Under the pieces are notes generated by a model. That model searched no databases. It was not told where the DNA came from and saw nothing but the letters and a program-made list of their open reading frames with translations. 49,327 nt of DNA from contig CACZBZ010000007.1 of assembly GCA_902779505.1 (NCBI GenBank), forward strand, positions 1 through 49,327, read 5' to 3'. Position numbers and translations under genes: made by a program. This document shows positions 1 through 49,327 of this stretch, in pieces (positions within the stretch are counted from its first letter, which is position 1; the number at the start of each line of letters is the position of its first letter). The stretch is from an uncultured Lachnospiraceae bacterium (GTDB lineage: Bacteria > Bacillota > Clostridia > Lachnospirales > Lachnospiraceae).

Positions 1-1
1 G

Positions 2-235
2 GGCAAGTACGGCATAACCGTCAATTCAATCTGCCCCGGGTATTTTATTACGCCTCTTACAGAAGAGACTCTTAAATCGGATTTCTTTAAGGAATATTCC
101 AAGGGAGCGATTCCTCTGGAGCGATACGGCAACGAGGGTGAACTCGATACGGCTGCCGTATTCCTGGCATCTCCCGCATCAAGCTATGTGACGGGCGTAG
201 CCCTTCCCGTTGACGGCGGTTATACGGCGATGTAA
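2..235 (+). CDS. Short-chain dehydrogenase/reductase, C-terminal part
   Basis: The frame is open from the left edge and ends at TAA 233-235, giving the last 77 residues of a classical SDR oxidoreductase. The motif NSICPGY followed by FITPL, then FLASPASSYVTG and the terminal VDGGY, is the usual substrate-loop and C-terminal pattern of FabG/gluconate-5-dehydrogenase-like SDRs. The Rossmann GxxxGxG and catalytic YxxxK lie outside the window, so the substrate cannot be told. The variable loop is closest in feel to gluconate 5-dehydrogenase or KduD-like sugar-acid enzymes, which is only an impression. A strong hairpin terminator follows within 20 bases. Confidence 0.85.
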   Translation, partial: GKYGITVNSICPGYFITPLTEETLKSDFFKEYSKGAIPLERYGNEGELDTAAVFLASPASSYVTGVALPVDGGYTAM

Positions 236-250
236 TATATGCAAACATTA

Positions 251-284
251 AAAAGGCTGTGTGCGTTTGCACACAGCCTTTATT
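251..284. terminator. Bidirectional intrinsic terminator
   Basis: AAAGGCTGTGTGC and GCACACAGCCTTT form a 13-bp stem with a GTTT loop, flanked by A-rich and T-rich tracts. It can end both the SDR gene (plus strand) and the convergent trpB gene (minus strand). Confidence 0.85.
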
Positions 285-314
285 TACTATAACAATTTCA
301 CAAAGATGGGTTGA

Positions 315-1610
315 TTATCCGATCTGAGGGAGTTTTGCAAGAGCTTCCGCGATCTGCTCATCCGTAGGAATCTCATCGGTCATCTCACCGTCATGGAATT
401 TCTGATATGCCACAAGATCGAAGTAACCTGTTCCGGTAAGACCGAATACGATAGTCTTTTCTTCACCGGTCTCCTTGCACTTAAGGGCTTCATCGAATAC
501 GCTTGTCTGCTCAACGCTGCGAGCTTCCATATATCCGTCATGGTAGAGCTGTGAAAGAGTTGTACTCATACCGTGGAAACGAAGTCCTCCCGCATGATTT
601 GCAGAAGGGATGAAATCGCTGCCCAGTGTGTACATTTTTGCCAGAGGACAGATCATTCCGGTATCGCAGAAGTCATATGCGAACTTACCTCTTGTAAAGC
701 TTGGACATGAAGCGGGCTCTACGGCGATGATTCTGTAATCAGCTTCGCCTCTGAGCTTCTCGCCCATGAAAGGAGCAATAAGACCACCGAGGTTGGAACC
801 GCCGCCGGCACATCCGATAACGATATCAGGCTTAATGCCGTACTTATCAAGAGCTGCCTTGGTCTCGAGACCGATAACAGACTGATGAAGAAGTACCTGA
901 TTCAGAACGCTTCCCAATACGTAGCGGTAACCGGGATTCTTGGTTGCTACTTCAACAGCTTCGGAAATAGCACATCCAAGGCTTCCTGTTGTTCCGGGAT
1001 GAGCCGCAAGGATCTTCTTACCTACTTCAGTTGTCTCGGAAGGAGAAGGTGTTACGGTAGCGCCGTATGTACGCATAACTTCACGTCTGAAAGGCTTCTG
1101 CTCGTAAGATACCTTAACCATGTATACCTTACAGTCAAGGTCAAAATAAGAACATGCCATTGAAAGGGCTGTACCCCACTGACCTGCACCTGTCTCGGTT
1201 GTTACACCTTTAAGGCCCTGCTTCTTAGCGTAATAAGCCTGAGCAATTGCTGAATTAAGCTTGTGGCTTCCGCTTGTATTGTTACCTTCGAATTTGTAGT
1301 AGATCTTAGCAGGTGTCTGAAGCTTCTCCTCAAGGCAGTATGCTCTTACTAAGGGAGAGGGACGATACATCTTGTAGAAATTACGGATTTCTTCAGGTAT
1401 TTCAATAAATGCGGTGTTGTCATCCAGTTCCTGTTTTACAAGCTCTTCACAAAAGATGGGAGAGAGCTCTTCGGCTGTAAGAGGCTTTCCTGTACCGGGA
1501 TTAAGAAGCGGAGCAGGCTTGTTCTTCATATCTGCTCTCATGTTATACCAAGCCTTTGGCATCTCGTCTTCACTCAGGTAGATTTTGTAGGGAATTTTGT
1601 TTTCTGACAT
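315..1610 (-). CDS. trpB: TrpB2-type tryptophan synthase beta subunit (PLP enzyme)
   Basis: This 431-residue protein would condense indole (or indole from a partner) with L-serine to L-tryptophan. The PLP lysine is K117 in NTSGSHKLNSA, and the phosphate-binding glycine loop GCAGGGSNLGG is at about 267-276. The length and the extra N-terminal region before the core match the TrpB2 branch rather than TrpB1 (about 400 residues), and no trpA or other trp gene is adjacent, as is common for TrpB2. An ATG start with upstream AAGGAGA is preceded on the same strand by a Trp-specific T-box, so expression should rise when tRNA-Trp is uncharged. It may be an indole-salvage enzyme; TrpB2 members can also use O-phosphoserine. 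Family call is secure, exact physiological role is inferred. Confidence 0.9.
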   Translation of the reverse strand: MSENKIPYKIYLSEDEMPKAWYNMRADMKNKPAPLLNPGTGKPLTAEELSPIFCEELVKQELDDNTAFIEIPEEIRNFYKMYRPSPLVRAYCLEEKLQTPAKIYYKFEGNNTSGSHKLNSAIAQAYYAKKQGLKGVTTETGAGQWGTALSMACSYFDLDCKVYMVKVSYEQKPFRREVMRTYGATVTPSPSETTEVGKKILAAHPGTTGSLGCAISEAVEVATKNPGYRYVLGSVLNQVLLHQSVIGLETKAALDKYGIKPDIVIGCAGGGSNLGGLIAPFMGEKLRGEADYRIIAVEPASCPSFTRGKFAYDFCDTGMICPLAKMYTLGSDFIPSANHAGGLRFHGMSTTLSQLYHDGYMEARSVEQTSVFDEALKCKETGEEKTIVFGLTGTGYFDLVAYQKFHDGEMTDEIPTDEQIAEALAKLPQIG

Positions 1611-1659
1611 AACAGTCTCCTTTCATTAAACAGTTAATGGTCCTATGGAGACAGGAATT

Positions 1660-1938
1660 TTTCCAATAAAAAAACCTGTCCCATTGCATTTGTCTGCTGG
1701 GACAGGTAACTATCAACCTGCGGTGCCACCCGGCTTGGTGTATATACACCCACTCATGCGTACCATTATACGCGGAACTTTGTTAACGAAGATTCTTACT
1801 CCGTCTCACATACTCGGGATTCCCTTTCTGCTCGCCCTCAGAAGTCCATTCGAATCAAGCACTTTTGCCATGATCACACCATCCATGACTCTCTCTGAAA
1901 AGGAGGCTTAACCTACTTACTCTTCCTCAACGGTTTAG
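1660..1938 (-). promoter_or_regulatory. T-box riboswitch, Trp specifier (UGG), controlling trpB
   Basis: Read on the minus strand, the leader contains the conserved T-box core AGCCGGGTGGCACCGCAGG (about 1717-1735). Stem I carries the AGAGAG motif and the segment GAA-UGG-ACUUCUGAG, in which the specifier triplet UGG (complement of 1846-1848) sits at the standard position before the CUGAG-like element. Downstream is a terminator hairpin CCTGTCCC/GGGACAGG (1675-1706) followed by seven U residues. Established T-box logic: uncharged tRNA-Trp pairs with the specifier and the UGG bulge, stabilises the antiterminator and lets trpB be transcribed. A plus-strand reading frame across this region is an artefact of the RNA element. 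Confidence 0.95.
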
Positions 1939-1941
1939 AAA

Positions 1942-1970
1942 AAAATAACATAGATAAAATTGTCTGTCAA
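1942..1970 (-). promoter_or_regulatory. Sigma-A promoter for the T-box/trpB transcript
   Basis: On the minus strand TTGACA (1965-1970) is followed after 17 bases by TATTTT (1942-1947), placing the start of transcription at about 1935, immediately before stem I of the T-box. Confidence 0.6.
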
Positions 1971-2024
1971 CATAAATTTTTACGATAAATAATTAAAAAA
2001 ATTGATACTGAACCGCGCATTGAG

Positions 2025-2033
2025 TGGTATAAT
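2025..2033 (+). promoter_or_regulatory. Extended -10 promoter upstream of the hydrogenase-domain receptor
   Basis: TGG followed directly by TATAAT (2028-2033) forms an extended -10 element 37 bases before the ATG at 2070. A TTGATA lies at 2002-2007, but the 20-base spacing is too long for a standard -35 element. Confidence 0.5.
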
Positions 2034-2069
2034 GGTATCGGTATGGGAATTTTCAAGGAGGTATTTGCT

Positions 2070-4001
2070 ATGAGTCTCGTGAGAACGAACGACAAATGTA
2101 TTGGCTGTAACCGATGCATACGTGTGTGCAGCAGCATGGGAGCCAATGTGGCAGTGGAAAAAGGCAGGGGGAATGTCATAGATGTCGATCCCGACAGGTG
2201 TATTGCCTGCGGAGCCTGCTTTGATGTGTGTGAGCACGGCGCAAGAGAATATGTTGATGATGTAGAGAAATTCTTTGAGGATTTGAAGAACGGAGTAAAG
2301 ATATCGGTTCTGATAGCTCCCGCTTTTTTGGCTAATTATCCGAGAGATTATGAAAAGTATCTCGGTATGTTAAAAGCAGCCGGAGTGAACAGATTCATAA
2401 GTGTATCCTTCGGTGCGGATATAACCACCTGGGCATACATAAAATACATTACAGAGAACAAATACTATGGCGGAATATCACAGCCCTGTCCTGCGGTTGT
2501 GGGATATATAGAGCGATACATGCCCGAGCTTTTACCGAAGCTCATGCCGGTTCATTCGCCCATGATGTGTGCTGCGGTATATGCCAATAAGTACATGAAG
2601 CTTACAGACAAGCTGGCTTTTATCAGCCCTTGTATTGCTAAGAAGAACGAGATAGACGATCCCAATACCAAGGGATATATATCATATAATCTTACATTTA
2701 AGCATCTTGTTGAATATCTTAAGAAGCATCCTGTCAGCGGTGCAAGTCCGTATAAGGATGAGATAGAATACGGACTGGGATCTATATACCCGATGCCCGG
2801 TGGGCTTAAGGAAAATGTCTACTGGCTTCTTGGTGAAGATGCACTGGTGCGTCAGATGGAAGGTGAACATCACATGTATGAGTACCTTAGACGCAACAAG
2901 GAAAAACTCAGACAGGGTAACACTTCTTATCTGTTTATCGATGCTCTCAATTGTACAAACGGATGTCTCTACGGCACAGGTACAGAGGCTCGTGACGATA
3001 TGTCGGAAGATGTATTCATGGCTATTCAGAGAATCAAAGCCGATAGCAAGAACTCTTCTAAGAAATCGGCCTGGGGCAGAGGTCTTACACCCGCCAAGAG
3101 ACTGGAAGAACTCAATAAGCAGTTCGCCAAACTTGACCTGAATGACTTCACAAGGAAGTATACTGACAGAAGTGCCAAGTGCACATACAAAGTGCCTGGT
3201 CCCGGAGAACTGGAAGCGATATATACAAAGCTTAAGAAAGACACTGAAGAGAAGCGTCATATAGACTGCGGATGCTGTGGATACAATTCATGTAAGGATA
3301 TGGCTATAGCGATATTCAATGGATTCAATCATCACCACAACTGTGTTCATTACATTAAGGACCGCGCTTACGAAGAGAAGGATAAGGCTATCGCGCTTAA
3401 CGAAGAAGTAACAAGAGCACAGGATGAACTCAAGGAGAAAAAAGCATCTCTTGCCGCAGAGATAAGCGATAATTTTGCTACTCTTAAGGAATCAATCGGA
3501 CAGATTGCAATAACCAGTGAGGACAATGCTAAGCAGACAGAGGGAATCACTAATGAGATGGCAGAAGTTGATGCTTTCTCAAATGAGCTGAAGACAGTCC
3601 TCAGCAATATTGAAGGCTATCTCAACAAGCTTGAAGCCAACAATATTGCCGTTATCGGAATATCTTCACAGACCAACCTTCTTGCACTTAATGCTTCCAT
3701 CGAAGCAGCCCGTGCAGGAGAGGCAGGAAGAGGCTTCGCGGTTGTTGCGGATGAGATCAAGAAACTTGCCGAAGATTCAAAAGCAACTGCGGATGACAGT
3801 AATGCCAATAACAATGATATCAAGCAGACCATTGAGAATCTTATCCTCGAAGCTGATAAACTTGGAAAGATCGTTGGCAACGTCAATGCAAGAGCCACAA
3901 CCCTTGTATCATCTTCAGAACAGACCACCGCATCCATCGGTCTTATGAGTGAAGTGGCAGATAACGTTGAGAAGTCGCTTAAGCAGATTCTTGAGACCTG
4001 A
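2070..4001 (+). CDS. Soluble chemoreceptor with ferredoxin, [FeFe]-hydrogenase and MCP domains
   Basis: A 643-residue fusion with no membrane segment. Residues 10-20 ([11 protein letters not shown]) and 44-54 ([11 protein letters not shown]) bind two [4Fe-4S] clusters. About 70-340 is an [FeFe]-hydrogenase large-subunit domain in which the H-cluster loops are recognisable but divergent: QPCPAVV for [14 protein letters not shown] for MPCxxKKxE, and NCTNGC for the third loop, so the ligand cysteines appear kept. About 399-409 ([10 protein letters not shown]) starts a further Fe-S domain of the CxxCx4C type. The C-terminal part holds the MCP signalling hairpin ([17 protein letters not shown], about 533-549). 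The ATG at 2070 is chosen because AAGGAGG (2055-2061) precedes it at 8 bases; the upstream ATG at 2043 has no such site. It probably senses H2 or redox state and signals to CheA/CheW. Whether it turns over hydrogen is unknown. Confidence 0.88.
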
Positions 4002-4018
4002 TAACATGTAAGTATATG

Positions 4019-4056
4019 GGAGACTTTTGCACATTGTGCGGAAGTCTCCTTTTTTT
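4019..4056 (+). terminator. Intrinsic terminator after the hydrogenase-domain receptor
   Basis: GGAGACTT and AAGTCTCC pair around a loop that itself contains TTGCACATTGTGCGG, and are followed by seven T residues. Confidence 0.9.
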
Positions 4057-4145
4057 GTTGTAAATGCGGGCTTTATTATGCATAATTGTATTGTGCGCGT
4101 GGGCCATACGCTGCCTCGGACACAATAGAAAGCGGAAGTAACTAT

Positions 4146-5210
4146 ATGACAGTAAGAATGAAAAAAGTGAAAAAATATACAATAGAAATCTTGCTGATAT
4201 TCGCATTAAGCCTGTCTGTAATCCTGACAGGATGTGCCGGAAGAAAGGCATCCCCGGAAGATATGAACATATCTGAAGCGGAGTCTGAAGCAGAGACTAC
4301 AGTCGAAGCGGAAGCAGAGAAGGTGGAGACGACGGAGGAAGAGACCGAGGCCCTTACAGAGACGGAGAGCGAGCCTGAAAGCAGTATTGAAGAGACTGAA
4401 GTTGCCGCCGAGGTCGATGCATCCCAGGACATGAGCGCTTCACAGTTATCTTCGGAGTCGGAGGCTATATATCTGGATGAAAACTGGCAATATTCGGACT
4501 TTACCGTTGTACACAATGATCCGGCCATTCTCTACAGAGCTCAGAACAACAGAAAAGATATCATTATCGGAGTTGACGCGGGACATGGAACCAAGGGAGC
4601 GGAAGGAATGAAGATCTATTGTCACCCCGATAAATCTCCCAAGACCACAGGGGGCAGCACTGCCGCAGGAGCTACAATGGCTAATGCCCAGTCAGGCGGA
4701 ATGACCTTTAACGACGGAACGGGAGAAGCTACCATGACCCTTAAGGTTGCAAGGCTTTTCAGGGACAGATTGCTGGAAGATGGCTATGATGTTCTGATGC
4801 TTCGCGATGAGGACAGAATAGAATTGGATCTTATGTCCAGAACGGTTATAGCCAATAACATGGCGGATTGTCACATATCAATACATTTTGACGGAGACGG
4901 TCTCGGCTATGATAAAGGTGCTTTTTACATAGCGGTTCCGGATGGCATTAAGAATATGTCTCCCGTAAAAGAAACCTGGGAATTGGACGACAGACTGGGG
5001 GCTCAGCTTGTTGAAGGACTTGGAGCGAGCGGAATAAAGATATACGGTAACGGAACGATGAAGATAGATCTGACACAGACATCCTTCAGCACAATTCCGT
5101 CAGTGGACCTGGAACTTGGTAATCAGGCCACTCTTGTTAACGATGAGCTGGCGTCAAAATATGTGGAGGGTATGATGCTTGGAGTGGACAGCTTTTTTGC
5201 CCAACGCTAA
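4146..5210 (+). CDS. Lipoprotein N-acetylmuramoyl-L-alanine amidase (Amidase_3)
   Basis: A 354-residue exported cell-wall hydrolase. The start MTVRMKKVKK is followed by a hydrophobic signal segment and the lipobox LTGC, so the protein should be anchored to the outer face of the membrane. About 75 residues of Glu/Thr/Ser-rich low-complexity linker separate the lipid anchor from the catalytic domain. That domain begins at about 139 with IIIGVDAGHG and continues with GEATMTLKVA, the SIHFD histidine and LELGNQ, which match the zinc-ligand and catalytic residues of Amidase_3. It would cleave the bond between MurNAc and L-Ala in peptidoglycan. ATG 4158 is an alternative start; the ribosome site (GCGGAAG) is weak. 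It stands alone between two terminators or gaps. Confidence 0.85.
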   Translation: MTVRMKKVKKYTIEILLIFALSLSVILTGCAGRKASPEDMNISEAESEAETTVEAEAEKVETTEEETEALTETESEPESSIEETEVAAEVDASQDMSASQLSSESEAIYLDENWQYSDFTVVHNDPAILYRAQNNRKDIIIGVDAGHGTKGAEGMKIYCHPDKSPKTTGGSTAAGATMANAQSGGMTFNDGTGEATMTLKVARLFRDRLLEDGYDVLMLRDEDRIELDLMSRTVIANNMADCHISIHFDGDGLGYDKGAFYIAVPDGIKNMSPVKETWELDDRLGAQLVEGLGASGIKIYGNGTMKIDLTQTSFSTIPSVDLELGNQATLVNDELASKYVEGMMLGVDSFFAQR

Positions 5211-5297
5211 TAACTTCTTCGATTGAAAAAAAGCATAATCTTATTTATAATTATCTCGTTGTGATAAAACAGTAAAAATCTGTCAGGAGGGGCAGTT

Positions 5298-6176
5298 ATG
5301 TCTTATGTAATAGCGGTGGCTTCCACAGCCGATCTTCCGAGAGAATATCTGGATGAACATGGTATTCCCTTTATAAAATACGGTTATTCCATAGACGGTG
5401 AGTTCTATGAGGATGACTGTGAAGAAGCAAGTAAACAGCATGTATATGATGAGATGAGAGCAGGTAAGACGCTTACCACTACGGCTATCAATCCCTATAC
5501 ATATTGTGAATTTTTTAAGAGCCTTGTGGAAAAGGGGGATGATGTGATCTTCCTTGATATGACTCAGAAGATATCTTCTTCTTACTTTAATTCGCTTCAG
5601 GCTGTCGATATGGTCAAAGAAGAATATCCTTCAGCCCGCATAGTATCTATGGATACAAGATGTGTATCCGGCGGACTGGGCTTCCTTGTAAAAGAGATGG
5701 TAGGGAGAAAAGAAGAGGGCATGTCCTTCGATGACCTCATCAAATGGGGAGATGAGAACAAGCTTAAGATTGCCCACAGATTCACGGTTGACGATCTTAA
5801 TTATCTTAAAGCAGGCGGAAGAGTGTCCAATGCGGCTGCACTGGTTGGCTCCGTATTCTCCATTAAGCCTGTGCTCTATGTTCCGGATGAGGGAACACTT
5901 GAAGTGGCAGCCAAGATTCGTGGCAGAAAGAAGGCTCTTGCCACCATAACAGACAGTGTAAAAGCAGACCTTGCCCGTGTGGATACAAAGGGCGCACGTA
6001 TTGACATCAATCATGCGGACTGTCTTGAGGAAGCGGAATATATAAAGTCCGAACTTATGGCAGCATATCCGGATCTGGGTGAAGTGAACATCTCTAGCCT
6101 TGGAGTGGTAATCGGTGCACATTGCGGCCCGGGACTTATTGCCATATTCTACTTCTGCGACCAGAGACGCGCTTAA
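5298..6176 (+). CDS. DegV family fatty-acid-binding protein
   Basis: A 292-residue cytosolic protein that starts MSYVIAVASTADLP, the typical DegV opening in which the S/T-rich loop binds the carboxylate of a fatty acid. The C-terminal part has the LNYLKAGGRVS motif, FSIKPVLY and the final GAHCGPG pattern that close the DegV fold. DegV (FakB-like) proteins bind acyl chains; FakB members present fatty acids to the kinase FakA, but no fakA is in the window, so the exact role is open. The start is supported by AGGAGGGG at 5284-5291. The length is normal for the family. Confidence 0.9.
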   Translation: MSYVIAVASTADLPREYLDEHGIPFIKYGYSIDGEFYEDDCEEASKQHVYDEMRAGKTLTTTAINPYTYCEFFKSLVEKGDDVIFLDMTQKISSSYFNSLQAVDMVKEEYPSARIVSMDTRCVSGGLGFLVKEMVGRKEEGMSFDDLIKWGDENKLKIAHRFTVDDLNYLKAGGRVSNAAALVGSVFSIKPVLYVPDEGTLEVAAKIRGRKKALATITDSVKADLARVDTKGARIDINHADCLEEAEYIKSELMAAYPDLGEVNISSLGVVIGAHCGPGLIAIFYFCDQRRA

Positions 6177-6238
6177 TAACCTTTTCTAGCAGCCCGTTTC
6201 TTATGGAGAGCGGTCGGATAATTGAACAAAGACTTATG

Positions 6239-6268
6239 AGACCTCGATATTAATCGGGGTCTTTTTTT
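6239..6268 (+). terminator. Intrinsic terminator after degV gene
   Basis: GACCTCGAT and ATCGGGGTC pair around ATTA and are followed by seven T residues. Confidence 0.85.
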
Positions 6269-6581
6269 ATAGAAAATTCATATCAAATAAAGCTACTATG
6301 CTATGGAATATACGGCAAAGCGTACGGATTCGCTTCTTGCGTTCGAAGTGGTCGAATCTTCACATAAAAATACAAGGATAGTCACTAGTAATATAGTCCT
6401 ATATGTTGTTAAAGTGACCATAAACAAGGGATAAACTGCATTATTACGGACAGTTTCAGACGGATAATTGGAAAAATAGTAGAGCGAACCGTTTCACATT
6501 TGTATGTTCATTTTGAAAAAAAGGTGTTATAATCAGATTTACAGTATATCGGGGAAAATGCATTGAAAGGGAAGAATAAAA
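6269..6581 (+). promoter_or_regulatory. Intergenic region with promoter and operator-like palindrome before a chemoreceptor
   Basis: About 310 bases without a gene. A -10 TATAAT is at 6528-6533, with a poor -35 TGTTCA (6505-6510) 17 bases before it. CGAACCGTTTCA (6485-6496) matches the CGAAACGTTTCG operator of the sugar regulon at 10 of 12 positions and lies just upstream of the -35. Small inverted repeats (GATTCG/CGAATC near 6327-6358, GTCACT/AGTGAC near 6380-6418) are present but resemble no riboswitch I know; a c-di-GMP-I core was looked for and not seen. Confidence 0.4.
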
Positions 6582-8498
6582 ATGGAGAAAACGGAGAAAA
6601 TGACAGAAGTTGTTGAGACCCCGGAAATTGCGGAAGCCTCAGAACAGAAGTCGAAAAAAGAAAAGAAAATCAAAGAGAAGCAGGCAAAGGAAATAAAGTT
6701 CTTTGCCGGAAAAGAAAAGGAAGCGGGAAAAGAAACTAAGATAAGACAGCAGAAGGATCCTTCAAAGATGAAAAAGACCAGTGTGCTTTTCAACATCATG
6801 CTGCCGGTTGCAATCCTTGGGCTTGCGGCTGTTCTTGGCGTTATATTTTCTGCCCGTGCCCTTGTCAACAATCAGACAAGCAGTGAGATGATTACTGTAG
6901 AAGGTCTGAGCACTATCTCTGAACTGGATGGTGTCAATATCGAGCTTCAGGTCATTCAGAAGCAGACACTTGCATATTGCTTTGCTTCAAGTGATGACGA
7001 CAAGGCTAAGTACAGATCTGATATTGAAGCATCCTTTGCGAGTATTGATCAGAAGATGGAGACTGTAGGCGGAATAGTTGATTCCCTTGGGGGAGATACA
7101 CCGGCTTTATATGCTTCCATCGAAAACGGCCTGAACAGTTTTAAGCCTTCTGTAGATCAGATACTTAAAATGGCTGATACCAATCCTGAATCTGCCGGAA
7201 TGCTTGCCAACATGAATATGAAGAGCTGGTCAAGCGGCATAATAGACAATGTCAATTCTATCATCGCGATCAATGACGCCAGGATAGAGGCGCTTCGCAA
7301 AGAACAGCAGAGACAATATGATTCTACCGTTGTCCTTGCCAATGCTCTTATCGGAGTGGTTATTTTAGGATTTGTATTTACGGTTATCATGATCTTAAGA
7401 ACCGTTGTACGTCCTCTTAAGAACCAGAAGAAGCAGCTTTACGAAGTTATCGATGCCATTAATGCGGGACAGGGAGATCTCACAAGAAGACTTGTATATG
7501 AGCGTAATGATGAGATTGGTTCTTCATCAAGAGGTATCAATAGATTTATTGAGACTCTTCAGAATATCATCTCAAAGATGGTGACGAATTCCGAGGATCT
7601 TGACAGAATAGTCGGTGTGGTAACCAACAGTGTGGCTTCTTCCAACGATGATGCATCAGATATCAGTGCCATCATGGAAGAACTGTCTGCAACAGTCGGA
7701 GAAGTATCCGCAACAACAGGTGTGGTACTTGAGTCTACCAACGAAGAGGAAAGACTTGTTGCGGGAATGGCTGATCATACTGAAGAAGTAGCCGCTTACG
7801 CAAAAGAGATGAAAGAGCGTGCCATCAAACTTGAGAAAGTTGCACGTGAGAATAAGCAAAATACAAGCGATGTTCTGGGCAGCATAACCGAAGAACTTGA
7901 ATCTGCCATGGAGAACAGCAAGAGCCTTGAGCAGATTAACAAGCTTACAGGCGATATCTTAAGCATATCCGGCCAGACCAATCTGCTGGCACTCAATGCT
8001 TCTATTGAAGCAGCCAGAGCAGGTGCGGCAGGAAGAGGATTCTCCGTTGTTGCCGATGAGATCAGAAAGCTTGCGGATTCAAGCAAAGAGACTGCCAACA
8101 GCATTCAGGAGATCAATGAGATGATCATTGAGACCGTGAACAACCTTATGGGCTCTTCTCAGAGGATCATCGACTATATCAATGAGACTGTTATGGCTGA
8201 TTATGAATCCTTTGTGGAAAGCGGAAAGCAGTATACTGCCGATGCTGTTCATGTAGATGAAGCTATGACAAGAAATGCAAAAGAGACCAGACTCATAAGA
8301 GACAACATAGTTCAAATGGTTGAATCCATTGACGGAATCAACAAGGCTATGAAAGAGAGTGCCAAGGGCGTTTCCGATGCAGCCAATAATATCGATCATC
8401 TTGTAGGATCAATCGGTAATGTCAGCGACAAGATGAATGAGAACAGCGAGATTGCAAATAATCTTAAAAAAGAGACGGAATGCTTCGTAAATGTATAG
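6582..8498 (+). CDS. Membrane methyl-accepting chemotaxis protein with long charged N-terminal tail
   Basis: A 638-residue chemoreceptor. It has an unusual Lys/Glu-rich cytoplasmic extension of about 65 residues before the first membrane helix (about 67-97). An extracytoplasmic four-helix-type sensor of roughly 150 residues follows, then a second membrane helix (about 248-273), a HAMP domain and the cytoplasmic signalling region with [17 protein letters not shown] at about 466-482. Ligand identity cannot be read from the sequence. The start has GAAAGGGAAG at 6565-6574. A LacI-operator-like palindrome upstream hints at control together with the sugar genes, which would fit a receptor for a sugar or a sugar-bound binding protein; this is inference only. 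Confidence 0.9.
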
Positions 8499-8571
8499 CC
8501 TTCCGATGATAAATTTAAAAAAATTTGCAGAACCGAAGCCTGTAAATGCTTCCCTGCAGCTAAGGAGTAAA

Positions 8572-9087
8572 GTGAACATACAACTTATGAACAAGAAAAG
8601 AATAACGACTCTGGTCTTAGCATTTACAATGATGGCTTCCCTCATGCTTACAGCATGCGGAAGCAAAAGCCCTGCGGTAAGTTTTTTAACAGATCTAACA
8701 TGGGAATCATCGGTGGATGACATGATCGCTGCAGAAGGTGAAGAATTCGATAGCTATGCTTCGGTATATAACGGCCTGACTTATATCTATCCCAAGACTT
8801 ATCAGACCAAAGACGGCGACATCAAATACATGTTTGATGACAAAGGCAAATTGTGTAATGTGGCTTGGTCCTACGAAGGTGAGACCGGGGATGATGTACT
8901 GGAGATATACAATCAGATAGTATCCTCCATCACGGCGGAAAGAGGAGAGGGCGAGAACCATGATGGTGTCAACACCTACGGAAGAGTGTGGAAGACAGAT
9001 AACGGCAGCATAGTCATATCAGCCGTAACCACCACCGGAGCCAACTTCCTCCAGCTCTCCTTCATGAGCAAGGAAGTCTCAAAATAA
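8572..9087 (+). CDS. Small secreted lipoprotein of unknown function
   Basis: A 171-residue protein with a signal peptide (NKKRITTLVLAFTMM) and lipobox LTAC; the mature domain is about 145 residues. The start is most likely GTG 8572, because AAGGAG (8562-8567) lies 4 bases upstream, whereas ATG 8587 (MNKKRIT) is 19 bases away from it. The mature part reads as an alternating strand-rich small domain (for example FTLD-like WESSVDDMIAAEGE, then YIYPKTYQTKDGDIKYMFDDKGKL). This resembles small lipoproteins that compare predicted and observed side chains in a beta-sheet, but I do not recognise the family. It lies 73 bases after the chemoreceptor and may share its transcript. Confidence 0.7.
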   Translation: MNIQLMNKKRITTLVLAFTMMASLMLTACGSKSPAVSFLTDLTWESSVDDMIAAEGEEFDSYASVYNGLTYIYPKTYQTKDGDIKYMFDDKGKLCNVAWSYEGETGDDVLEIYNQIVSSITAERGEGENHDGVNTYGRVWKTDNGSIVISAVTTTGANFLQLSFMSKEVSK

Positions 9088-9110
9088 GAATTTCTGAGAA
9101 TAGAATATTG

Positions 9111-9248
9111 CGAATACAAAAAAACTGATTACTTACGGAGACGCCTTTCGGCTTCGACTCCAGACGTAATGGTACGTAAGTCGCTAAAAGACAGCGACTA
9201 AGTACCAACGTCTTACGAGACTCCGTAAGTAGTCAGTTTTTTCATTCG
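9111..9248. repeat. Long nested hairpin between convergent genes (bidirectional terminator or MITE-like)
   Basis: The outer arms pair over nearly 30 bp with few mismatches: the left arm includes AAAAAACTGATTACTTACGG and the right arm is its near-complement ending in TCAGTTTTTT. Inside, AGACGT..GGTAC pairs with GTACC..ACGTCT, and AGTCGCT pairs with AGCGACT around a 6-7 base loop. The element fills the space between the converging lipoprotein and araC-type genes and has A-runs and T-runs at its ends, so it can terminate both. It is far longer than an ordinary terminator and has a layout similar to the element at 45537-45733. Confidence 0.75.
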
Positions 9249-9274
9249 CAAATATTTTTTCAGAAGCTTCCTTT

Positions 9275-10126
9275 TTAGAACCTTTGCTTCGTGAACTGCT
9301 TTGGAGTAATTCCTTTATACTTGTGGAATGTTTTAATAAAATAACTTTCATCACTAAAACCACAAGAAATAGCGACTTCTTTAATAGACGCATTCTTGGT
9401 GGACAGCATCTCGCAGGCACATTCGATACGATAGTAGTTGAGGTAATCGATGGGAGTACGCTCCGTCATGCTTCTGAAATACCGGCAGAAGTATTTGGGA
9501 TTCATTCCGGCGATTTTTGCCAGATTGTCCAGAGTGATGCTGCTTGAATAATTCTCGGAAATGTAGCCGAGAACATTCTTGATGGAATCAAGTCGCTCCG
9601 AGGTCAGATCGTCAGAGAGGATCTCTTTGTATAACTTTTCTTCTATAATTGTTCCGATAAGCATATAGAGATAAGCCTGGGTCATGAATTCATACCCCGG
9701 CTTTTTTTCGGATAAAGAAAGACACAGGGCCTCCGCAATCTCAGGAATCCTGTCGCTCTTCTCAGATAAAAGCGTATTGACCTTAATCTTGTGATTCATG
9801 ATGTTGTAAATGGTATTGTAGCAGGCATGATTGTCCTTCATGAGCATGCCCAGATCGAATACCACACAGTCGTAGACACAGTTCTCCGGGTTGCCACCGT
9901 GAAGAATACCGTCCGGTATAAAGATCACATCTCCGGCTTGATATTCCTTGGTCTCATTGCCCAGAGTCAGGTGAAAAGATCCTTCAAGAATGCGCATAAT
10001 TTCATACTCCGGGTGCCAGTGATATGTCATGTAATACCTTGGACTCAACTTGGTCTGATGGTAGTAAGCTATAGGAAAATTAAAGGTTCCTTGGGTTCTT
10101 CTTTCTTTGTAATCTATGTATCTCAT
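9275..10126 (-). CDS. AraC-family regulator with N-terminal cupin domain
   Basis: A 283-residue transcription factor. The N-terminal half has a sugar-sensing cupin fold (YHWHPEYEIMRILEGSF, then YQAGDVIFIPDGILHGG). The C-terminal 100 residues hold the double helix-turn-helix of AraC/XylS regulators (ITLDNLAKIAGMNPKYFCRYF and IKEVAISCGFSDESYFIKTF). Its start is supported by GGAGG and AAAGG upstream on the minus strand. It is divergent from fucI with 224 bases between the two coding starts, so it is a good candidate to activate the fucose genes together with or against the LacI protein encoded next to them. The ligand is probably a sugar but cannot be read directly. Confidence 0.9.
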   Translation of the reverse strand: MRYIDYKERRTQGTFNFPIAYYHQTKLSPRYYMTYHWHPEYEIMRILEGSFHLTLGNETKEYQAGDVIFIPDGILHGGNPENCVYDCVVFDLGMLMKDNHACYNTIYNIMNHKIKVNTLLSEKSDRIPEIAEALCLSLSEKKPGYEFMTQAYLYMLIGTIIEEKLYKEILSDDLTSERLDSIKNVLGYISENYSSSITLDNLAKIAGMNPKYFCRYFRSMTERTPIDYLNYYRIECACEMLSTKNASIKEVAISCGFSDESYFIKTFHKYKGITPKQFTKQRF

Positions 10127-10194
10127 CCTTTATCATCCTCCGTATGGAAAACAAACAAGTGAATATCGTCACATTTTTTTATAGTATAACACTT

Positions 10195-10224
10195 TGATTT
10201 TGTATTGCCTAGTTATAAGATAAT
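10195..10224 (+). promoter_or_regulatory. Probable fucI promoter
   Basis: TTGATT (10195-10200), 16 bases, then TAAGAT (10217-10222) form a weak sigma-A promoter just upstream of the first LacI-type operator, which would cover the start of transcription. A weak promoter suits an activator-dependent gene next to an AraC regulator. Confidence 0.4.
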
Positions 10225-10236
10225 AGTGGAATGAGG

Positions 10237-10248
10237 CGTAACGTTTCG
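10237..10248. promoter_or_regulatory. LacI-type operator 1 of fucI
   Basis: CGTAACGTTTCG matches the palindrome CGAAACGTTTCG at 11 of 12 positions and lies about 15-25 bases after the putative -10 element. Confidence 0.75.
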
Positions 10249-10280
10249 TCTAGTTTGAAACACCTTCCCATGTATACCTG

Positions 10281-10292
10281 CGGAACGTTGCG
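10281..10292. promoter_or_regulatory. Second operator-like site of fucI
   Basis: CGGAACGTTGCG matches the consensus palindrome at 10 of 12 positions and keeps its own symmetry at the centre. It is 44 bases from the first site, about four helical turns, so cooperative binding is plausible. Confidence 0.5.
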
Positions 10293-10350
10293 TAACTCAC
10301 GAAAAAAGAAATTAATTAACGGCATTATAAATATAAGGAGGTTATATTGT

Positions 10351-12159
10351 ATGGCAAAGAACAGATACATCGGTGAATATCCCGTAATCGGCATCAGACC
10401 TATCATTGACGGAAGAAGAGGACCCCTTAAGGTCCGTGAATCTCTCGAGGATCAGACAATGAATATGGCTAAGGCTGCCAAGAAGCTTTTTGAGGACAAC
10501 CTCAAATACTCTAACGGCGAGCCTGTTAAAGTAGTAATAGCTGACACTACTATAGGACGAGTAGCGGAATCGGCTGCTTGTGAAGCAAAGTTCCGTAAGG
10601 AAGGCGTGGCAATAACACTCAGTGTTACACCCTGCTGGTGCTACGGTTCGGAAACAATGGATATGAATCCTCTTACCATCAAAGGCGTATGGGGACTCAA
10701 CGCAACAGAGAGACCCGGTGCTGTGTATCTTGCATCCGTGCTTGCTACATATGCTCAGAAGGGACTTCCCGCATTCGGTATTTACGGAAAAGATGTTCAG
10801 GATGCTGACGACGAGACAATCCCCGAGGATGTTAAGACAAAGCTCTTAAGATTCGGACGTGCTGCCGTAGCTGCAGCCAGCATGAGAGACAAGTCTTATC
10901 TCCAGATCGGATCTCAGTGCATGGGTATCGGCGGATCAATCATCAATCAGGATTTCTTCGAAGAATATCTCGGCATGAGAGTTGAGTCCGTTGATGAAGT
11001 TGAGATTCTTCGTCGAATGGAAGAACATATATACAATGAAGACGAATTCCAGAAGGCTCTTGCATGGATTAAGAAATATGCAAAGCAGGGCTTCGATAAG
11101 AACCCCGACTGGATTCAGAAATCAGACGAGCAGAAGGAAAAGGATTGGGAGTTCACAGCTAAGATGGCTGTTATTATCGAAGACCTCTATCAGGGCAATC
11201 CCAATCTTCCCGAAGGATGCGAAGAGGAATCTGTGGGACACAACGCAATCTGCGGTGGTTTCCAGGGTCAGAGACAGTGGACGGATCACTGGCCGAACTG
11301 TGACTTCCCTGAAGCAATCCTTAATACATCATTTGACTGGAACGGAGCAAGAGAGCCTTTCATACTTGCAACAGAGAACGATACACTTAACGGCGTATCA
11401 ATGCTGTTCATGAAGCTTCTTACCAACAGAGCTCAGATGTTTGCAGATGTACGTACATACTGGAGCGGAGCATCCGTTAAGAGAGTAACGGGATATGACA
11501 TTGAAGGACATGCAAAGGACGCTGACGGATTCATTCATCTGATCAATTCGGGTTCATGCTGTTTGGATGCCTGCGGTGAAGTAAAAGACGAAAAGGGTAA
11601 CGCCATAATGAAAGAGTGGTATGACGTTACCGAAAAAGATATCGAGACTATGATGGGAGCAACCACATGGAATCCTGCAGACAACGGATACTTCCGTGGT
11701 GCCGGATATTCATGCAGATTCCTTACAAGAGCAGAGATGCCGGCTACAATGATCAGACTCAATCTTGTTAAGAATCTCGGCCCTGTTCTTCAGATTGTTG
11801 AAGGATGGACAGTTAACCTTCCCGATGAAGTATCAGACGTATTGTGGAAGAGAACAGACTACACATGGCCTTGTACATGGTTTGCACCTCGTACAGACGG
11901 CAAGGAAGGTTCTCCTTTCAAGACAGCTTACGATGTAATGAACAATTGGGGCGCTAACCACGGCGCAATTTCATATGGACATATAGGCGCCGATCTTATC
12001 ACAATGGCTTCTATGCTTCGAATTCCCGTATGTATGCACAACGTACCTCTCGATGATATTTATCGTCCTGCTGCTTGGAATGCTTTCGGAACTGACAAGG
12101 AAGCAGCTGACTACAGAGCATGCGAAGCTTATGGTCCTCTTTATAAGACAATAAGATAA
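10351..12159 (+). CDS. fucI: L-fucose isomerase
   Basis: A 602-residue cytosolic aldose-ketose isomerase converting L-fucose to L-fuculose (the family also accepts D-arabinose). The start ATG 10351 has a perfect AAGGAGG at 10335-10341. Diagnostic stretches are [14 protein letters not shown], the metal-site regions around [14 protein letters not shown] and LNTSFDWNG, and the C-terminal [20 protein letters not shown]. The length is normal for FucI. It stands alone between its own operators and a terminator, divergent from the AraC gene and followed by the LacI gene. It supplies L-fuculose to the kinase at 24183 and the aldolase at 28850, 13-18 kb downstream. Confidence 0.97.
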
Positions 12160-12188
12160 ATAATCCTATAATCACTGATGACGGGTAC

Positions 12189-12213
12189 GCCGGAAGTGTT
12201 GAATGCTTCCGGC
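12189..12213 (+). terminator. fucI terminator whose loop carries the next -35
   Basis: CGCCGGAAG and CTTCCGGCG form a 9-bp stem, followed by TATTTG, a short weak U-tract. The 7-base loop holds TTGAAT (12199-12204) in part, which is also the -35 of the lacI-type gene. Confidence 0.65.
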
Positions 12214-12227
12214 GTATTTGATATAAT
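12199..12227 (+). promoter_or_regulatory. Promoter of the LacI-type regulator
   Basis: TTGAAT (12199-12204), 17 bases, TATAAT (12222-12227). The operator at 12233-12244 overlaps the start of transcription, so the regulator should repress itself. Confidence 0.75.
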
Positions 12228-12232
12228 GATAA

Positions 12233-12244
12233 CGAAACGTTTCG
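12233..12244. promoter_or_regulatory. LacI-type operator, perfect copy (autoregulation)
   Basis: CGAAACGTTTCG is a perfect 12-bp palindrome 5 bases after the -10 of the regulator gene. Confidence 0.85.
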
Positions 12245-12284
12245 CAAGGAACGTAGATTTATGAGAGGGAATGGAACATAGGAA

Positions 12285-13283
12285 ATGCCAGCAACAATTA
12301 GGGACATTAAGAAACAGACGGGATTGTCGCTTGCGACGATTTCCAAGTATCTTAACGGAGGAAATGTATTACCGGAGAATAAGGTAAAAATTGAAGCTGC
12401 GATTAAGGACCTTCATTACGAAGTCAATGAGATCGCAAGAGGACTTGTCACCAACAAGACCAGGACTGTGGGAATACTTGTCTACAGTATAGAGAGCCCA
12501 TTCAGTGGACTGATACTCACCCATGTTGGAACAGCACTCAGAAAACACGGATACGGAATGCTTATCGCGGATTCATGCAATGATGAAGAGATAGAAGCAG
12601 CTAATGTTAAGTATTTGATCAGTAAAAAGGTCGACGGAATAATCGTTATTCCGGTTGCCTCAAAAGGTGATTTTCTTCTTCCTGCCAAAAATGCGGGAAT
12701 ACCGATAGTATTGCTTGACCGATCTTTGACGGATGCACAGTATGACTGCGTAAGAATCGACAACAGAAAGTCGGCCAATTATGCAATGAAGGAACTGTTA
12801 AATAAGAATCATAAAAAGATTGCGGTTATAGCGTCTGAAAAAGAATATACCGGACGTGAAAGATATAACGGATTCATGGATGCGATGAGAGATGCCGGAC
12901 TTGATGTTCCGAAAGAATATCAGGTAAGAGGAACCCATTCCATTGCCAGCGGCTACAACGGTATGAAGCAGCTGCTTGCACTGAAGGATAAACCTACGGC
13001 TGTATTCATGAGTAATTACGAGATTACCCTCGGAGCCATGCTTGCCATCAACGAACTTGGCTACAAGTCTCCGGATGACATATCACTTGTGGGATTCGAT
13101 GATCAGATTATCTTTCATATATTAAAGCCACAGGTGTACATGATTGAACAGCCTCTTCAGGAGATGGGAGAGAAAGCGGTTGATATGCTTATGAAGCGTG
13201 TTACGGATGGATCTCTTGACAATCCTGTGGAGATAGCACTCGCTACCAGGATGGTACAGGGTAATTCAATTAAAGAAATGTAG
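12285..13283 (+). CDS. LacI-family transcriptional repressor of the sugar regulon
   Basis: A 332-residue regulator. Residues 3-25 (TIRDIKKQTGLSLATISKYLNG) are the LacI helix-turn-helix, followed by the hinge helix NEIARGLVTNKT and a periplasmic-binding-protein-like effector domain (VGILVYSIESPFSG through VSLVGFDDQ). The start ATG 12285 has only a modest AGGA-type ribosome site. Copies of its presumed operator lie before itself, fucI, the FGGY kinase operon and the ABC transporter operon, so it is the best candidate for the master repressor of this regulon. The effector is likely one of the transported sugars or an early phosphorylated intermediate. The operator assignment is by position and symmetry, not by any binding data. 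Confidence 0.92.
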   Translation: MPATIRDIKKQTGLSLATISKYLNGGNVLPENKVKIEAAIKDLHYEVNEIARGLVTNKTRTVGILVYSIESPFSGLILTHVGTALRKHGYGMLIADSCNDEEIEAANVKYLISKKVDGIIVIPVASKGDFLLPAKNAGIPIVLLDRSLTDAQYDCVRIDNRKSANYAMKELLNKNHKKIAVIASEKEYTGRERYNGFMDAMRDAGLDVPKEYQVRGTHSIASGYNGMKQLLALKDKPTAVFMSNYEITLGAMLAINELGYKSPDDISLVGFDDQIIFHILKPQVYMIEQPLQEMGEKAVDMLMKRVTDGSLDNPVEIALATRMVQGNSIKEM

Positions 13284-13291
13284 ACTGATAA

Positions 13292-13327
13292 AATTGCCCA
13301 ATTTTAAGTCTTTAAAATTGGGCAATT
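13292..13327. terminator. Perfect 16-bp hairpin after the LacI gene
   Basis: AATTGCCCAATTTTAA pairs without mismatch with TTAAAATTGGGCAATT around a 4-base loop, 8 bases after the stop codon. The tail ATAACG is not U-rich, so it may protect the mRNA end or terminate weakly. Confidence 0.6.
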
Positions 13328-13341
13328 ATAACGAAAGTTAA

Positions 13342-13353
13342 CGAAACGGTTCA
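13342..13353. promoter_or_regulatory. Operator-like site upstream of the kinase operon promoter
   Basis: CGAAACGGTTCA matches the operator consensus at 10 of 12 positions and ends 18 bases before the -35 element. Confidence 0.55.
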
Positions 13354-13370
13354 CTTTTTCAAAAAAAGTG

Positions 13371-13399
13371 TTGACTTCAATAATATTGGTAAATATAAT
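13371..13399 (+). promoter_or_regulatory. Promoter of the kinase/dehydrogenase operon
   Basis: TTGACT (13371-13376), 17 bases, TATAAT (13394-13399): a near-consensus sigma-A promoter. The leader from here to the ATG is about 165 bases long and carries two more operators. Confidence 0.8.
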
Positions 13400-13444
13400 G
13401 AGCATAAGGGTAGAAAATATCTCCCTAATTTTTATAGGGTAGAG

Positions 13445-13456
13445 CGAAACGTTACG
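13445..13456. promoter_or_regulatory. LacI-type operator in the leader of the kinase operon
   Basis: CGAAACGTTACG matches at 11 of 12 positions, about 40 bases after the start of transcription. Confidence 0.75.
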
Positions 13457-13533
13457 CCCTAAAGACTGATCAATATTTCAATAAATACTATTTGTGTAGG
13501 GGCAAAAAGGATAACCCTAATTTTTTATGCCTC

Positions 13534-13553
13534 AGAGCGAAACGTTTCGCTCT
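13534..13553. promoter_or_regulatory. LacI-type operator, 20-bp perfect palindrome
   Basis: AGAGCGAAACGTTTCGCTCT is a perfect 20-bp palindrome with the consensus core at 13538-13549. It ends 7 bases before the ribosome site of the kinase gene, so it could also fold in the mRNA. Confidence 0.85.
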
Positions 13554-13569
13554 AAAAAGCGGAGGATTG

Positions 13570-15057
13570 ATGAGCAAGGAACTTTTACTTGGAATAGATA
13601 TAGGAACATCTGCATGCAAGGTCGCAGTTTTTGATGTAAGCGGCAAGGTTCTGGCACAGGCCAACAGACCTTACAAAGTATATTATCCCCACAGCGGATG
13701 GGCAGAGCAGGATCCGGATGAATGGTGGGATGCAATCTGCCTGGGAATTAAAGATGTTCTTTCGGAAGACAATATATCTGCTGATGATATAGCAGGTATC
13801 GGAGTGGATGGACAGAGCTGGTCAGCCATTCCCGTTGATAAGGACGGCAAGGTTCTTGACAGAACACCCATATGGATGGACACAAGAGCCAGAGATATAT
13901 GCGACAGAGTTAAGGAAAAGGTCGGTGAAGACAGGATATTTGATATTGCCGGCAATGACTTCCTTCCTTCTTACACAACACCCAAGATGATTTGGTTTAA
14001 GGAAGAGAAGCCGGAGGTATTTAAAAAGACCGACAAATTCCTTCAGTCAAACAGTTACATAGTATACAGACTTACAGGCGAGATGAGCCAGGACATGAGT
14101 CAGGGCTACGGAGTTCACTTCTTTGATATGAAGAAACTGAACTATGACGAGACTCTAGCCGAAGAACTTGGATTGGATATCAATCTATTACCCTCTATAT
14201 ACAACTGTGATCAGGTAGTTGGTGCCATCACCCCTGCAGCGGCATCAGCTACCGGCCTTCGGGTTGGAACTCCCGTAGTTGCCGGAGGACTGGATGCAGC
14301 CTGCGGAACACTGGGAGCAGGAGTATATAAAGTTGGTCAGACGCAGGAACAGGGCGGACAGGCAGGTGGAATGAGCATTTGTACCGATCACGCCCTTGCA
14401 CATAAGAAACTAATCCTTAGTCCTCATGTTGTTCCGGGTAAGTGGCTGCTTCAGGGAGGAACAGTAGGCGGTGGCGGAACCCTCAAATGGTTCAAGCAGG
14501 AATTCGGCAAAGATATTTCTTTTGACGATCTCACTGCTGAAGCTGAAAAGGTCGCTCCCGGATCAAACGGAGTTGTATTCCTTCCTTATATGTCAGGCGA
14601 GAGATCACCCATATGGGATCCGGATGCAAAAGGAGTCTTCTACGGACTGTCTTTCGACAAGACAAGAGGCCATATGATACGAGCTCTGCTGGAAGGTGTT
14701 GCTTATTCACTTAAGCACAATCTTGTGACTGCAGAGGAGACAGGAGCGGAGATAGGCGTTCTCAACGCAATGGGCGGATCTGCCAATTCCCTTCTTTGGA
14801 CTCAGATCAAGGCTGACATAACCGGAAGAACCATTCAGGTACCCACATCCGATACGGCTACCACACTTGGCGCCGCAATACTTGCGGGTATAGGATGCGG
14901 ACTTTACAAGGATTACGATCAGGCCATCAGCCAGACGGTTGTTATAACCAGAGTTCAGGAACCGGATATGAAGAACCGTCAGGTATATGAAGAAGGCTTC
15001 AAACTGTACCTGGAGCTTTATAAGAATCTCAAAGGTACGTTTAAAGAATATAAGTAA
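13570..15057 (+). CDS. FGGY-family ketose kinase (xylulokinase-like)
   Basis: A 495-residue ATP-dependent sugar kinase. LLGIDIGTSACKVAVFD is the N-terminal phosphate-binding loop; GVDGQSW and GGLDAACGTLGAG are FGGY signature regions; the late stretch NAMGGSANSLLWTQIKADIT is typical of the xylulokinase branch. The ATG at 13570 has GGAGG at 13561-13565. It heads a LacI-controlled operon with an MDR dehydrogenase, an aldo-keto reductase and a GatZ/KbaZ-like protein, which suggests that it phosphorylates a ketose (D-tagatose, a xylo- or lyxo-ketose, or similar) made by the dehydrogenase. L-fuculose is less likely, because a second kinase lies next to the mutarotase. The substrate is not determined by sequence. 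Confidence 0.85.
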   Translation: MSKELLLGIDIGTSACKVAVFDVSGKVLAQANRPYKVYYPHSGWAEQDPDEWWDAICLGIKDVLSEDNISADDIAGIGVDGQSWSAIPVDKDGKVLDRTPIWMDTRARDICDRVKEKVGEDRIFDIAGNDFLPSYTTPKMIWFKEEKPEVFKKTDKFLQSNSYIVYRLTGEMSQDMSQGYGVHFFDMKKLNYDETLAEELGLDINLLPSIYNCDQVVGAITPAAASATGLRVGTPVVAGGLDAACGTLGAGVYKVGQTQEQGGQAGGMSICTDHALAHKKLILSPHVVPGKWLLQGGTVGGGGTLKWFKQEFGKDISFDDLTAEAEKVAPGSNGVVFLPYMSGERSPIWDPDAKGVFYGLSFDKTRGHMIRALLEGVAYSLKHNLVTAEETGAEIGVLNAMGGSANSLLWTQIKADITGRTIQVPTSDTATTLGAAILAGIGCGLYKDYDQAISQTVVITRVQEPDMKNRQVYEEGFKLYLELYKNLKGTFKEYK

Positions 15058-15102
15058 TTACACAATTAAATAATATTTTCACAAGAAAAGAGGAGAGAAA
15101 AA

Positions 15103-16152
15103 ATGAAAGCTGGCGTAGTACATGCTAAGAACGACATTCGTTACGAGGATATCGAGAAGCCCGTAGCGGAAGCGGGAAGAGTAGTAGTCAAGGTAAAGTA
15201 CACAGGCATATGCGGTTCGGATATTCCCCGTGTCAACGGAGATGCCTGTCACTATTTCCCAAATGTACTTGGACATGAATTTTCAGGTGTGATTGATGAA
15301 GTGGGCGAGGGCGTTACAAGCGTTAAGCCCGGGGACCACGTAGCAGGGATTCCCCTTGTTCCCTGTATGAAGTGTGAGGATTGCCAGAAGGGTAATTATT
15401 CACTTTGTAAGCATTACAGTTTTATAGGTTCGAGAGAATTCGGAAGTTTTGCGGAATATGTATCAATGCCTGAGAAGAATGTTGTAAAAATTGACAACGA
15501 TGTCAGCTTTGAGAAGGGCGCATTCTTCGAGCCTGCAACAGTTGCTCTTCACGGCCTGAGAAGACTTGATTATGTCGGCGGCAAAAACGTTGCCATCTTA
15601 GGAGGCGGAACCATAGGTCTTATGACAGCACAGTGGGCTAAGATCTTCGGAGCCAAGAGCGTAACTGTTTTCGATATTCTCGATGAAAGACTTGACCTGG
15701 CTAAGAGACTGGGATGTCACTACGGTGTTAATTCTTCAAAGCCGGATTTTATGGACAGAGTTAATGAGATTACCGAAGGAAGAGGTTTTGACTACGTATA
15801 TGAGACAGCCGGCAACACCATAACAATGAAGATGGCATTCAGGCTTGCAGCCAATAAGTCTCAGGTATGTTTCATAGGAACACCTACCAAAGATCTTACA
15901 TTCTCGGTAGAAGAATGGGAAAACATCAATCGTAAAGAGTTCTTCCTTACAGGTTCATGGATGAGTTATTCGGCACCTTTCCCGGGTGATGAGTGGAAGC
16001 TTACAGCTCATTATTTCAAGACCGGAGATCTTAAGCTTGACGATTCATTTATCTTCAAGAAGATACCTCTTTCACAGATAGATACGGCGTTTGAAATGTT
16101 CAAAACACCGGGAACTGTTAAGGGCAAGATCCTTATAGACAGTGAAAAATAA
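15103..16152 (+). CDS. Zinc-dependent polyol/sugar dehydrogenase (MDR, GatD/sorbitol-dehydrogenase-like)
   Basis: A 349-residue medium-chain dehydrogenase. Catalytic zinc ligands are visible in GICGSDIP and GHEFSG. The structural zinc lobe is complete, with four cysteines in CMKCEDCQKGNYSLC. The nucleotide-binding loop is AILGGGTIGL. Members of this subgroup oxidise galactitol-1-phosphate, sorbitol, altritol or related polyols to ketoses with NAD. The start is supported by AGAGGAGAG before ATG 15103. It is 45 bases after the kinase gene in the same operon. In this context it most likely makes the ketose on which the neighbouring kinase acts, or runs the reaction on a phosphorylated polyol; the two cannot be told apart here. 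Confidence 0.88.
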   Translation: MKAGVVHAKNDIRYEDIEKPVAEAGRVVVKVKYTGICGSDIPRVNGDACHYFPNVLGHEFSGVIDEVGEGVTSVKPGDHVAGIPLVPCMKCEDCQKGNYSLCKHYSFIGSREFGSFAEYVSMPEKNVVKIDNDVSFEKGAFFEPATVALHGLRRLDYVGGKNVAILGGGTIGLMTAQWAKIFGAKSVTVFDILDERLDLAKRLGCHYGVNSSKPDFMDRVNEITEGRGFDYVYETAGNTITMKMAFRLAANKSQVCFIGTPTKDLTFSVEEWENINRKEFFLTGSWMSYSAPFPGDEWKLTAHYFKTGDLKLDDSFIFKKIPLSQIDTAFEMFKTPGTVKGKILIDSEK

Positions 16153-16208
16153 TTGCAACTGATTACGGGGATAACCCTGACAGATTATAAAAACGGAGGA
16201 AATTTATT

Positions 16209-17225
16209 ATGGCAGTTGACGCAAAAAAGGTTCCACAGATTACTTTGAACACAGGTGACAAAGTTCCGTGTATCGGAATGGGAACATTCGGTTCCGACAG
16301 ATTTACGGCAGAGGAAGTATCCAATGCAGTAGCCGGAGCTATAAGAGCAGGATACAGAATGTTTGACTGTGCTGCTTGCTACGGCAATGAAGACCTTATC
16401 GGTAAGGTGTTCAAGGAAGCACTTGATGAAGGCGTGTGCGAACGTAAAGATTTATACATTATGACAAAAGTATGGAATGACATGCACAGAGAAGTAGAGA
16501 AGTCATGTCGCAAGTCTATAGCTGATCTTCAGTGTGACTATGTTGACCTCTTCTTTATCCACTGGCCATTCCCTAACTATCATGCACCTCATTGCGGTGT
16601 TGATTCACGTAATCCTGATTCTAAGCCTTTCTCGGTTGAGGAATTCATGGATACATACAGACAGTGTGAAGAACTGGTTCGCAAGGGACTTATCCGTCAT
16701 ATCGGTATCTCTAATATGACAATCCCTAAGCTTGAAGCAGTTATAGATAAATTTGAGATTAAGCCTGTAGCATGCGAGATGGAACTTCATCCTTGCTTCC
16801 AGCAGCAGGAACTCTTCGATTATCTTGTTGCACATGATATTCAGCCTATCGGATTCATGCCTCTCGGTTCACCTCAGAGACCTGAAAGAGATATGGAAGC
16901 AACAGATATCGCCGATATGCAGGTTCCTGAAATGCAGGAAATCGCTAAGGCTCACGGGGTTCATCCGGCACTCATCTGTCTTAAGTGGGCAGTACAGAGA
17001 GGTCAGATTCCGATCCCCTTCTCAATTCATGAAATGGAGTATGTAAGCAACCTTAATTCAACCATTACAGAACCTCTTACAGATGCTGAAATGGCTACTA
17101 TTGCAACACTTGAGAAGAATAACCGTCTTGTTAAGGGACAGGTATTCTTATGGCCGGGAGCAAACGACTGGCATGATTTATGGGATGAAGATGGTGTTAT
17201 CGTAGATTGCCCAGACGCAAAGTAA
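16209..17225 (+). CDS. Aldo-keto reductase
   Basis: A 338-residue NAD(P)H-dependent reductase with a TIM-barrel fold. The catalytic tetrad is visible: Asp and Tyr in DCAACYGNE, Lys in TKVW and His in FIHWPF. The C-terminal part carries the cofactor-binding region near PIPFSIHE, and an extra tail of about 25 residues (WPGANDWHDLWDEDG) makes it slightly longer than most bacterial AKRs. GGAGG lies just before ATG 16209. Located between a polyol dehydrogenase and a GatZ-like protein, it may reduce an aldose to the polyol that the dehydrogenase then oxidises. Reduction of lactaldehyde from fucose to 1,2-propanediol is an alternative role. Confidence 0.88.
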   Translation: MAVDAKKVPQITLNTGDKVPCIGMGTFGSDRFTAEEVSNAVAGAIRAGYRMFDCAACYGNEDLIGKVFKEALDEGVCERKDLYIMTKVWNDMHREVEKSCRKSIADLQCDYVDLFFIHWPFPNYHAPHCGVDSRNPDSKPFSVEEFMDTYRQCEELVRKGLIRHIGISNMTIPKLEAVIDKFEIKPVACEMELHPCFQQQELFDYLVAHDIQPIGFMPLGSPQRPERDMEATDIADMQVPEMQEIAKAHGVHPALICLKWAVQRGQIPIPFSIHEMEYVSNLNSTITEPLTDAEMATIATLEKNNRLVKGQVFLWPGANDWHDLWDEDGVIVDCPDAK

Positions 17226-17249
17226 ATCAAGAGGAGGAAACAGATTAAC

Positions 17250-18578
17250 ATGGATGCAATGAGAGAAATGCTTGCCAAGAGAAAGAAGGGAATGAAGTAT
17301 GCCGGAATTCCTTCCTTCTGTACAGCTTCGGATCTTGTTATTGAGGCTTGCCTTAAGCAGGCAATGAGATTCGACGACTACGTTCTTGTAGAGGCAACAG
17401 CCAATCAGGTTAACCAGTTTGGTGGTTACACAGGTATGAAGCCTGCTGATTACAGAGATTTTGTCTACAAGATCGCTGACGGAATAGGATTTCCCAAGGA
17501 GAAGATTATTCTCGGAGGAGATCACCTTGGACCTCTTACATGGCAGGATGAGCCTGAAGCAGAAGCAATGGCAAAATCCGTTGAGCTTGTAAAGCTCTTT
17601 GTTCTTGCAGGTTTCAAGAAGATCCATCTTGACACAAGTATGAGAGTTGCAGATGATCCGCGTGATGAGATGCTCAGTGATGAGACAATCGCACGCAGAG
17701 GCGCAATCCTTTATGAGGCTTGCGAAGAAGCTTATCAGGAACTTTTAAAGAAGAATCCCGATGAAGTAAGACCTGCTTTTATCATCGGAAGTGAAGTACC
17801 GATTCCCGGTGGTGCACAGGAAGCGGAAGACAGCATAAGCGTTACAAAGCCTGCAGCAGTTGAAAAGACTCTTGCGGTATACGAAGAGCAGTTCAAGAAG
17901 AGAGGCCTTAATGACGCATTTGACAATATCATAGGTATCGTAGTTCAGCCCGGTGTTGAATTCGGTGATGCGGATGTATTCCATTACAATCGTACAAATG
18001 CCGCAGAACTTACAGAAGCTATGAAAAAGCATACGAATGTTGTTCTTGAAGGACATTCGACAGACTATCAGCCACCTGAATGCTTAAAGGAGATGGTTGA
18101 AGACGGAATCGCCATCCTTAAGGTTGGCCCCGCACTTACATTCTCATTAAGAGAGGGACTTTTTGCTCTTTCTATGATGGAGAAAATACTTGTTCCGGAA
18201 GAGAAGCAGGCTCACTTTATAGAAGTTATGGAAGAGACAATGCTTAAGAATCCGGGCAACTGGCAGAAGCACTATCACGGAAGCGATGCTGAACTCGCTA
18301 TTAAGAGAAAGTACAGCTTCTCTGACAGATGCAGATACTATTTTGCACAGCCTGAGATGCAGGCAGCTATAGCGAAACTGTTCGCCAATATGTCTGAGGT
18401 GGAGATTCCTCTCAGTATGCTCAGACAATACATGCCTCAGCAGTATATTAAGGTACGTGACGGACTGCTGAGCATGGATCCTAAGGAACTGGCAGAGGAT
18501 TGCGTCGTTCATCTTGTTGAAGATTATAATTATGCAACAAAACTCAACTATATGATCAGCGATGCATTTTGCCGTTAG
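17250..18578 (+). CDS. GatZ/KbaZ-like protein (PF08013), possible tagatose-6-phosphate 4-epimerase
   Basis: A 442-residue TIM-barrel protein of the D-tagatose-1,6-bisphosphate aldolase non-catalytic subunit family. Typical stretches are GIPSFCTASDLVIEA, EATANQVNQFGGYTGM, LGGDHLGPLTWQ, HLDTSMRVADDP and LEGHSTDYQ. In E. coli, GatZ/KbaZ supports the aldolase GatY/KbaY, but no GatY/KbaY is present here. A PF08013 member of Agrobacterium has been shown to epimerise D-tagatose 6-phosphate to D-fructose 6-phosphate, in a locus with an MDR dehydrogenase and a kinase. That precedent fits this operon well. GAGGAGG precedes ATG 17250. Family is secure; the epimerase role is inference. Confidence 0.85.
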   Translation: MDAMREMLAKRKKGMKYAGIPSFCTASDLVIEACLKQAMRFDDYVLVEATANQVNQFGGYTGMKPADYRDFVYKIADGIGFPKEKIILGGDHLGPLTWQDEPEAEAMAKSVELVKLFVLAGFKKIHLDTSMRVADDPRDEMLSDETIARRGAILYEACEEAYQELLKKNPDEVRPAFIIGSEVPIPGGAQEAEDSISVTKPAAVEKTLAVYEEQFKKRGLNDAFDNIIGIVVQPGVEFGDADVFHYNRTNAAELTEAMKKHTNVVLEGHSTDYQPPECLKEMVEDGIAILKVGPALTFSLREGLFALSMMEKILVPEEKQAHFIEVMEETMLKNPGNWQKHYHGSDAELAIKRKYSFSDRCRYYFAQPEMQAAIAKLFANMSEVEIPLSMLRQYMPQQYIKVRDGLLSMDPKELAEDCVVHLVEDYNYATKLNYMISDAFCR

Positions 18579-18590
18579 ATGTGACTAATT

Positions 18591-18625
18591 CGGGTACGGA
18601 GGGTATTTTGCCCCTCCGAACCCGG
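18591..18625 (+). terminator. Hairpin at the end of the kinase operon
   Basis: CGGGTACGGAGGG and CCCCTCCGAACCCG pair over about 12 bp with a small loop. It is not followed by a U-run, so termination may be leaky and the ABC operon may receive read-through. Confidence 0.55.
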
Positions 18626-18689
18626 TCAATAAAAAGGTGAATATTGTAATATTATAATATAGGATTTTAGTTCCATTTTTTTTACATTA

Positions 18690-18698
18690 TGATATACT
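18690..18698 (+). promoter_or_regulatory. Extended -10 promoter of the ABC transporter operon
   Basis: TGA followed by TATACT (18693-18698) is an extended -10 element; the -35 position is poorly conserved. The operator 18 bases downstream covers the start region. Confidence 0.5.
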
Positions 18699-18715
18699 CT
18701 TATCATGATGTAGAA

Positions 18716-18727
18716 CGAAACGTTTCA
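18716..18727. promoter_or_regulatory. LacI-type operator of the ABC transporter operon
   Basis: CGAAACGTTTCA matches the operator consensus at 11 of 12 positions. Confidence 0.8.
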
Positions 18728-18772
18728 TTCAGGGGATGTGGGACGGTAAATAATTTGTTGGGAGGAAAGACA

Positions 18773-19741
18773 TTGAAAAAGATTAAAGAGAATCCAATAG
18801 TTAAGAAGCTTGGATTTAACAGAATCGTGCTGACAGGTGTTCTTATTTTGATGTATGTGCTCTTAAGCCTTATGGTTAATAATTTCGCCGGTCTTCCACG
18901 TATTATGAGTGCATTGAACTATGCGTACTTCCTTGGTTTCTTATCATTGGGCGTAACATTCGTTATAGCAACGGGAGGAATCGATTTCTCTATCGGACCT
19001 GTAATGTTCTGTTGTGCACTTGTGGCAGGTTATTCCCTTACAAGTAAAGGCATACCCATGTTACCCTCGCTTTTGATAAGCATCGTTGTGGGACTGATCT
19101 TCGGCACATGGAACGGATACCTGGTTGCATATTGGAAGGTGCCGCCGTTCATTGTTTCAATGGCAAGCATGAACATGGCAAAAGGTATTGCTTCCGTATT
19201 TACCAAGACTCAGTCGGTAAGCTGGCCTCAGGCAGCACAGGGCGGCTGGTTCAGAAATCTTGTAAAGGTAGGAAAGTTCCCTGTAGGACTTGTGGTATTC
19301 CTTTGCGTAGCAGTTATTTGTTCGATAATTCTTAACCATACTAAGGCAGGAAGATATATGCTCAGCCTCGGAAGTAACCGTGAAGCAGTTAGACTTTCCG
19401 GAGTAGATATTAAGAAGTGGGAGATGTTAGCTTACATCCTCTGCGGAATCTTAGTTGGTATTGCAGCTATATATTATGTAGGAGCTTATACAACCGTTCA
19501 GCCGGGTTACGGCGACCAGTACAACAACGAGGCAATCGCCGGTTGTGTAATGGGAGGTACATCAATGGCAGGTGGACTTGCTTCCATCGGCGGTACCGTG
19601 ATCGGTGTGTTCATCATCGCTCTTTTACAGGAAGGTATCTTAGCACTTGGTTTCACCAAGGACTATCAGTTGATCATCACCGGTCTTATCGTTATCGTTG
19701 CGGTTTACGCAGACGTAATGGCAAGACGCAGAAAGAACTAA
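18773..19741 (+). CDS. Sugar ABC transporter permease 1 (RbsC/MglC family)
   Basis: A 322-residue polytopic membrane protein. The start is a TTG at 18773, chosen because GGAGG (18761-18765) lies 7 bases upstream; it gives MKKIKENPIVKKLG before the first membrane helix. About eight to ten hydrophobic segments are visible, with the family markers GVTFVIATGGIDFSIGP and, near the C-terminus, EAIAGCVMGGTSMAGG. It forms the membrane channel of a ribose/galactose/fucose-type importer together with the second permease at 21298. The two permeases are clearly related but different, which suggests a heterodimer rather than the usual homodimer. Transcribed under the LacI-type operator. Confidence 0.92.
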   Translation: MKKIKENPIVKKLGFNRIVLTGVLILMYVLLSLMVNNFAGLPRIMSALNYAYFLGFLSLGVTFVIATGGIDFSIGPVMFCCALVAGYSLTSKGIPMLPSLLISIVVGLIFGTWNGYLVAYWKVPPFIVSMASMNMAKGIASVFTKTQSVSWPQAAQGGWFRNLVKVGKFPVGLVVFLCVAVICSIILNHTKAGRYMLSLGSNREAVRLSGVDIKKWEMLAYILCGILVGIAAIYYVGAYTTVQPGYGDQYNNEAIAGCVMGGTSMAGGLASIGGTVIGVFIIALLQEGILALGFTKDYQLIITGLIVIVAVYADVMARRRKN

Positions 19742-19787
19742 GGTTAGTTAACGGATACTTTTAATATTAGAAAGGACGAGGTAAAAG

Positions 19788-21284
19788 ATGGGCGAAGTTA
19801 TCCTGGAAATGAAAGAAATAGATAAGACTTTCCCCGGTGTTCATGCGCTTGACCATGTTAACTTTGAGGTTAGAAAAGGTGAAGTACATGCCCTTATGGG
19901 AGAGAACGGTGCCGGAAAATCAACTCTTATGAAAGTGTTGACCGGTATATATACAAAAGATTCGGGCTCAATAATATACGAAGGAAAAGACATTGAGTTC
20001 CACGGCGCAAGAGAAGCACAGGATGCCGGTGTTGTTATAGTTCATCAGGAACTTAACATGGTGGGACATCTTACGGTTGCGCAGAACATATTCATTGGAC
20101 GTGAGTTCAAAAAGGGAATCAAGATCGATGACAAGAAGATGAACGAAGAAGCCAAGAAGCTTTTCGACAGACTCAACATTGACATTGATCCCACAGCAAC
20201 AATGAGTGACCTTACTGTAGGTAAGCAGCAGATGTGTGAGATTGCAAAAGCTATCTCCCATGAAGCTAAGGTAATCATCTTTGATGAGCCTTCGGCAGCT
20301 CTTACGGAATCAGAGATCGAAGACCTCTTCAAGATCATCAGAGATCTGAGAGAACAGCAGATGGCTATCGTATATATCTCACACCGTATGGATGAGATTA
20401 AAGTCATCACAGACAGAGTAACTGTCATGCGAGACGGCTGTTACGTAGGAACACTTATTACAGATGAATGTACAAAAGATGACATCATCAACATGATGGT
20501 TGGTCGTGTTATTTACGAAGAGCCCAAGACAAAGAGCATGGTTGCTCCTGATGCTCCTGTAGTACTTAAGGTTGAACACCTTAACGCAGGCAAGATGGTT
20601 CAGGATGTCAGCTTTGAACTTCGCAAGGGCGAGATACTCGGTTTCTCCGGACTTATGGGTGCCGGACGTACAGAGACCGCAAGAGCTATATTCGGAGCGG
20701 ATCCAAAGGAAAGCGGAGATATATATGTTAACGGCGAGAAGGTTGTTATCAACAGCCCTCAGGATGCGGTTAAGCATGGTATCGGTTATCTTTCCGAAGA
20801 CCGTAAGAGATTCGGTATAGTTGTTCAGAAGTCAGTTGCCGAGAATACAACAATGGCAGATCTTCCCAATTACATTAAGGGTATCTTCATCAACAAGAAG
20901 AAAGAGAGAGAAGTTGCTCAGAAGTTTGTTGATTCCCTTAATACAAAGACACCGGGAGTTGATCAGCTGGTTGTTAACCTTTCCGGTGGTAATCAGCAGA
21001 AGGTCGTTATTGCAAAGTGGCTTTGCAAGAACTGTGACATCCTCATCTTTGATGAGCCTACAAGAGGTATCGACGTAGGTGCCAAGAATGAGATCTACAA
21101 GCTGATGAACAAGCTGGCAGCCGAAGGCAAGTCGATTATCATGATCTCCTCTGAAATGACAGAGATCTTAAGAATGAGTGACCGTGTTGTGGTTATGTGT
21201 GAAGGCCGAAAGACAGGCGAGATAGCCATCGAAGAAGCTACACAGGAAAACATCATGAACATGGCAACAAGAGAGATCGGATAG
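19788..21284 (+). CDS. Sugar ABC transporter ATPase with two nucleotide-binding domains (RbsA/MglA family)
   Basis: A 498-residue double ATPase. The first domain has Walker A GENGAGKST, the variant signature LTVGKQQMCEIAKA and Walker B VIIFDEPSAAL. The second domain has a degenerate Walker A region GLMGAGRTE, the canonical signature LSGGNQQKVVIAKW and LIFDEPTRGIDVG. This asymmetric layout is the norm for carbohydrate-importing CUT2 ATPases. It energises import of a monosaccharide by the flanking permeases. The start ATG 19788 has AAGGACGAGG upstream. It sits between the two permease genes in one operon. Confidence 0.96.
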   Translation: MGEVILEMKEIDKTFPGVHALDHVNFEVRKGEVHALMGENGAGKSTLMKVLTGIYTKDSGSIIYEGKDIEFHGAREAQDAGVVIVHQELNMVGHLTVAQNIFIGREFKKGIKIDDKKMNEEAKKLFDRLNIDIDPTATMSDLTVGKQQMCEIAKAISHEAKVIIFDEPSAALTESEIEDLFKIIRDLREQQMAIVYISHRMDEIKVITDRVTVMRDGCYVGTLITDECTKDDIINMMVGRVIYEEPKTKSMVAPDAPVVLKVEHLNAGKMVQDVSFELRKGEILGFSGLMGAGRTETARAIFGADPKESGDIYVNGEKVVINSPQDAVKHGIGYLSEDRKRFGIVVQKSVAENTTMADLPNYIKGIFINKKKEREVAQKFVDSLNTKTPGVDQLVVNLSGGNQQKVVIAKWLCKNCDILIFDEPTRGIDVGAKNEIYKLMNKLAAEGKSIIMISSEMTEILRMSDRVVVMCEGRKTGEIAIEEATQENIMNMATREIG

Positions 21285-21297
21285 GAGGAGGTTGAAA

Positions 21298-22272
21298 ATG
21301 GAAATTAAGAAATCTAAAAAGATTTTCAAGCAGGAAGTAATCGTATTCCTTGTTGTAATCGCATTACTCTTATTCTTCTGCTTGATGAGTCCTGATTTTA
21401 GAAAATATACGACAATCCTTACGATCATGGATTATTCGTACTACATAGTTCTGATGTCAATCGGTGTAACATTCCCGCTTATTACAGGTGGTGTAGACCT
21501 TTCAATCGGTACAGGTCTTATATGCTACTCACTGGCAGGTGGTTATCTGGTTGTACATGCAGGCTGGCCCACAGGATTGGGTATGCTGGTATCAATACTT
21601 TTCGGTGTTGCTATCGGAACACTGAACGGTGTGTTGATTGGTGTTATGGACTTACCGCCCTTCCTTGCAACTCTTTGTACATGTATGATCACAAGAGGTT
21701 TGGGTTCCATATGTGCCAAGAACTTTGGTGTGTCATGGCCCACAGCGGGAACTCCCGGCAGCTGGTTCAGAAGTATCTTTAAGATAACTGTAAACGGAAC
21801 AAAGCTTCCCCTTGGTTTTGTATGGGTACTGATGCTTGTACTTATCATGAACTTCGTACTCAAGCATACCAAGATGGGTAGATATACAATAGCCATCGGC
21901 AGTAACAAAGAAGCAGCGATTCTTTCAGGAATCAATGTTAAGTTCTACCACATTATGGCATATGTAATTTCAGGTTTCTTCGCAGCACTTGCTTCTATCG
22001 CGTACTCAGCTGTTTTCGCAACAGTTCAGCCCGGTACAGGTGCAGGCTTCGAGCTTGAAGCTATCGGTGGTGCCATCGTCGGCGGTGTATCCGCTACAGG
22101 TGGTGCGGGAAGCATTGTAGGATCTCTTATCGGTGTATTTGTCATCTGTCTTCTTAAGACAGGCCTTCCTTTCATCGGACTGCAGGCTAACTGGCAGCAG
22201 ATCGTTACAGGTCTTGTTCTTATAGGAGCCGTAATGGTGGATATCATCAAGAGAAAGAGAGAAAAAAAGTAA
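21298..22272 (+). CDS. Sugar ABC transporter permease 2 (RbsC/MglC family)
   Basis: A 324-residue polytopic membrane protein of the CUT2 group. It has the conserved GVTFPLITGGVDLSIG segment and the EAIGGAIVGGVSATGG segment near the C-terminus, matching the first permease position by position. ATG 21298 is preferred: AGGAGG (21283-21288) lies 9 bases before it, while a TTG at 21292 would be only 3 bases away. It starts 13 bases after the ATPase stop, so translation is probably coupled. It partners with the permease at 18773. Confidence 0.92.
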   Translation: MEIKKSKKIFKQEVIVFLVVIALLLFFCLMSPDFRKYTTILTIMDYSYYIVLMSIGVTFPLITGGVDLSIGTGLICYSLAGGYLVVHAGWPTGLGMLVSILFGVAIGTLNGVLIGVMDLPPFLATLCTCMITRGLGSICAKNFGVSWPTAGTPGSWFRSIFKITVNGTKLPLGFVWVLMLVLIMNFVLKHTKMGRYTIAIGSNKEAAILSGINVKFYHIMAYVISGFFAALASIAYSAVFATVQPGTGAGFELEAIGGAIVGGVSATGGAGSIVGSLIGVFVICLLKTGLPFIGLQANWQQIVTGLVLIGAVMVDIIKRKREKK

Positions 22273-22301
22273 CATATATTGTTACGGGTAACTAATAGGC
22301 G

Positions 22302-22327
22302 ATATGTACTGCATGAGCAGTTCATAT
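22302..22327 (+). other. Intercistronic hairpin before the binding-protein gene
   Basis: ATATGTACTGC and GCAGTTCATAT pair around ATGA with one internal mismatch. In CUT2 operons such hairpins often stabilise the abundant binding-protein mRNA; that role is inferred here. Confidence 0.5.
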
Positions 22328-22361
22328 AGAAGTGTATTTCTTTATTAAAGGAGGAAAACAA

Positions 22362-23516
22362 ATGAAGAAGAAGTTATTAGCAACACTTTTGGGAGTAGCT
22401 ATGGTAGCAAGCTTACTCGTTGGTTGTGGCAGCTCAGCTGAAGAAGCAGCACCCGCAGCAGAAGCAGCACCTGCAGCAGAGGCAGAAGCACCTGCAGCTG
22501 AAGAAGCAGCAGCACCTGCAGCCGGTGATCTTGAGTTCAAGATCGTTGTAAAGAGCTTCCAGTCATCATACTGGCAGGCAGCTGTTACAGGTGTTAACCA
22601 GGCAGCTGAAGAGCTTGGTGTATCTGTAGAGTGTAACGGACCTAACGCTGAGTCAGATATCGCTGATCAGGTTAACATGCTTACTAACTACATCAACGCA
22701 CAGCCCGATGGAATCGGTCTTGCAGCTTGTGACCAGAGCGCAGTTTTAGATGCTCTTCAGATGGCAATGGATGCAGGTATCCCTGTAGTATGTTTTGACT
22801 CAGGTGTTCCGGATGCTCCTGCTGGATCAGTATTATCTACAATCGCAACAGACAACTACGGCGCAGGCGCAACAGCAGCTGACAACCTTTACGCAGCACT
22901 TAAGGACACAATCGCAAGCGCTACAGCTCCTGTAAGAATTGGTGAAGTTAACCAGGAATCTACTTCTGAGTCAATCACACAGCGTGGTCTTGGTTTCATC
23001 GACAAGTTCACAGAGCTTGCTAAGGCTGATGGATATACAGTAGCAGTTGTTGGTAATGAGTTCTATGTAAACGGTGCAAAGGACAAGGGTGACGAGGCTT
23101 CAGCTAACATCATCATCGAAGTTGCAGTTCCTGCACAGACAACAGTTGAGCTTTGCGCAACAGAAGCTTCTGCAATCATGAACAAGTCAGACGTTATCGG
23201 TATGTTCGGTTCTAACCAGGTTGCAGCTGAAGGTATCCTTTCTGCAAACGAGAACCTCGATGTACTTGGTACAGAGCCTGGAACAAAGATTCTTGCAGCC
23301 GGATTTGATGCTGGTTCAGTTATCAAGCAGGCTATAAGAGATGGTAAGATGTTTGGTGCTGTTACACAGTCACCTCTTGCAATGGGTAAGACAACAGTTG
23401 AGACTCTTTATGCAATAGCTAACGGTGAGACAGTTTCTGATATCGCTACAGATGGTTACTGGTACGATACAACAAACATGGATTCAGCAGACATCGCTCC
23501 AAACCTTTATGACTAA
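22362..23516 (+). CDS. Sugar-binding lipoprotein of the ABC importer (periplasmic-binding-protein type)
   Basis: A 384-residue lipid-anchored solute-binding protein. The signal peptide ends in the lipobox LLVGC, followed by a roughly 30-residue Ala/Glu/Pro linker and a two-lobed type-I fold. Recognisable segments are FKIVVKSFQSSYWQA, GIGLAACDQSAVLDAL, PVVCFDSGVP and IATDNYGAG, which belong to the ribose/galactose/autoinducer-2-binding group (Peripla_BP_4). ATG 22362 is the start, with AAAGGAGG at 22347-22354. The gene uses a narrow, GCA/ACA/GTT-rich codon set, a sign of high expression. It probably binds L-fucose or another neutral monosaccharide; with chemoreceptors under related operators it might also present the ligand to one of them. 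Confidence 0.93.
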   Translation: MKKKLLATLLGVAMVASLLVGCGSSAEEAAPAAEAAPAAEAEAPAAEEAAAPAAGDLEFKIVVKSFQSSYWQAAVTGVNQAAEELGVSVECNGPNAESDIADQVNMLTNYINAQPDGIGLAACDQSAVLDALQMAMDAGIPVVCFDSGVPDAPAGSVLSTIATDNYGAGATAADNLYAALKDTIASATAPVRIGEVNQESTSESITQRGLGFIDKFTELAKADGYTVAVVGNEFYVNGAKDKGDEASANIIIEVAVPAQTTVELCATEASAIMNKSDVIGMFGSNQVAAEGILSANENLDVLGTEPGTKILAAGFDAGSVIKQAIRDGKMFGAVTQSPLAMGKTTVETLYAIANGETVSDIATDGYWYDTTNMDSADIAPNLYD

Positions 23517-23552
23517 TCTTTGCTTGTTATAAACTAACATAATTTAAGGTAG

Positions 23553-23574
23553 AGGGATCGGGCTTCCGGTCCCT
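23553..23574 (+). terminator. Partial terminator between binding-protein and mutarotase genes
   Basis: AGGGATCGG and CCGGTCCCT pair around GCTT and are followed by TTTACTT. A leaky stop here would give more binding-protein mRNA than downstream mRNA. Confidence 0.5.
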
Positions 23575-23620
23575 TTACTTAAATAAGATGATTCCCTTCG
23601 GGGAAGAGCGGAGGAAGAAG

Positions 23621-24082
23621 ATGTTAAAAGGAATTCCAACAGAGATATCTCCGGAATTACTTAAGGTTCTGGATGAAATGGGACACACAGATGAGATCAC
23701 CATTGCAGACGGCAATTTTCCCGGTCACACAATGGGTAAGAGAGTAATAAGAGCAGACGGTCTCGGAGTACCTGAGCTTCTTGATGCTATTCTTAAAGTG
23801 TTCCCTCTTGATACATATCCCAATGCAAAAGGAGAGGTTGATCCTCCCTGCACACTCATGGCACTTGAGCCCGGAGATGTAGGCAAGGTTGCTACTCCTA
23901 TATGGGATGAGTACAAGGCTATAGTCAAGAAATATGACGACAGAGGAGATGCTTGTTTTCAGGAGATCAACAAGTGGAAATTCTACGATCAGACAAGAGA
24001 AAAATCGTCTGTTGTTGTAATGACTACAGAAACAGCTATTTATGCAAATATCATATTAAGAAAAGGTGTTGTTATTGAATAA
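23621..24082 (+). CDS. fucU: L-fucose mutarotase (FucU/RbsD family)
   Basis: A 153-residue cytosolic enzyme that interconverts the alpha and beta anomers of L-fucose so that FucI can use the imported sugar. The opening MLKGIPTEISPELLKVLDEMGHTDEI, with the catalytic His in MGHTDE, and ADGNFPG are hallmarks of the family; the late segment VVMTTETAIYANIILRKGVV is also typical, with the Tyr of the active site. GGAGGAAG precedes ATG 23621, the chosen start. Its place in the importer operon identifies L-fucose as at least one transported sugar. Confidence 0.93.
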   Translation: MLKGIPTEISPELLKVLDEMGHTDEITIADGNFPGHTMGKRVIRADGLGVPELLDAILKVFPLDTYPNAKGEVDPPCTLMALEPGDVGKVATPIWDEYKAIVKKYDDRGDACFQEINKWKFYDQTREKSSVVVMTTETAIYANIILRKGVVIE

Positions 24083-24100
24083 GCGCCTCTTAAATGTAGA

Positions 24101-24127
24101 TTAGGCCGGCTCTTACAGCCGGCCTAA
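24101..24127. terminator. Perfect 11-bp hairpin after fucU
   Basis: TTAGGCCGGCT pairs with AGCCGGCCTAA around CTTAC. The following ATTAATAG is only weakly U-rich, so partial read-through into the kinase gene is likely. Confidence 0.6.
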
Positions 24128-24150
24128 ATTAATAGTAAAAGACAGACAGG

Positions 24151-24169
24151 CGTCTGCGTTATGCAGGCG
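24151..24169 (+). other. Small hairpin abutting the kinase ribosome site
   Basis: CGTCTGC and GCAGGCG pair around GTTAT with one G-U pair and end two bases before the AAGGGGG ribosome site, so the hairpin could tune translation of the TTG-started kinase gene. Confidence 0.35.
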
Positions 24170-24182
24170 GAAGGGGGTCATT

Positions 24183-25586
24183 TTGGATAAGAAATATTTT
24201 CTGGCCATAGATATAGGCGCGTCCAGCGGACGCCATATTCTTGGTTCTTTGAATGAGGGTAAAATCGAACTTGAGGAAGTCTACAGATTCTGGAACGGAA
24301 TGGATGATGTGGACGGAACTTTGTGCTGGGATCTGGACAGACTTTTTAACGAGATCATAAAGGGCATGAAAAAATGTAAAGAGATCGGTAAGATTCCGGA
24401 AAGCGTAGGTGTCGATACATGGGGAGTCGACTATGTGCTTTTGGATGAAAAGGATCAGATCATAGGTAAAGCCGTGGGTTACAGAGATCACAGAACCGAC
24501 GGAATGGATGAAGAAGTATATAAGATAATATCGGAGGACGATTTGTATGCAAGAACAGGTATACAGAAAGCAATCTATAATACGATATATCAGTTGATGG
24601 CATTGAAAAAGATCCATCCCGAGCAGATGGAAGCTGCAAAAGCCATGCTCATGATTCCCGATTATTTTCACTTCAGATTATCGGGAAAAAAGGTGCAGGA
24701 ATATTCGGAAGCTACAACCAGTCAGTTGTTGAATCCGGACAGCAGGGAATGGGATTATGAATTGATAGATATGCTCGGTTTCAATAAAGAGATATTCCAA
24801 AAGATATATATGCCGGGCACTTTTGTGGGTGAACTGACAAAAGAAGTAAGAGATATGGTTGGATATGATTGTAAGGTGGTTCTTCCGCCTACTCATGATA
24901 CTGCCAGTGCGGTTATGGCCATACCCACCAATGAGGAGAATACCTGTTACATATCATCGGGTACCTGGTCTCTTATGGGTGTGGAGATGGATAAGCCCAA
25001 TTGTTCGCCAAAGAGCAAAGAGGCAGACCTAACCAATGAGGGAGGCTACGGCGGTAAGATAACTTATCTTGCCAACATAATGGGACTGTGGATGATTCAG
25101 TCCGTTCGTAACAAACTTGCTCCGGATATGGGCTACGGTGAACTGTGCGACAGAGCATCCCGTGAGACCATAAAGAGCATAGTCGACTGTCAGGACTCTT
25201 CATTTTTATCTCCTGACGATATGGTTACAGCGGTACAGGATTATTGTAAAAAAACAGGCCAGCAGGTTCCCGAGACTCTCTACGAACTTGCAGCTGTCAT
25301 ATATAACAGCCTTGCAAAATGTTATGCCGACAAGCTTGCCACTATTGAGAGTATGACGGGAATAAAGTATAATAAGGTGAATATAATCGGTGGCGGTTCC
25401 AATGCAGCGTATCTTAACGAACTTACTGCTAAGAGCACAGGAGTCGACGTACATGCGGGTCCCGGTGAAGCCACTGCATTAGGAAATATACTTGCTCAGA
25501 TGATAGAGAGCGGACTCTTTGCTAACCTGCGAGAAGCAAGAGAATGTGTCAGAAGATCATTTGAAGTAAAAGTATACAGTAATTAG
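24183..25586 (+). CDS. Rhamnulokinase-family kinase, probably L-fuculose kinase
   Basis: A 467-residue FGGY kinase of the RhaB branch: FLAIDIGASSGRHILG at the N-terminus, VGVDTWGVDYVLLD, YRDHRTDGM, MIPDYFHFRLSG, YISSGTWSLMGVE and NIIGGGSNAAYLNELTA. It starts at TTG 24183, with AAGGGGG 5 bases upstream. RhaB phosphorylates L-rhamnulose at C1; L-fuculose kinase does the same chemistry on a C4 epimer. Because the window holds fucI, fucU and a fuculose-type aldolase but no rhamnose isomerase or rhamnulose aldolase, L-fuculose is the likely substrate. Use of both sugars is possible, since rhamnose and fucose both feed propanediol microcompartments. It is followed after 9 bases by the ParA gene. 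Confidence 0.85.
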   Translation: MDKKYFLAIDIGASSGRHILGSLNEGKIELEEVYRFWNGMDDVDGTLCWDLDRLFNEIIKGMKKCKEIGKIPESVGVDTWGVDYVLLDEKDQIIGKAVGYRDHRTDGMDEEVYKIISEDDLYARTGIQKAIYNTIYQLMALKKIHPEQMEAAKAMLMIPDYFHFRLSGKKVQEYSEATTSQLLNPDSREWDYELIDMLGFNKEIFQKIYMPGTFVGELTKEVRDMVGYDCKVVLPPTHDTASAVMAIPTNEENTCYISSGTWSLMGVEMDKPNCSPKSKEADLTNEGGYGGKITYLANIMGLWMIQSVRNKLAPDMGYGELCDRASRETIKSIVDCQDSSFLSPDDMVTAVQDYCKKTGQQVPETLYELAAVIYNSLAKCYADKLATIESMTGIKYNKVNIIGGGSNAAYLNELTAKSTGVDVHAGPGEATALGNILAQMIESGLFANLREARECVRRSFEVKVYSN

Positions 25587-25595
25587 CAGGTGAAT

Positions 25596-26372
25596 ATGAA
25601 CACAAGGACGATTTGTTTTACCAACAACAAAGGAGGAAGCGGAAAGTCAACCACGTGTGCCAACCTGGCATACGAGCTTTCGGCGGCAGGAAAAAAAGTC
25701 CTTATGGTGGACGGAGATATGCAGCTTAACCTGTCCTTATCTTTTTTTGAAGAAGATGAAGTGCTGGCTATGGCTGAGAACAAGAAGAATCTCTATTATG
25801 CCATTAAGGACAAAGATGACCTGACTGACTACATCGTAAAAACGGAATATGACAATCTGGATCTGATCCCCTCATCTACTCTGATGAGCCAGATTGAATA
25901 TGAACTGTTTACCATGATGCAGAGAGAACTGGTTCTGAAGAAATGCCTTAAGAAGGTTAAGGAATCGGGAAAATACGACTATATTCTCATTGATGCACCG
26001 CCGACTCTGGGCACATGGGTGATCAATATCCTGTGTGCGTCCGATGATGTAATAGTCCCGGTAGAGGCTTCTCCCTGGGGACTTTTCGGACTTGCGAATA
26101 TGTTTGAATTTATAGCGAGTCTGGAAGAGATGACGGATGCAAGAGTTCTTGGTGTACTTATCACCAAAGTGGACGAACGTAAGAATTATTACAGGCAGAC
26201 TATGGAAGTACTTGATTCTTATGAAAGCATCAATGTATTCAAGTCTGTTATTCATGTTGATTCAATGATTGAATGGGCACAGGACGCATCAAAACCGGTT
26301 GCTGTATTCAAGAAGAACACAAGAAGTGCTCTTGAATTCAGGGAACTGGCAAAAGAACTGATGAGACTGTGA
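25596..26372 (+). CDS. ParA/MinD-type ATPase, candidate microcompartment-positioning (McdA-like) protein
   Basis: A 258-residue P-loop ATPase with the deviant Walker A box NNKGGSGKSTTCANLA, the MVDGDMQLNLS segment and Walker B-like YDYILIDAPPTLG. This is a complete stand-alone ParA, without an N-terminal DNA-binding domain. GTG 25590 is an alternative start; both lie within 10 bases of the kinase stop, so translation is probably coupled. No ParB, parS, plasmid or phage gene is nearby. Instead it lies between the fucose kinase and the microcompartment operon and is followed after 14 bases by a small basic low-complexity protein. ParA-type McdA with small McdB partners positions carboxysomes, and the arrangement here is alike. 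The first lysine of the box is kept, unlike in McdA of Synechococcus. Role is inference. Confidence 0.8.
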   Translation: MNTRTICFTNNKGGSGKSTTCANLAYELSAAGKKVLMVDGDMQLNLSLSFFEEDEVLAMAENKKNLYYAIKDKDDLTDYIVKTEYDNLDLIPSSTLMSQIEYELFTMMQRELVLKKCLKKVKESGKYDYILIDAPPTLGTWVINILCASDDVIVPVEASPWGLFGLANMFEFIASLEEMTDARVLGVLITKVDERKNYYRQTMEVLDSYESINVFKSVIHVDSMIEWAQDASKPVAVFKKNTRSALEFRELAKELMRL

Positions 26373-26386
26373 GATAGGAGAAAAAA

Positions 26387-26731
26387 ATGGCAGTAGGAAA
26401 AGGAAGTATGGACAGAGCTGCAAAGACAACTGCAGCACAGAAGGATACACAGGTAAAGGAAGCAGTTAAGACAGAGTCGGCAGCAACAAAAGCACCTGCT
26501 AAGAAAGCACCGGCTAAGAAGCCTGTAGCAAAAAAAGCGCCTGCTAAGAAACCGGTAGCGGCAGCAAGCAAGAAGACAGCAGCCAAGAAAAGCGTTATAG
26601 CAGCAACTCATCCTCAGGTTCTCGGAATGATAGAATATGAGAAGAGCAGCCAGATGATAGACCAGAATACAGAAGTAAGACCTGATCTCAGAGTTGAGAT
26701 AGGCGATGCTATGCCGGTATATTATTTCTGA
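26387..26731 (+). CDS. Small Lys/Ala/Pro-rich (histone-H1-like) protein, candidate ParA partner
   Basis: A 114-residue protein. Residues 1-25 are polar; about 33-68 are built of KKAPAKKP/VAKKAPAKK-type repeats like bacterial histone-H1 tails and are strongly basic and probably disordered. The last 43 residues (from HPQVLGMIEYEKSSQ to MPVYYF) lose the repeat character and look like a defined interaction peptide, with an aromatic end. ATAGGAG precedes the ATG. It follows the ParA gene by 14 bases. A disordered basic small partner of a ParA ATPase beside a microcompartment operon recalls McdB, which is also small and low-complexity, but there is no visible similarity that I can claim. Nucleic-acid binding is an alternative. 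Confidence 0.65.
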   Translation: MAVGKGSMDRAAKTTAAQKDTQVKEAVKTESAATKAPAKKAPAKKPVAKKAPAKKPVAAASKKTAAKKSVIAATHPQVLGMIEYEKSSQMIDQNTEVRPDLRVEIGDAMPVYYF

Positions 26732-26763
26732 AATCTGCAAAAAAAGAAATGAAGGGGATTATT

Positions 26764-28527
26764 ATGAGAAAAAGAGTAATAATTGCAACTGTAATTTCTG
26801 TATTAACATTTGCCACATTCGCTAACGGATGTGGCAAAAATGCTGATACGGACAATCCGGGCACAGACGCAACAATGCCTGTAATGACCGAGGTCGAGAA
26901 TATTACTGAGAATGCCCCCGCGACTGCAGCCGATGCTGTGGGAGAATGGGAATTCGTATATATCAACGATCATTCGGAATACGGCGACGGAACAAGCTGG
27001 GATTATTTTACCATGGCTTCTGATGATGAAGGCATAGATATCGATCTGGCAATCAGGGAAAACGGTGACGGATATGCGCTGGATTTCCGTTGTGACAGAT
27101 ATGAGTCTTCCATCAAGATGTACGGCGCAACTCTTACCTATAAGGAAGAGGCGGCATATGAAAAAAGTGCAAACGATAAATGGTGTTTCGAAGTAATCGA
27201 ACCCTTTGCCGAAGATGACAAGAGCAGTCGTAAAATTACCCTTACAGACGACGGAATGCTGATCTTATATGAGTTCTATACATATACGGATTCGGAAAAT
27301 CCCGAATACAATTCTTTCTATGTCAGTGAATACAGATTTGTCAGAAAAGGTGACGAAAGACTTAACGATCTTGAGCAGTTCAGATATTTCGATACAGTTA
27401 CTGTAAGCAATGTTGTGGAACTGGTTAATTCACTCAAGAGCAACAGCTGCATAGAAGTGGAAGCGGGAACATATGATTTCTCACGTGTCTCTTCGAGTCA
27501 GATAGACAATGCAAGAGTACAGCTTATGTACGAGGAACTTGTTGTTTCGGATGTGCATGATATTAAGATCAAAGCCAAAGACGGAGCAGACGTTCTTTTC
27601 TGTGTGGACTCTCCCACAGCGGCAGTGCTTACATTTGAAAACGACCGCAAGCTTACCCTTGAAGGTATTACCGCGGGCCACAATGTTGAACCGGGCTTCT
27701 GCAGCGGAAGTGTTCTGAAGTTCAGCAACTGCAGCGGACTGAATATAGATAAGTGTAATCTCTACGGCAGCGGTACTTACGGTATTGATGCCACAAACAG
27801 TTATGATATCAATGTAACAGACTCCGAGATATACGAGTGCACCTACGGACTTCTCAATCTCTATGATATAGGAACTGCAAGATTCAGCAGATGTACCATG
27901 AGAGATTCGAAAGAATATTCCATGATCAATATCTACAGTGCTTATGATGTTACGTTTGAAGACTGTATTTTCGCGAATAATGAAGTGGCATATGACTACT
28001 GCTATTTTGTTGAGTTGGGAGATTATGATTCGGCCAATTTCCTGAATTGTACATTTAAAAACAACAAGTTCTATACTTTTGCCAACAAGGCAGTCAACAT
28101 GGAAAAGTGTAAGGACGAGAACAACTCAGCCGGATTCAAGGATGCCATGAATGATTCCGGAGTGCTTGATGCAACTGCAATCAAAAAAGAGTATGACAAT
28201 GCAGTGGAAAGGCAAAAGGAGATAGATACAGAGCTTAACGGATCCTTGATGGATCAGCAGAGCCTGAACGATCTGTCGTATGAGTCTTATACCATCTGGG
28301 ACAATCTTCTTAACAAGCTCTGGTCATACTTGGGAAGCACACTTGATGAGGCGACCTTCTCAAAGCTGGGTGAGGAAGAACTTACCTGGATAAAGGAAAA
28401 AGAAGCCAAGATGAAGAGTGACGGCGAACAGGTCAGCAGCGGAAGCATTCAGCCTATGGTTGAATACGGAAGCGGTGCCACAATAACAAGAAGCAGAGTT
28501 GAAGAACTCATGAATAAATATATGTAG
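26764..28527 (+). CDS. Exported lipoprotein with right-handed beta-helix and LprI-like C-terminus
   Basis: A 587-residue protein. The start ATG 26764 has GAAGGGG 6 bases upstream (ATG 26749 has none). A signal peptide leads to FANGC, a slightly irregular lipobox. About 55-200 is a strand-rich domain of the kind used for ligand comparison (WEFVYINDHSEYGDG..). About 220-450 is a right-handed beta-helix of pectate-lyase type with repeated asparagine-ladder turns (INVTDSEIYECTYGLLNLYD, VTFEDCIFANNEV, ANFLNCTFKNNKF). The last 100 residues (YESYTIWDNLLNKLWSYL, ELTWIKEKEAKM) resemble a DUF1311/LprI-type helical unit. A polysaccharide- or wall-binding role is likely; no catalytic residues are evident. 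It follows the ParA pair by 32 bases, but whether they act together is unknown. Confidence 0.75.
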   Translation: MRKRVIIATVISVLTFATFANGCGKNADTDNPGTDATMPVMTEVENITENAPATAADAVGEWEFVYINDHSEYGDGTSWDYFTMASDDEGIDIDLAIRENGDGYALDFRCDRYESSIKMYGATLTYKEEAAYEKSANDKWCFEVIEPFAEDDKSSRKITLTDDGMLILYEFYTYTDSENPEYNSFYVSEYRFVRKGDERLNDLEQFRYFDTVTVSNVVELVNSLKSNSCIEVEAGTYDFSRVSSSQIDNARVQLMYEELVVSDVHDIKIKAKDGADVLFCVDSPTAAVLTFENDRKLTLEGITAGHNVEPGFCSGSVLKFSNCSGLNIDKCNLYGSGTYGIDATNSYDINVTDSEIYECTYGLLNLYDIGTARFSRCTMRDSKEYSMINIYSAYDVTFEDCIFANNEVAYDYCYFVELGDYDSANFLNCTFKNNKFYTFANKAVNMEKCKDENNSAGFKDAMNDSGVLDATAIKKEYDNAVERQKEIDTELNGSLMDQQSLNDLSYESYTIWDNLLNKLWSYLGSTLDEATFSKLGEEELTWIKEKEAKMKSDGEQVSSGSIQPMVEYGSGATITRSRVEELMNKYM

Positions 28528-28531
28528 ACTT

Positions 28532-28564
28532 AAAAAGCGGTTCTCTTCGGAGAATCGCTTTTTT
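28532..28564 (+). terminator. Intrinsic terminator separating the ParA/lipoprotein genes from the microcompartment operon
   Basis: AAAGCGGTTCTC and GAGAATCGCTTT pair around a TTCG tetraloop and run into six T residues. Confidence 0.92.
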
Positions 28565-28570
28565 GCGCCA

Positions 28571-28668
28571 TTTTTCACAGAAAAACAACAAAAAACAAAC
28601 ACAAAAGCCACACGTTTTTTACGTTGTTTTGCACAAAAATTACAAAAACAACAAAAAAACAACAAAAA
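28571..28668 (+). promoter_or_regulatory. A-rich ACAAA-repeat tract upstream of the microcompartment promoter
   Basis: About 100 bases composed largely of A-runs spaced by C (many copies of ACAAAAA, ACAACAAAA), directly upstream of the -35. It could act as an UP element or curved DNA, or bind a regulator. It contains no copy of the CGAAACGTTTCG operator. Confidence 0.5.
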
Positions 28669-28682
28669 TGTGTGGGATTGTG

Positions 28683-28711
28683 TTGACTTCTATAAAAAAC
28701 GGGCATATAAT
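28683..28711 (+). promoter_or_regulatory. Strong promoter of the microcompartment operon
   Basis: TTGACT (28683-28688), 17 bases, TATAAT (28706-28711): the same high-quality layout as the kinase operon promoter. Transcription should start at about 28718, giving a leader of about 130 bases. Confidence 0.85.
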
Positions 28712-28722
28712 GGCATTACAAA

Positions 28723-28817
28723 GGTGAAAAGGATGCCTATATGCGCCTTTTCACCGATGTTTGCCAGCTGCTGTACATACATGAATCAATGGACGCATTG
28801 CTTTATGTATGTGCAGC
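28723..28817 (+). promoter_or_regulatory. Structured 5' leader: two stable hairpins before fucA
   Basis: GGTGAAAAGG (28723-28732) pairs perfectly with CCTTTTCACC (28746-28755). A second hairpin pairs GCTGC (28767-28771) and ACATACAT (28775-28782) with ATGTATGT and GCAGC (28805-28817), and within its loop CAATG pairs with CATTG. No terminator or known riboswitch is seen, so this may be an mRNA-protecting leader or the landing site of an RNA-binding regulator. Confidence 0.6.
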
Positions 28818-28849
28818 AAATAAAAAACAATATAAAAAGGAGAAAAAAT

Positions 28850-29650
28850 ATGGCACCAAACGAGTACGAGATCAAAAAACAGATTTGCGAGATTGGTAGA
28901 AGAATTTACAACCGTAACATGGTAGCTGCCAATGACGGTAACATTTCAGTTAAGCTGAATGACAATGAATTCCTTTGTACACCTACAGGAGTATCCAAAG
29001 GATTTATGACACCTGAATACATCTGTAAAGTAGATGCACAGGGTAACACAATCCAGGCTAATAAAGGATTCAGACCTTCAAGTGAGATCAAGATGCACAT
29101 GAGAGTATATCAGAAGAGACCTGATGTAGGATCTGTAGTTCATGCTCATCCTACATATGCAACAGCTTTTGCAATTGCAGGTATTCCTCTTTCACAGCCT
29201 ATCATGCCGGAAGCTGTTATAGCACTCGGCTGTGTTCCCATTGCACCTTACGGAACACCTTCAACAACAGAGATTCCAGATGCGGTAGAACCTTATCTTG
29301 AATACTTCGATGCAGTACTTCTTGAGAACCACGGAGCACTGACATGGTCAGGAGATCTTCTTTCGGCTTACATGAAGATGGAATCCGTTGAATTCTATGC
29401 AGAACTTCTCTGGAAGGCAAAACAGATCGGCGAGCCCAAGGAATTCAACGAGGCACAGATCCAGAGATTATATGAGATAAGAAGACAGATGGGATTACCC
29501 GGACGTCATCCCGCCAATGTCTGTGTAAACAAGGACAAGGCTAATTGTCATAACTGCGGAAATTGCGGTTCTTCAGCAGCACCTGCAGCAAATGATGCAG
29601 CACTTGTATCAGAGATTACAAAGAAAGTTCTTGCTCAGTTAGGCAAGTAA
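28850..29650 (+). CDS. fucA: L-fuculose-1-phosphate aldolase (class II), with microcompartment-targeting tail
   Basis: A 266-residue zinc aldolase that splits L-fuculose 1-phosphate into DHAP and L-lactaldehyde (rhamnulose 1-phosphate may also be used). Zinc and catalytic residues are visible: Glu in MPEAVIALG, the two His of HAHPTYATAFA, and His in LENHGALTW; the phosphate loop is NDGNISVK and SSEIKMHM. ATG 28850 is the start, with AAAAGGAG at 28836-28843; longer upstream reading frames have no ribosome site. After the enzyme core come a Cys-rich CHNCGNCG hinge, an Ala/Pro linker and the amphipathic helix DAALVSEITKKVLAQLGK, a typical encapsulation peptide. First gene of the operon. Confidence 0.94.
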   Translation: MAPNEYEIKKQICEIGRRIYNRNMVAANDGNISVKLNDNEFLCTPTGVSKGFMTPEYICKVDAQGNTIQANKGFRPSSEIKMHMRVYQKRPDVGSVVHAHPTYATAFAIAGIPLSQPIMPEAVIALGCVPIAPYGTPSTTEIPDAVEPYLEYFDAVLLENHGALTWSGDLLSAYMKMESVEFYAELLWKAKQIGEPKEFNEAQIQRLYEIRRQMGLPGRHPANVCVNKDKANCHNCGNCGSSAAPAANDAALVSEITKKVLAQLGK

Positions 29651-29668
29651 GATAAGGAGGTAATACAG

Positions 29669-31060
29669 ATGTCTGTAGATGAAAGTTTGGTTCATGACAT
29701 AGTACAGAAAGTCATGGCGAACATGCAGATAGCGGAATCTCCTCAGGGCATGCACGGTGTGTTTGCTGATATGAACGATGCCATCAACGCATCGATCAAA
29801 GCACAGAAGGTCGTAAGAGATATGTCTCTCGATCAGAGAGAAAAGATAATTGCGGCCATCAGAAAAAAGACACATGAAAATGCTGAGCTTATCGCTAACA
29901 TGGGTGTTAATGAAACAGGAATGGGTAATGTGGGAGACAAGATCTTAAAGCATCACCTCACAGCTGAGAAGACACCCGGAACGGAAGCTCTCGAGACAGT
30001 AGCATGGTCGGGAGACAAGGGACTTACACTTGTTGAGATGGGACCCTTTGGTGTAATAGGTGCCATAACACCTGCCACCAACCCTTCTGAAACAGTGATA
30101 TGTAACTCAATCGGCATGCTTGCCGGCGGTAATACAGTGGTATTCAATCCGCACCCCAATGCAAAGAAAACAACAATTTATACAATCAATATGATCAACG
30201 AGGCTTCTCTTGAAGCAGGAGGACCCGACAATATCGCAACAACAGTGGAGGTTCCCACAATGGAGACCAGCGATATCATGATGAAGCATCCAAGCATTCC
30301 TTTGTTGGTTGCTACAGGCGGTCCCGGAGTTGTTACGGCGGTTCTTTCTTCCGGAAAGAGAGCGATCGGTGCCGGAGCAGGTAATCCTCCCGCACTTGTT
30401 GATGAGACGGCGGATGTGAGAAAAGCCGCAAGAGACATCGTTAACGGATGTACATTTGACAATAACCTTCCATGTATAGCAGAGAAGGAAGTTGTTGCGG
30501 TTGACAGCATAGCAGATGAACTTATGAACTACATGATAAGCGAGAACGGATGCTATCTTGCAAGCAAGGAAGTTCAGGACAAGCTGGCTGCAACGGTTAT
30601 TACTCCCAAGGGAGCACTCAACCGTAAGTGTGTGGGAAGAGATGCAAGAACACTTCTTTCCATGGTAGGAGTTGAGGTGGGACCCGAGATACGTTGTATC
30701 GTATTCGAAGGACCCAAGGAACATCCTCTCATTACAACAGAACTTATGATGCCGATCTTAGGCGTTGTAAGAGTTAAAGATTTCGAAGAGGGTGTTGAGA
30801 CGGCGGTATGGCTGGAGCACGGCAACAGACATTCAGCTCACATTCATTCAAAGAATGTGGATAACATCACAAGATATGCCAAGGCAATCGATACAGCGAT
30901 TCTTGTTAAGAACGGCCCTAGCTACGCAGCACTTGGATACGGTGGTGAAGGATATTGTACCTTTACAATTGCATCAAGAACAGGCGAAGGACTTACAAAT
31001 GCGGCTTCATTCACCAAGAGAAGACGCTGTACGATGACTGACAGCTTATGTATTAGATAG
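29669..31060 (+). CDS. pduP: CoA-acylating propionaldehyde dehydrogenase (PduP type)
   Basis: A 463-residue cargo enzyme that turns propionaldehyde plus CoA and NAD into propionyl-CoA. The N-terminal amphipathic helix SLVHDIVQKVMANMQ is a classic encapsulation peptide, followed by a short linker. The catalytic Cys is in NGCTFDNNLPCIAEKE; GVIGAITPATNPSETVICN and GAGNPPALVD are characteristic of PduP/EutE enzymes. AAGGAGG lies 6 bases before ATG 29669. It is 18 bases after fucA and precedes the alcohol dehydrogenase that would recycle its NADH inside the shell. Confidence 0.96.
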   Translation: MSVDESLVHDIVQKVMANMQIAESPQGMHGVFADMNDAINASIKAQKVVRDMSLDQREKIIAAIRKKTHENAELIANMGVNETGMGNVGDKILKHHLTAEKTPGTEALETVAWSGDKGLTLVEMGPFGVIGAITPATNPSETVICNSIGMLAGGNTVVFNPHPNAKKTTIYTINMINEASLEAGGPDNIATTVEVPTMETSDIMMKHPSIPLLVATGGPGVVTAVLSSGKRAIGAGAGNPPALVDETADVRKAARDIVNGCTFDNNLPCIAEKEVVAVDSIADELMNYMISENGCYLASKEVQDKLAATVITPKGALNRKCVGRDARTLLSMVGVEVGPEIRCIVFEGPKEHPLITTELMMPILGVVRVKDFEEGVETAVWLEHGNRHSAHIHSKNVDNITRYAKAIDTAILVKNGPSYAALGYGGEGYCTFTIASRTGEGLTNAASFTKRRRCTMTDSLCIR

Positions 31061-31076
31061 ACAAGGAGGAGAGACA

Positions 31077-32288
31077 ATGGCAGTAAACGAACAGGACGTT
31101 GAACAGATCGTCAAGCAGATACTGAGTACCATGGGCGCTGCTCCAAGTACATCGGCATCGGTTGGAGGTCAGGGTGCAATTCCTAAGACAGCCCATGTTG
31201 CGGTGCTTACATCACTTAAGCACTTCGACATCAAGGAGTATCCAATCCCCGAAGTGGGAGATGATGATATCCTTGTTAAGGTTGAGGGCTGCGGCGTGTG
31301 CGGAACAGATGCACACGAGTACAAAAACGACCCCTTCAGTCTTATCCCGGTTGCTCTCGGACACGAGGGAACAGGTGAGATTGTAAAGCTGGGTAAGAAT
31401 GTTAAGAAAGACAGTGCCGGCAAGGAAGTTAAGGTAGGCGACAAGATCGTTACCTGTATGATTTTCAAGGACAATCCGGATATCACAATGTTCGATCTTA
31501 ACAAGCAGAATGTAGGCGGAGCTGATGTATACGGACTCCTTCCCGATGATGACTGTCATCTGAACGGATGGTTTGCGGATTACATTCTCATCAGAGGAGC
31601 TCTGGGTTCAACATTCTTCAACGTAAGTGATCTTGATCTTGATTCAAGAATTCTCATTGAGCCATGCGCGGTTCTTATTCATGCAGTGGAAAGAGCCAAG
31701 ACAACAGGCATTTTAAGATTCAACAGCAGAGTGGCTGTTCAGGGATGCGGTCCCATAGGTCTTATCTGTATAGCAATCTTAAGAACAATGGGTATTGAGA
31801 ACATCACGGCAGTTGACGGTAATGAACAGAGACTTGCATTCGCTAAGAGACTTGGAGCAAGCAAAACAGTCAACTTTATGGAACACAAGGGAATAGAAGC
31901 TCTTACAGCTGCAGTCGAGGCATCCTTCGACGGACATCTTGCAGACTTCGCTTTCCAGTGTACAGGTAACCCGGGAGCGCATTCCAACGTATATAAGTTC
32001 ATCCGCAACGGCGGTGGCTTATGTGAGCTTGGATTCTTCATCAACGGTGGAGACGCAACCATCAATCCACACTTTGATCTGTGTTCAAAAGAGATCACAC
32101 TTGTTGGTTCGTGGGTATACACATTGAGAGATTACGCTACGACCTTTGACTTCTTAAGAAGAGCAAAAGGAATCGGACTTCCCATGTCAGAGCTGATCAC
32201 TCACAGATTCCCGCTTGAACAGATCAATGAAGCGCTTGAAACAAACCTTGCCATGAAAGGTTTGAAGATAGCCATAGTAAATAAGTAA
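31077..32288 (+). CDS. Zinc-type alcohol dehydrogenase with N-terminal encapsulation peptide
   Basis: A 403-residue medium-chain dehydrogenase. Residues 4-19 (NEQDVEQIVKQILSTMG) form an encapsulation helix like that of PduP, then a Ser/Ala/Gly linker and the enzyme from about residue 38. Catalytic zinc ligands are in GCGVCGTDAHE and GHEGTGE, the dinucleotide loop is VQGCGPIGLI, and the usual four-cysteine structural zinc lobe is absent. It would reduce propionaldehyde to 1-propanol, or lactaldehyde to 1,2-propanediol, regenerating NAD in the lumen. The standard PduQ is an iron-type enzyme of another fold, so this locus uses an unrelated enzyme for the job. AAGGAGGAG precedes ATG 31077. Confidence 0.92.
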   Translation: MAVNEQDVEQIVKQILSTMGAAPSTSASVGGQGAIPKTAHVAVLTSLKHFDIKEYPIPEVGDDDILVKVEGCGVCGTDAHEYKNDPFSLIPVALGHEGTGEIVKLGKNVKKDSAGKEVKVGDKIVTCMIFKDNPDITMFDLNKQNVGGADVYGLLPDDDCHLNGWFADYILIRGALGSTFFNVSDLDLDSRILIEPCAVLIHAVERAKTTGILRFNSRVAVQGCGPIGLICIAILRTMGIENITAVDGNEQRLAFAKRLGASKTVNFMEHKGIEALTAAVEASFDGHLADFAFQCTGNPGAHSNVYKFIRNGGGLCELGFFINGGDATINPHFDLCSKEITLVGSWVYTLRDYATTFDFLRRAKGIGLPMSELITHRFPLEQINEALETNLAMKGLKIAIVNK

Positions 32289-32312
32289 TTCTGATAGTAA
32301 CGGAGATAAGAA

Positions 32313-32651
32313 ATGGAAGACATGACAAACCAGATGGAAGGTGAAGCAGTAGGACTGTTGGAAGTATTCGGCCTTGTATGTGCTTTCCTTGCTGCGGACG
32401 CAGGATGCAAAGCAGCAGACGTAAGACTGGAAGTATTTGACAAGAACAAACCTGCCAATGCGGATTCGCTGCCGGTACCTTTGCTGGTAACGGTGAAGTT
32501 CAGAGGCAGTGTAGCGGATGTAAAAGAAGCCATGAGGGCTGCGGAAGCAGTTGCACTTGCCAATACGGGTATCGTGTCAAAGCACATTATTCCGAGACCA
32601 ACGTCAGATACTGAAAAAATGCTGAAGATCAGCGCATTAGATAAAGATTAA
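32313..32651 (+). CDS. Divergent microcompartment shell protein (BMC domain)
   Basis: A 112-residue single-BMC-domain protein. [29 protein letters not shown] followed by [21 protein letters not shown] and [14 protein letters not shown] shows the BMC fold, but the protein lacks the KxxGxG pore loop. In its place there is a seven-residue-longer loop ([14 protein letters not shown]), so the hexamer pore must differ. The N-terminus has an extra acidic stretch. It lies first among the shell genes, 24 bases after the dehydrogenase. A weak GGAGA precedes the ATG. Confidence 0.85.
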
Positions 32652-32685
32652 ACTATCAAACAAGAAATTAAGGAGGAGGCATAAT

Positions 32686-32967
32686 ATGTCACAGGAAGCA
32701 TTAGGAATGGTAGAAACAAGAGGACTTACAGCAGCTATTGAAGCAGCAGATGCAATGACAAAGGCAGCTGAGGTTACATTGGTAGGAACAGAGAAGATCG
32801 GTTCCGGACTCGTTACAGTTATGGTACGTGGAGACGTAGGAGCAGTTAAGGCTTCTGTTGAAGCAGGTACTTCTGCAGCAAGCAGACTCGGTGAACTCGT
32901 AGCAACACATGTAATTCCTCGTCCACACAACGACGTTGAGAAGATTCTTCCCAAGTTCAAGGCTTAA
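32686..32967 (+). CDS. pduA: Microcompartment hexameric shell protein (PduA-like)
   Basis: A 93-residue BMC-H protein, opening [11 protein letters not shown], with the pore loop [18 protein letters not shown] and the end [13 protein letters not shown]. The Ser in the pore loop corresponds to the propanediol-passing pore of PduA. Major facet building block. AAGGAGGAG lies before the ATG. It is nearly a copy of the protein at 33413, suggesting gene duplication. Confidence 0.96.
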
Positions 32968-33006
32968 ATAAAAGCCCAACATCCGGGTAAGATTCAGGAG
33001 AAAAAC

Positions 33007-33363
33007 ATGATCGGTGCATATGGATTTATAGAAATTACCGGTGTTGTTGCAGCAATGGATGCACTGGATATTATGTGTAAAGCAGCTGACATTAAACTGT
33101 CCACATGGGAGAGAAAGCTCGGAGGACGACTTGTAACCATGGTTATTGAAGGGGAGGTGGCAGCTGTCAAAGTTGCTATCGAGGCCGGAAGAACTCAGGC
33201 TATCAAGAGGCCTGCCAACTATGGAGTTATCTCCAACCCCCATCCCGAGATAATCAGGATGGTTGAATTGTCGGCAAGCCGGTTCAGGGGTAAAGAAGAG
33301 CCCTCATCTGATTCAAAGATGTTGGGTCAGGACCCGCCGGATTTTGTACCAAAAGACAAATAA
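33007..33363 (+). CDS. Microcompartment shell protein with C-terminal tail
   Basis: A 118-residue BMC-domain protein: GAYGFIEITGVVAAMDALDIMCKAADIKL, then the pore region KLGGRLVTMVIEGEVAAV and ISNPHPEIIRMVE. About 25 polar residues (REEP..SDSKMLGQDPPDFVPKDK-like) follow the domain and are probably flexible, which recalls the PduK/EutK arrangement, but they are too short to be the Zn or DNA-binding module of those proteins. It sits between the two PduA-like genes. Confidence 0.9.
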   Translation: MIGAYGFIEITGVVAAMDALDIMCKAADIKLSTWERKLGGRLVTMVIEGEVAAVKVAIEAGRTQAIKRPANYGVISNPHPEIIRMVELSASRFRGKEEPSSDSKMLGQDPPDFVPKDK

Positions 33364-33412
33364 GATTTTTAAACAGATGATTTAAAACACAAGAAGACAG
33401 GAGGAAATGATT

Positions 33413-33691
33413 ATGTCAATGGAAGCATTAGGAATGGTTGAGACAAGAGGTCTTGTAGCAGCAATCGAGGCAGCAGATGCAATGTGTAAGGCTGCTAACG
33501 TAACACTTGTAGGAACAGAGAAGATCGGTTCCGGACTTGTAACAGTTATGGTACGTGGAGATGTAGGAGCTGTTAAGTCTTCGGTTGAGGCAGGTGCCAA
33601 CAGCGCAGGAAGCCTTGGCGAGCTTATCGCAACACATGTAATCCCTCGTCCACACAACGATGTTGAGCTTATTCTTCCCAAGGTAAAGTAA
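33413..33691 (+). CDS. Microcompartment hexameric shell protein (second PduA-like)
   Basis: A 92-residue BMC-H protein almost identical to the one at 32686, with the same [10 protein letters not shown] opening, [18 protein letters not shown] pore and [10 protein letters not shown] ending. ATG 33413 is chosen: AGGAGG (33399-33404) lies 8 bases upstream, while ATG 33407 is only 2 bases away. Codon use is narrow and indicates high expression. Major facet protein. Confidence 0.96.
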
Positions 33692-33718
33692 TTAAAGCTA
33701 ACAAAGGTGGTGTGAATA

Positions 33719-34366
33719 TTGGATAACAACAGTATTGAGCAGATCACCAGAATGGTCATAGAGGCTCTCGGCGAATCCGGAAAGGATGAAGTCAAAATGA
33801 AGGTGCCCGTAGGGGTATCCGCAAGACACATTCATCTGACTCAGGAGGATGTCGAGAAACTCTTCGGCCCAGGCTATCAGCTCACTAAGAAAAAAGATCT
33901 TATGGGAGGCCAGTTCGCCTCAAATGAGCAGTGCACCATAGTGGGTCTCAAGCTTCGAGCTATTGAGAACGTGAGAATCCTCGGACCTGTAAGAAAAAAG
34001 ACTCAGGTTGAGATATCTCAGACAGATGCCCGCACATTGGGAATCAATGCTCCCGTAAGACAGTCCGGTGATACAGCCGGATCGGCGCCGATAGCTATTG
34101 TGGGACCCAAGGGTGCCATATATGTTAACGAAGGCTGCATAGTAGCGGCAAGACATATTCATATGTCGACAACAGATGCTATCAAAGGCGGATATAAGGA
34201 CGGCGACTTCGTATCGGTCAAGGTTGAAAATGACAGAGGAGCTGTTCTGGACAATGTGAAGATAAGGGTTGATGATTCTTTCACATTGGAGATGCACATC
34301 GATACAGATGAAGCAAATGCCTGCCAGATCAAGCAGGGAGATACAGTAGCAATATTAGCAAATTAG
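33719..34366 (+). CDS. pduL: Phosphotransacylase PduL
   Basis: A 215-residue enzyme converting propionyl-CoA and phosphate to propionyl-phosphate and CoA, so recycling CoA within the shell. It begins at TTG 33719 (AAAGGTGGTG upstream), and residues 3-18 (NSIEQITRMVIEALGES) form the encapsulation helix. Two halves repeat the PduL motif with zinc-binding histidines: SARHIHLTQED and AARHIHMSTTDA. GQFASNEQ and the QSGDTAGSAPIAIVGP linker are typical. Full length. Confidence 0.96.
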   Translation: MDNNSIEQITRMVIEALGESGKDEVKMKVPVGVSARHIHLTQEDVEKLFGPGYQLTKKKDLMGGQFASNEQCTIVGLKLRAIENVRILGPVRKKTQVEISQTDARTLGINAPVRQSGDTAGSAPIAIVGPKGAIYVNEGCIVAARHIHMSTTDAIKGGYKDGDFVSVKVENDRGAVLDNVKIRVDDSFTLEMHIDTDEANACQIKQGDTVAILAN

Positions 34367-34394
34367 CAGTGACCAACAGTAAGGTGGATTAATT

Positions 34395-34661
34395 ATGATT
34401 ATAGGAAAAGTAGTGGGAAGCGTTTTTTCAACAAGAAAAAGCGACAAATTGGTAGGTAATAAATTCATGATAGTAGAGCCTGTTGAGTCTATGACTCAGA
34501 GCGGTTCGAAGTTGGTTGCAATTGATATCATCGGAGCCGGAATCGGAGAATATGTACTGGTGGCACAGGGATCAGCTGCCAGAATAGGATGCGATGTTGC
34601 GGACGCTCCAATTGATGCTGCAATCGTCGGAATAATCGATGAAGGACAGGAATGGAGCTGA
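34395..34661 (+). CDS. Microcompartment pentameric vertex protein (EutN/CcmL, BMC-P)
   Basis: An 88-residue beta-barrel protein that caps the vertices of the shell. MIIGKVVGSVFSTRKSDKLVG, then VAIDIIGAGIGEYVLVAQGSAAR and IDAAIVGIID are the standard EutN/CcmL signature. It overlaps the next gene (PduS) by 10 bases, which indicates translational coupling. The only pentamer protein in the window. Confidence 0.96.
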   Translation: MIIGKVVGSVFSTRKSDKLVGNKFMIVEPVESMTQSGSKLVAIDIIGAGIGEYVLVAQGSAARIGCDVADAPIDAAIVGIIDEGQEWS

Positions 34662-36007
34662 AGACCATGCTTATTGATGAGTTAAAAAGTATTGCAAGGG
34701 ATAATGGCATAGTGGGAGCCGGTGGAGCCGGTTTCCCGGCATATGCCAAGATGACGGAAAAGGCAGACACGGTAATACTCAACTGTGTGGAATGTGAACC
34801 TTTGCTCAAACTTCACAGACAGCTTTTGGCTACTCATACAAAAGAGATAATCACGATGTTAGATGAAGTGAGGCAGGCATTCGGTGCAAAGGAAGCCGTT
34901 GTGGGAATCAAGAATGAATACAAGGCTACCATTGATGCGCTTAATGAGATATTACCCGATTTTCCAAATGTAAGGATATGCGGTCTCAAAGCGGCATACC
35001 CCATGGGAGACGAAGTTGTTCTTATATACGAGGCAACAGGCAGAGTTATAAGAGCGGGCGGACTTCCCATAGAAGAGAATGTAGTGGTCTACAATGTGGA
35101 GACCATGTACAACCTTTACAGAGCGGTACATCTGAATATACCGGTAACCAACAAACTGGTGTCCATAGTCGGAGAGATAGACAGACCTCTTACTGTAAGA
35201 GTTCCTCTGGGAACCACAGTCAGAGAAGCAATAGCTCTTGCGGGACATGTAACTTGTGCGGATCCGGCTTACCTTATGGGAGGCCCCATGATGGGAAGAC
35301 TGGGAACCGAGAACACAGTCATAACAAAGACAACAAATGCGATTATCATTCTTCCAAAAGACCATCCGGTCATTGCGAAGATGAATAAGAAGCTTGAAAT
35401 AGAGAGAAAGAGGGCTTCATCGGCATGCTGCCAGTGCAGAACATGTACGGATATGTGTCCGAGACACGCACTGGGCCATCCCATAGAACCCCATAAGGTC
35501 ATGAGAGCCGTGGCTAACGCGGATACATCGGACCTGAGTGTATATACCAATACGGCATTCTGCAGCGGATGCGGCGTATGTGAAAAATATGCCTGTCCTC
35601 AGGGACTTTCACCTAAGTCAATAATACAGAACCTTAAAGGCGGTTTAAGAGGAGCAGGTGTGAAGGTTGAACCTGTGGAATCGACAGGGGTGATTGAAGA
35701 CAGAGAGCTGAGAAAGGTGCCCGTTCACAGACTGGCAGCCAGACTGGGACTTAGCAGGTATGACGTGGAAGCACCTTTTATAGATACAACGCCTAGCACG
35801 GCCTATGTAAGGATTCAGATGAGCCAGCATATAGGTGCTCCGGCAGTTCCAACAGTAACTGTGGGAGAGATGGTTAAAAAAGGTCAGAAGATAGCTGAAG
35901 CCGCCGAAGGCTTAAGCGTAAGTATCCACTGTTCAATAGACGGAATCGTGGAAGAAGTATCAGATAGAGAAGTAGTAGTGAGAGAGAGGACAGTAACAAA
36001 TGGCTAA
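34652..36007 (+). CDS. pduS: Electron-transfer flavoprotein/Fe-S protein PduS (RnfC-like)
   Basis: A 451-residue redox protein. The N-terminal glycine loop GIVGAGGAGFPAYAK and the CVECEP segment belong to the Nqo1/RnfC-type NADH/FMN module, then an SLBB region. Two [4Fe-4S] motifs follow (CCQCRTCTDMCP and CSGCGVCEKYACP). The C-terminal part is a barrel-sandwich domain (VTVGEMVKKGQKIAEA). It probably carries electrons from NADH to the shell protein PduT or to the cytosol. In B12-dependent loci PduS services cobalamin; here no cobalamin gene is seen, so a role in redox balance or in priming the activase is more likely. Start has GAAGGACAGG upstream. Confidence 0.93.
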   Translation: MELKTMLIDELKSIARDNGIVGAGGAGFPAYAKMTEKADTVILNCVECEPLLKLHRQLLATHTKEIITMLDEVRQAFGAKEAVVGIKNEYKATIDALNEILPDFPNVRICGLKAAYPMGDEVVLIYEATGRVIRAGGLPIEENVVVYNVETMYNLYRAVHLNIPVTNKLVSIVGEIDRPLTVRVPLGTTVREAIALAGHVTCADPAYLMGGPMMGRLGTENTVITKTTNAIIILPKDHPVIAKMNKKLEIERKRASSACCQCRTCTDMCPRHALGHPIEPHKVMRAVANADTSDLSVYTNTAFCSGCGVCEKYACPQGLSPKSIIQNLKGGLRGAGVKVEPVESTGVIEDRELRKVPVHRLAARLGLSRYDVEAPFIDTTPSTAYVRIQMSQHIGAPAVPTVTVGEMVKKGQKIAEAAEGLSVSIHCSIDGIVEEVSDREVVVRERTVTNG

Positions 36008-36548
36008 AGCATTGGGAATGGTTGAGATATCAACAGTATCATCCGGATTCGCGGCAGCGGATCAGATGGCTAAGGCTGCAGATGTAGAATTGCTTCAGGC
36101 CGAAGTTACATGTCCGGGTAAATTCGTAATCCTCATAGCGGGGGAGATAAGTGCGGTTAAGGCATCGGTTGATGTGGCCGCAAAAAATTACGCAGACAAA
36201 GTTATAGACACATTTGTACTCGGCAATCCTCATGAGTCAATCTTCCCTGCCATATACGGTACGGCAGAAGTTGAAAAAGTGGACGCCTTGGGAATTCTTG
36301 AAACATATGATGTTGCGGCACTTATAGTTGCGGCCGATTTTGCGGCAAAGACGGCAATAGTCGAGCTGTTGGAGATACGTTTGGCAAAGGGTATGTGCGG
36401 TAAGTCATATATGACTCTGACAGGAAGTGTATCGGCGGTAACGGCGGCAATCGAGAAAGCGAAGGCAGAGGCCGGAGAAAAGGGCATGTTCCTTGACAGC
36501 CAGGTTATTGCAAGACCTTCGGACAGATTGCTCAAATACATCATGTAA
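36000..36548 (+). CDS. pduT: Trimeric tandem-BMC shell protein (PduT-like)
   Basis: A 182-residue protein with two BMC domains in tandem: KALGMVEISTVSSGFAAADQM and, from about residue 95, ALGILETYDVAALIVAADFA. The Cys in QAEVTCPGKF is at the position that binds a central [4Fe-4S] cluster in PduT trimers, so the protein could pass electrons through the shell. It overlaps the PduS gene by 8 bases, consistent with the known PduS-PduT partnership. Confidence 0.94.
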   Translation: MAKALGMVEISTVSSGFAAADQMAKAADVELLQAEVTCPGKFVILIAGEISAVKASVDVAAKNYADKVIDTFVLGNPHESIFPAIYGTAEVEKVDALGILETYDVAALIVAADFAAKTAIVELLEIRLAKGMCGKSYMTLTGSVSAVTAAIEKAKAEAGEKGMFLDSQVIARPSDRLLKYIM

Positions 36549-36575
36549 TAAAGTGCAGAAAGCAGGGGGTTGCAC

Positions 36576-37343
36576 ATGTTAGCAGTAGAAAGACGTAATA
36601 TTATTCTTCAAAAAGTCAGCGACGAAGGCAAAGTAGTCGTCGCAGAACTCAGTAAGGAATTCGATGTTTCGGAAGAGACAATAAGAAGAGACCTCGAAAA
36701 ACTTGAGGAAGACGGTCATGTTACAAGATCTTATGGAGGCGCGGTGGTAAATGAGAAGAATTCCATCGATCTTCCCTTCAATGTAAGATGGAAGGCCAAT
36801 GCCACAGGCAAGCAGAAGATAGGAGAATTGGTAAGCAGCGAGATAGATGACGGAGATCATATTTTCCTGGATGCTTCTACCACATCCGTCTTCATAGCAA
36901 AAGGAATCAAACAGAAGAAGAGACTGACGGTTATAACCAATTCCGTTGAGAACATCATCGAGCTTTCGGATGTTCAGGATATGGATATTATCTCAACAGG
37001 TGGCAAGCTGAAGCCGGGAAGTATGTCTCTCCTCGGCAAGGCGGCTTTTGACTGTGTCAATTCTTACAATGCGGATAAACTCTTCATGTCATGCAAGGGC
37101 ATAGACATGGAAAAAGGAATCACTGACGGCAATGACGATTCCGCCAGTATCAAGAAGATAATGATCGAATCAGCCGAGAAGATATATCTCGTTGTGGATT
37201 CGACAAAATTCGGAAGGGTTGCTTTCTCACAGATATGCGAGATAGGTCGTGTGGATGTGGTGGTAACCGATGTTAAGCCGGACCATGAATGGCTGGCATT
37301 ATTTGAAAGAAACGGTATCAGATGTCTCTATCCCGAAGACTAG
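36576..37343 (+). CDS. DeoR-family transcriptional regulator
   Basis: A 255-residue regulator. MLAVERRNIILQKVSDEGKVVV followed by the helix-turn-helix FDVSEETIRRDLEKLEEDGHVTRSYGGAV is the DeoR signature; the C-terminal sensor domain (FLDASTTS, TNSVENI, GGKLKPGSMSLLG, CKGID) binds phosphorylated sugars. ATG 36576 is preferred to TTG 36570 because AGGGGG at 36564-36569 fits it best. Located inside the operon between shell and enzyme genes, it probably controls the operon in response to fuculose or rhamnulose 1-phosphate, as FucR-like DeoR proteins do. The operator is not identified; no LacI-type palindrome is at the operon promoter. Confidence 0.92.
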   Translation: MLAVERRNIILQKVSDEGKVVVAELSKEFDVSEETIRRDLEKLEEDGHVTRSYGGAVVNEKNSIDLPFNVRWKANATGKQKIGELVSSEIDDGDHIFLDASTTSVFIAKGIKQKKRLTVITNSVENIIELSDVQDMDIISTGGKLKPGSMSLLGKAAFDCVNSYNADKLFMSCKGIDMEKGITDGNDDSASIKKIMIESAEKIYLVVDSTKFGRVAFSQICEIGRVDVVVTDVKPDHEWLALFERNGIRCLYPED

Positions 37344-37355
37344 AGACAAGTATTT

Positions 37356-37411
37356 GAAAGGAAAGTTTCATGAGCAGTTTTTTATATGACAGACAGTACA
37401 GCTGTAAATAA
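37356..37411 (+). promoter_or_regulatory. Ribosome site and 13-codon reading frame overlapping the glycyl radical gene start
   Basis: GAAAGGA (37356-37362) lies 7 bases before an ATG at 37370 that opens a 13-codon frame (MSSFLYDRQYSCK, stop at 37409-37411). That frame overlaps the apparent dehydratase start at 37386 in another frame. The dehydratase ATG itself has no ribosome site at a normal distance. If the six-T run at 37378-37383 were five Ts, the ATG at 37370 would lead straight into the dehydratase frame. Confidence 0.5.
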
Positions 37412-39873
37412 GACAGAGAGAATAGCAAAGCTTGTAGAGCATCTCTATGCAAAAAAGCCTGAGATCGAGCCTGCAAGAGCAGAACTTATCACAGAGTCTT
37501 TCAAGCAGACGGAAGGCAAGCCCATTGTTCTTCGTAAGGCATTGTCGTTTAAGCATATTCTCGAGAATCTGCCTATTATAATCAGACCTTTGGAACTTAT
37601 TGTGGGCAGCAGCACCATAGCTCCCAGAGGATGTCAGACATACCCGGAATTCTCTTATGAGTGGCTGGAAGCGGAATTCGATACTGTAGAGAACAGAGCT
37701 GCGGATCCTTTCTATATATCGGAAGATACAAAAAAGAGACTTAAAGCTGTTAACGGTTATTGGAAGGGCAAGACCACAAGCGAGCTGGCAGAGTCCTATA
37801 TGGCTCCCGAAGCTCTTAAGCTTATGGCTCACAACTTCTTCACACCGGGCAATTATTTCTACAATGGAATAGGACATTTCACGGTTCAGTACGATAAGGT
37901 TCTTGCCGTAGGACTGAACGGTATTATTAGAGAAGCGGCAGCAGAACTTGAGACAGTTAAGCCCGGAGACTATAACTGTGCCACCAAGACTGCCTTTCTT
38001 CAGGCGGTTATCATAGGCTGCAAGGCCGTTGCGGATTACGGAAAAAGATATTCTGAGCTTGCTAAGGAGATGGCTGAGAAGGAAGCCGACCCCGTAAGAA
38101 AGGCCGAGCTTTTAAAGATAGCTGAAGTATGTGCACATGTTCCCGCAGAACCCGCAAGGAATTTCTACGAGGCATGCCAGTCTTTCTGGTTCATACAGCA
38201 GACCATTCAGCTTGAATCCAGCGGACATTCCATCTCTCCCGGAAGATTTGATCAGTATATGTTCCCTTATTTCAAGAAGGACATTGATGAAGGCAATATA
38301 ACAAGAGAATTTGCCCAGGAACTTCTGGATTGTATATGGGTAAAACTCAACGATCTTAATAAGTGTCGTGATGCTGTAAGTGCAGAAGGTTTTGCAGGTT
38401 ATTCACTTTTCCAGAACCTTATAGTGGGCGGCCAGACAAAGGACGGCATGGATGCCACCAACGATCTGTCATTCATGTGTCTGGATGCAACAAAGCATGT
38501 ATTCCTTCCCATGCCTTCAATCTCAATAAGAGTATGGAACGGCTCGCCTCAGGAACTGCTCCTTCGTGCAGCGGCTCTTACCAGAACGGGAATCGGTTTT
38601 CCCGCATATTACAATGATGAGATAATTATCCCCGCACTTCTTAACAGAGGAATTCCTCTTGAAGAAGCAAGGGGCTACAGCATAATCGGATGCGTTGAGC
38701 CTCAGGTACCCGGCAAGACGGACGGATGGCATGACGCGGCATTCTTCAATATGTGCAGACCTCTGGAGATGGTATTCTCCAACGGATACGATCAGGGAGA
38801 ACTGGTAACCCTTAAGACCGGAGAATTATCCGAACTTAAGACTTATGAAGACTTCAAGGCTGCATATAAGAAGCAGATGGATTACTGTATATCCATGCTT
38901 GTCAATTCCATTAATGCAATTGATGTGGCACATGCCGAGAGAGCACCTCTTGCCTTTGTATCAAGCCTTGTGGATGACTGTATGAAGAAGGGCAAGTCAA
39001 TGCAGGAAGGCGGAGCCGTATATAACTTTACCGGCCCTCAGGGCTTCGGTATAGCCAATGTGGCCGATTCACTTTACACCGTTAAGACTCTGGTCTATGA
39101 GCAGAAGAAGATCACTCTGGAAGAGCTTAAGAAGGCAATGGATATGAACTTCGGTCAGGGCTTCGATGAGAAGACGGCTACGGAAGTTGCACTTCAGGTG
39201 GCAAAAGCATACAGACTCGAAGGTAAGGAAGTATCTTCCGCACTTTTGGAATCAATAATAACAAATGTACTTACAATGGAATTGTCGGCTGAGGAGAAGG
39301 CCCATTACGAGGAGATCAAGAATATGATCGATGACATCCCCAAGTACGGCAATGATATTGATGAAGTTGATGAGATAGCAAGAGAAGCGGCATATTATTA
39401 CACAAAGCCTGTTGAGACCTTTAAGAATCCCAGAGGCGGACAGTATCAGGCAGGACTTTATCCCGTATCTGCCAATGTTCCTTTGGGAGCACAGACAGGT
39501 GCAACACCTGACGGTCGTCTGGCACACATGCCTATTGCGGACGGTGTATCGCCTACCTCGGGAAGAGATGTTAACGGTCCCACAGCCTCATGTAATTCGG
39601 TTGCAAAACTTGATCATGCCATAGCAAGTAACGGAACTCTCTTCAATATGAAGATGCATCCTACGGCAATGGCAGGAGACAAGGGCCTTGAATCCTTTGT
39701 CACTCTTGTAAGAGGATACTTCGATCAGAAGGGTATGCATATGCAGTTCAACGTCGTTGACAGAGAGACTCTTCTTGATGCTCAGAAGCATCCCGAAAAA
39801 TATGCCGGCGGGCTTAAGCAAGTCACTTCAGGATGAGATCATCAGAAGAACGGAACAGGCTCAGAACAGATAA
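37386..39873 (+). pseudogene. Glycyl radical diol dehydratase (B12-independent), C-terminal glycine loop deleted and frameshifted
   Basis: The reading frame gives 816 residues (stop at 39834-39836) of a propanediol/glycerol-dehydratase-type glycyl radical enzyme that would turn 1,2-propanediol into propionaldehyde. The thiyl cysteine C436 and E438 in IIGCVEPQVPG are present, as are FPAYYNDEIIIPALL and QFNVVDRETLLDAQKHPEKYAG. The family continues with the loop RVAGYS-like that holds the radical glycine, about 14 residues. Here YAG is followed by GLKQVTSG and a stop. The normal last residues (LSKSLQDEIIRRTEQAQNR) are found at 39814-39873 in another frame. So about 38 bases appear lost (not a multiple of three), including the glycine codon. 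As written the protein cannot carry the radical. The rest has normal length (about 845 expected). A real mutation or an assembly error are both possible. Confidence 0.85.
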
Positions 39874-39887
39874 TCATTGAGGTTGTT

Positions 39888-40685
39888 ATGAAAGAATACA
39901 TGAACGAAAAAGGAAGAATATTCGATATACAGAGATATTCAATCCATGACGGAATCGGCGTCAGAACCATAGTATTCCTTAAAGGCTGTGCCTTGAGATG
40001 CAGATGGTGCTGTAATCCGGAGTCACAGAATTACGACATAGAGAATATGACCGTTAACGGCAAGGTCAAGACCATGGGCCGTGATGTAAGCGTAGAGGAC
40101 GTAATGAAGGTGGTAAAAAGAGATCTGCCTTATTACTCAAGATCCGACGGCGGTCTTACCTTATCAGGCGGCGAGAGCCTTTTGCAGCCGGCTTTCTCAT
40201 CGGCACTGCTTCGAGCAGCCAAGGACATGGGCCTTAACACGGCGCTTGAGAGCATGGGATTTGCGGAATATTCCGTTATAGAAAAAGATATACTTCCCTA
40301 TCTGGATACATATCTTATGGATATCAAACACATGGATCCCATGAAGCATAAGGAGTGGACGGGAAAAGAGAACACCCTTATGGTGGAAAATGCAATGAAG
40401 ATCGCCAAGAGCGGAATGTGCAAGCTTATAATCAGAGTTCCCGTTGTTCCGGGATTCAATGATACAGAGAAAGAACTTCTGGATATAGCCAGATATGCGG
40501 ACAGTCTTCCGGGAGTTGAAAACATTCACATACTTCCCTATCACAATTACGCAATGGGCAAGTATGAAGGTCTTAACAGACCTTATTCCATGGGGGATGC
40601 AAAAATCCCCGAGACTGACAGAATGGAAGCCTTTAAGAAGGCCATAGAGAGGGAAACACATCTTAACTGTCAGATAGGCGGTTGA
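39888..40685 (+). CDS. Glycyl radical enzyme activase (radical SAM)
   Basis: A 265-residue radical SAM enzyme that would install the glycyl radical on the diol dehydratase. The CxxxCxxC cluster motif is in KGCALRCRWCCNPESQ; the SAM-binding GGE motif is LTLSGGES. Most dehydratase-type activases carry an extra eight-cysteine ferredoxin insert right after the NPE motif; this protein has no such cysteines there, so it is of the short, pyruvate-formate-lyase-activase-like layout. It begins 15 bases after the end of the dehydratase tail. It appears intact, in contrast to its substrate. Confidence 0.92.
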   Translation: MKEYMNEKGRIFDIQRYSIHDGIGVRTIVFLKGCALRCRWCCNPESQNYDIENMTVNGKVKTMGRDVSVEDVMKVVKRDLPYYSRSDGGLTLSGGESLLQPAFSSALLRAAKDMGLNTALESMGFAEYSVIEKDILPYLDTYLMDIKHMDPMKHKEWTGKENTLMVENAMKIAKSGMCKLIIRVPVVPGFNDTEKELLDIARYADSLPGVENIHILPYHNYAMGKYEGLNRPYSMGDAKIPETDRMEAFKKAIERETHLNCQIGG

Positions 40686-40708
40686 TTTTATTAAGAAGGG
40701 TTGTCAGT

Positions 40709-41071
40709 ATGCCAAACGAACACGAACAGATAAGAATAGTCCAGGAGACGGTTGCAGGTAAGGAGATAACTTTTGCCCACATTATGGGCGGACCTGCTCC
40801 CATCATATATCAGAAGCTGGGACTTAATCCCCAGATTGATTATTCGTCTTCTGCCATAGGTATTATGAACATGACTCCGCCGGAGTCTGCGGTCATAGCC
40901 TCGGATATAGCGGTTAAGAGCGGTGATGTCTATCTTGGCTTTGCCGACAGATTCACGGGAACACTCATCATAACGGGAGAACTGTCGGATGTAAGTTCTG
41001 CCCTTGAAGAAGTAGTCAACTATTTCCGCGATGAACTGGGATACGTTGTATGCAGGATCACCAAGAGTTAG
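40709..41071 (+). CDS. Circularly permuted shell protein 1 (PduU/EutS-like)
   Basis: A 120-residue BMC protein in which the strands are permuted: it opens with IRIVQETVAGKEITFAHIMG and ends with TGTLIITGELSDVSSALEEVVNYF, matching the PduU/EutS architecture with a small beta-barrel over the pore. ATG 40709 is chosen, with AAGGG 8 bases upstream. It overlaps no neighbour and is followed after 11 bases by a second protein of the same kind. Confidence 0.9.
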   Translation: MPNEHEQIRIVQETVAGKEITFAHIMGGPAPIIYQKLGLNPQIDYSSSAIGIMNMTPPESAVIASDIAVKSGDVYLGFADRFTGTLIITGELSDVSSALEEVVNYFRDELGYVVCRITKS

Positions 41072-41082
41072 GAAGTGATATC

Positions 41083-41511
41083 ATGCCTCGTATGGACAAA
41101 AAAGAACTCTTAGAAAGAATATTTAATGACGATTACGAGAGTCTGAAAGGGAAGACGCTGAGGATGACCAGGGTCAGAGTGCCCGGCAAGGAAGTTTGTC
41201 TTGCTCATGTCATCAATCCCACAGATGAAAGTGTATATAAGAATTTGGGTTTGCATATAGGGGTACATGAAGGCGAGAACCATATGGGTGAAGCAATAGG
41301 AATGGTTCGCTTTACACCCTGGGAATGCGTGGTGGCAGCAGCGGATGTTGCCATGAAGGCTGCCAATGTGGAGATTGGATTCATGGATCGTTTTTGCGGT
41401 TCCCTTATAGTCACGGGAAGACTTACGGATGTGGAGACCGCAGTGGAGAAGGTTGTGGAATTCTTCAGAGACGACCTGGGATTCAGGACCTGCGATGTGC
41501 ATAAAAACTGA
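41083..41511 (+). CDS. Circularly permuted shell protein 2 (PduU/EutS-like)
   Basis: A 142-residue BMC protein related to the preceding one (TRVRVPGKEVCLAHVINP, then AIGMVRFTPWECVVAAADVAMKAANVEIGFMDRFCGSLIVTGRL). It has about 22 extra N-terminal residues (PRMDKKELLERIFNDDYESL) that could form a helix on the lumen face or bind cargo. ATG 41083 is the start (GGAAGTG upstream). Tandem permuted shell proteins probably form a mixed or two distinct hexamers. Confidence 0.88.
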   Translation: MPRMDKKELLERIFNDDYESLKGKTLRMTRVRVPGKEVCLAHVINPTDESVYKNLGLHIGVHEGENHMGEAIGMVRFTPWECVVAAADVAMKAANVEIGFMDRFCGSLIVTGRLTDVETAVEKVVEFFRDDLGFRTCDVHKN

Positions 41512-41525
41512 CGGCAAAAGGAATT

Positions 41526-42050
41526 ATGAAGAGATTATTTTTAATGGGAAGAAGTGAAGCCGGCAAGACATCACTGGCCCAGGTTCTCAGAGGAGAAGAA
41601 CTTCATTACGTTAAGACGCAGTACACCAACGCGGATGATGATATGATCGATTCGCCCGGTGAATACGCCGAGTCCAAGGTGTTCAGCACAGGACTTGCCT
41701 GTTTTTCTTTTGAAGCCGATGTGGTGGCAATAGTTCAGGCAGCGGATGAACCTTTCAATCTCTTCGGTTCAAGTATTCAGGGAAGCATATTAAGACCTCT
41801 TATCGGAGTGATAACCAAGACCGATTCACCATATGCCAATGTGCCAATGATAAGACAATGGATGATCAATTCCGGATGTGAGAGGATATTCGAAGTAAAC
41901 AATATTACAAGAGAAGGAGCGGAAGAACTTCTTGCTTATCTTAAAGAAGACCTTCCCCGCATAAGCCTTGAAGAGGCCAAATTCAGACAAAGATACGGTA
42001 TAAAGGAATGGGAAGATGTCCCGACAGAACTGCAAAAAAACGATAGATAA
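41526..42050 (+). CDS. PduV/EutP-type small GTPase
   Basis: A 174-residue P-loop NTPase. RLFLMGRSEAGKTSLAQ is the P-loop, DSPGEY the G3 region and ITKTD the G4 base-recognition motif. PduV associates with the outside of microcompartments and affects their movement; EutP was reported to act as an acetate kinase. It ends the operon just before a terminator. With the ParA pair upstream, two nucleotide-driven proteins flank the microcompartment genes. Confidence 0.92.
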   Translation: MKRLFLMGRSEAGKTSLAQVLRGEELHYVKTQYTNADDDMIDSPGEYAESKVFSTGLACFSFEADVVAIVQAADEPFNLFGSSIQGSILRPLIGVITKTDSPYANVPMIRQWMINSGCERIFEVNNITREGAEELLAYLKEDLPRISLEEAKFRQRYGIKEWEDVPTELQKNDR

Positions 42051-42073
42051 CATGTGTTATCTACCGCTTTTTT
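42034..42073 (+). terminator. Terminator of the microcompartment operon
   Basis: TAGATAAC and GTTATCTA pair around ATGT, extended by A-run/T-run pairing, with a run of six T residues (42068-42073). The stem includes the last codons of the PduV gene. Confidence 0.85.
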
Positions 42074-42109
42074 GTTTATCCTAAACCACATGAATGTGAA
42101 GAAAACAAT

Positions 42110-43448
42110 CTAGTCGGATGCAGGGACTGCCGTATCTTCCGTATCAATCGAGGGCATAGTCTTCATGAATGTGATGCACATATAGAGTGCGGGGAAAAAG
42201 GTGAGTATATAAGCCAGTGGCTGTGCCTCCTGTATGCCTGCAAGTCCTCGCAACTTGGCAAGAATCAGTATGGCGGGGATAAAGAATATTGTGTCCCGTA
42301 CTCTGATGCAGCATCTCCGTAACCATGGATAAAGGCAAGAAAAGAAGGGATATACACTGAAGTCTTAAGGCTCTGGTGGCTATCTCTATAACTCTCGGAT
42401 CGTCTCTGAAGACGCTTATAAAGGAGGGCGCAAAGATAAATGCCGCAAAAAGCGCTATAGACATAAGAAGCTCACCGCAAATAAGAGTGAATCTGAATCC
42501 GTGCTTTACCCGGGCGTATTTGCCGGCTCCGTAGTTGAAAGCACTTACAGGCTGAAATCCCTGGCCCACGCCCAGTGCCACGGAGAAAATAAAGAAGGAT
42601 ATTCTTGATACGATACTCATGGCGGCAACCGCTTCATCACCGTATATACCGGCCGATGTATTAAGGATGATTGTGGCGATGCTTCCCAGCCCCTGTCTTA
42701 AAAGACTTGGAAGTCCGGTTGCGCATATATTCAATATCACGCCATTAGCGGGGTGCACATTATGGATTGAGAGCTTGCTGACTGTCTTGCCGCTTAAGAA
42801 GGCGGAAAGCAGTATGAAGAAGCTTAAGATCTGGCTTATACAGGTAGAGAGTCCCGCACCGGCAACACCCATATTCAGACCGAACATTAAGATGGGGTCT
42901 GCAATCATATTAAGGATGGAACCCGTAAGGAGTCCTGCCATTCCCAAAGCGGCTTTTCCCTCATATCTTAGAAGATTGTTCAGGGTAAAGCTTGCGGACA
43001 TAAAAGGGGCCGCAATAAGTATGTAGATTATATATTCTTTGGCGTAAGGGGCTATTGTCTCGGTTGATCCCAATAGCATAACCAGAGGATTGATGAATAT
43101 AAATGATGTGATTGCCAAGAACAATCCGAATCCAAAGGCAAAGAAGAAAGCTGTAGATGCATTGACGGACGCATTGTCCGTATCCTTGGCACCCAAAAGC
43201 CTTGATACAATACTTCCGCCACCCTGACCGAACATAAAGCCAAAGGCCTGAATTACGGCCATATAACCGAATACTATACCAACCGCTCCGCTGGCTGAGT
43301 TGCCGAGTCTGCCCACGAAGGCTGTATCTACCAGATTGTAGATGTTGGTAACAAGCATATTGATGATCGTTGGAATTGACAGAGTGATTATAAGCTTCGG
43401 AATGGGAGTCTCTGTCATTTTTTTATATTGTAAAGTCTGATTATCCAT
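42110..43448 (-). pseudogene. MATE-family multidrug/cation exporter, frameshifted near the C-terminus
   Basis: The minus-strand frame 43448-42144 gives 434 residues of a twelve-helix MATE transporter: IPKLIITLSIPTIINMLVTN, FVGRLGNSASGAVGIVF, FGQGGGSIVSRLLGAKD and the second half VGQGFQPVSAFNYGAGKYARV. After MVTEMLHQSTG the frame turns into a hydrophilic, His/Arg/Thr-rich tail. The expected end is readable in another frame: RDTIFFIPAILILAKL, then QPLAYILTFFPALYMCITF, ending at a stop at 42110-42112. About 10-12 residues of the family alignment are missing at the junction near 42315-42330, so it is a short out-of-frame deletion. The last transmembrane helices are lost in the frame as written. 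Similar in kind to the lesion in the dehydratase. Confidence 0.82.
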
Positions 43449-43553
43449 AATTCTGTCCTCGTTTTCGATTCTTCCATTTTATCAAAAAAGAATTAAGGTC
43501 GAAAGACTCCTTTTTTGTTATAATAAAACGGGAAGAGAAAGAAGGAAATATAA

Positions 43554-44495
43554 ATGAGTATTTGGGTAGTACAGAAACAGATGATAATGATATTTGTCTT
43601 TATTTTGATAGGTGTATACCTCTATAAAAAAGGACATTTATCCAATATGTCATCAAGGCAGCTTTCGTGGATCATTGTAAATATCACCAATCCCATCACA
43701 CTTTTGTGTGCGGCCCTTAAGGAGGAGGAGAAGGTCCCTGCGGGGGAACTGGGCATCGCATTTTTATGCTTCGTGCTGATGTATGCCATGTTGATACCCC
43801 TGGCCTACCTGATACCCCTGGCCCTGGGGATTAAGAAGGAAGACAGATATGCCTACAGAATGATGTCCATATTCGGCAATGTTGGTTTCATAGGAATACC
43901 TTTTGCTGCGGCTGTATTGGGAACAAAATCCCTTATATTTGTGTCCATATGCGGACTTACATTCAATTTGATAGCTTATACCTACGGAATGGCGGTTATG
44001 CGTAAAATAGGTGATGAACAGCATCCCGACCGTCATGCGGAGAGTACTTTCACCTGGAAAAATGTTATCAATTCGGGAACAGTTATATCGATTCTGGCAA
44101 TTTTGCTGTATATAGCTGATTTTCCCGTACCCGAGGATATAACAACGGGTCTGTCATACATAGGCAATACCACCACTTTCATGTCCATGATCGTCTTGGG
44201 AGTATCGGTTGCTCAGATGGTTCCGAAGGAAGTGTTCAGCAAGTGGCGTCTCTATGTATTCGTTATCCTGAGGCAGATTATAGTGCCGATTATCCTCATT
44301 TTTATCCTGAGGCCTTTTATAAAAAGCGAACTGATACTGAGTACGGTTGTGGTAATGGCAGCAATGCCTGCAGCCAATATGCCTCTTATGATGGCAAAAC
44401 AGTATGGGGTTAAGGACGATATCATATCGGCGGGAATAATACTCACAACCCTGCTGTCCATAGTGACCATACCTGTTGTAATGATGTTCTTGTAA
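43554..44495 (+). CDS. Auxin-efflux-carrier-family transporter
   Basis: A 313-residue membrane protein with ten hydrophobic segments in two five-helix halves. IGVYLYKKGHLSNMSSRQLSWIIVNITNPITLL and SIFGNVGFIGIPFA, with the conserved Asn-Pro and GNxGFxGxP features, define the AEC/Mem_trans family (bile-acid/arsenite-like fold). Bacterial members export malate, malonate or other small organic acids, and the D-lactate-type dehydrogenase next door suggests a hydroxy acid, but the substrate is not determined. Start ATG 43554 has AAGAAGGAA upstream. Confidence 0.9.
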   Translation: MSIWVVQKQMIMIFVFILIGVYLYKKGHLSNMSSRQLSWIIVNITNPITLLCAALKEEEKVPAGELGIAFLCFVLMYAMLIPLAYLIPLALGIKKEDRYAYRMMSIFGNVGFIGIPFAAAVLGTKSLIFVSICGLTFNLIAYTYGMAVMRKIGDEQHPDRHAESTFTWKNVINSGTVISILAILLYIADFPVPEDITTGLSYIGNTTTFMSMIVLGVSVAQMVPKEVFSKWRLYVFVILRQIIVPIILIFILRPFIKSELILSTVVVMAAMPAANMPLMMAKQYGVKDDIISAGIILTTLLSIVTIPVVMMFL

Positions 44496-44540
44496 GAATT
44501 TCCCCGATGAGGGGTTTTGTGTAAAGATAGGAGGATCTTA

Positions 44541-45530
44541 ATGAAAATACTTTTTTATGACACAAAGAAATACGACAAAGATTCCTTTGAGAAGGCAAGA
44601 GTTAGCTTCCCCGATATTGAGATTGATTATCTTGAGCCGGATCTGTCGCCTCAGACGGCGTCTCTTGCCGAAGGCTATGACGGAGTATGTGCCTTTGTAA
44701 GCTCCGACGTGGGTGCGGAAGTAATAGATAAGCTGGCGGATAAAGGAGTGAAGCTCGTCCTTATGCGCTGTGCCGGATTCAATAATGTGGATATAGATGA
44801 AGCCAAGGCCAAGGGAGTGACAGTCCTCAGAGTACCCGGATATTCACCCGAAGCGGTTGCCGAGCATGCCATGATGCTGGCTCTTGCCGTTAACAGACAT
44901 GTTCATAAAAGCTATATAAGAGTAAGAGAGAACAACTTCTCCCTTGCGGGCCTCACAGGTGTGAACTTCCACGGCAAAACAGCGGGCATTGTAGGTACCG
45001 GTAAGATCGGAGCCGCTATGTGTCGCATGTGCCAAGGCTTCGGAATGAAAGTAATCGCATACGACATGTATCCAAACAAAAGTCTGGACTTTGTAGAATA
45101 TGTGGATCTTGAGACACTTCTTAAAACAAGCGACCTTATATCGCTGCATTGTCCTCTGACGGATGAGACATATCACATGATAAGCGAATATACCATCTCG
45201 AGAATGAAAGATAACGTAATCCTTGTTAACACTTCAAGAGGAGCACTTATCAATACCGCTGATTTGATTGCCGGCATCAGAGCTAAGAAGTTCTTCGGCG
45301 TAGGCCTGGACGTATACGAGGAAGAAACCAACAACGTATTCGAGAACCGTGAGGATGACATTCTTGAGACCTCCATAACCTCAAGACTTTTGTCTTTCCC
45401 CAATGTTATCGTTACATCCCATCAGGGATTCTTCACGGAGGAAGCCCTTTTGGCTATCTCCCAGACAAGCCTGCAGAATGCTATGGACTATCAGGCCGGC
45501 AGCATCGATCAGGCAAACCTGGTGTGCTGA
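44541..45530 (+). CDS. D-lactate dehydrogenase-like 2-hydroxyacid dehydrogenase
   Basis: A 329-residue NAD-dependent enzyme. KILFYDTKKYDKDSFE is the opening seen in fermentative LdhA-type enzymes; GIVGTGKIGAAMCRMCQGFGMKV is the dinucleotide loop; the catalytic Arg, Glu and His are in NTSRGALIN, DVYEEE and TSHQGFFTEEAL. It reduces pyruvate to D-lactate (or a related 2-keto acid). Starting ATG 44541 has AGGAGG at 44529-44534. It follows the carrier gene by 45 bases, probably in one transcript. Confidence 0.9.
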   Translation: MKILFYDTKKYDKDSFEKARVSFPDIEIDYLEPDLSPQTASLAEGYDGVCAFVSSDVGAEVIDKLADKGVKLVLMRCAGFNNVDIDEAKAKGVTVLRVPGYSPEAVAEHAMMLALAVNRHVHKSYIRVRENNFSLAGLTGVNFHGKTAGIVGTGKIGAAMCRMCQGFGMKVIAYDMYPNKSLDFVEYVDLETLLKTSDLISLHCPLTDETYHMISEYTISRMKDNVILVNTSRGALINTADLIAGIRAKKFFGVGLDVYEEETNNVFENREDDILETSITSRLLSFPNVIVTSHQGFFTEEALLAISQTSLQNAMDYQAGSIDQANLVC

Positions 45531-45536
45531 TTTTTG

Positions 45537-45733
45537 AATAATTTGGCTTAAATAAAAAAATTCCAATGTATTAATCAAAAGTTCTTAATGAATAAGCATT
45601 CTGTTTAACACGTTTCGAGGACTGTTCGAGCGAAGCGAGTTCCGCAGAAACGTGTTTGTCCTTTCAGAATGCTTATGAATTTAGAATCTTTTGACCCTAC
45701 ATTGGAATTTTTTTATATTCTAAGCCAAATTAT
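45537..45733. repeat. Giant nested hairpin between convergent genes
   Basis: Outer arms pair ATAATTTGGCTTA with TAAGCCAAATTAT, then AAAAAAATTCCAATGTA with TACATTGGAATTTTTTT, TCAAAAG with CTTTTGA, and AATAAGCATTCTG with CAGAATGCTTAT. Inside, AACACGTTTC pairs with AAACGTGTT, and a GC-rich core contains TTCGAGCGAAGCGAG. Total length is about 197 bp. It fills the gap between the D-lactate dehydrogenase gene and the riboflavin kinase fragment, which converge, and is laid out like 9111-9248. It may be a bidirectional terminator or a mobile MITE-like element. No open reading frame is inside. Confidence 0.8.
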
Positions 45734-45758
45734 CAATAAAAAGCGACAACCGGGATAG

Positions 45759-46169
45759 TCATTGGATTCGATATGCAGCGAACTTCATCTCAGGGCGCCT
45801 GAAATGATACAGTTTTACGGTGGCATAGGAACCATATATGGTCTGATTGAAATTATATATATATGTCTCGACAGTGACAGTATCTTTAGAATTGACAGTT
45901 GGCTTGTGACCTATGTTGGTTATTCCTTTGTAGGCATGGCCATTAAGGACTACTTCACTGAAATATACACCGAAAGGTGGTAATATACTATCTTTTGCAG
46001 GAACCTGGTTAATTGTTGGAATGCCGATAGTACGGCCTAATTTATTGCCATCCAGAACGGTTCCTTCAATGGTAAAGGGGCCACCTGTTAATTTTGTGTA
46101 CTCCTCCATATTTCCGGTAAGAATAGCGGTCTCTGTTAAATTGGCTTTATGTTCGTTTAAAGCTGTCAT
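45759..46169 (-). pseudogene. Isolated riboflavin kinase domain (RibF C-terminal fragment)
   Basis: A 136-residue frame that corresponds to the flavokinase half of bifunctional RibF: NMEEYTKLTGGPFTIEGTVLDGNKLGRTIGIPTINQ, PPFGVYFSEVVLNGHAYKGITNIGHKPTV and ETYIYNFNQTIYG. The N-terminal FAD-synthetase domain is missing, and the C-terminus stops early after RRPEMKF (family members go on for about 20 residues). The upstream residues TETAILTGNMEEYTKL resemble the RibF interdomain region, so it looks like a leftover of a full-length gene. The early end lies 25 bases from the giant hairpin. It starts 3 bases after the azlD stop. It could still be a small stand-alone kinase. Confidence 0.6.
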
Positions 46170-46172
46170 TTT

Positions 46173-46484
46173 CTATACCATAAAGGTCTCAAGTACGAAT
46201 ACGATAAGGCAGCATATGATGGATACGGGGAATAATCCCAGACCGAAATATGCGGCGATGATACCTGCGATCAGAGCGGCAAGGCCGGCTATGGGTATCT
46301 GTGTTGCGTCCATAATAGCGGGAAAAGTCATTACCGCAAGAGTTACATAGGGGACGTAATACAAGAAACTTTGCAGGAATTTGTTCTTGATCTTGCCACG
46401 TATCAGAGTAAGAGGAAGAACTCTTATAAGATTGGTGGTAAGGATCATAAGGATTATATAAAGGAGGGTGCTGTGTTCAGTCAT
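46173..46484 (-). CDS. azlD: AzlD-type branched-chain amino acid transport subunit
   Basis: A 103-residue membrane protein with three or four hydrophobic segments (LLYIILMILTTNLIRVLPL, PYVTLAVMTFPAIM, GLAALIAGIIAAYFGLGL). ATG 46484 is chosen, with GGAGG 10 bases upstream; it overlaps the azlC stop (ATGACTGA-type overlap), giving translational coupling. AzlC and AzlD together form an exporter of branched-chain amino acids or their analogues. Confidence 0.88.
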   Translation of the reverse strand: MTEHSTLLYIILMILTTNLIRVLPLTLIRGKIKNKFLQSFLYYVPYVTLAVMTFPAIMDATQIPIAGLAALIAGIIAAYFGLGLFPVSIICCLIVFVLETFMV

Positions 46485-47205
46485 GGCTTGCCTCCTTTTC
46501 TTCATCTTCCGGAACGTGAGGCTTAATCAGGGCCGCAGCAGCGGAGATGACGATTGTCAGGATAATGGTTCTCGTTCCTGCGGAAAGAGAACTAACAAGG
46601 GGTGCGTAAGAGCATATAAAGCTCAGAGCAAAACTGCAGAGGACTGCAATCATAACGGCCTTGTTTCTCTTGGAAGGCGGTACGATTATGGCAAGGAACA
46701 TACCATAGAGCGCAACGCTTAATGCGGATACGGCTCTTACGGGAAGAACAGTACCTGCAATGATACCGCATGCTGTACCGGCTGCCCACATAGGGGAGGA
46801 TACCAGAGCGGCTCCGTAGGTATATGTAGGATCCAGATATCCGGGGAAACCTATTGAAATTCCGAATATTTCATCCGTTACACAACAACCCACAAGTATT
46901 CTTTTGAATAAAGATGTTGATGGATCGAATTTCTGTGAAAGAGCGGTACTCATAAGCAGATATCTGGCATTGGTTATAAGACACATTATGAATACTTCAA
47001 TATATGAAGCACCCAATGCAACCAGTGAGTATACACCGTATTCACCGGCACTTGCTCTTGTGAAGAAACTTGCTATGAAGCCTTCAAGCGCGGTCAGACC
47101 GCCCTTTTTGGCCATTATACCCAGAGAAAAAGATACCGCAAAATATCCCAATCCTATGGGGATACCATCGCGCATACCCTTTAAAAGAGCGTTGTTACGG
47201 CTCAT
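46477..47205 (-). CDS. azlC: AzlC-type branched-chain amino acid exporter
   Basis: A 242-residue polytopic membrane protein: KGMRDGIPIGLGYFAVSFSLGIMAKKGGLTALEG, then NARYLLMSTALSQKF, which is a hallmark of AzlC. ATG 47205 is chosen because GGAGG lies at 47216-47220 on the minus strand. The tail is rich in Glu/Lys (PEDEEKEASHD). Exports branched-chain amino acids with AzlD. Confidence 0.92.
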   Translation of the reverse strand: MSRNNALLKGMRDGIPIGLGYFAVSFSLGIMAKKGGLTALEGFIASFFTRASAGEYGVYSLVALGASYIEVFIMCLITNARYLLMSTALSQKFDPSTSLFKRILVGCCVTDEIFGISIGFPGYLDPTYTYGAALVSSPMWAAGTACGIIAGTVLPVRAVSALSVALYGMFLAIIVPPSKRNKAVMIAVLCSFALSFICSYAPLVSSLSAGTRTIILTIVISAAAALIKPHVPEDEEKEASHD

Positions 47206-47310
47206 TTTTAGATGTCCTCCGTCCAATCTGTATTCTAACAGTGTTAAACCAATGCTGATTATAACATAGGGAGATGATATATTCCATTGAAATTGCGGGA
47301 TAATCGGGAC

Positions 47311-47346
47311 AAAAAAAGCCTGCGGATGATTTTTCCGCAGGCTTAT
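47311..47346. terminator. Bidirectional terminator between azlC and chemoreceptor regions
   Basis: AAGCCTGCGG and CCGCAGGCTT form a 10-bp stem around ATGATTTTT, with an A-run of seven on the left. On the minus strand it ends the chemoreceptor transcript; its minus-strand U-run is strong. Confidence 0.88.
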
Positions 47347-47362
47347 ATCTTAATCTATGAAA

Positions 47363-48850
47363 TCAGTTTTCTGCTTTAAGTTTTTCAGCATCTTCGTTCA
47401 GGCTGTTAACCAGATCGCCGATCTTGTTAACTATATCCTGATTGCTCTTGCTTATTTCATATGTCTCCGTTGCATGAGCGGTAACCTCTTCGGAAACGGA
47501 TGAATTGGTCTGGATGCTGTTTACAATCTCCTCATTTGCCTTTGCCAGACTACCAACAAGACTGTTCATATCAAGAGTATGCTGCTTGATAATCTCAACT
47601 GTCTCTGATATCTTTTCAAAGCTTTCAGCTGTTTCGCTGGCACACTTGCTTTCTTCATCATCTGTTGAAAGGAGTTTTCCTATTGTTGCAACCATGTTGT
47701 CTACCTGACTTACAACATCAGCAATAAGGTTGGTTATGTTCTCGGTAGCCTGAGTGGTCTGGGCTGCAAGGCTTGATATCTCGCTGGCAACAACCGCGAA
47801 GCCTCTGCCTGCTTCACCTGCTCTTGCGGCTTCTATGGAAGCATTAAGAGAAAGGAGACTTGTCTGAGAAGCAACATCGGTTATTATTACGGTGATGGAA
47901 TTCATCTCATCCGCAGTCTTCTTGAATTTTTCAAGAGCCTCCGCAACATCCTTACCTTCGGATTCGACTTCATTTGTAAGTTCCGTCATTCTTCTGATGT
48001 TCTGTTTTCCGACGGCAACGGCTTCTGCGGCGAGTTCAACATTCTGATTGATGATATCGGATGAACCCTTTACATTATCAATATGCTCTGAGATCTGACC
48101 GGTCTGCACAAGCTGTGACTGTGAAGCTTCAGCAGATTCATTGGTTCCCTGTGTAACTTCTTCCATAGATTCAATAGTACGGTCTATGGAAGTTCTGAGT
48201 ACAGACATTTCACCGGCAAGACTTGCTGCTGTTTCACTTACTCTGTCGGATACTTTAAGTACGTTATCAAGAAGGGCAACAGTTTTGCCGTTGGCTTCTT
48301 CCAGATTCTCGGTACGCATAGCCTGCAAAGTGTGGTTGGTCTTACTTACTATGATAAGATAGGCAACTATCATTATAGTTACAAGCAACTGAATCTCAGC
48401 TACGGCAGTGTCCGTCAAAAGACCGTTCTTAAAGTTGATAACTACGGAAATAATGTTACATATAATAACGCCGACACCGATCTCGGTAATATAAGCCACA
48501 TCGTCAAAAAGTGTTATTACTATCAGTAAAGGGATAACATATGTGAACACAAGGATATTTTGGGTTGTGAAGAGTACCGTACAGTACATTACGGCATAAC
48601 CTATGGAAACAATATGTTTGATAAGTCCGGAAGCTTTGTCTCTGCTGTATATGACCCAGCCGACCGCATTGGGGACCAATGCCAATATGACAACCAATGC
48701 AACATAGCCTATAGTTCTGGCTCCTTTGAAGAACTCAAGAACATAAGCTATGGCGATTAGACTGCATATAATGGTGCTGGCTAAAAGAAGTCGATGGGAT
48801 GCCAGAATAAACTCCTGCTGTTTGATATTGTTAGCATTCTCTTTTTCCAT
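47363..48850 (-). CDS. Methyl-accepting chemotaxis protein with six-helix membrane sensor
   Basis: A 495-residue receptor. The N-terminal 180 residues are about six closely spaced membrane helices ([50 protein letters not shown].., [46 protein letters not shown]) with no extracellular domain, then directly the coiled-coil signalling region with [17 protein letters not shown]. There is no visible HAMP. Such receptors tend to sense membrane, energy or small permeant signals. ATG 48850 is the start, with AAAGGAAAGG upstream on the minus strand. A LacI-operator-like site lies between its promoter and the gene. Confidence 0.9.
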
Positions 48851-48884
48851 ATGAAATTCCTTTCCTTTTACAGACCGTGTCAAC

Positions 48885-48918
48885 TGAAACGTTTGCTGTT
48901 ACAACTGATTAAATTATA
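48885..48918 (-). promoter_or_regulatory. Promoter and operator-like site of the six-helix chemoreceptor
   Basis: On the minus strand TGATATAAT gives an extended -10 element (TATAAT at 48913-48918). GCAAACGTTTCA (48885-48896) lies about 10 bases after the expected start and matches the CGAAACGTTTCG operator at 9 of 12 positions, with the central GAAACGTTT intact when read on the plus strand. It might be a target of the LacI protein or of a relative. Confidence 0.4.
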
Positions 48919-48970
48919 TCATATATTTGATGAAGTTTGGTTTGAAATATGATAAAATAAAATGCAGTTG

Positions 48971-48992
48971 GGTGGAGATGTGAGATTCCACC
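48971..48992 (+). other. Short hairpin before the DtxR-like gene
   Basis: GGTGGA and TCCACC pair around GATGTGAGAT, ending just before the GGAGG ribosome site at 48993-48997. Confidence 0.35.
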
Positions 48993-49004
48993 GGAGGTTA
49001 TTTT

Positions 49005-49327
49005 ATGGATTCGATAGGTAAGTCAAGAGAAGATTATCTCGAAGCGATTCTTATGCAGATTAAGAAAAACGGTGCATGCAGACTGACCGATGTTGCAAGT
49101 AAACTCGGATTCAGTAAGCCCAGTGCAAGCGTGGCCGTAAAAAAACTTGAAGAAGAAGGCTATATCATAAAGGACGATTGGAAGATTGTGCTTACCGATA
49201 AGGGAATGAGTATAGCAAAGAATCTCTATGACAGACATACATTTTTTACCAGTCTTCTGATTGAAGCGGGTGTTGAAGCAGGTGTTGCCGAGGATCAGGC
49301 CTGCCTGATGGAACACGGTATCTCGGA
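49005..49327 (+). CDS. DtxR/MntR-family metal-dependent regulator, N-terminal part
   Basis: The first 107 residues are visible, running off the right edge. SREDYLEAILMQIKKNGACRLTDVASKLGFSKPSASVAVKKLEEEGYI is a winged helix-turn-helix of the iron/manganese-dependent repressors; then LTDKGMSIAKNLYDRHTFFTSLLIEAGV, and the region AEDQACLMEHGIS where DtxR proteins carry metal ligands (Glu, Cys/Met and His in EDQACLMEH). ATG 49005 has GGAGG 7 bases upstream. Metal type and targets are not determined. Confidence 0.85.
   Translation, partial: MDSIGKSREDYLEAILMQIKKNGACRLTDVASKLGFSKPSASVAVKKLEEEGYIIKDDWKIVLTDKGMSIAKNLYDRHTFFTSLLIEAGVEAGVAEDQACLMEHGIS

Follow-up and report, generated by a model that had tools for sequence, protein, structure and literature searches.

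A stretch of 49,327 nucleotides from an uncultured Lachnospiraceae bacterium (contig CACZBZ010000007.1; here called the window, meaning the whole stretch analysed) bears on how metabolosomes, as opposed to carboxysomes, are placed in the cell and inherited. In it, the gene for a ParA-family ATPase and a small gene just behind it precede a locus for a glycyl-radical microcompartment (BMC). The two genes probably form an McdAB-like system that positions a rhamnose/fucose 1,2-propanediol microcompartment. A candidate positioning system had been proposed here by an earlier, sequence-only reading, whose interpretation is partly supported by the results below. With defined genes and two short conserved peptides, the pair permits precise predictions.

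All annotated genes from a LacI-type regulator (12285) to a PduV-like GTPase (42050) lie on the plus strand; genes for the transport and breakdown of sugars come first, and the glycyl-radical microcompartment locus follows. The kinase gene upstream of the ATPase (24183..25586, plus strand) had been taken for a fucose kinase coupled to the ParA. The coupling is real, only 9 bases separating the two genes, and the enzyme is a rhamnulokinase (NCBIfam TIGR02627, 528.7 bits, cut-off 527.95), the fuculokinase model giving 139.7 of the 470.9 bits required. The shell genes begin at 32313, about 5.6 kb past the partner gene and on the same strand, and the locus comprises seven BMC-domain genes, EutN, a phosphate propanoyltransferase, an aldehyde dehydrogenase, a glycyl radical enzyme and its activase. 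Four of the BMC-domain shell genes, the phosphate propanoyltransferase and EutN occupy 32313..34661 (Pfam and annotation) and a shell protein with two BMC domains 36000..36548, and their products would be the cargo of the pair; the glycyl radical enzyme and activase, the likely core of the microcompartment, occupy 37386..40685, followed at 40682..42050 by two more BMC-domain genes and the PduV/EutP-like GTPase, all on the plus strand. In NCBIfam the glycyl radical enzyme falls into the PFL2-3 subfamily and reaches no equivalog cut-off; the pathway suggests that it is a propanediol dehydratase. Promoter-like sites numbered 10 against a chance mean of 12.0 and terminator-like sites 8 against 4.3, which gives no operon boundary. 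As had been stated before, no ParB-like sequence is present in the window (best E 0.86). Seventeen bases past the partner gene, a plus-strand gene (26749-28527) encodes a right-handed beta-helix protein whose C-terminal domain is of the LprI type; it is absent from the 45 neighbour clusters listed for ParA loci.

The ATPase gene (25596..26372, plus strand) starts with an ATG at 25596, preceded by AGCAGGTG, and its stop codon ends at 26372. Sequence, profile matches, alignment, tree and structural model identify the product of 258 amino acids as a McdA-like member of the ParA family. The stand-alone ParA with an intact deviant Walker A box described earlier is confirmed: the box reads NNKGGSGKST, the Pfam match is to AAA_31 (E 2.7e-54), and the signature lysine of ParA/MinD-family ATPases is present. 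Across an alignment of 47 rows, in which the relatives are 59-80% identical, both Walker lysines (K12 and K17) are invariant, and so are K191, R195, K196 and R243, some of which, by analogy with the ParA family, may bind DNA. The relatives belong to a clade of 85 rows that is separate from five Soj-type rows (support 100/100), and the window protein sits within a subclade of 15 rows (100/100), 12 of which have a rhamnulokinase just upstream in the sequence stretches at hand.

The predicted model of the ATPase (pLDDT 91.5) matches the folds of Soj, ParA and McdA with query TM values of 0.80-0.90; fold (0.80-0.89) and Walker motifs are thus common to it and chromosomal Soj. The nearest other match in the same genome is only 34% identical and is a Soj that adjoins a normal ParB (L002). 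An ordinary Soj/ParB identity was rejected, since such a pair is present elsewhere in the genome and the window ParA belongs to the separate clade. Among solved structures, the closest in sequence are ParA 8ray (106 bits) and Helicobacter pylori Soj (91 bits), with Cyanothece McdA at 64 bits, the McdA comparison being confined to cyanobacterial structures. Orthology with McdA would predict a closer match to McdA than to Soj, and the scores (64 versus 106 and 91 bits) run the other way; a position nearer to Soj than to cyanobacterial McdA fits an independent version of a positioning ATPase.

The ATPase occurs almost exclusively together with BMC genes. In a sample of 397 genomes of the family, 42, spanning 37 genera, encode it (E <= 1e-60) and 119 have the shell domain PF00936, the 42 being a subset of the 119. 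Co-occurrence had been put forward as a check on the pair, and BMC shell genes are found in 42/42 genomes with the ATPase against 77/355 without (Fisher p 2.6e-25). The same direction is seen in a class sample of 391 genomes (3/3 against 111/388, p 0.024) and in 61 relatives (3/3 against 9/58, p 0.006). At most six candidates per genome were scored in the class and family searches. In a wider contig set, represented by the best 80 of 178 loci, 79 of 80 genomes have PF00936, the exception being G084; G139 has a single match and G097 has two. Species are shared among the family, class, relatives and wider contig sets, and the p values ignore relatedness. Homologues lying mostly in genomes that lack microcompartments would have spoken against the proposal, and the opposite was found in the 42 family genomes and the 79 of 80 from the best 80 of 178 loci. 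Among 20 genomes of the window's own genus, many of them incomplete, BMC genes and the ATPase are confined to that of the window.

The association extends to the type of microcompartment. Glycyl radical enzymes with 60% identity or more to that of the window occur in 40 of the 42 family genomes with the ATPase, some of the matches being partial, and in 29 of the 77 BMC-positive family genomes that lack this ATPase (p 1.1e-10); the 60% line was set post hoc, at a gap between 53% and 60%. The ATPase thus goes with this type of BMC, although the type often occurs without it, and the 77 genomes, 29 of them with the matching enzyme, show that it is not required. The two exceptions are G707, whose only glycyl radical enzyme match is 35% identical, and G587, with none at E <= 1e-100. 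At L107 (1-10780) the pair is divergent and lies beside genes for EutA, EutB, EutC, BMC proteins and an aldehyde dehydrogenase, which is a change of cargo type, with an ethanolamine instead of a glycyl-radical microcompartment. The partner at L107 matches that of L160, which comes from G587, and judged by sequence the two sources are very probably the same species.

As to physical linkage, searches with the window's shell proteins (tblastn) detected a shell gene in the flanking sequence of 22/82 loci, many flanks being short. Within the best 80 of 178 loci of the wider contig set, 58 of 80 show no shell gene in the available flank, and 14 of the 50 flanked by 9 kb or more on either side show one. 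The ATPase and the glycyl radical enzyme share a contig in 18/42 family genomes, lying within 15 kb of each other in 15 and at most 79 kb apart (G762). The position of the ATPase gene varies, being after the rhamnulokinase as in the window, after a DeoR regulator at the far end, after PduV or before the glycyl radical enzyme, and its linkage to BMC genes changes at least 11 times on the tree. As a control, none of 17 Soj-like hits (E <= 1e-20) in BMC-positive relatives was found, by eye, to lie closer than 20 kb to a BMC gene; three share a contig with one, all in G024 and more than 440 kb away. An iron-type alcohol dehydrogenase gene lies within 8 kb of the ATPase at twelve loci, at several of them directly 3' of the partner and with no shell gene in reach; the one scanned scores below every NCBIfam cut-off, so that a role as a BMC enzyme is putative.

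Chemotaxis genes had been named as the kind of neighbour that would count against a microcompartment function. Three of the Pfam-scanned ORFs of the window carry a chemotaxis-receptor signalling domain, none closer than 17 kb to the pair, and a receptor like these lies near 1 of 82 loci (L112). At 2043-3998 (plus strand), ferredoxin and iron-hydrogenase large-subunit domains stand ahead of a methyl-accepting chemotaxis signalling domain; the product is possibly a hydrogen or redox receptor. At L049, L051, L055, L060, L076 and L078 a conserved protein of about 260-300 amino acids is encoded upstream of the ATPase (cluster L078:8982-9860), and for the L078 copy no NCBIfam model reaches E <= 1e-5.

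The partner gene (26387..26731, plus strand), recognised by its ORF, motifs and composition, begins with an ATG at 26387, 14 bases after the ATPase gene and preceded by AGGAG; the ribosome-binding sites of both genes are plausible. Its McdB-like product of 114 amino acids is rich in Lys, Ala and Pro. What defines a partner is the peptide at each end, [VI]GKxSIxRA-like at the N-terminus and LPxYLL-like at the C-terminus, and the middle varies freely. In the window, codons 26387..26428 (residues 1-14) specify the N-terminal peptide, a putative ParA-activating site; 26429..26596 (residues 15-70) the Lys/Ala/Pro-rich linker, with a net charge of +13 and neither length nor sequence conserved; and 26711..26728 the C-terminal peptide MPVYYF, a candidate shell-docking tail. 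Histone-H1-like repeats had been attributed to this protein; the 114 residues and short direct repeats in the gene, with spacings of 15 and 30 bases, are there, and the match to the histone-like HC2 family stops at 24.4 of 40 bits. Membership in DUF6465 (15.7 of 26 bits, residues 13-72 only) likewise falls below the curated cut-off. Pfam gives no helix-turn-helix match in the window partner, and a ParB N-terminal domain is absent from it (core profile E 3.9).

A small partner lies directly downstream of the ATPase in the window and at 77 of 85 loci, where the N motif [VI]GxxS[ILMVF]x[RK] opens the ORF; one of these ORFs runs into a contig end. Of the 76 complete partners, 75 were picked by the N motif alone and one (L075) by N and C motifs together. 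The glycine of the N motif is followed by lysine in 67, and the first 20 residues carry a median net charge of +3, matching the charged N-terminus expected of an McdB. The distinct C-terminal peptide noticed earlier is real and conserved, the sequence of every one of the 76 closing with [LMI]Px[YWFH][LYFMI][LFMYI]. Residue -3 is Tyr in 61, Trp in six, His in five and Phe in four, giving the expected C-terminal aromatic in all except the five with His, though not the Trp that is invariant in carboxysome McdB. None of the 76 has a net positive charge over its last ten residues, and 71 of them have an acidic residue at -10 to -4. Between the ends the proteins differ widely, with lengths of 61-224 amino acids and Lys+Ala+Pro shares of 0.19-0.67. 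A basic N-terminus, a variable middle and a C-terminal aromatic near acidic residues, as in McdB, make a metabolosome-positioning McdAB-like pair the most likely reading.

The C motif is also selective. The partner is the sole window ORF of at least 40 amino acids that ends in it, and in the 1.38 Mb of L033-L112, 73 of the 76 such ORFs are partners and three are others. Variants can escape such scans, as does the partner at L174 (G532; 9040-9340), which stands outside the 76 and has the tail LPIFLR, off the motif and with a basic last residue. A scan for orphan partner copies in 20 stretches of BMC operons (358,635 bases) found no C-motif ORF. Eight of the 85 loci have no partner downstream. 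In 29 further loci of the family sample a partner is present in 25 and absent in four; among 19 of those 25 partners, 14 are copies of sequences already counted. Searches with the C motif, the N motif and a looser N motif found no partner elsewhere in the BMC stretches of seven of the eight (all but L069) and all four partnerless loci; a minus-strand C-motif ORF at L168, which overlaps a shell gene, was taken as chance. L005 has no partner, and at L164, L166, L167, L169, L170, L171 and L106 an ATPase of the clade lies near a glycyl radical enzyme or rhamnulokinase with no partner found.

In 12 of the 76 complete partners, a ParB N-terminal domain lies between the same two end peptides, in place of the Lys/Ala/Pro repeat. 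A profile built from these twelve recognises them at E <= 5.2e-28, and the other 64 partners score no better than 0.43, so that hidden ParB remnants in the linear partners were rejected. Eight of the ten ParB-type partners scanned pass the Pfam cut-off for PF02195 and the other two just miss it; a helix-turn-helix match was found in none of the ten. The profile also matches ParB, Spo0J and Noc structures (E 3e-13 to 2e-12). The model of the L081 partner has a mean pLDDT of 63.8 and is confident only in a core at about residues 28-107, so that only the core was used; its best match is ParB bound to a CTP analogue (E 3.3e-6), with a low TM value, presumably because the ends are disordered. An N-terminal peptide followed by a ParB_N fold is common to these partners and to ParB/Spo0J N-terminal domain proteins, including the ParB-like PadC (6ryk), and a basic N-terminal peptide ahead of ParB_N is the order of true ParB. 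Printed starts of Soj-linked ParBs of relatives, counted by eye, open with LG[KR]G in 19 of 21. The partners differ from ParB/Spo0J in the missing helix-turn-helix match (ten scanned), in an LPxYLL-type tail and in the GERR motif, the CTP-binding motif of ParB, of which G and the last R are kept and E is lost in all 12.

Similar pairs have been described in outline. The McdAB systems of alpha and beta carboxysomes likewise consist of a ParA-family ATPase and a small low-complexity partner just downstream, with a link to BMCs (PMC8262871, PMC11321042, PMC12204374), and have in common with the window pair the charged partner N-terminus and the aromatic residue near the very C-terminus. According to the available text of these papers, the first 20 residues of Halothiobacillus neapolitanus McdB are necessary and sufficient for McdA binding (PMC12204374), and the C-terminal Trp of McdB is required for carboxysome binding, where Tyr can replace it in Synechococcus elongatus (PMC11321042). 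The window clade differs in that its partners mostly have Tyr (61/76) instead of the invariant Trp, some hold a ParB domain, the ATPase scores higher against Soj than against Cyanothece McdA (91 versus 64 bits), and the pair stands beside metabolosome rather than carboxysome genes. Also on record are McdB-like proteins belonging to PDU and GRM BMCs, with Tyr or Phe among their last five residues (PMC11321042), McdAB-like pairs near GRM BMCs (PMC11321042, PMC8262871) and McdAB-like genes near EUT BMCs (PMC13052382). The window pair shares the BMC type and terminal Tyr/Phe of these putative systems and is very probably of the same kind; the concept is therefore not new, and uniqueness of the pair is not supported. 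In the portions of these publications at hand, neither an occurrence test in Clostridia, a defined N-terminal motif or end peptides, nor ParB-domain forms of the partner were found, and the literature consulted in part showed no ParB-domain partner at BMC loci, no member of this Clostridial ParA clade and none close to it near a EUT BMC. The words 'McdA' and 'positioning' are absent from the main text of a BMC catalogue (PMC8217296). In Salmonella, neither ParA nor MinD is reported to affect the Pdu BMC (PMC12866334, available text).

If the pair works as such a system, DNA binding, ATPase activation, shell docking and positioning are the activities that we infer for it. ATP-bound ParA dimers would bind the nucleoid non-specifically, and the partner would use its C-terminal aromatic peptide to sit on the shell. 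Its N-terminal GKxSIxRA peptide could then contact the ParA dimer and trigger ATP hydrolysis and release, and the Lys/Ala/Pro stretch would serve as a flexible spacer, perhaps prone to form condensates. Each organelle would thereby clear ParA from its vicinity and move up the ParA gradient, and the organelles would in consequence be spaced and shared between daughter cells.

Other functions can be imagined for the same genes. The pair might act on DNA, as a chromosomal or integrated-element partition system that hitch-hikes near BMC genes, and the closeness of the ATPase to Soj in sequence and fold agrees with this, as does the ParB N-terminal domain of 12/76 partners. However, neither the window partner nor the ten ParB-type partners scanned out of twelve show a helix-turn-helix match, the genome carries its own Soj/ParB, and the presence of the ATPase tracks BMC genes over 37 genera, which renders such a role very unlikely. 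Hardly more probable is a BMC core or scaffold protein whose ends are encapsulation peptides, with the ATPase controlling assembly rather than position. Linkage to BMC loci agrees with this, as does a variable linker that ends in a short conserved peptide, but the N-terminal peptide stands where the Soj-linked ParBs have their LG[KR]G start and is followed by the ParB domain in 12 partners, which points to a ParA-facing end and not to an encapsulation helix.

It had further been suggested that the partner grips the nucleoid by its basic repeats, in the manner of histone H1, tethering the organelles directly. The charge of +13 in the window linker and the weak HC2 match below its cut-off lend this some colour, but the middle is not conserved, being free in length (partners of 61-224 amino acids) and sequence, and the ParB-type partners, with a ParB-type domain there instead of the repeat, keep both ends; direct tethering is thus highly improbable, and McdAB-like positioning of the microcompartment is the preferred reading.

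It is conceivable, if somewhat doubtful, that this positioning system arose from a ParABS system that was turned to organelle segregation. The partner would then be a ParB in which the ParA-activating N-terminus was retained, the domains for DNA binding and dimerisation were lost and a shell-docking tail was added; ParB_N would have decayed to a low-complexity linker in most lineages, the 12 ParB-domain forms being surviving intermediates. The presence of the domain changes at least five times on the tree, and a single ParB-type clade is not rejected (p-AU 0.077), so that repeated independent loss of the domain was not established. If such descent is correct, the ParB-type partners may load a nucleotide-gated ParB fold onto a protein shell and not onto a centromere. 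It would also provide an ancestry for McdB-type adaptors; McdB is described, in the text available, as having no identifiable similarity to ParB (PMC6328274). With homologous partners that contain a ParB domain, the question of where organelle-positioning adaptors came from becomes directly testable. Six of the ParB-type partners (L081, L087, L097, L098, L100 and L105) have their genes at the end of BMC operons. At L052, L057, L062 and L080, ParB-domain partners occur with no shell gene in the flanking sequence at hand; these loci share neighbours that presumably resemble homoserine dehydrogenase and aspartokinase, and an RnfC-like gene lies near three of the four.
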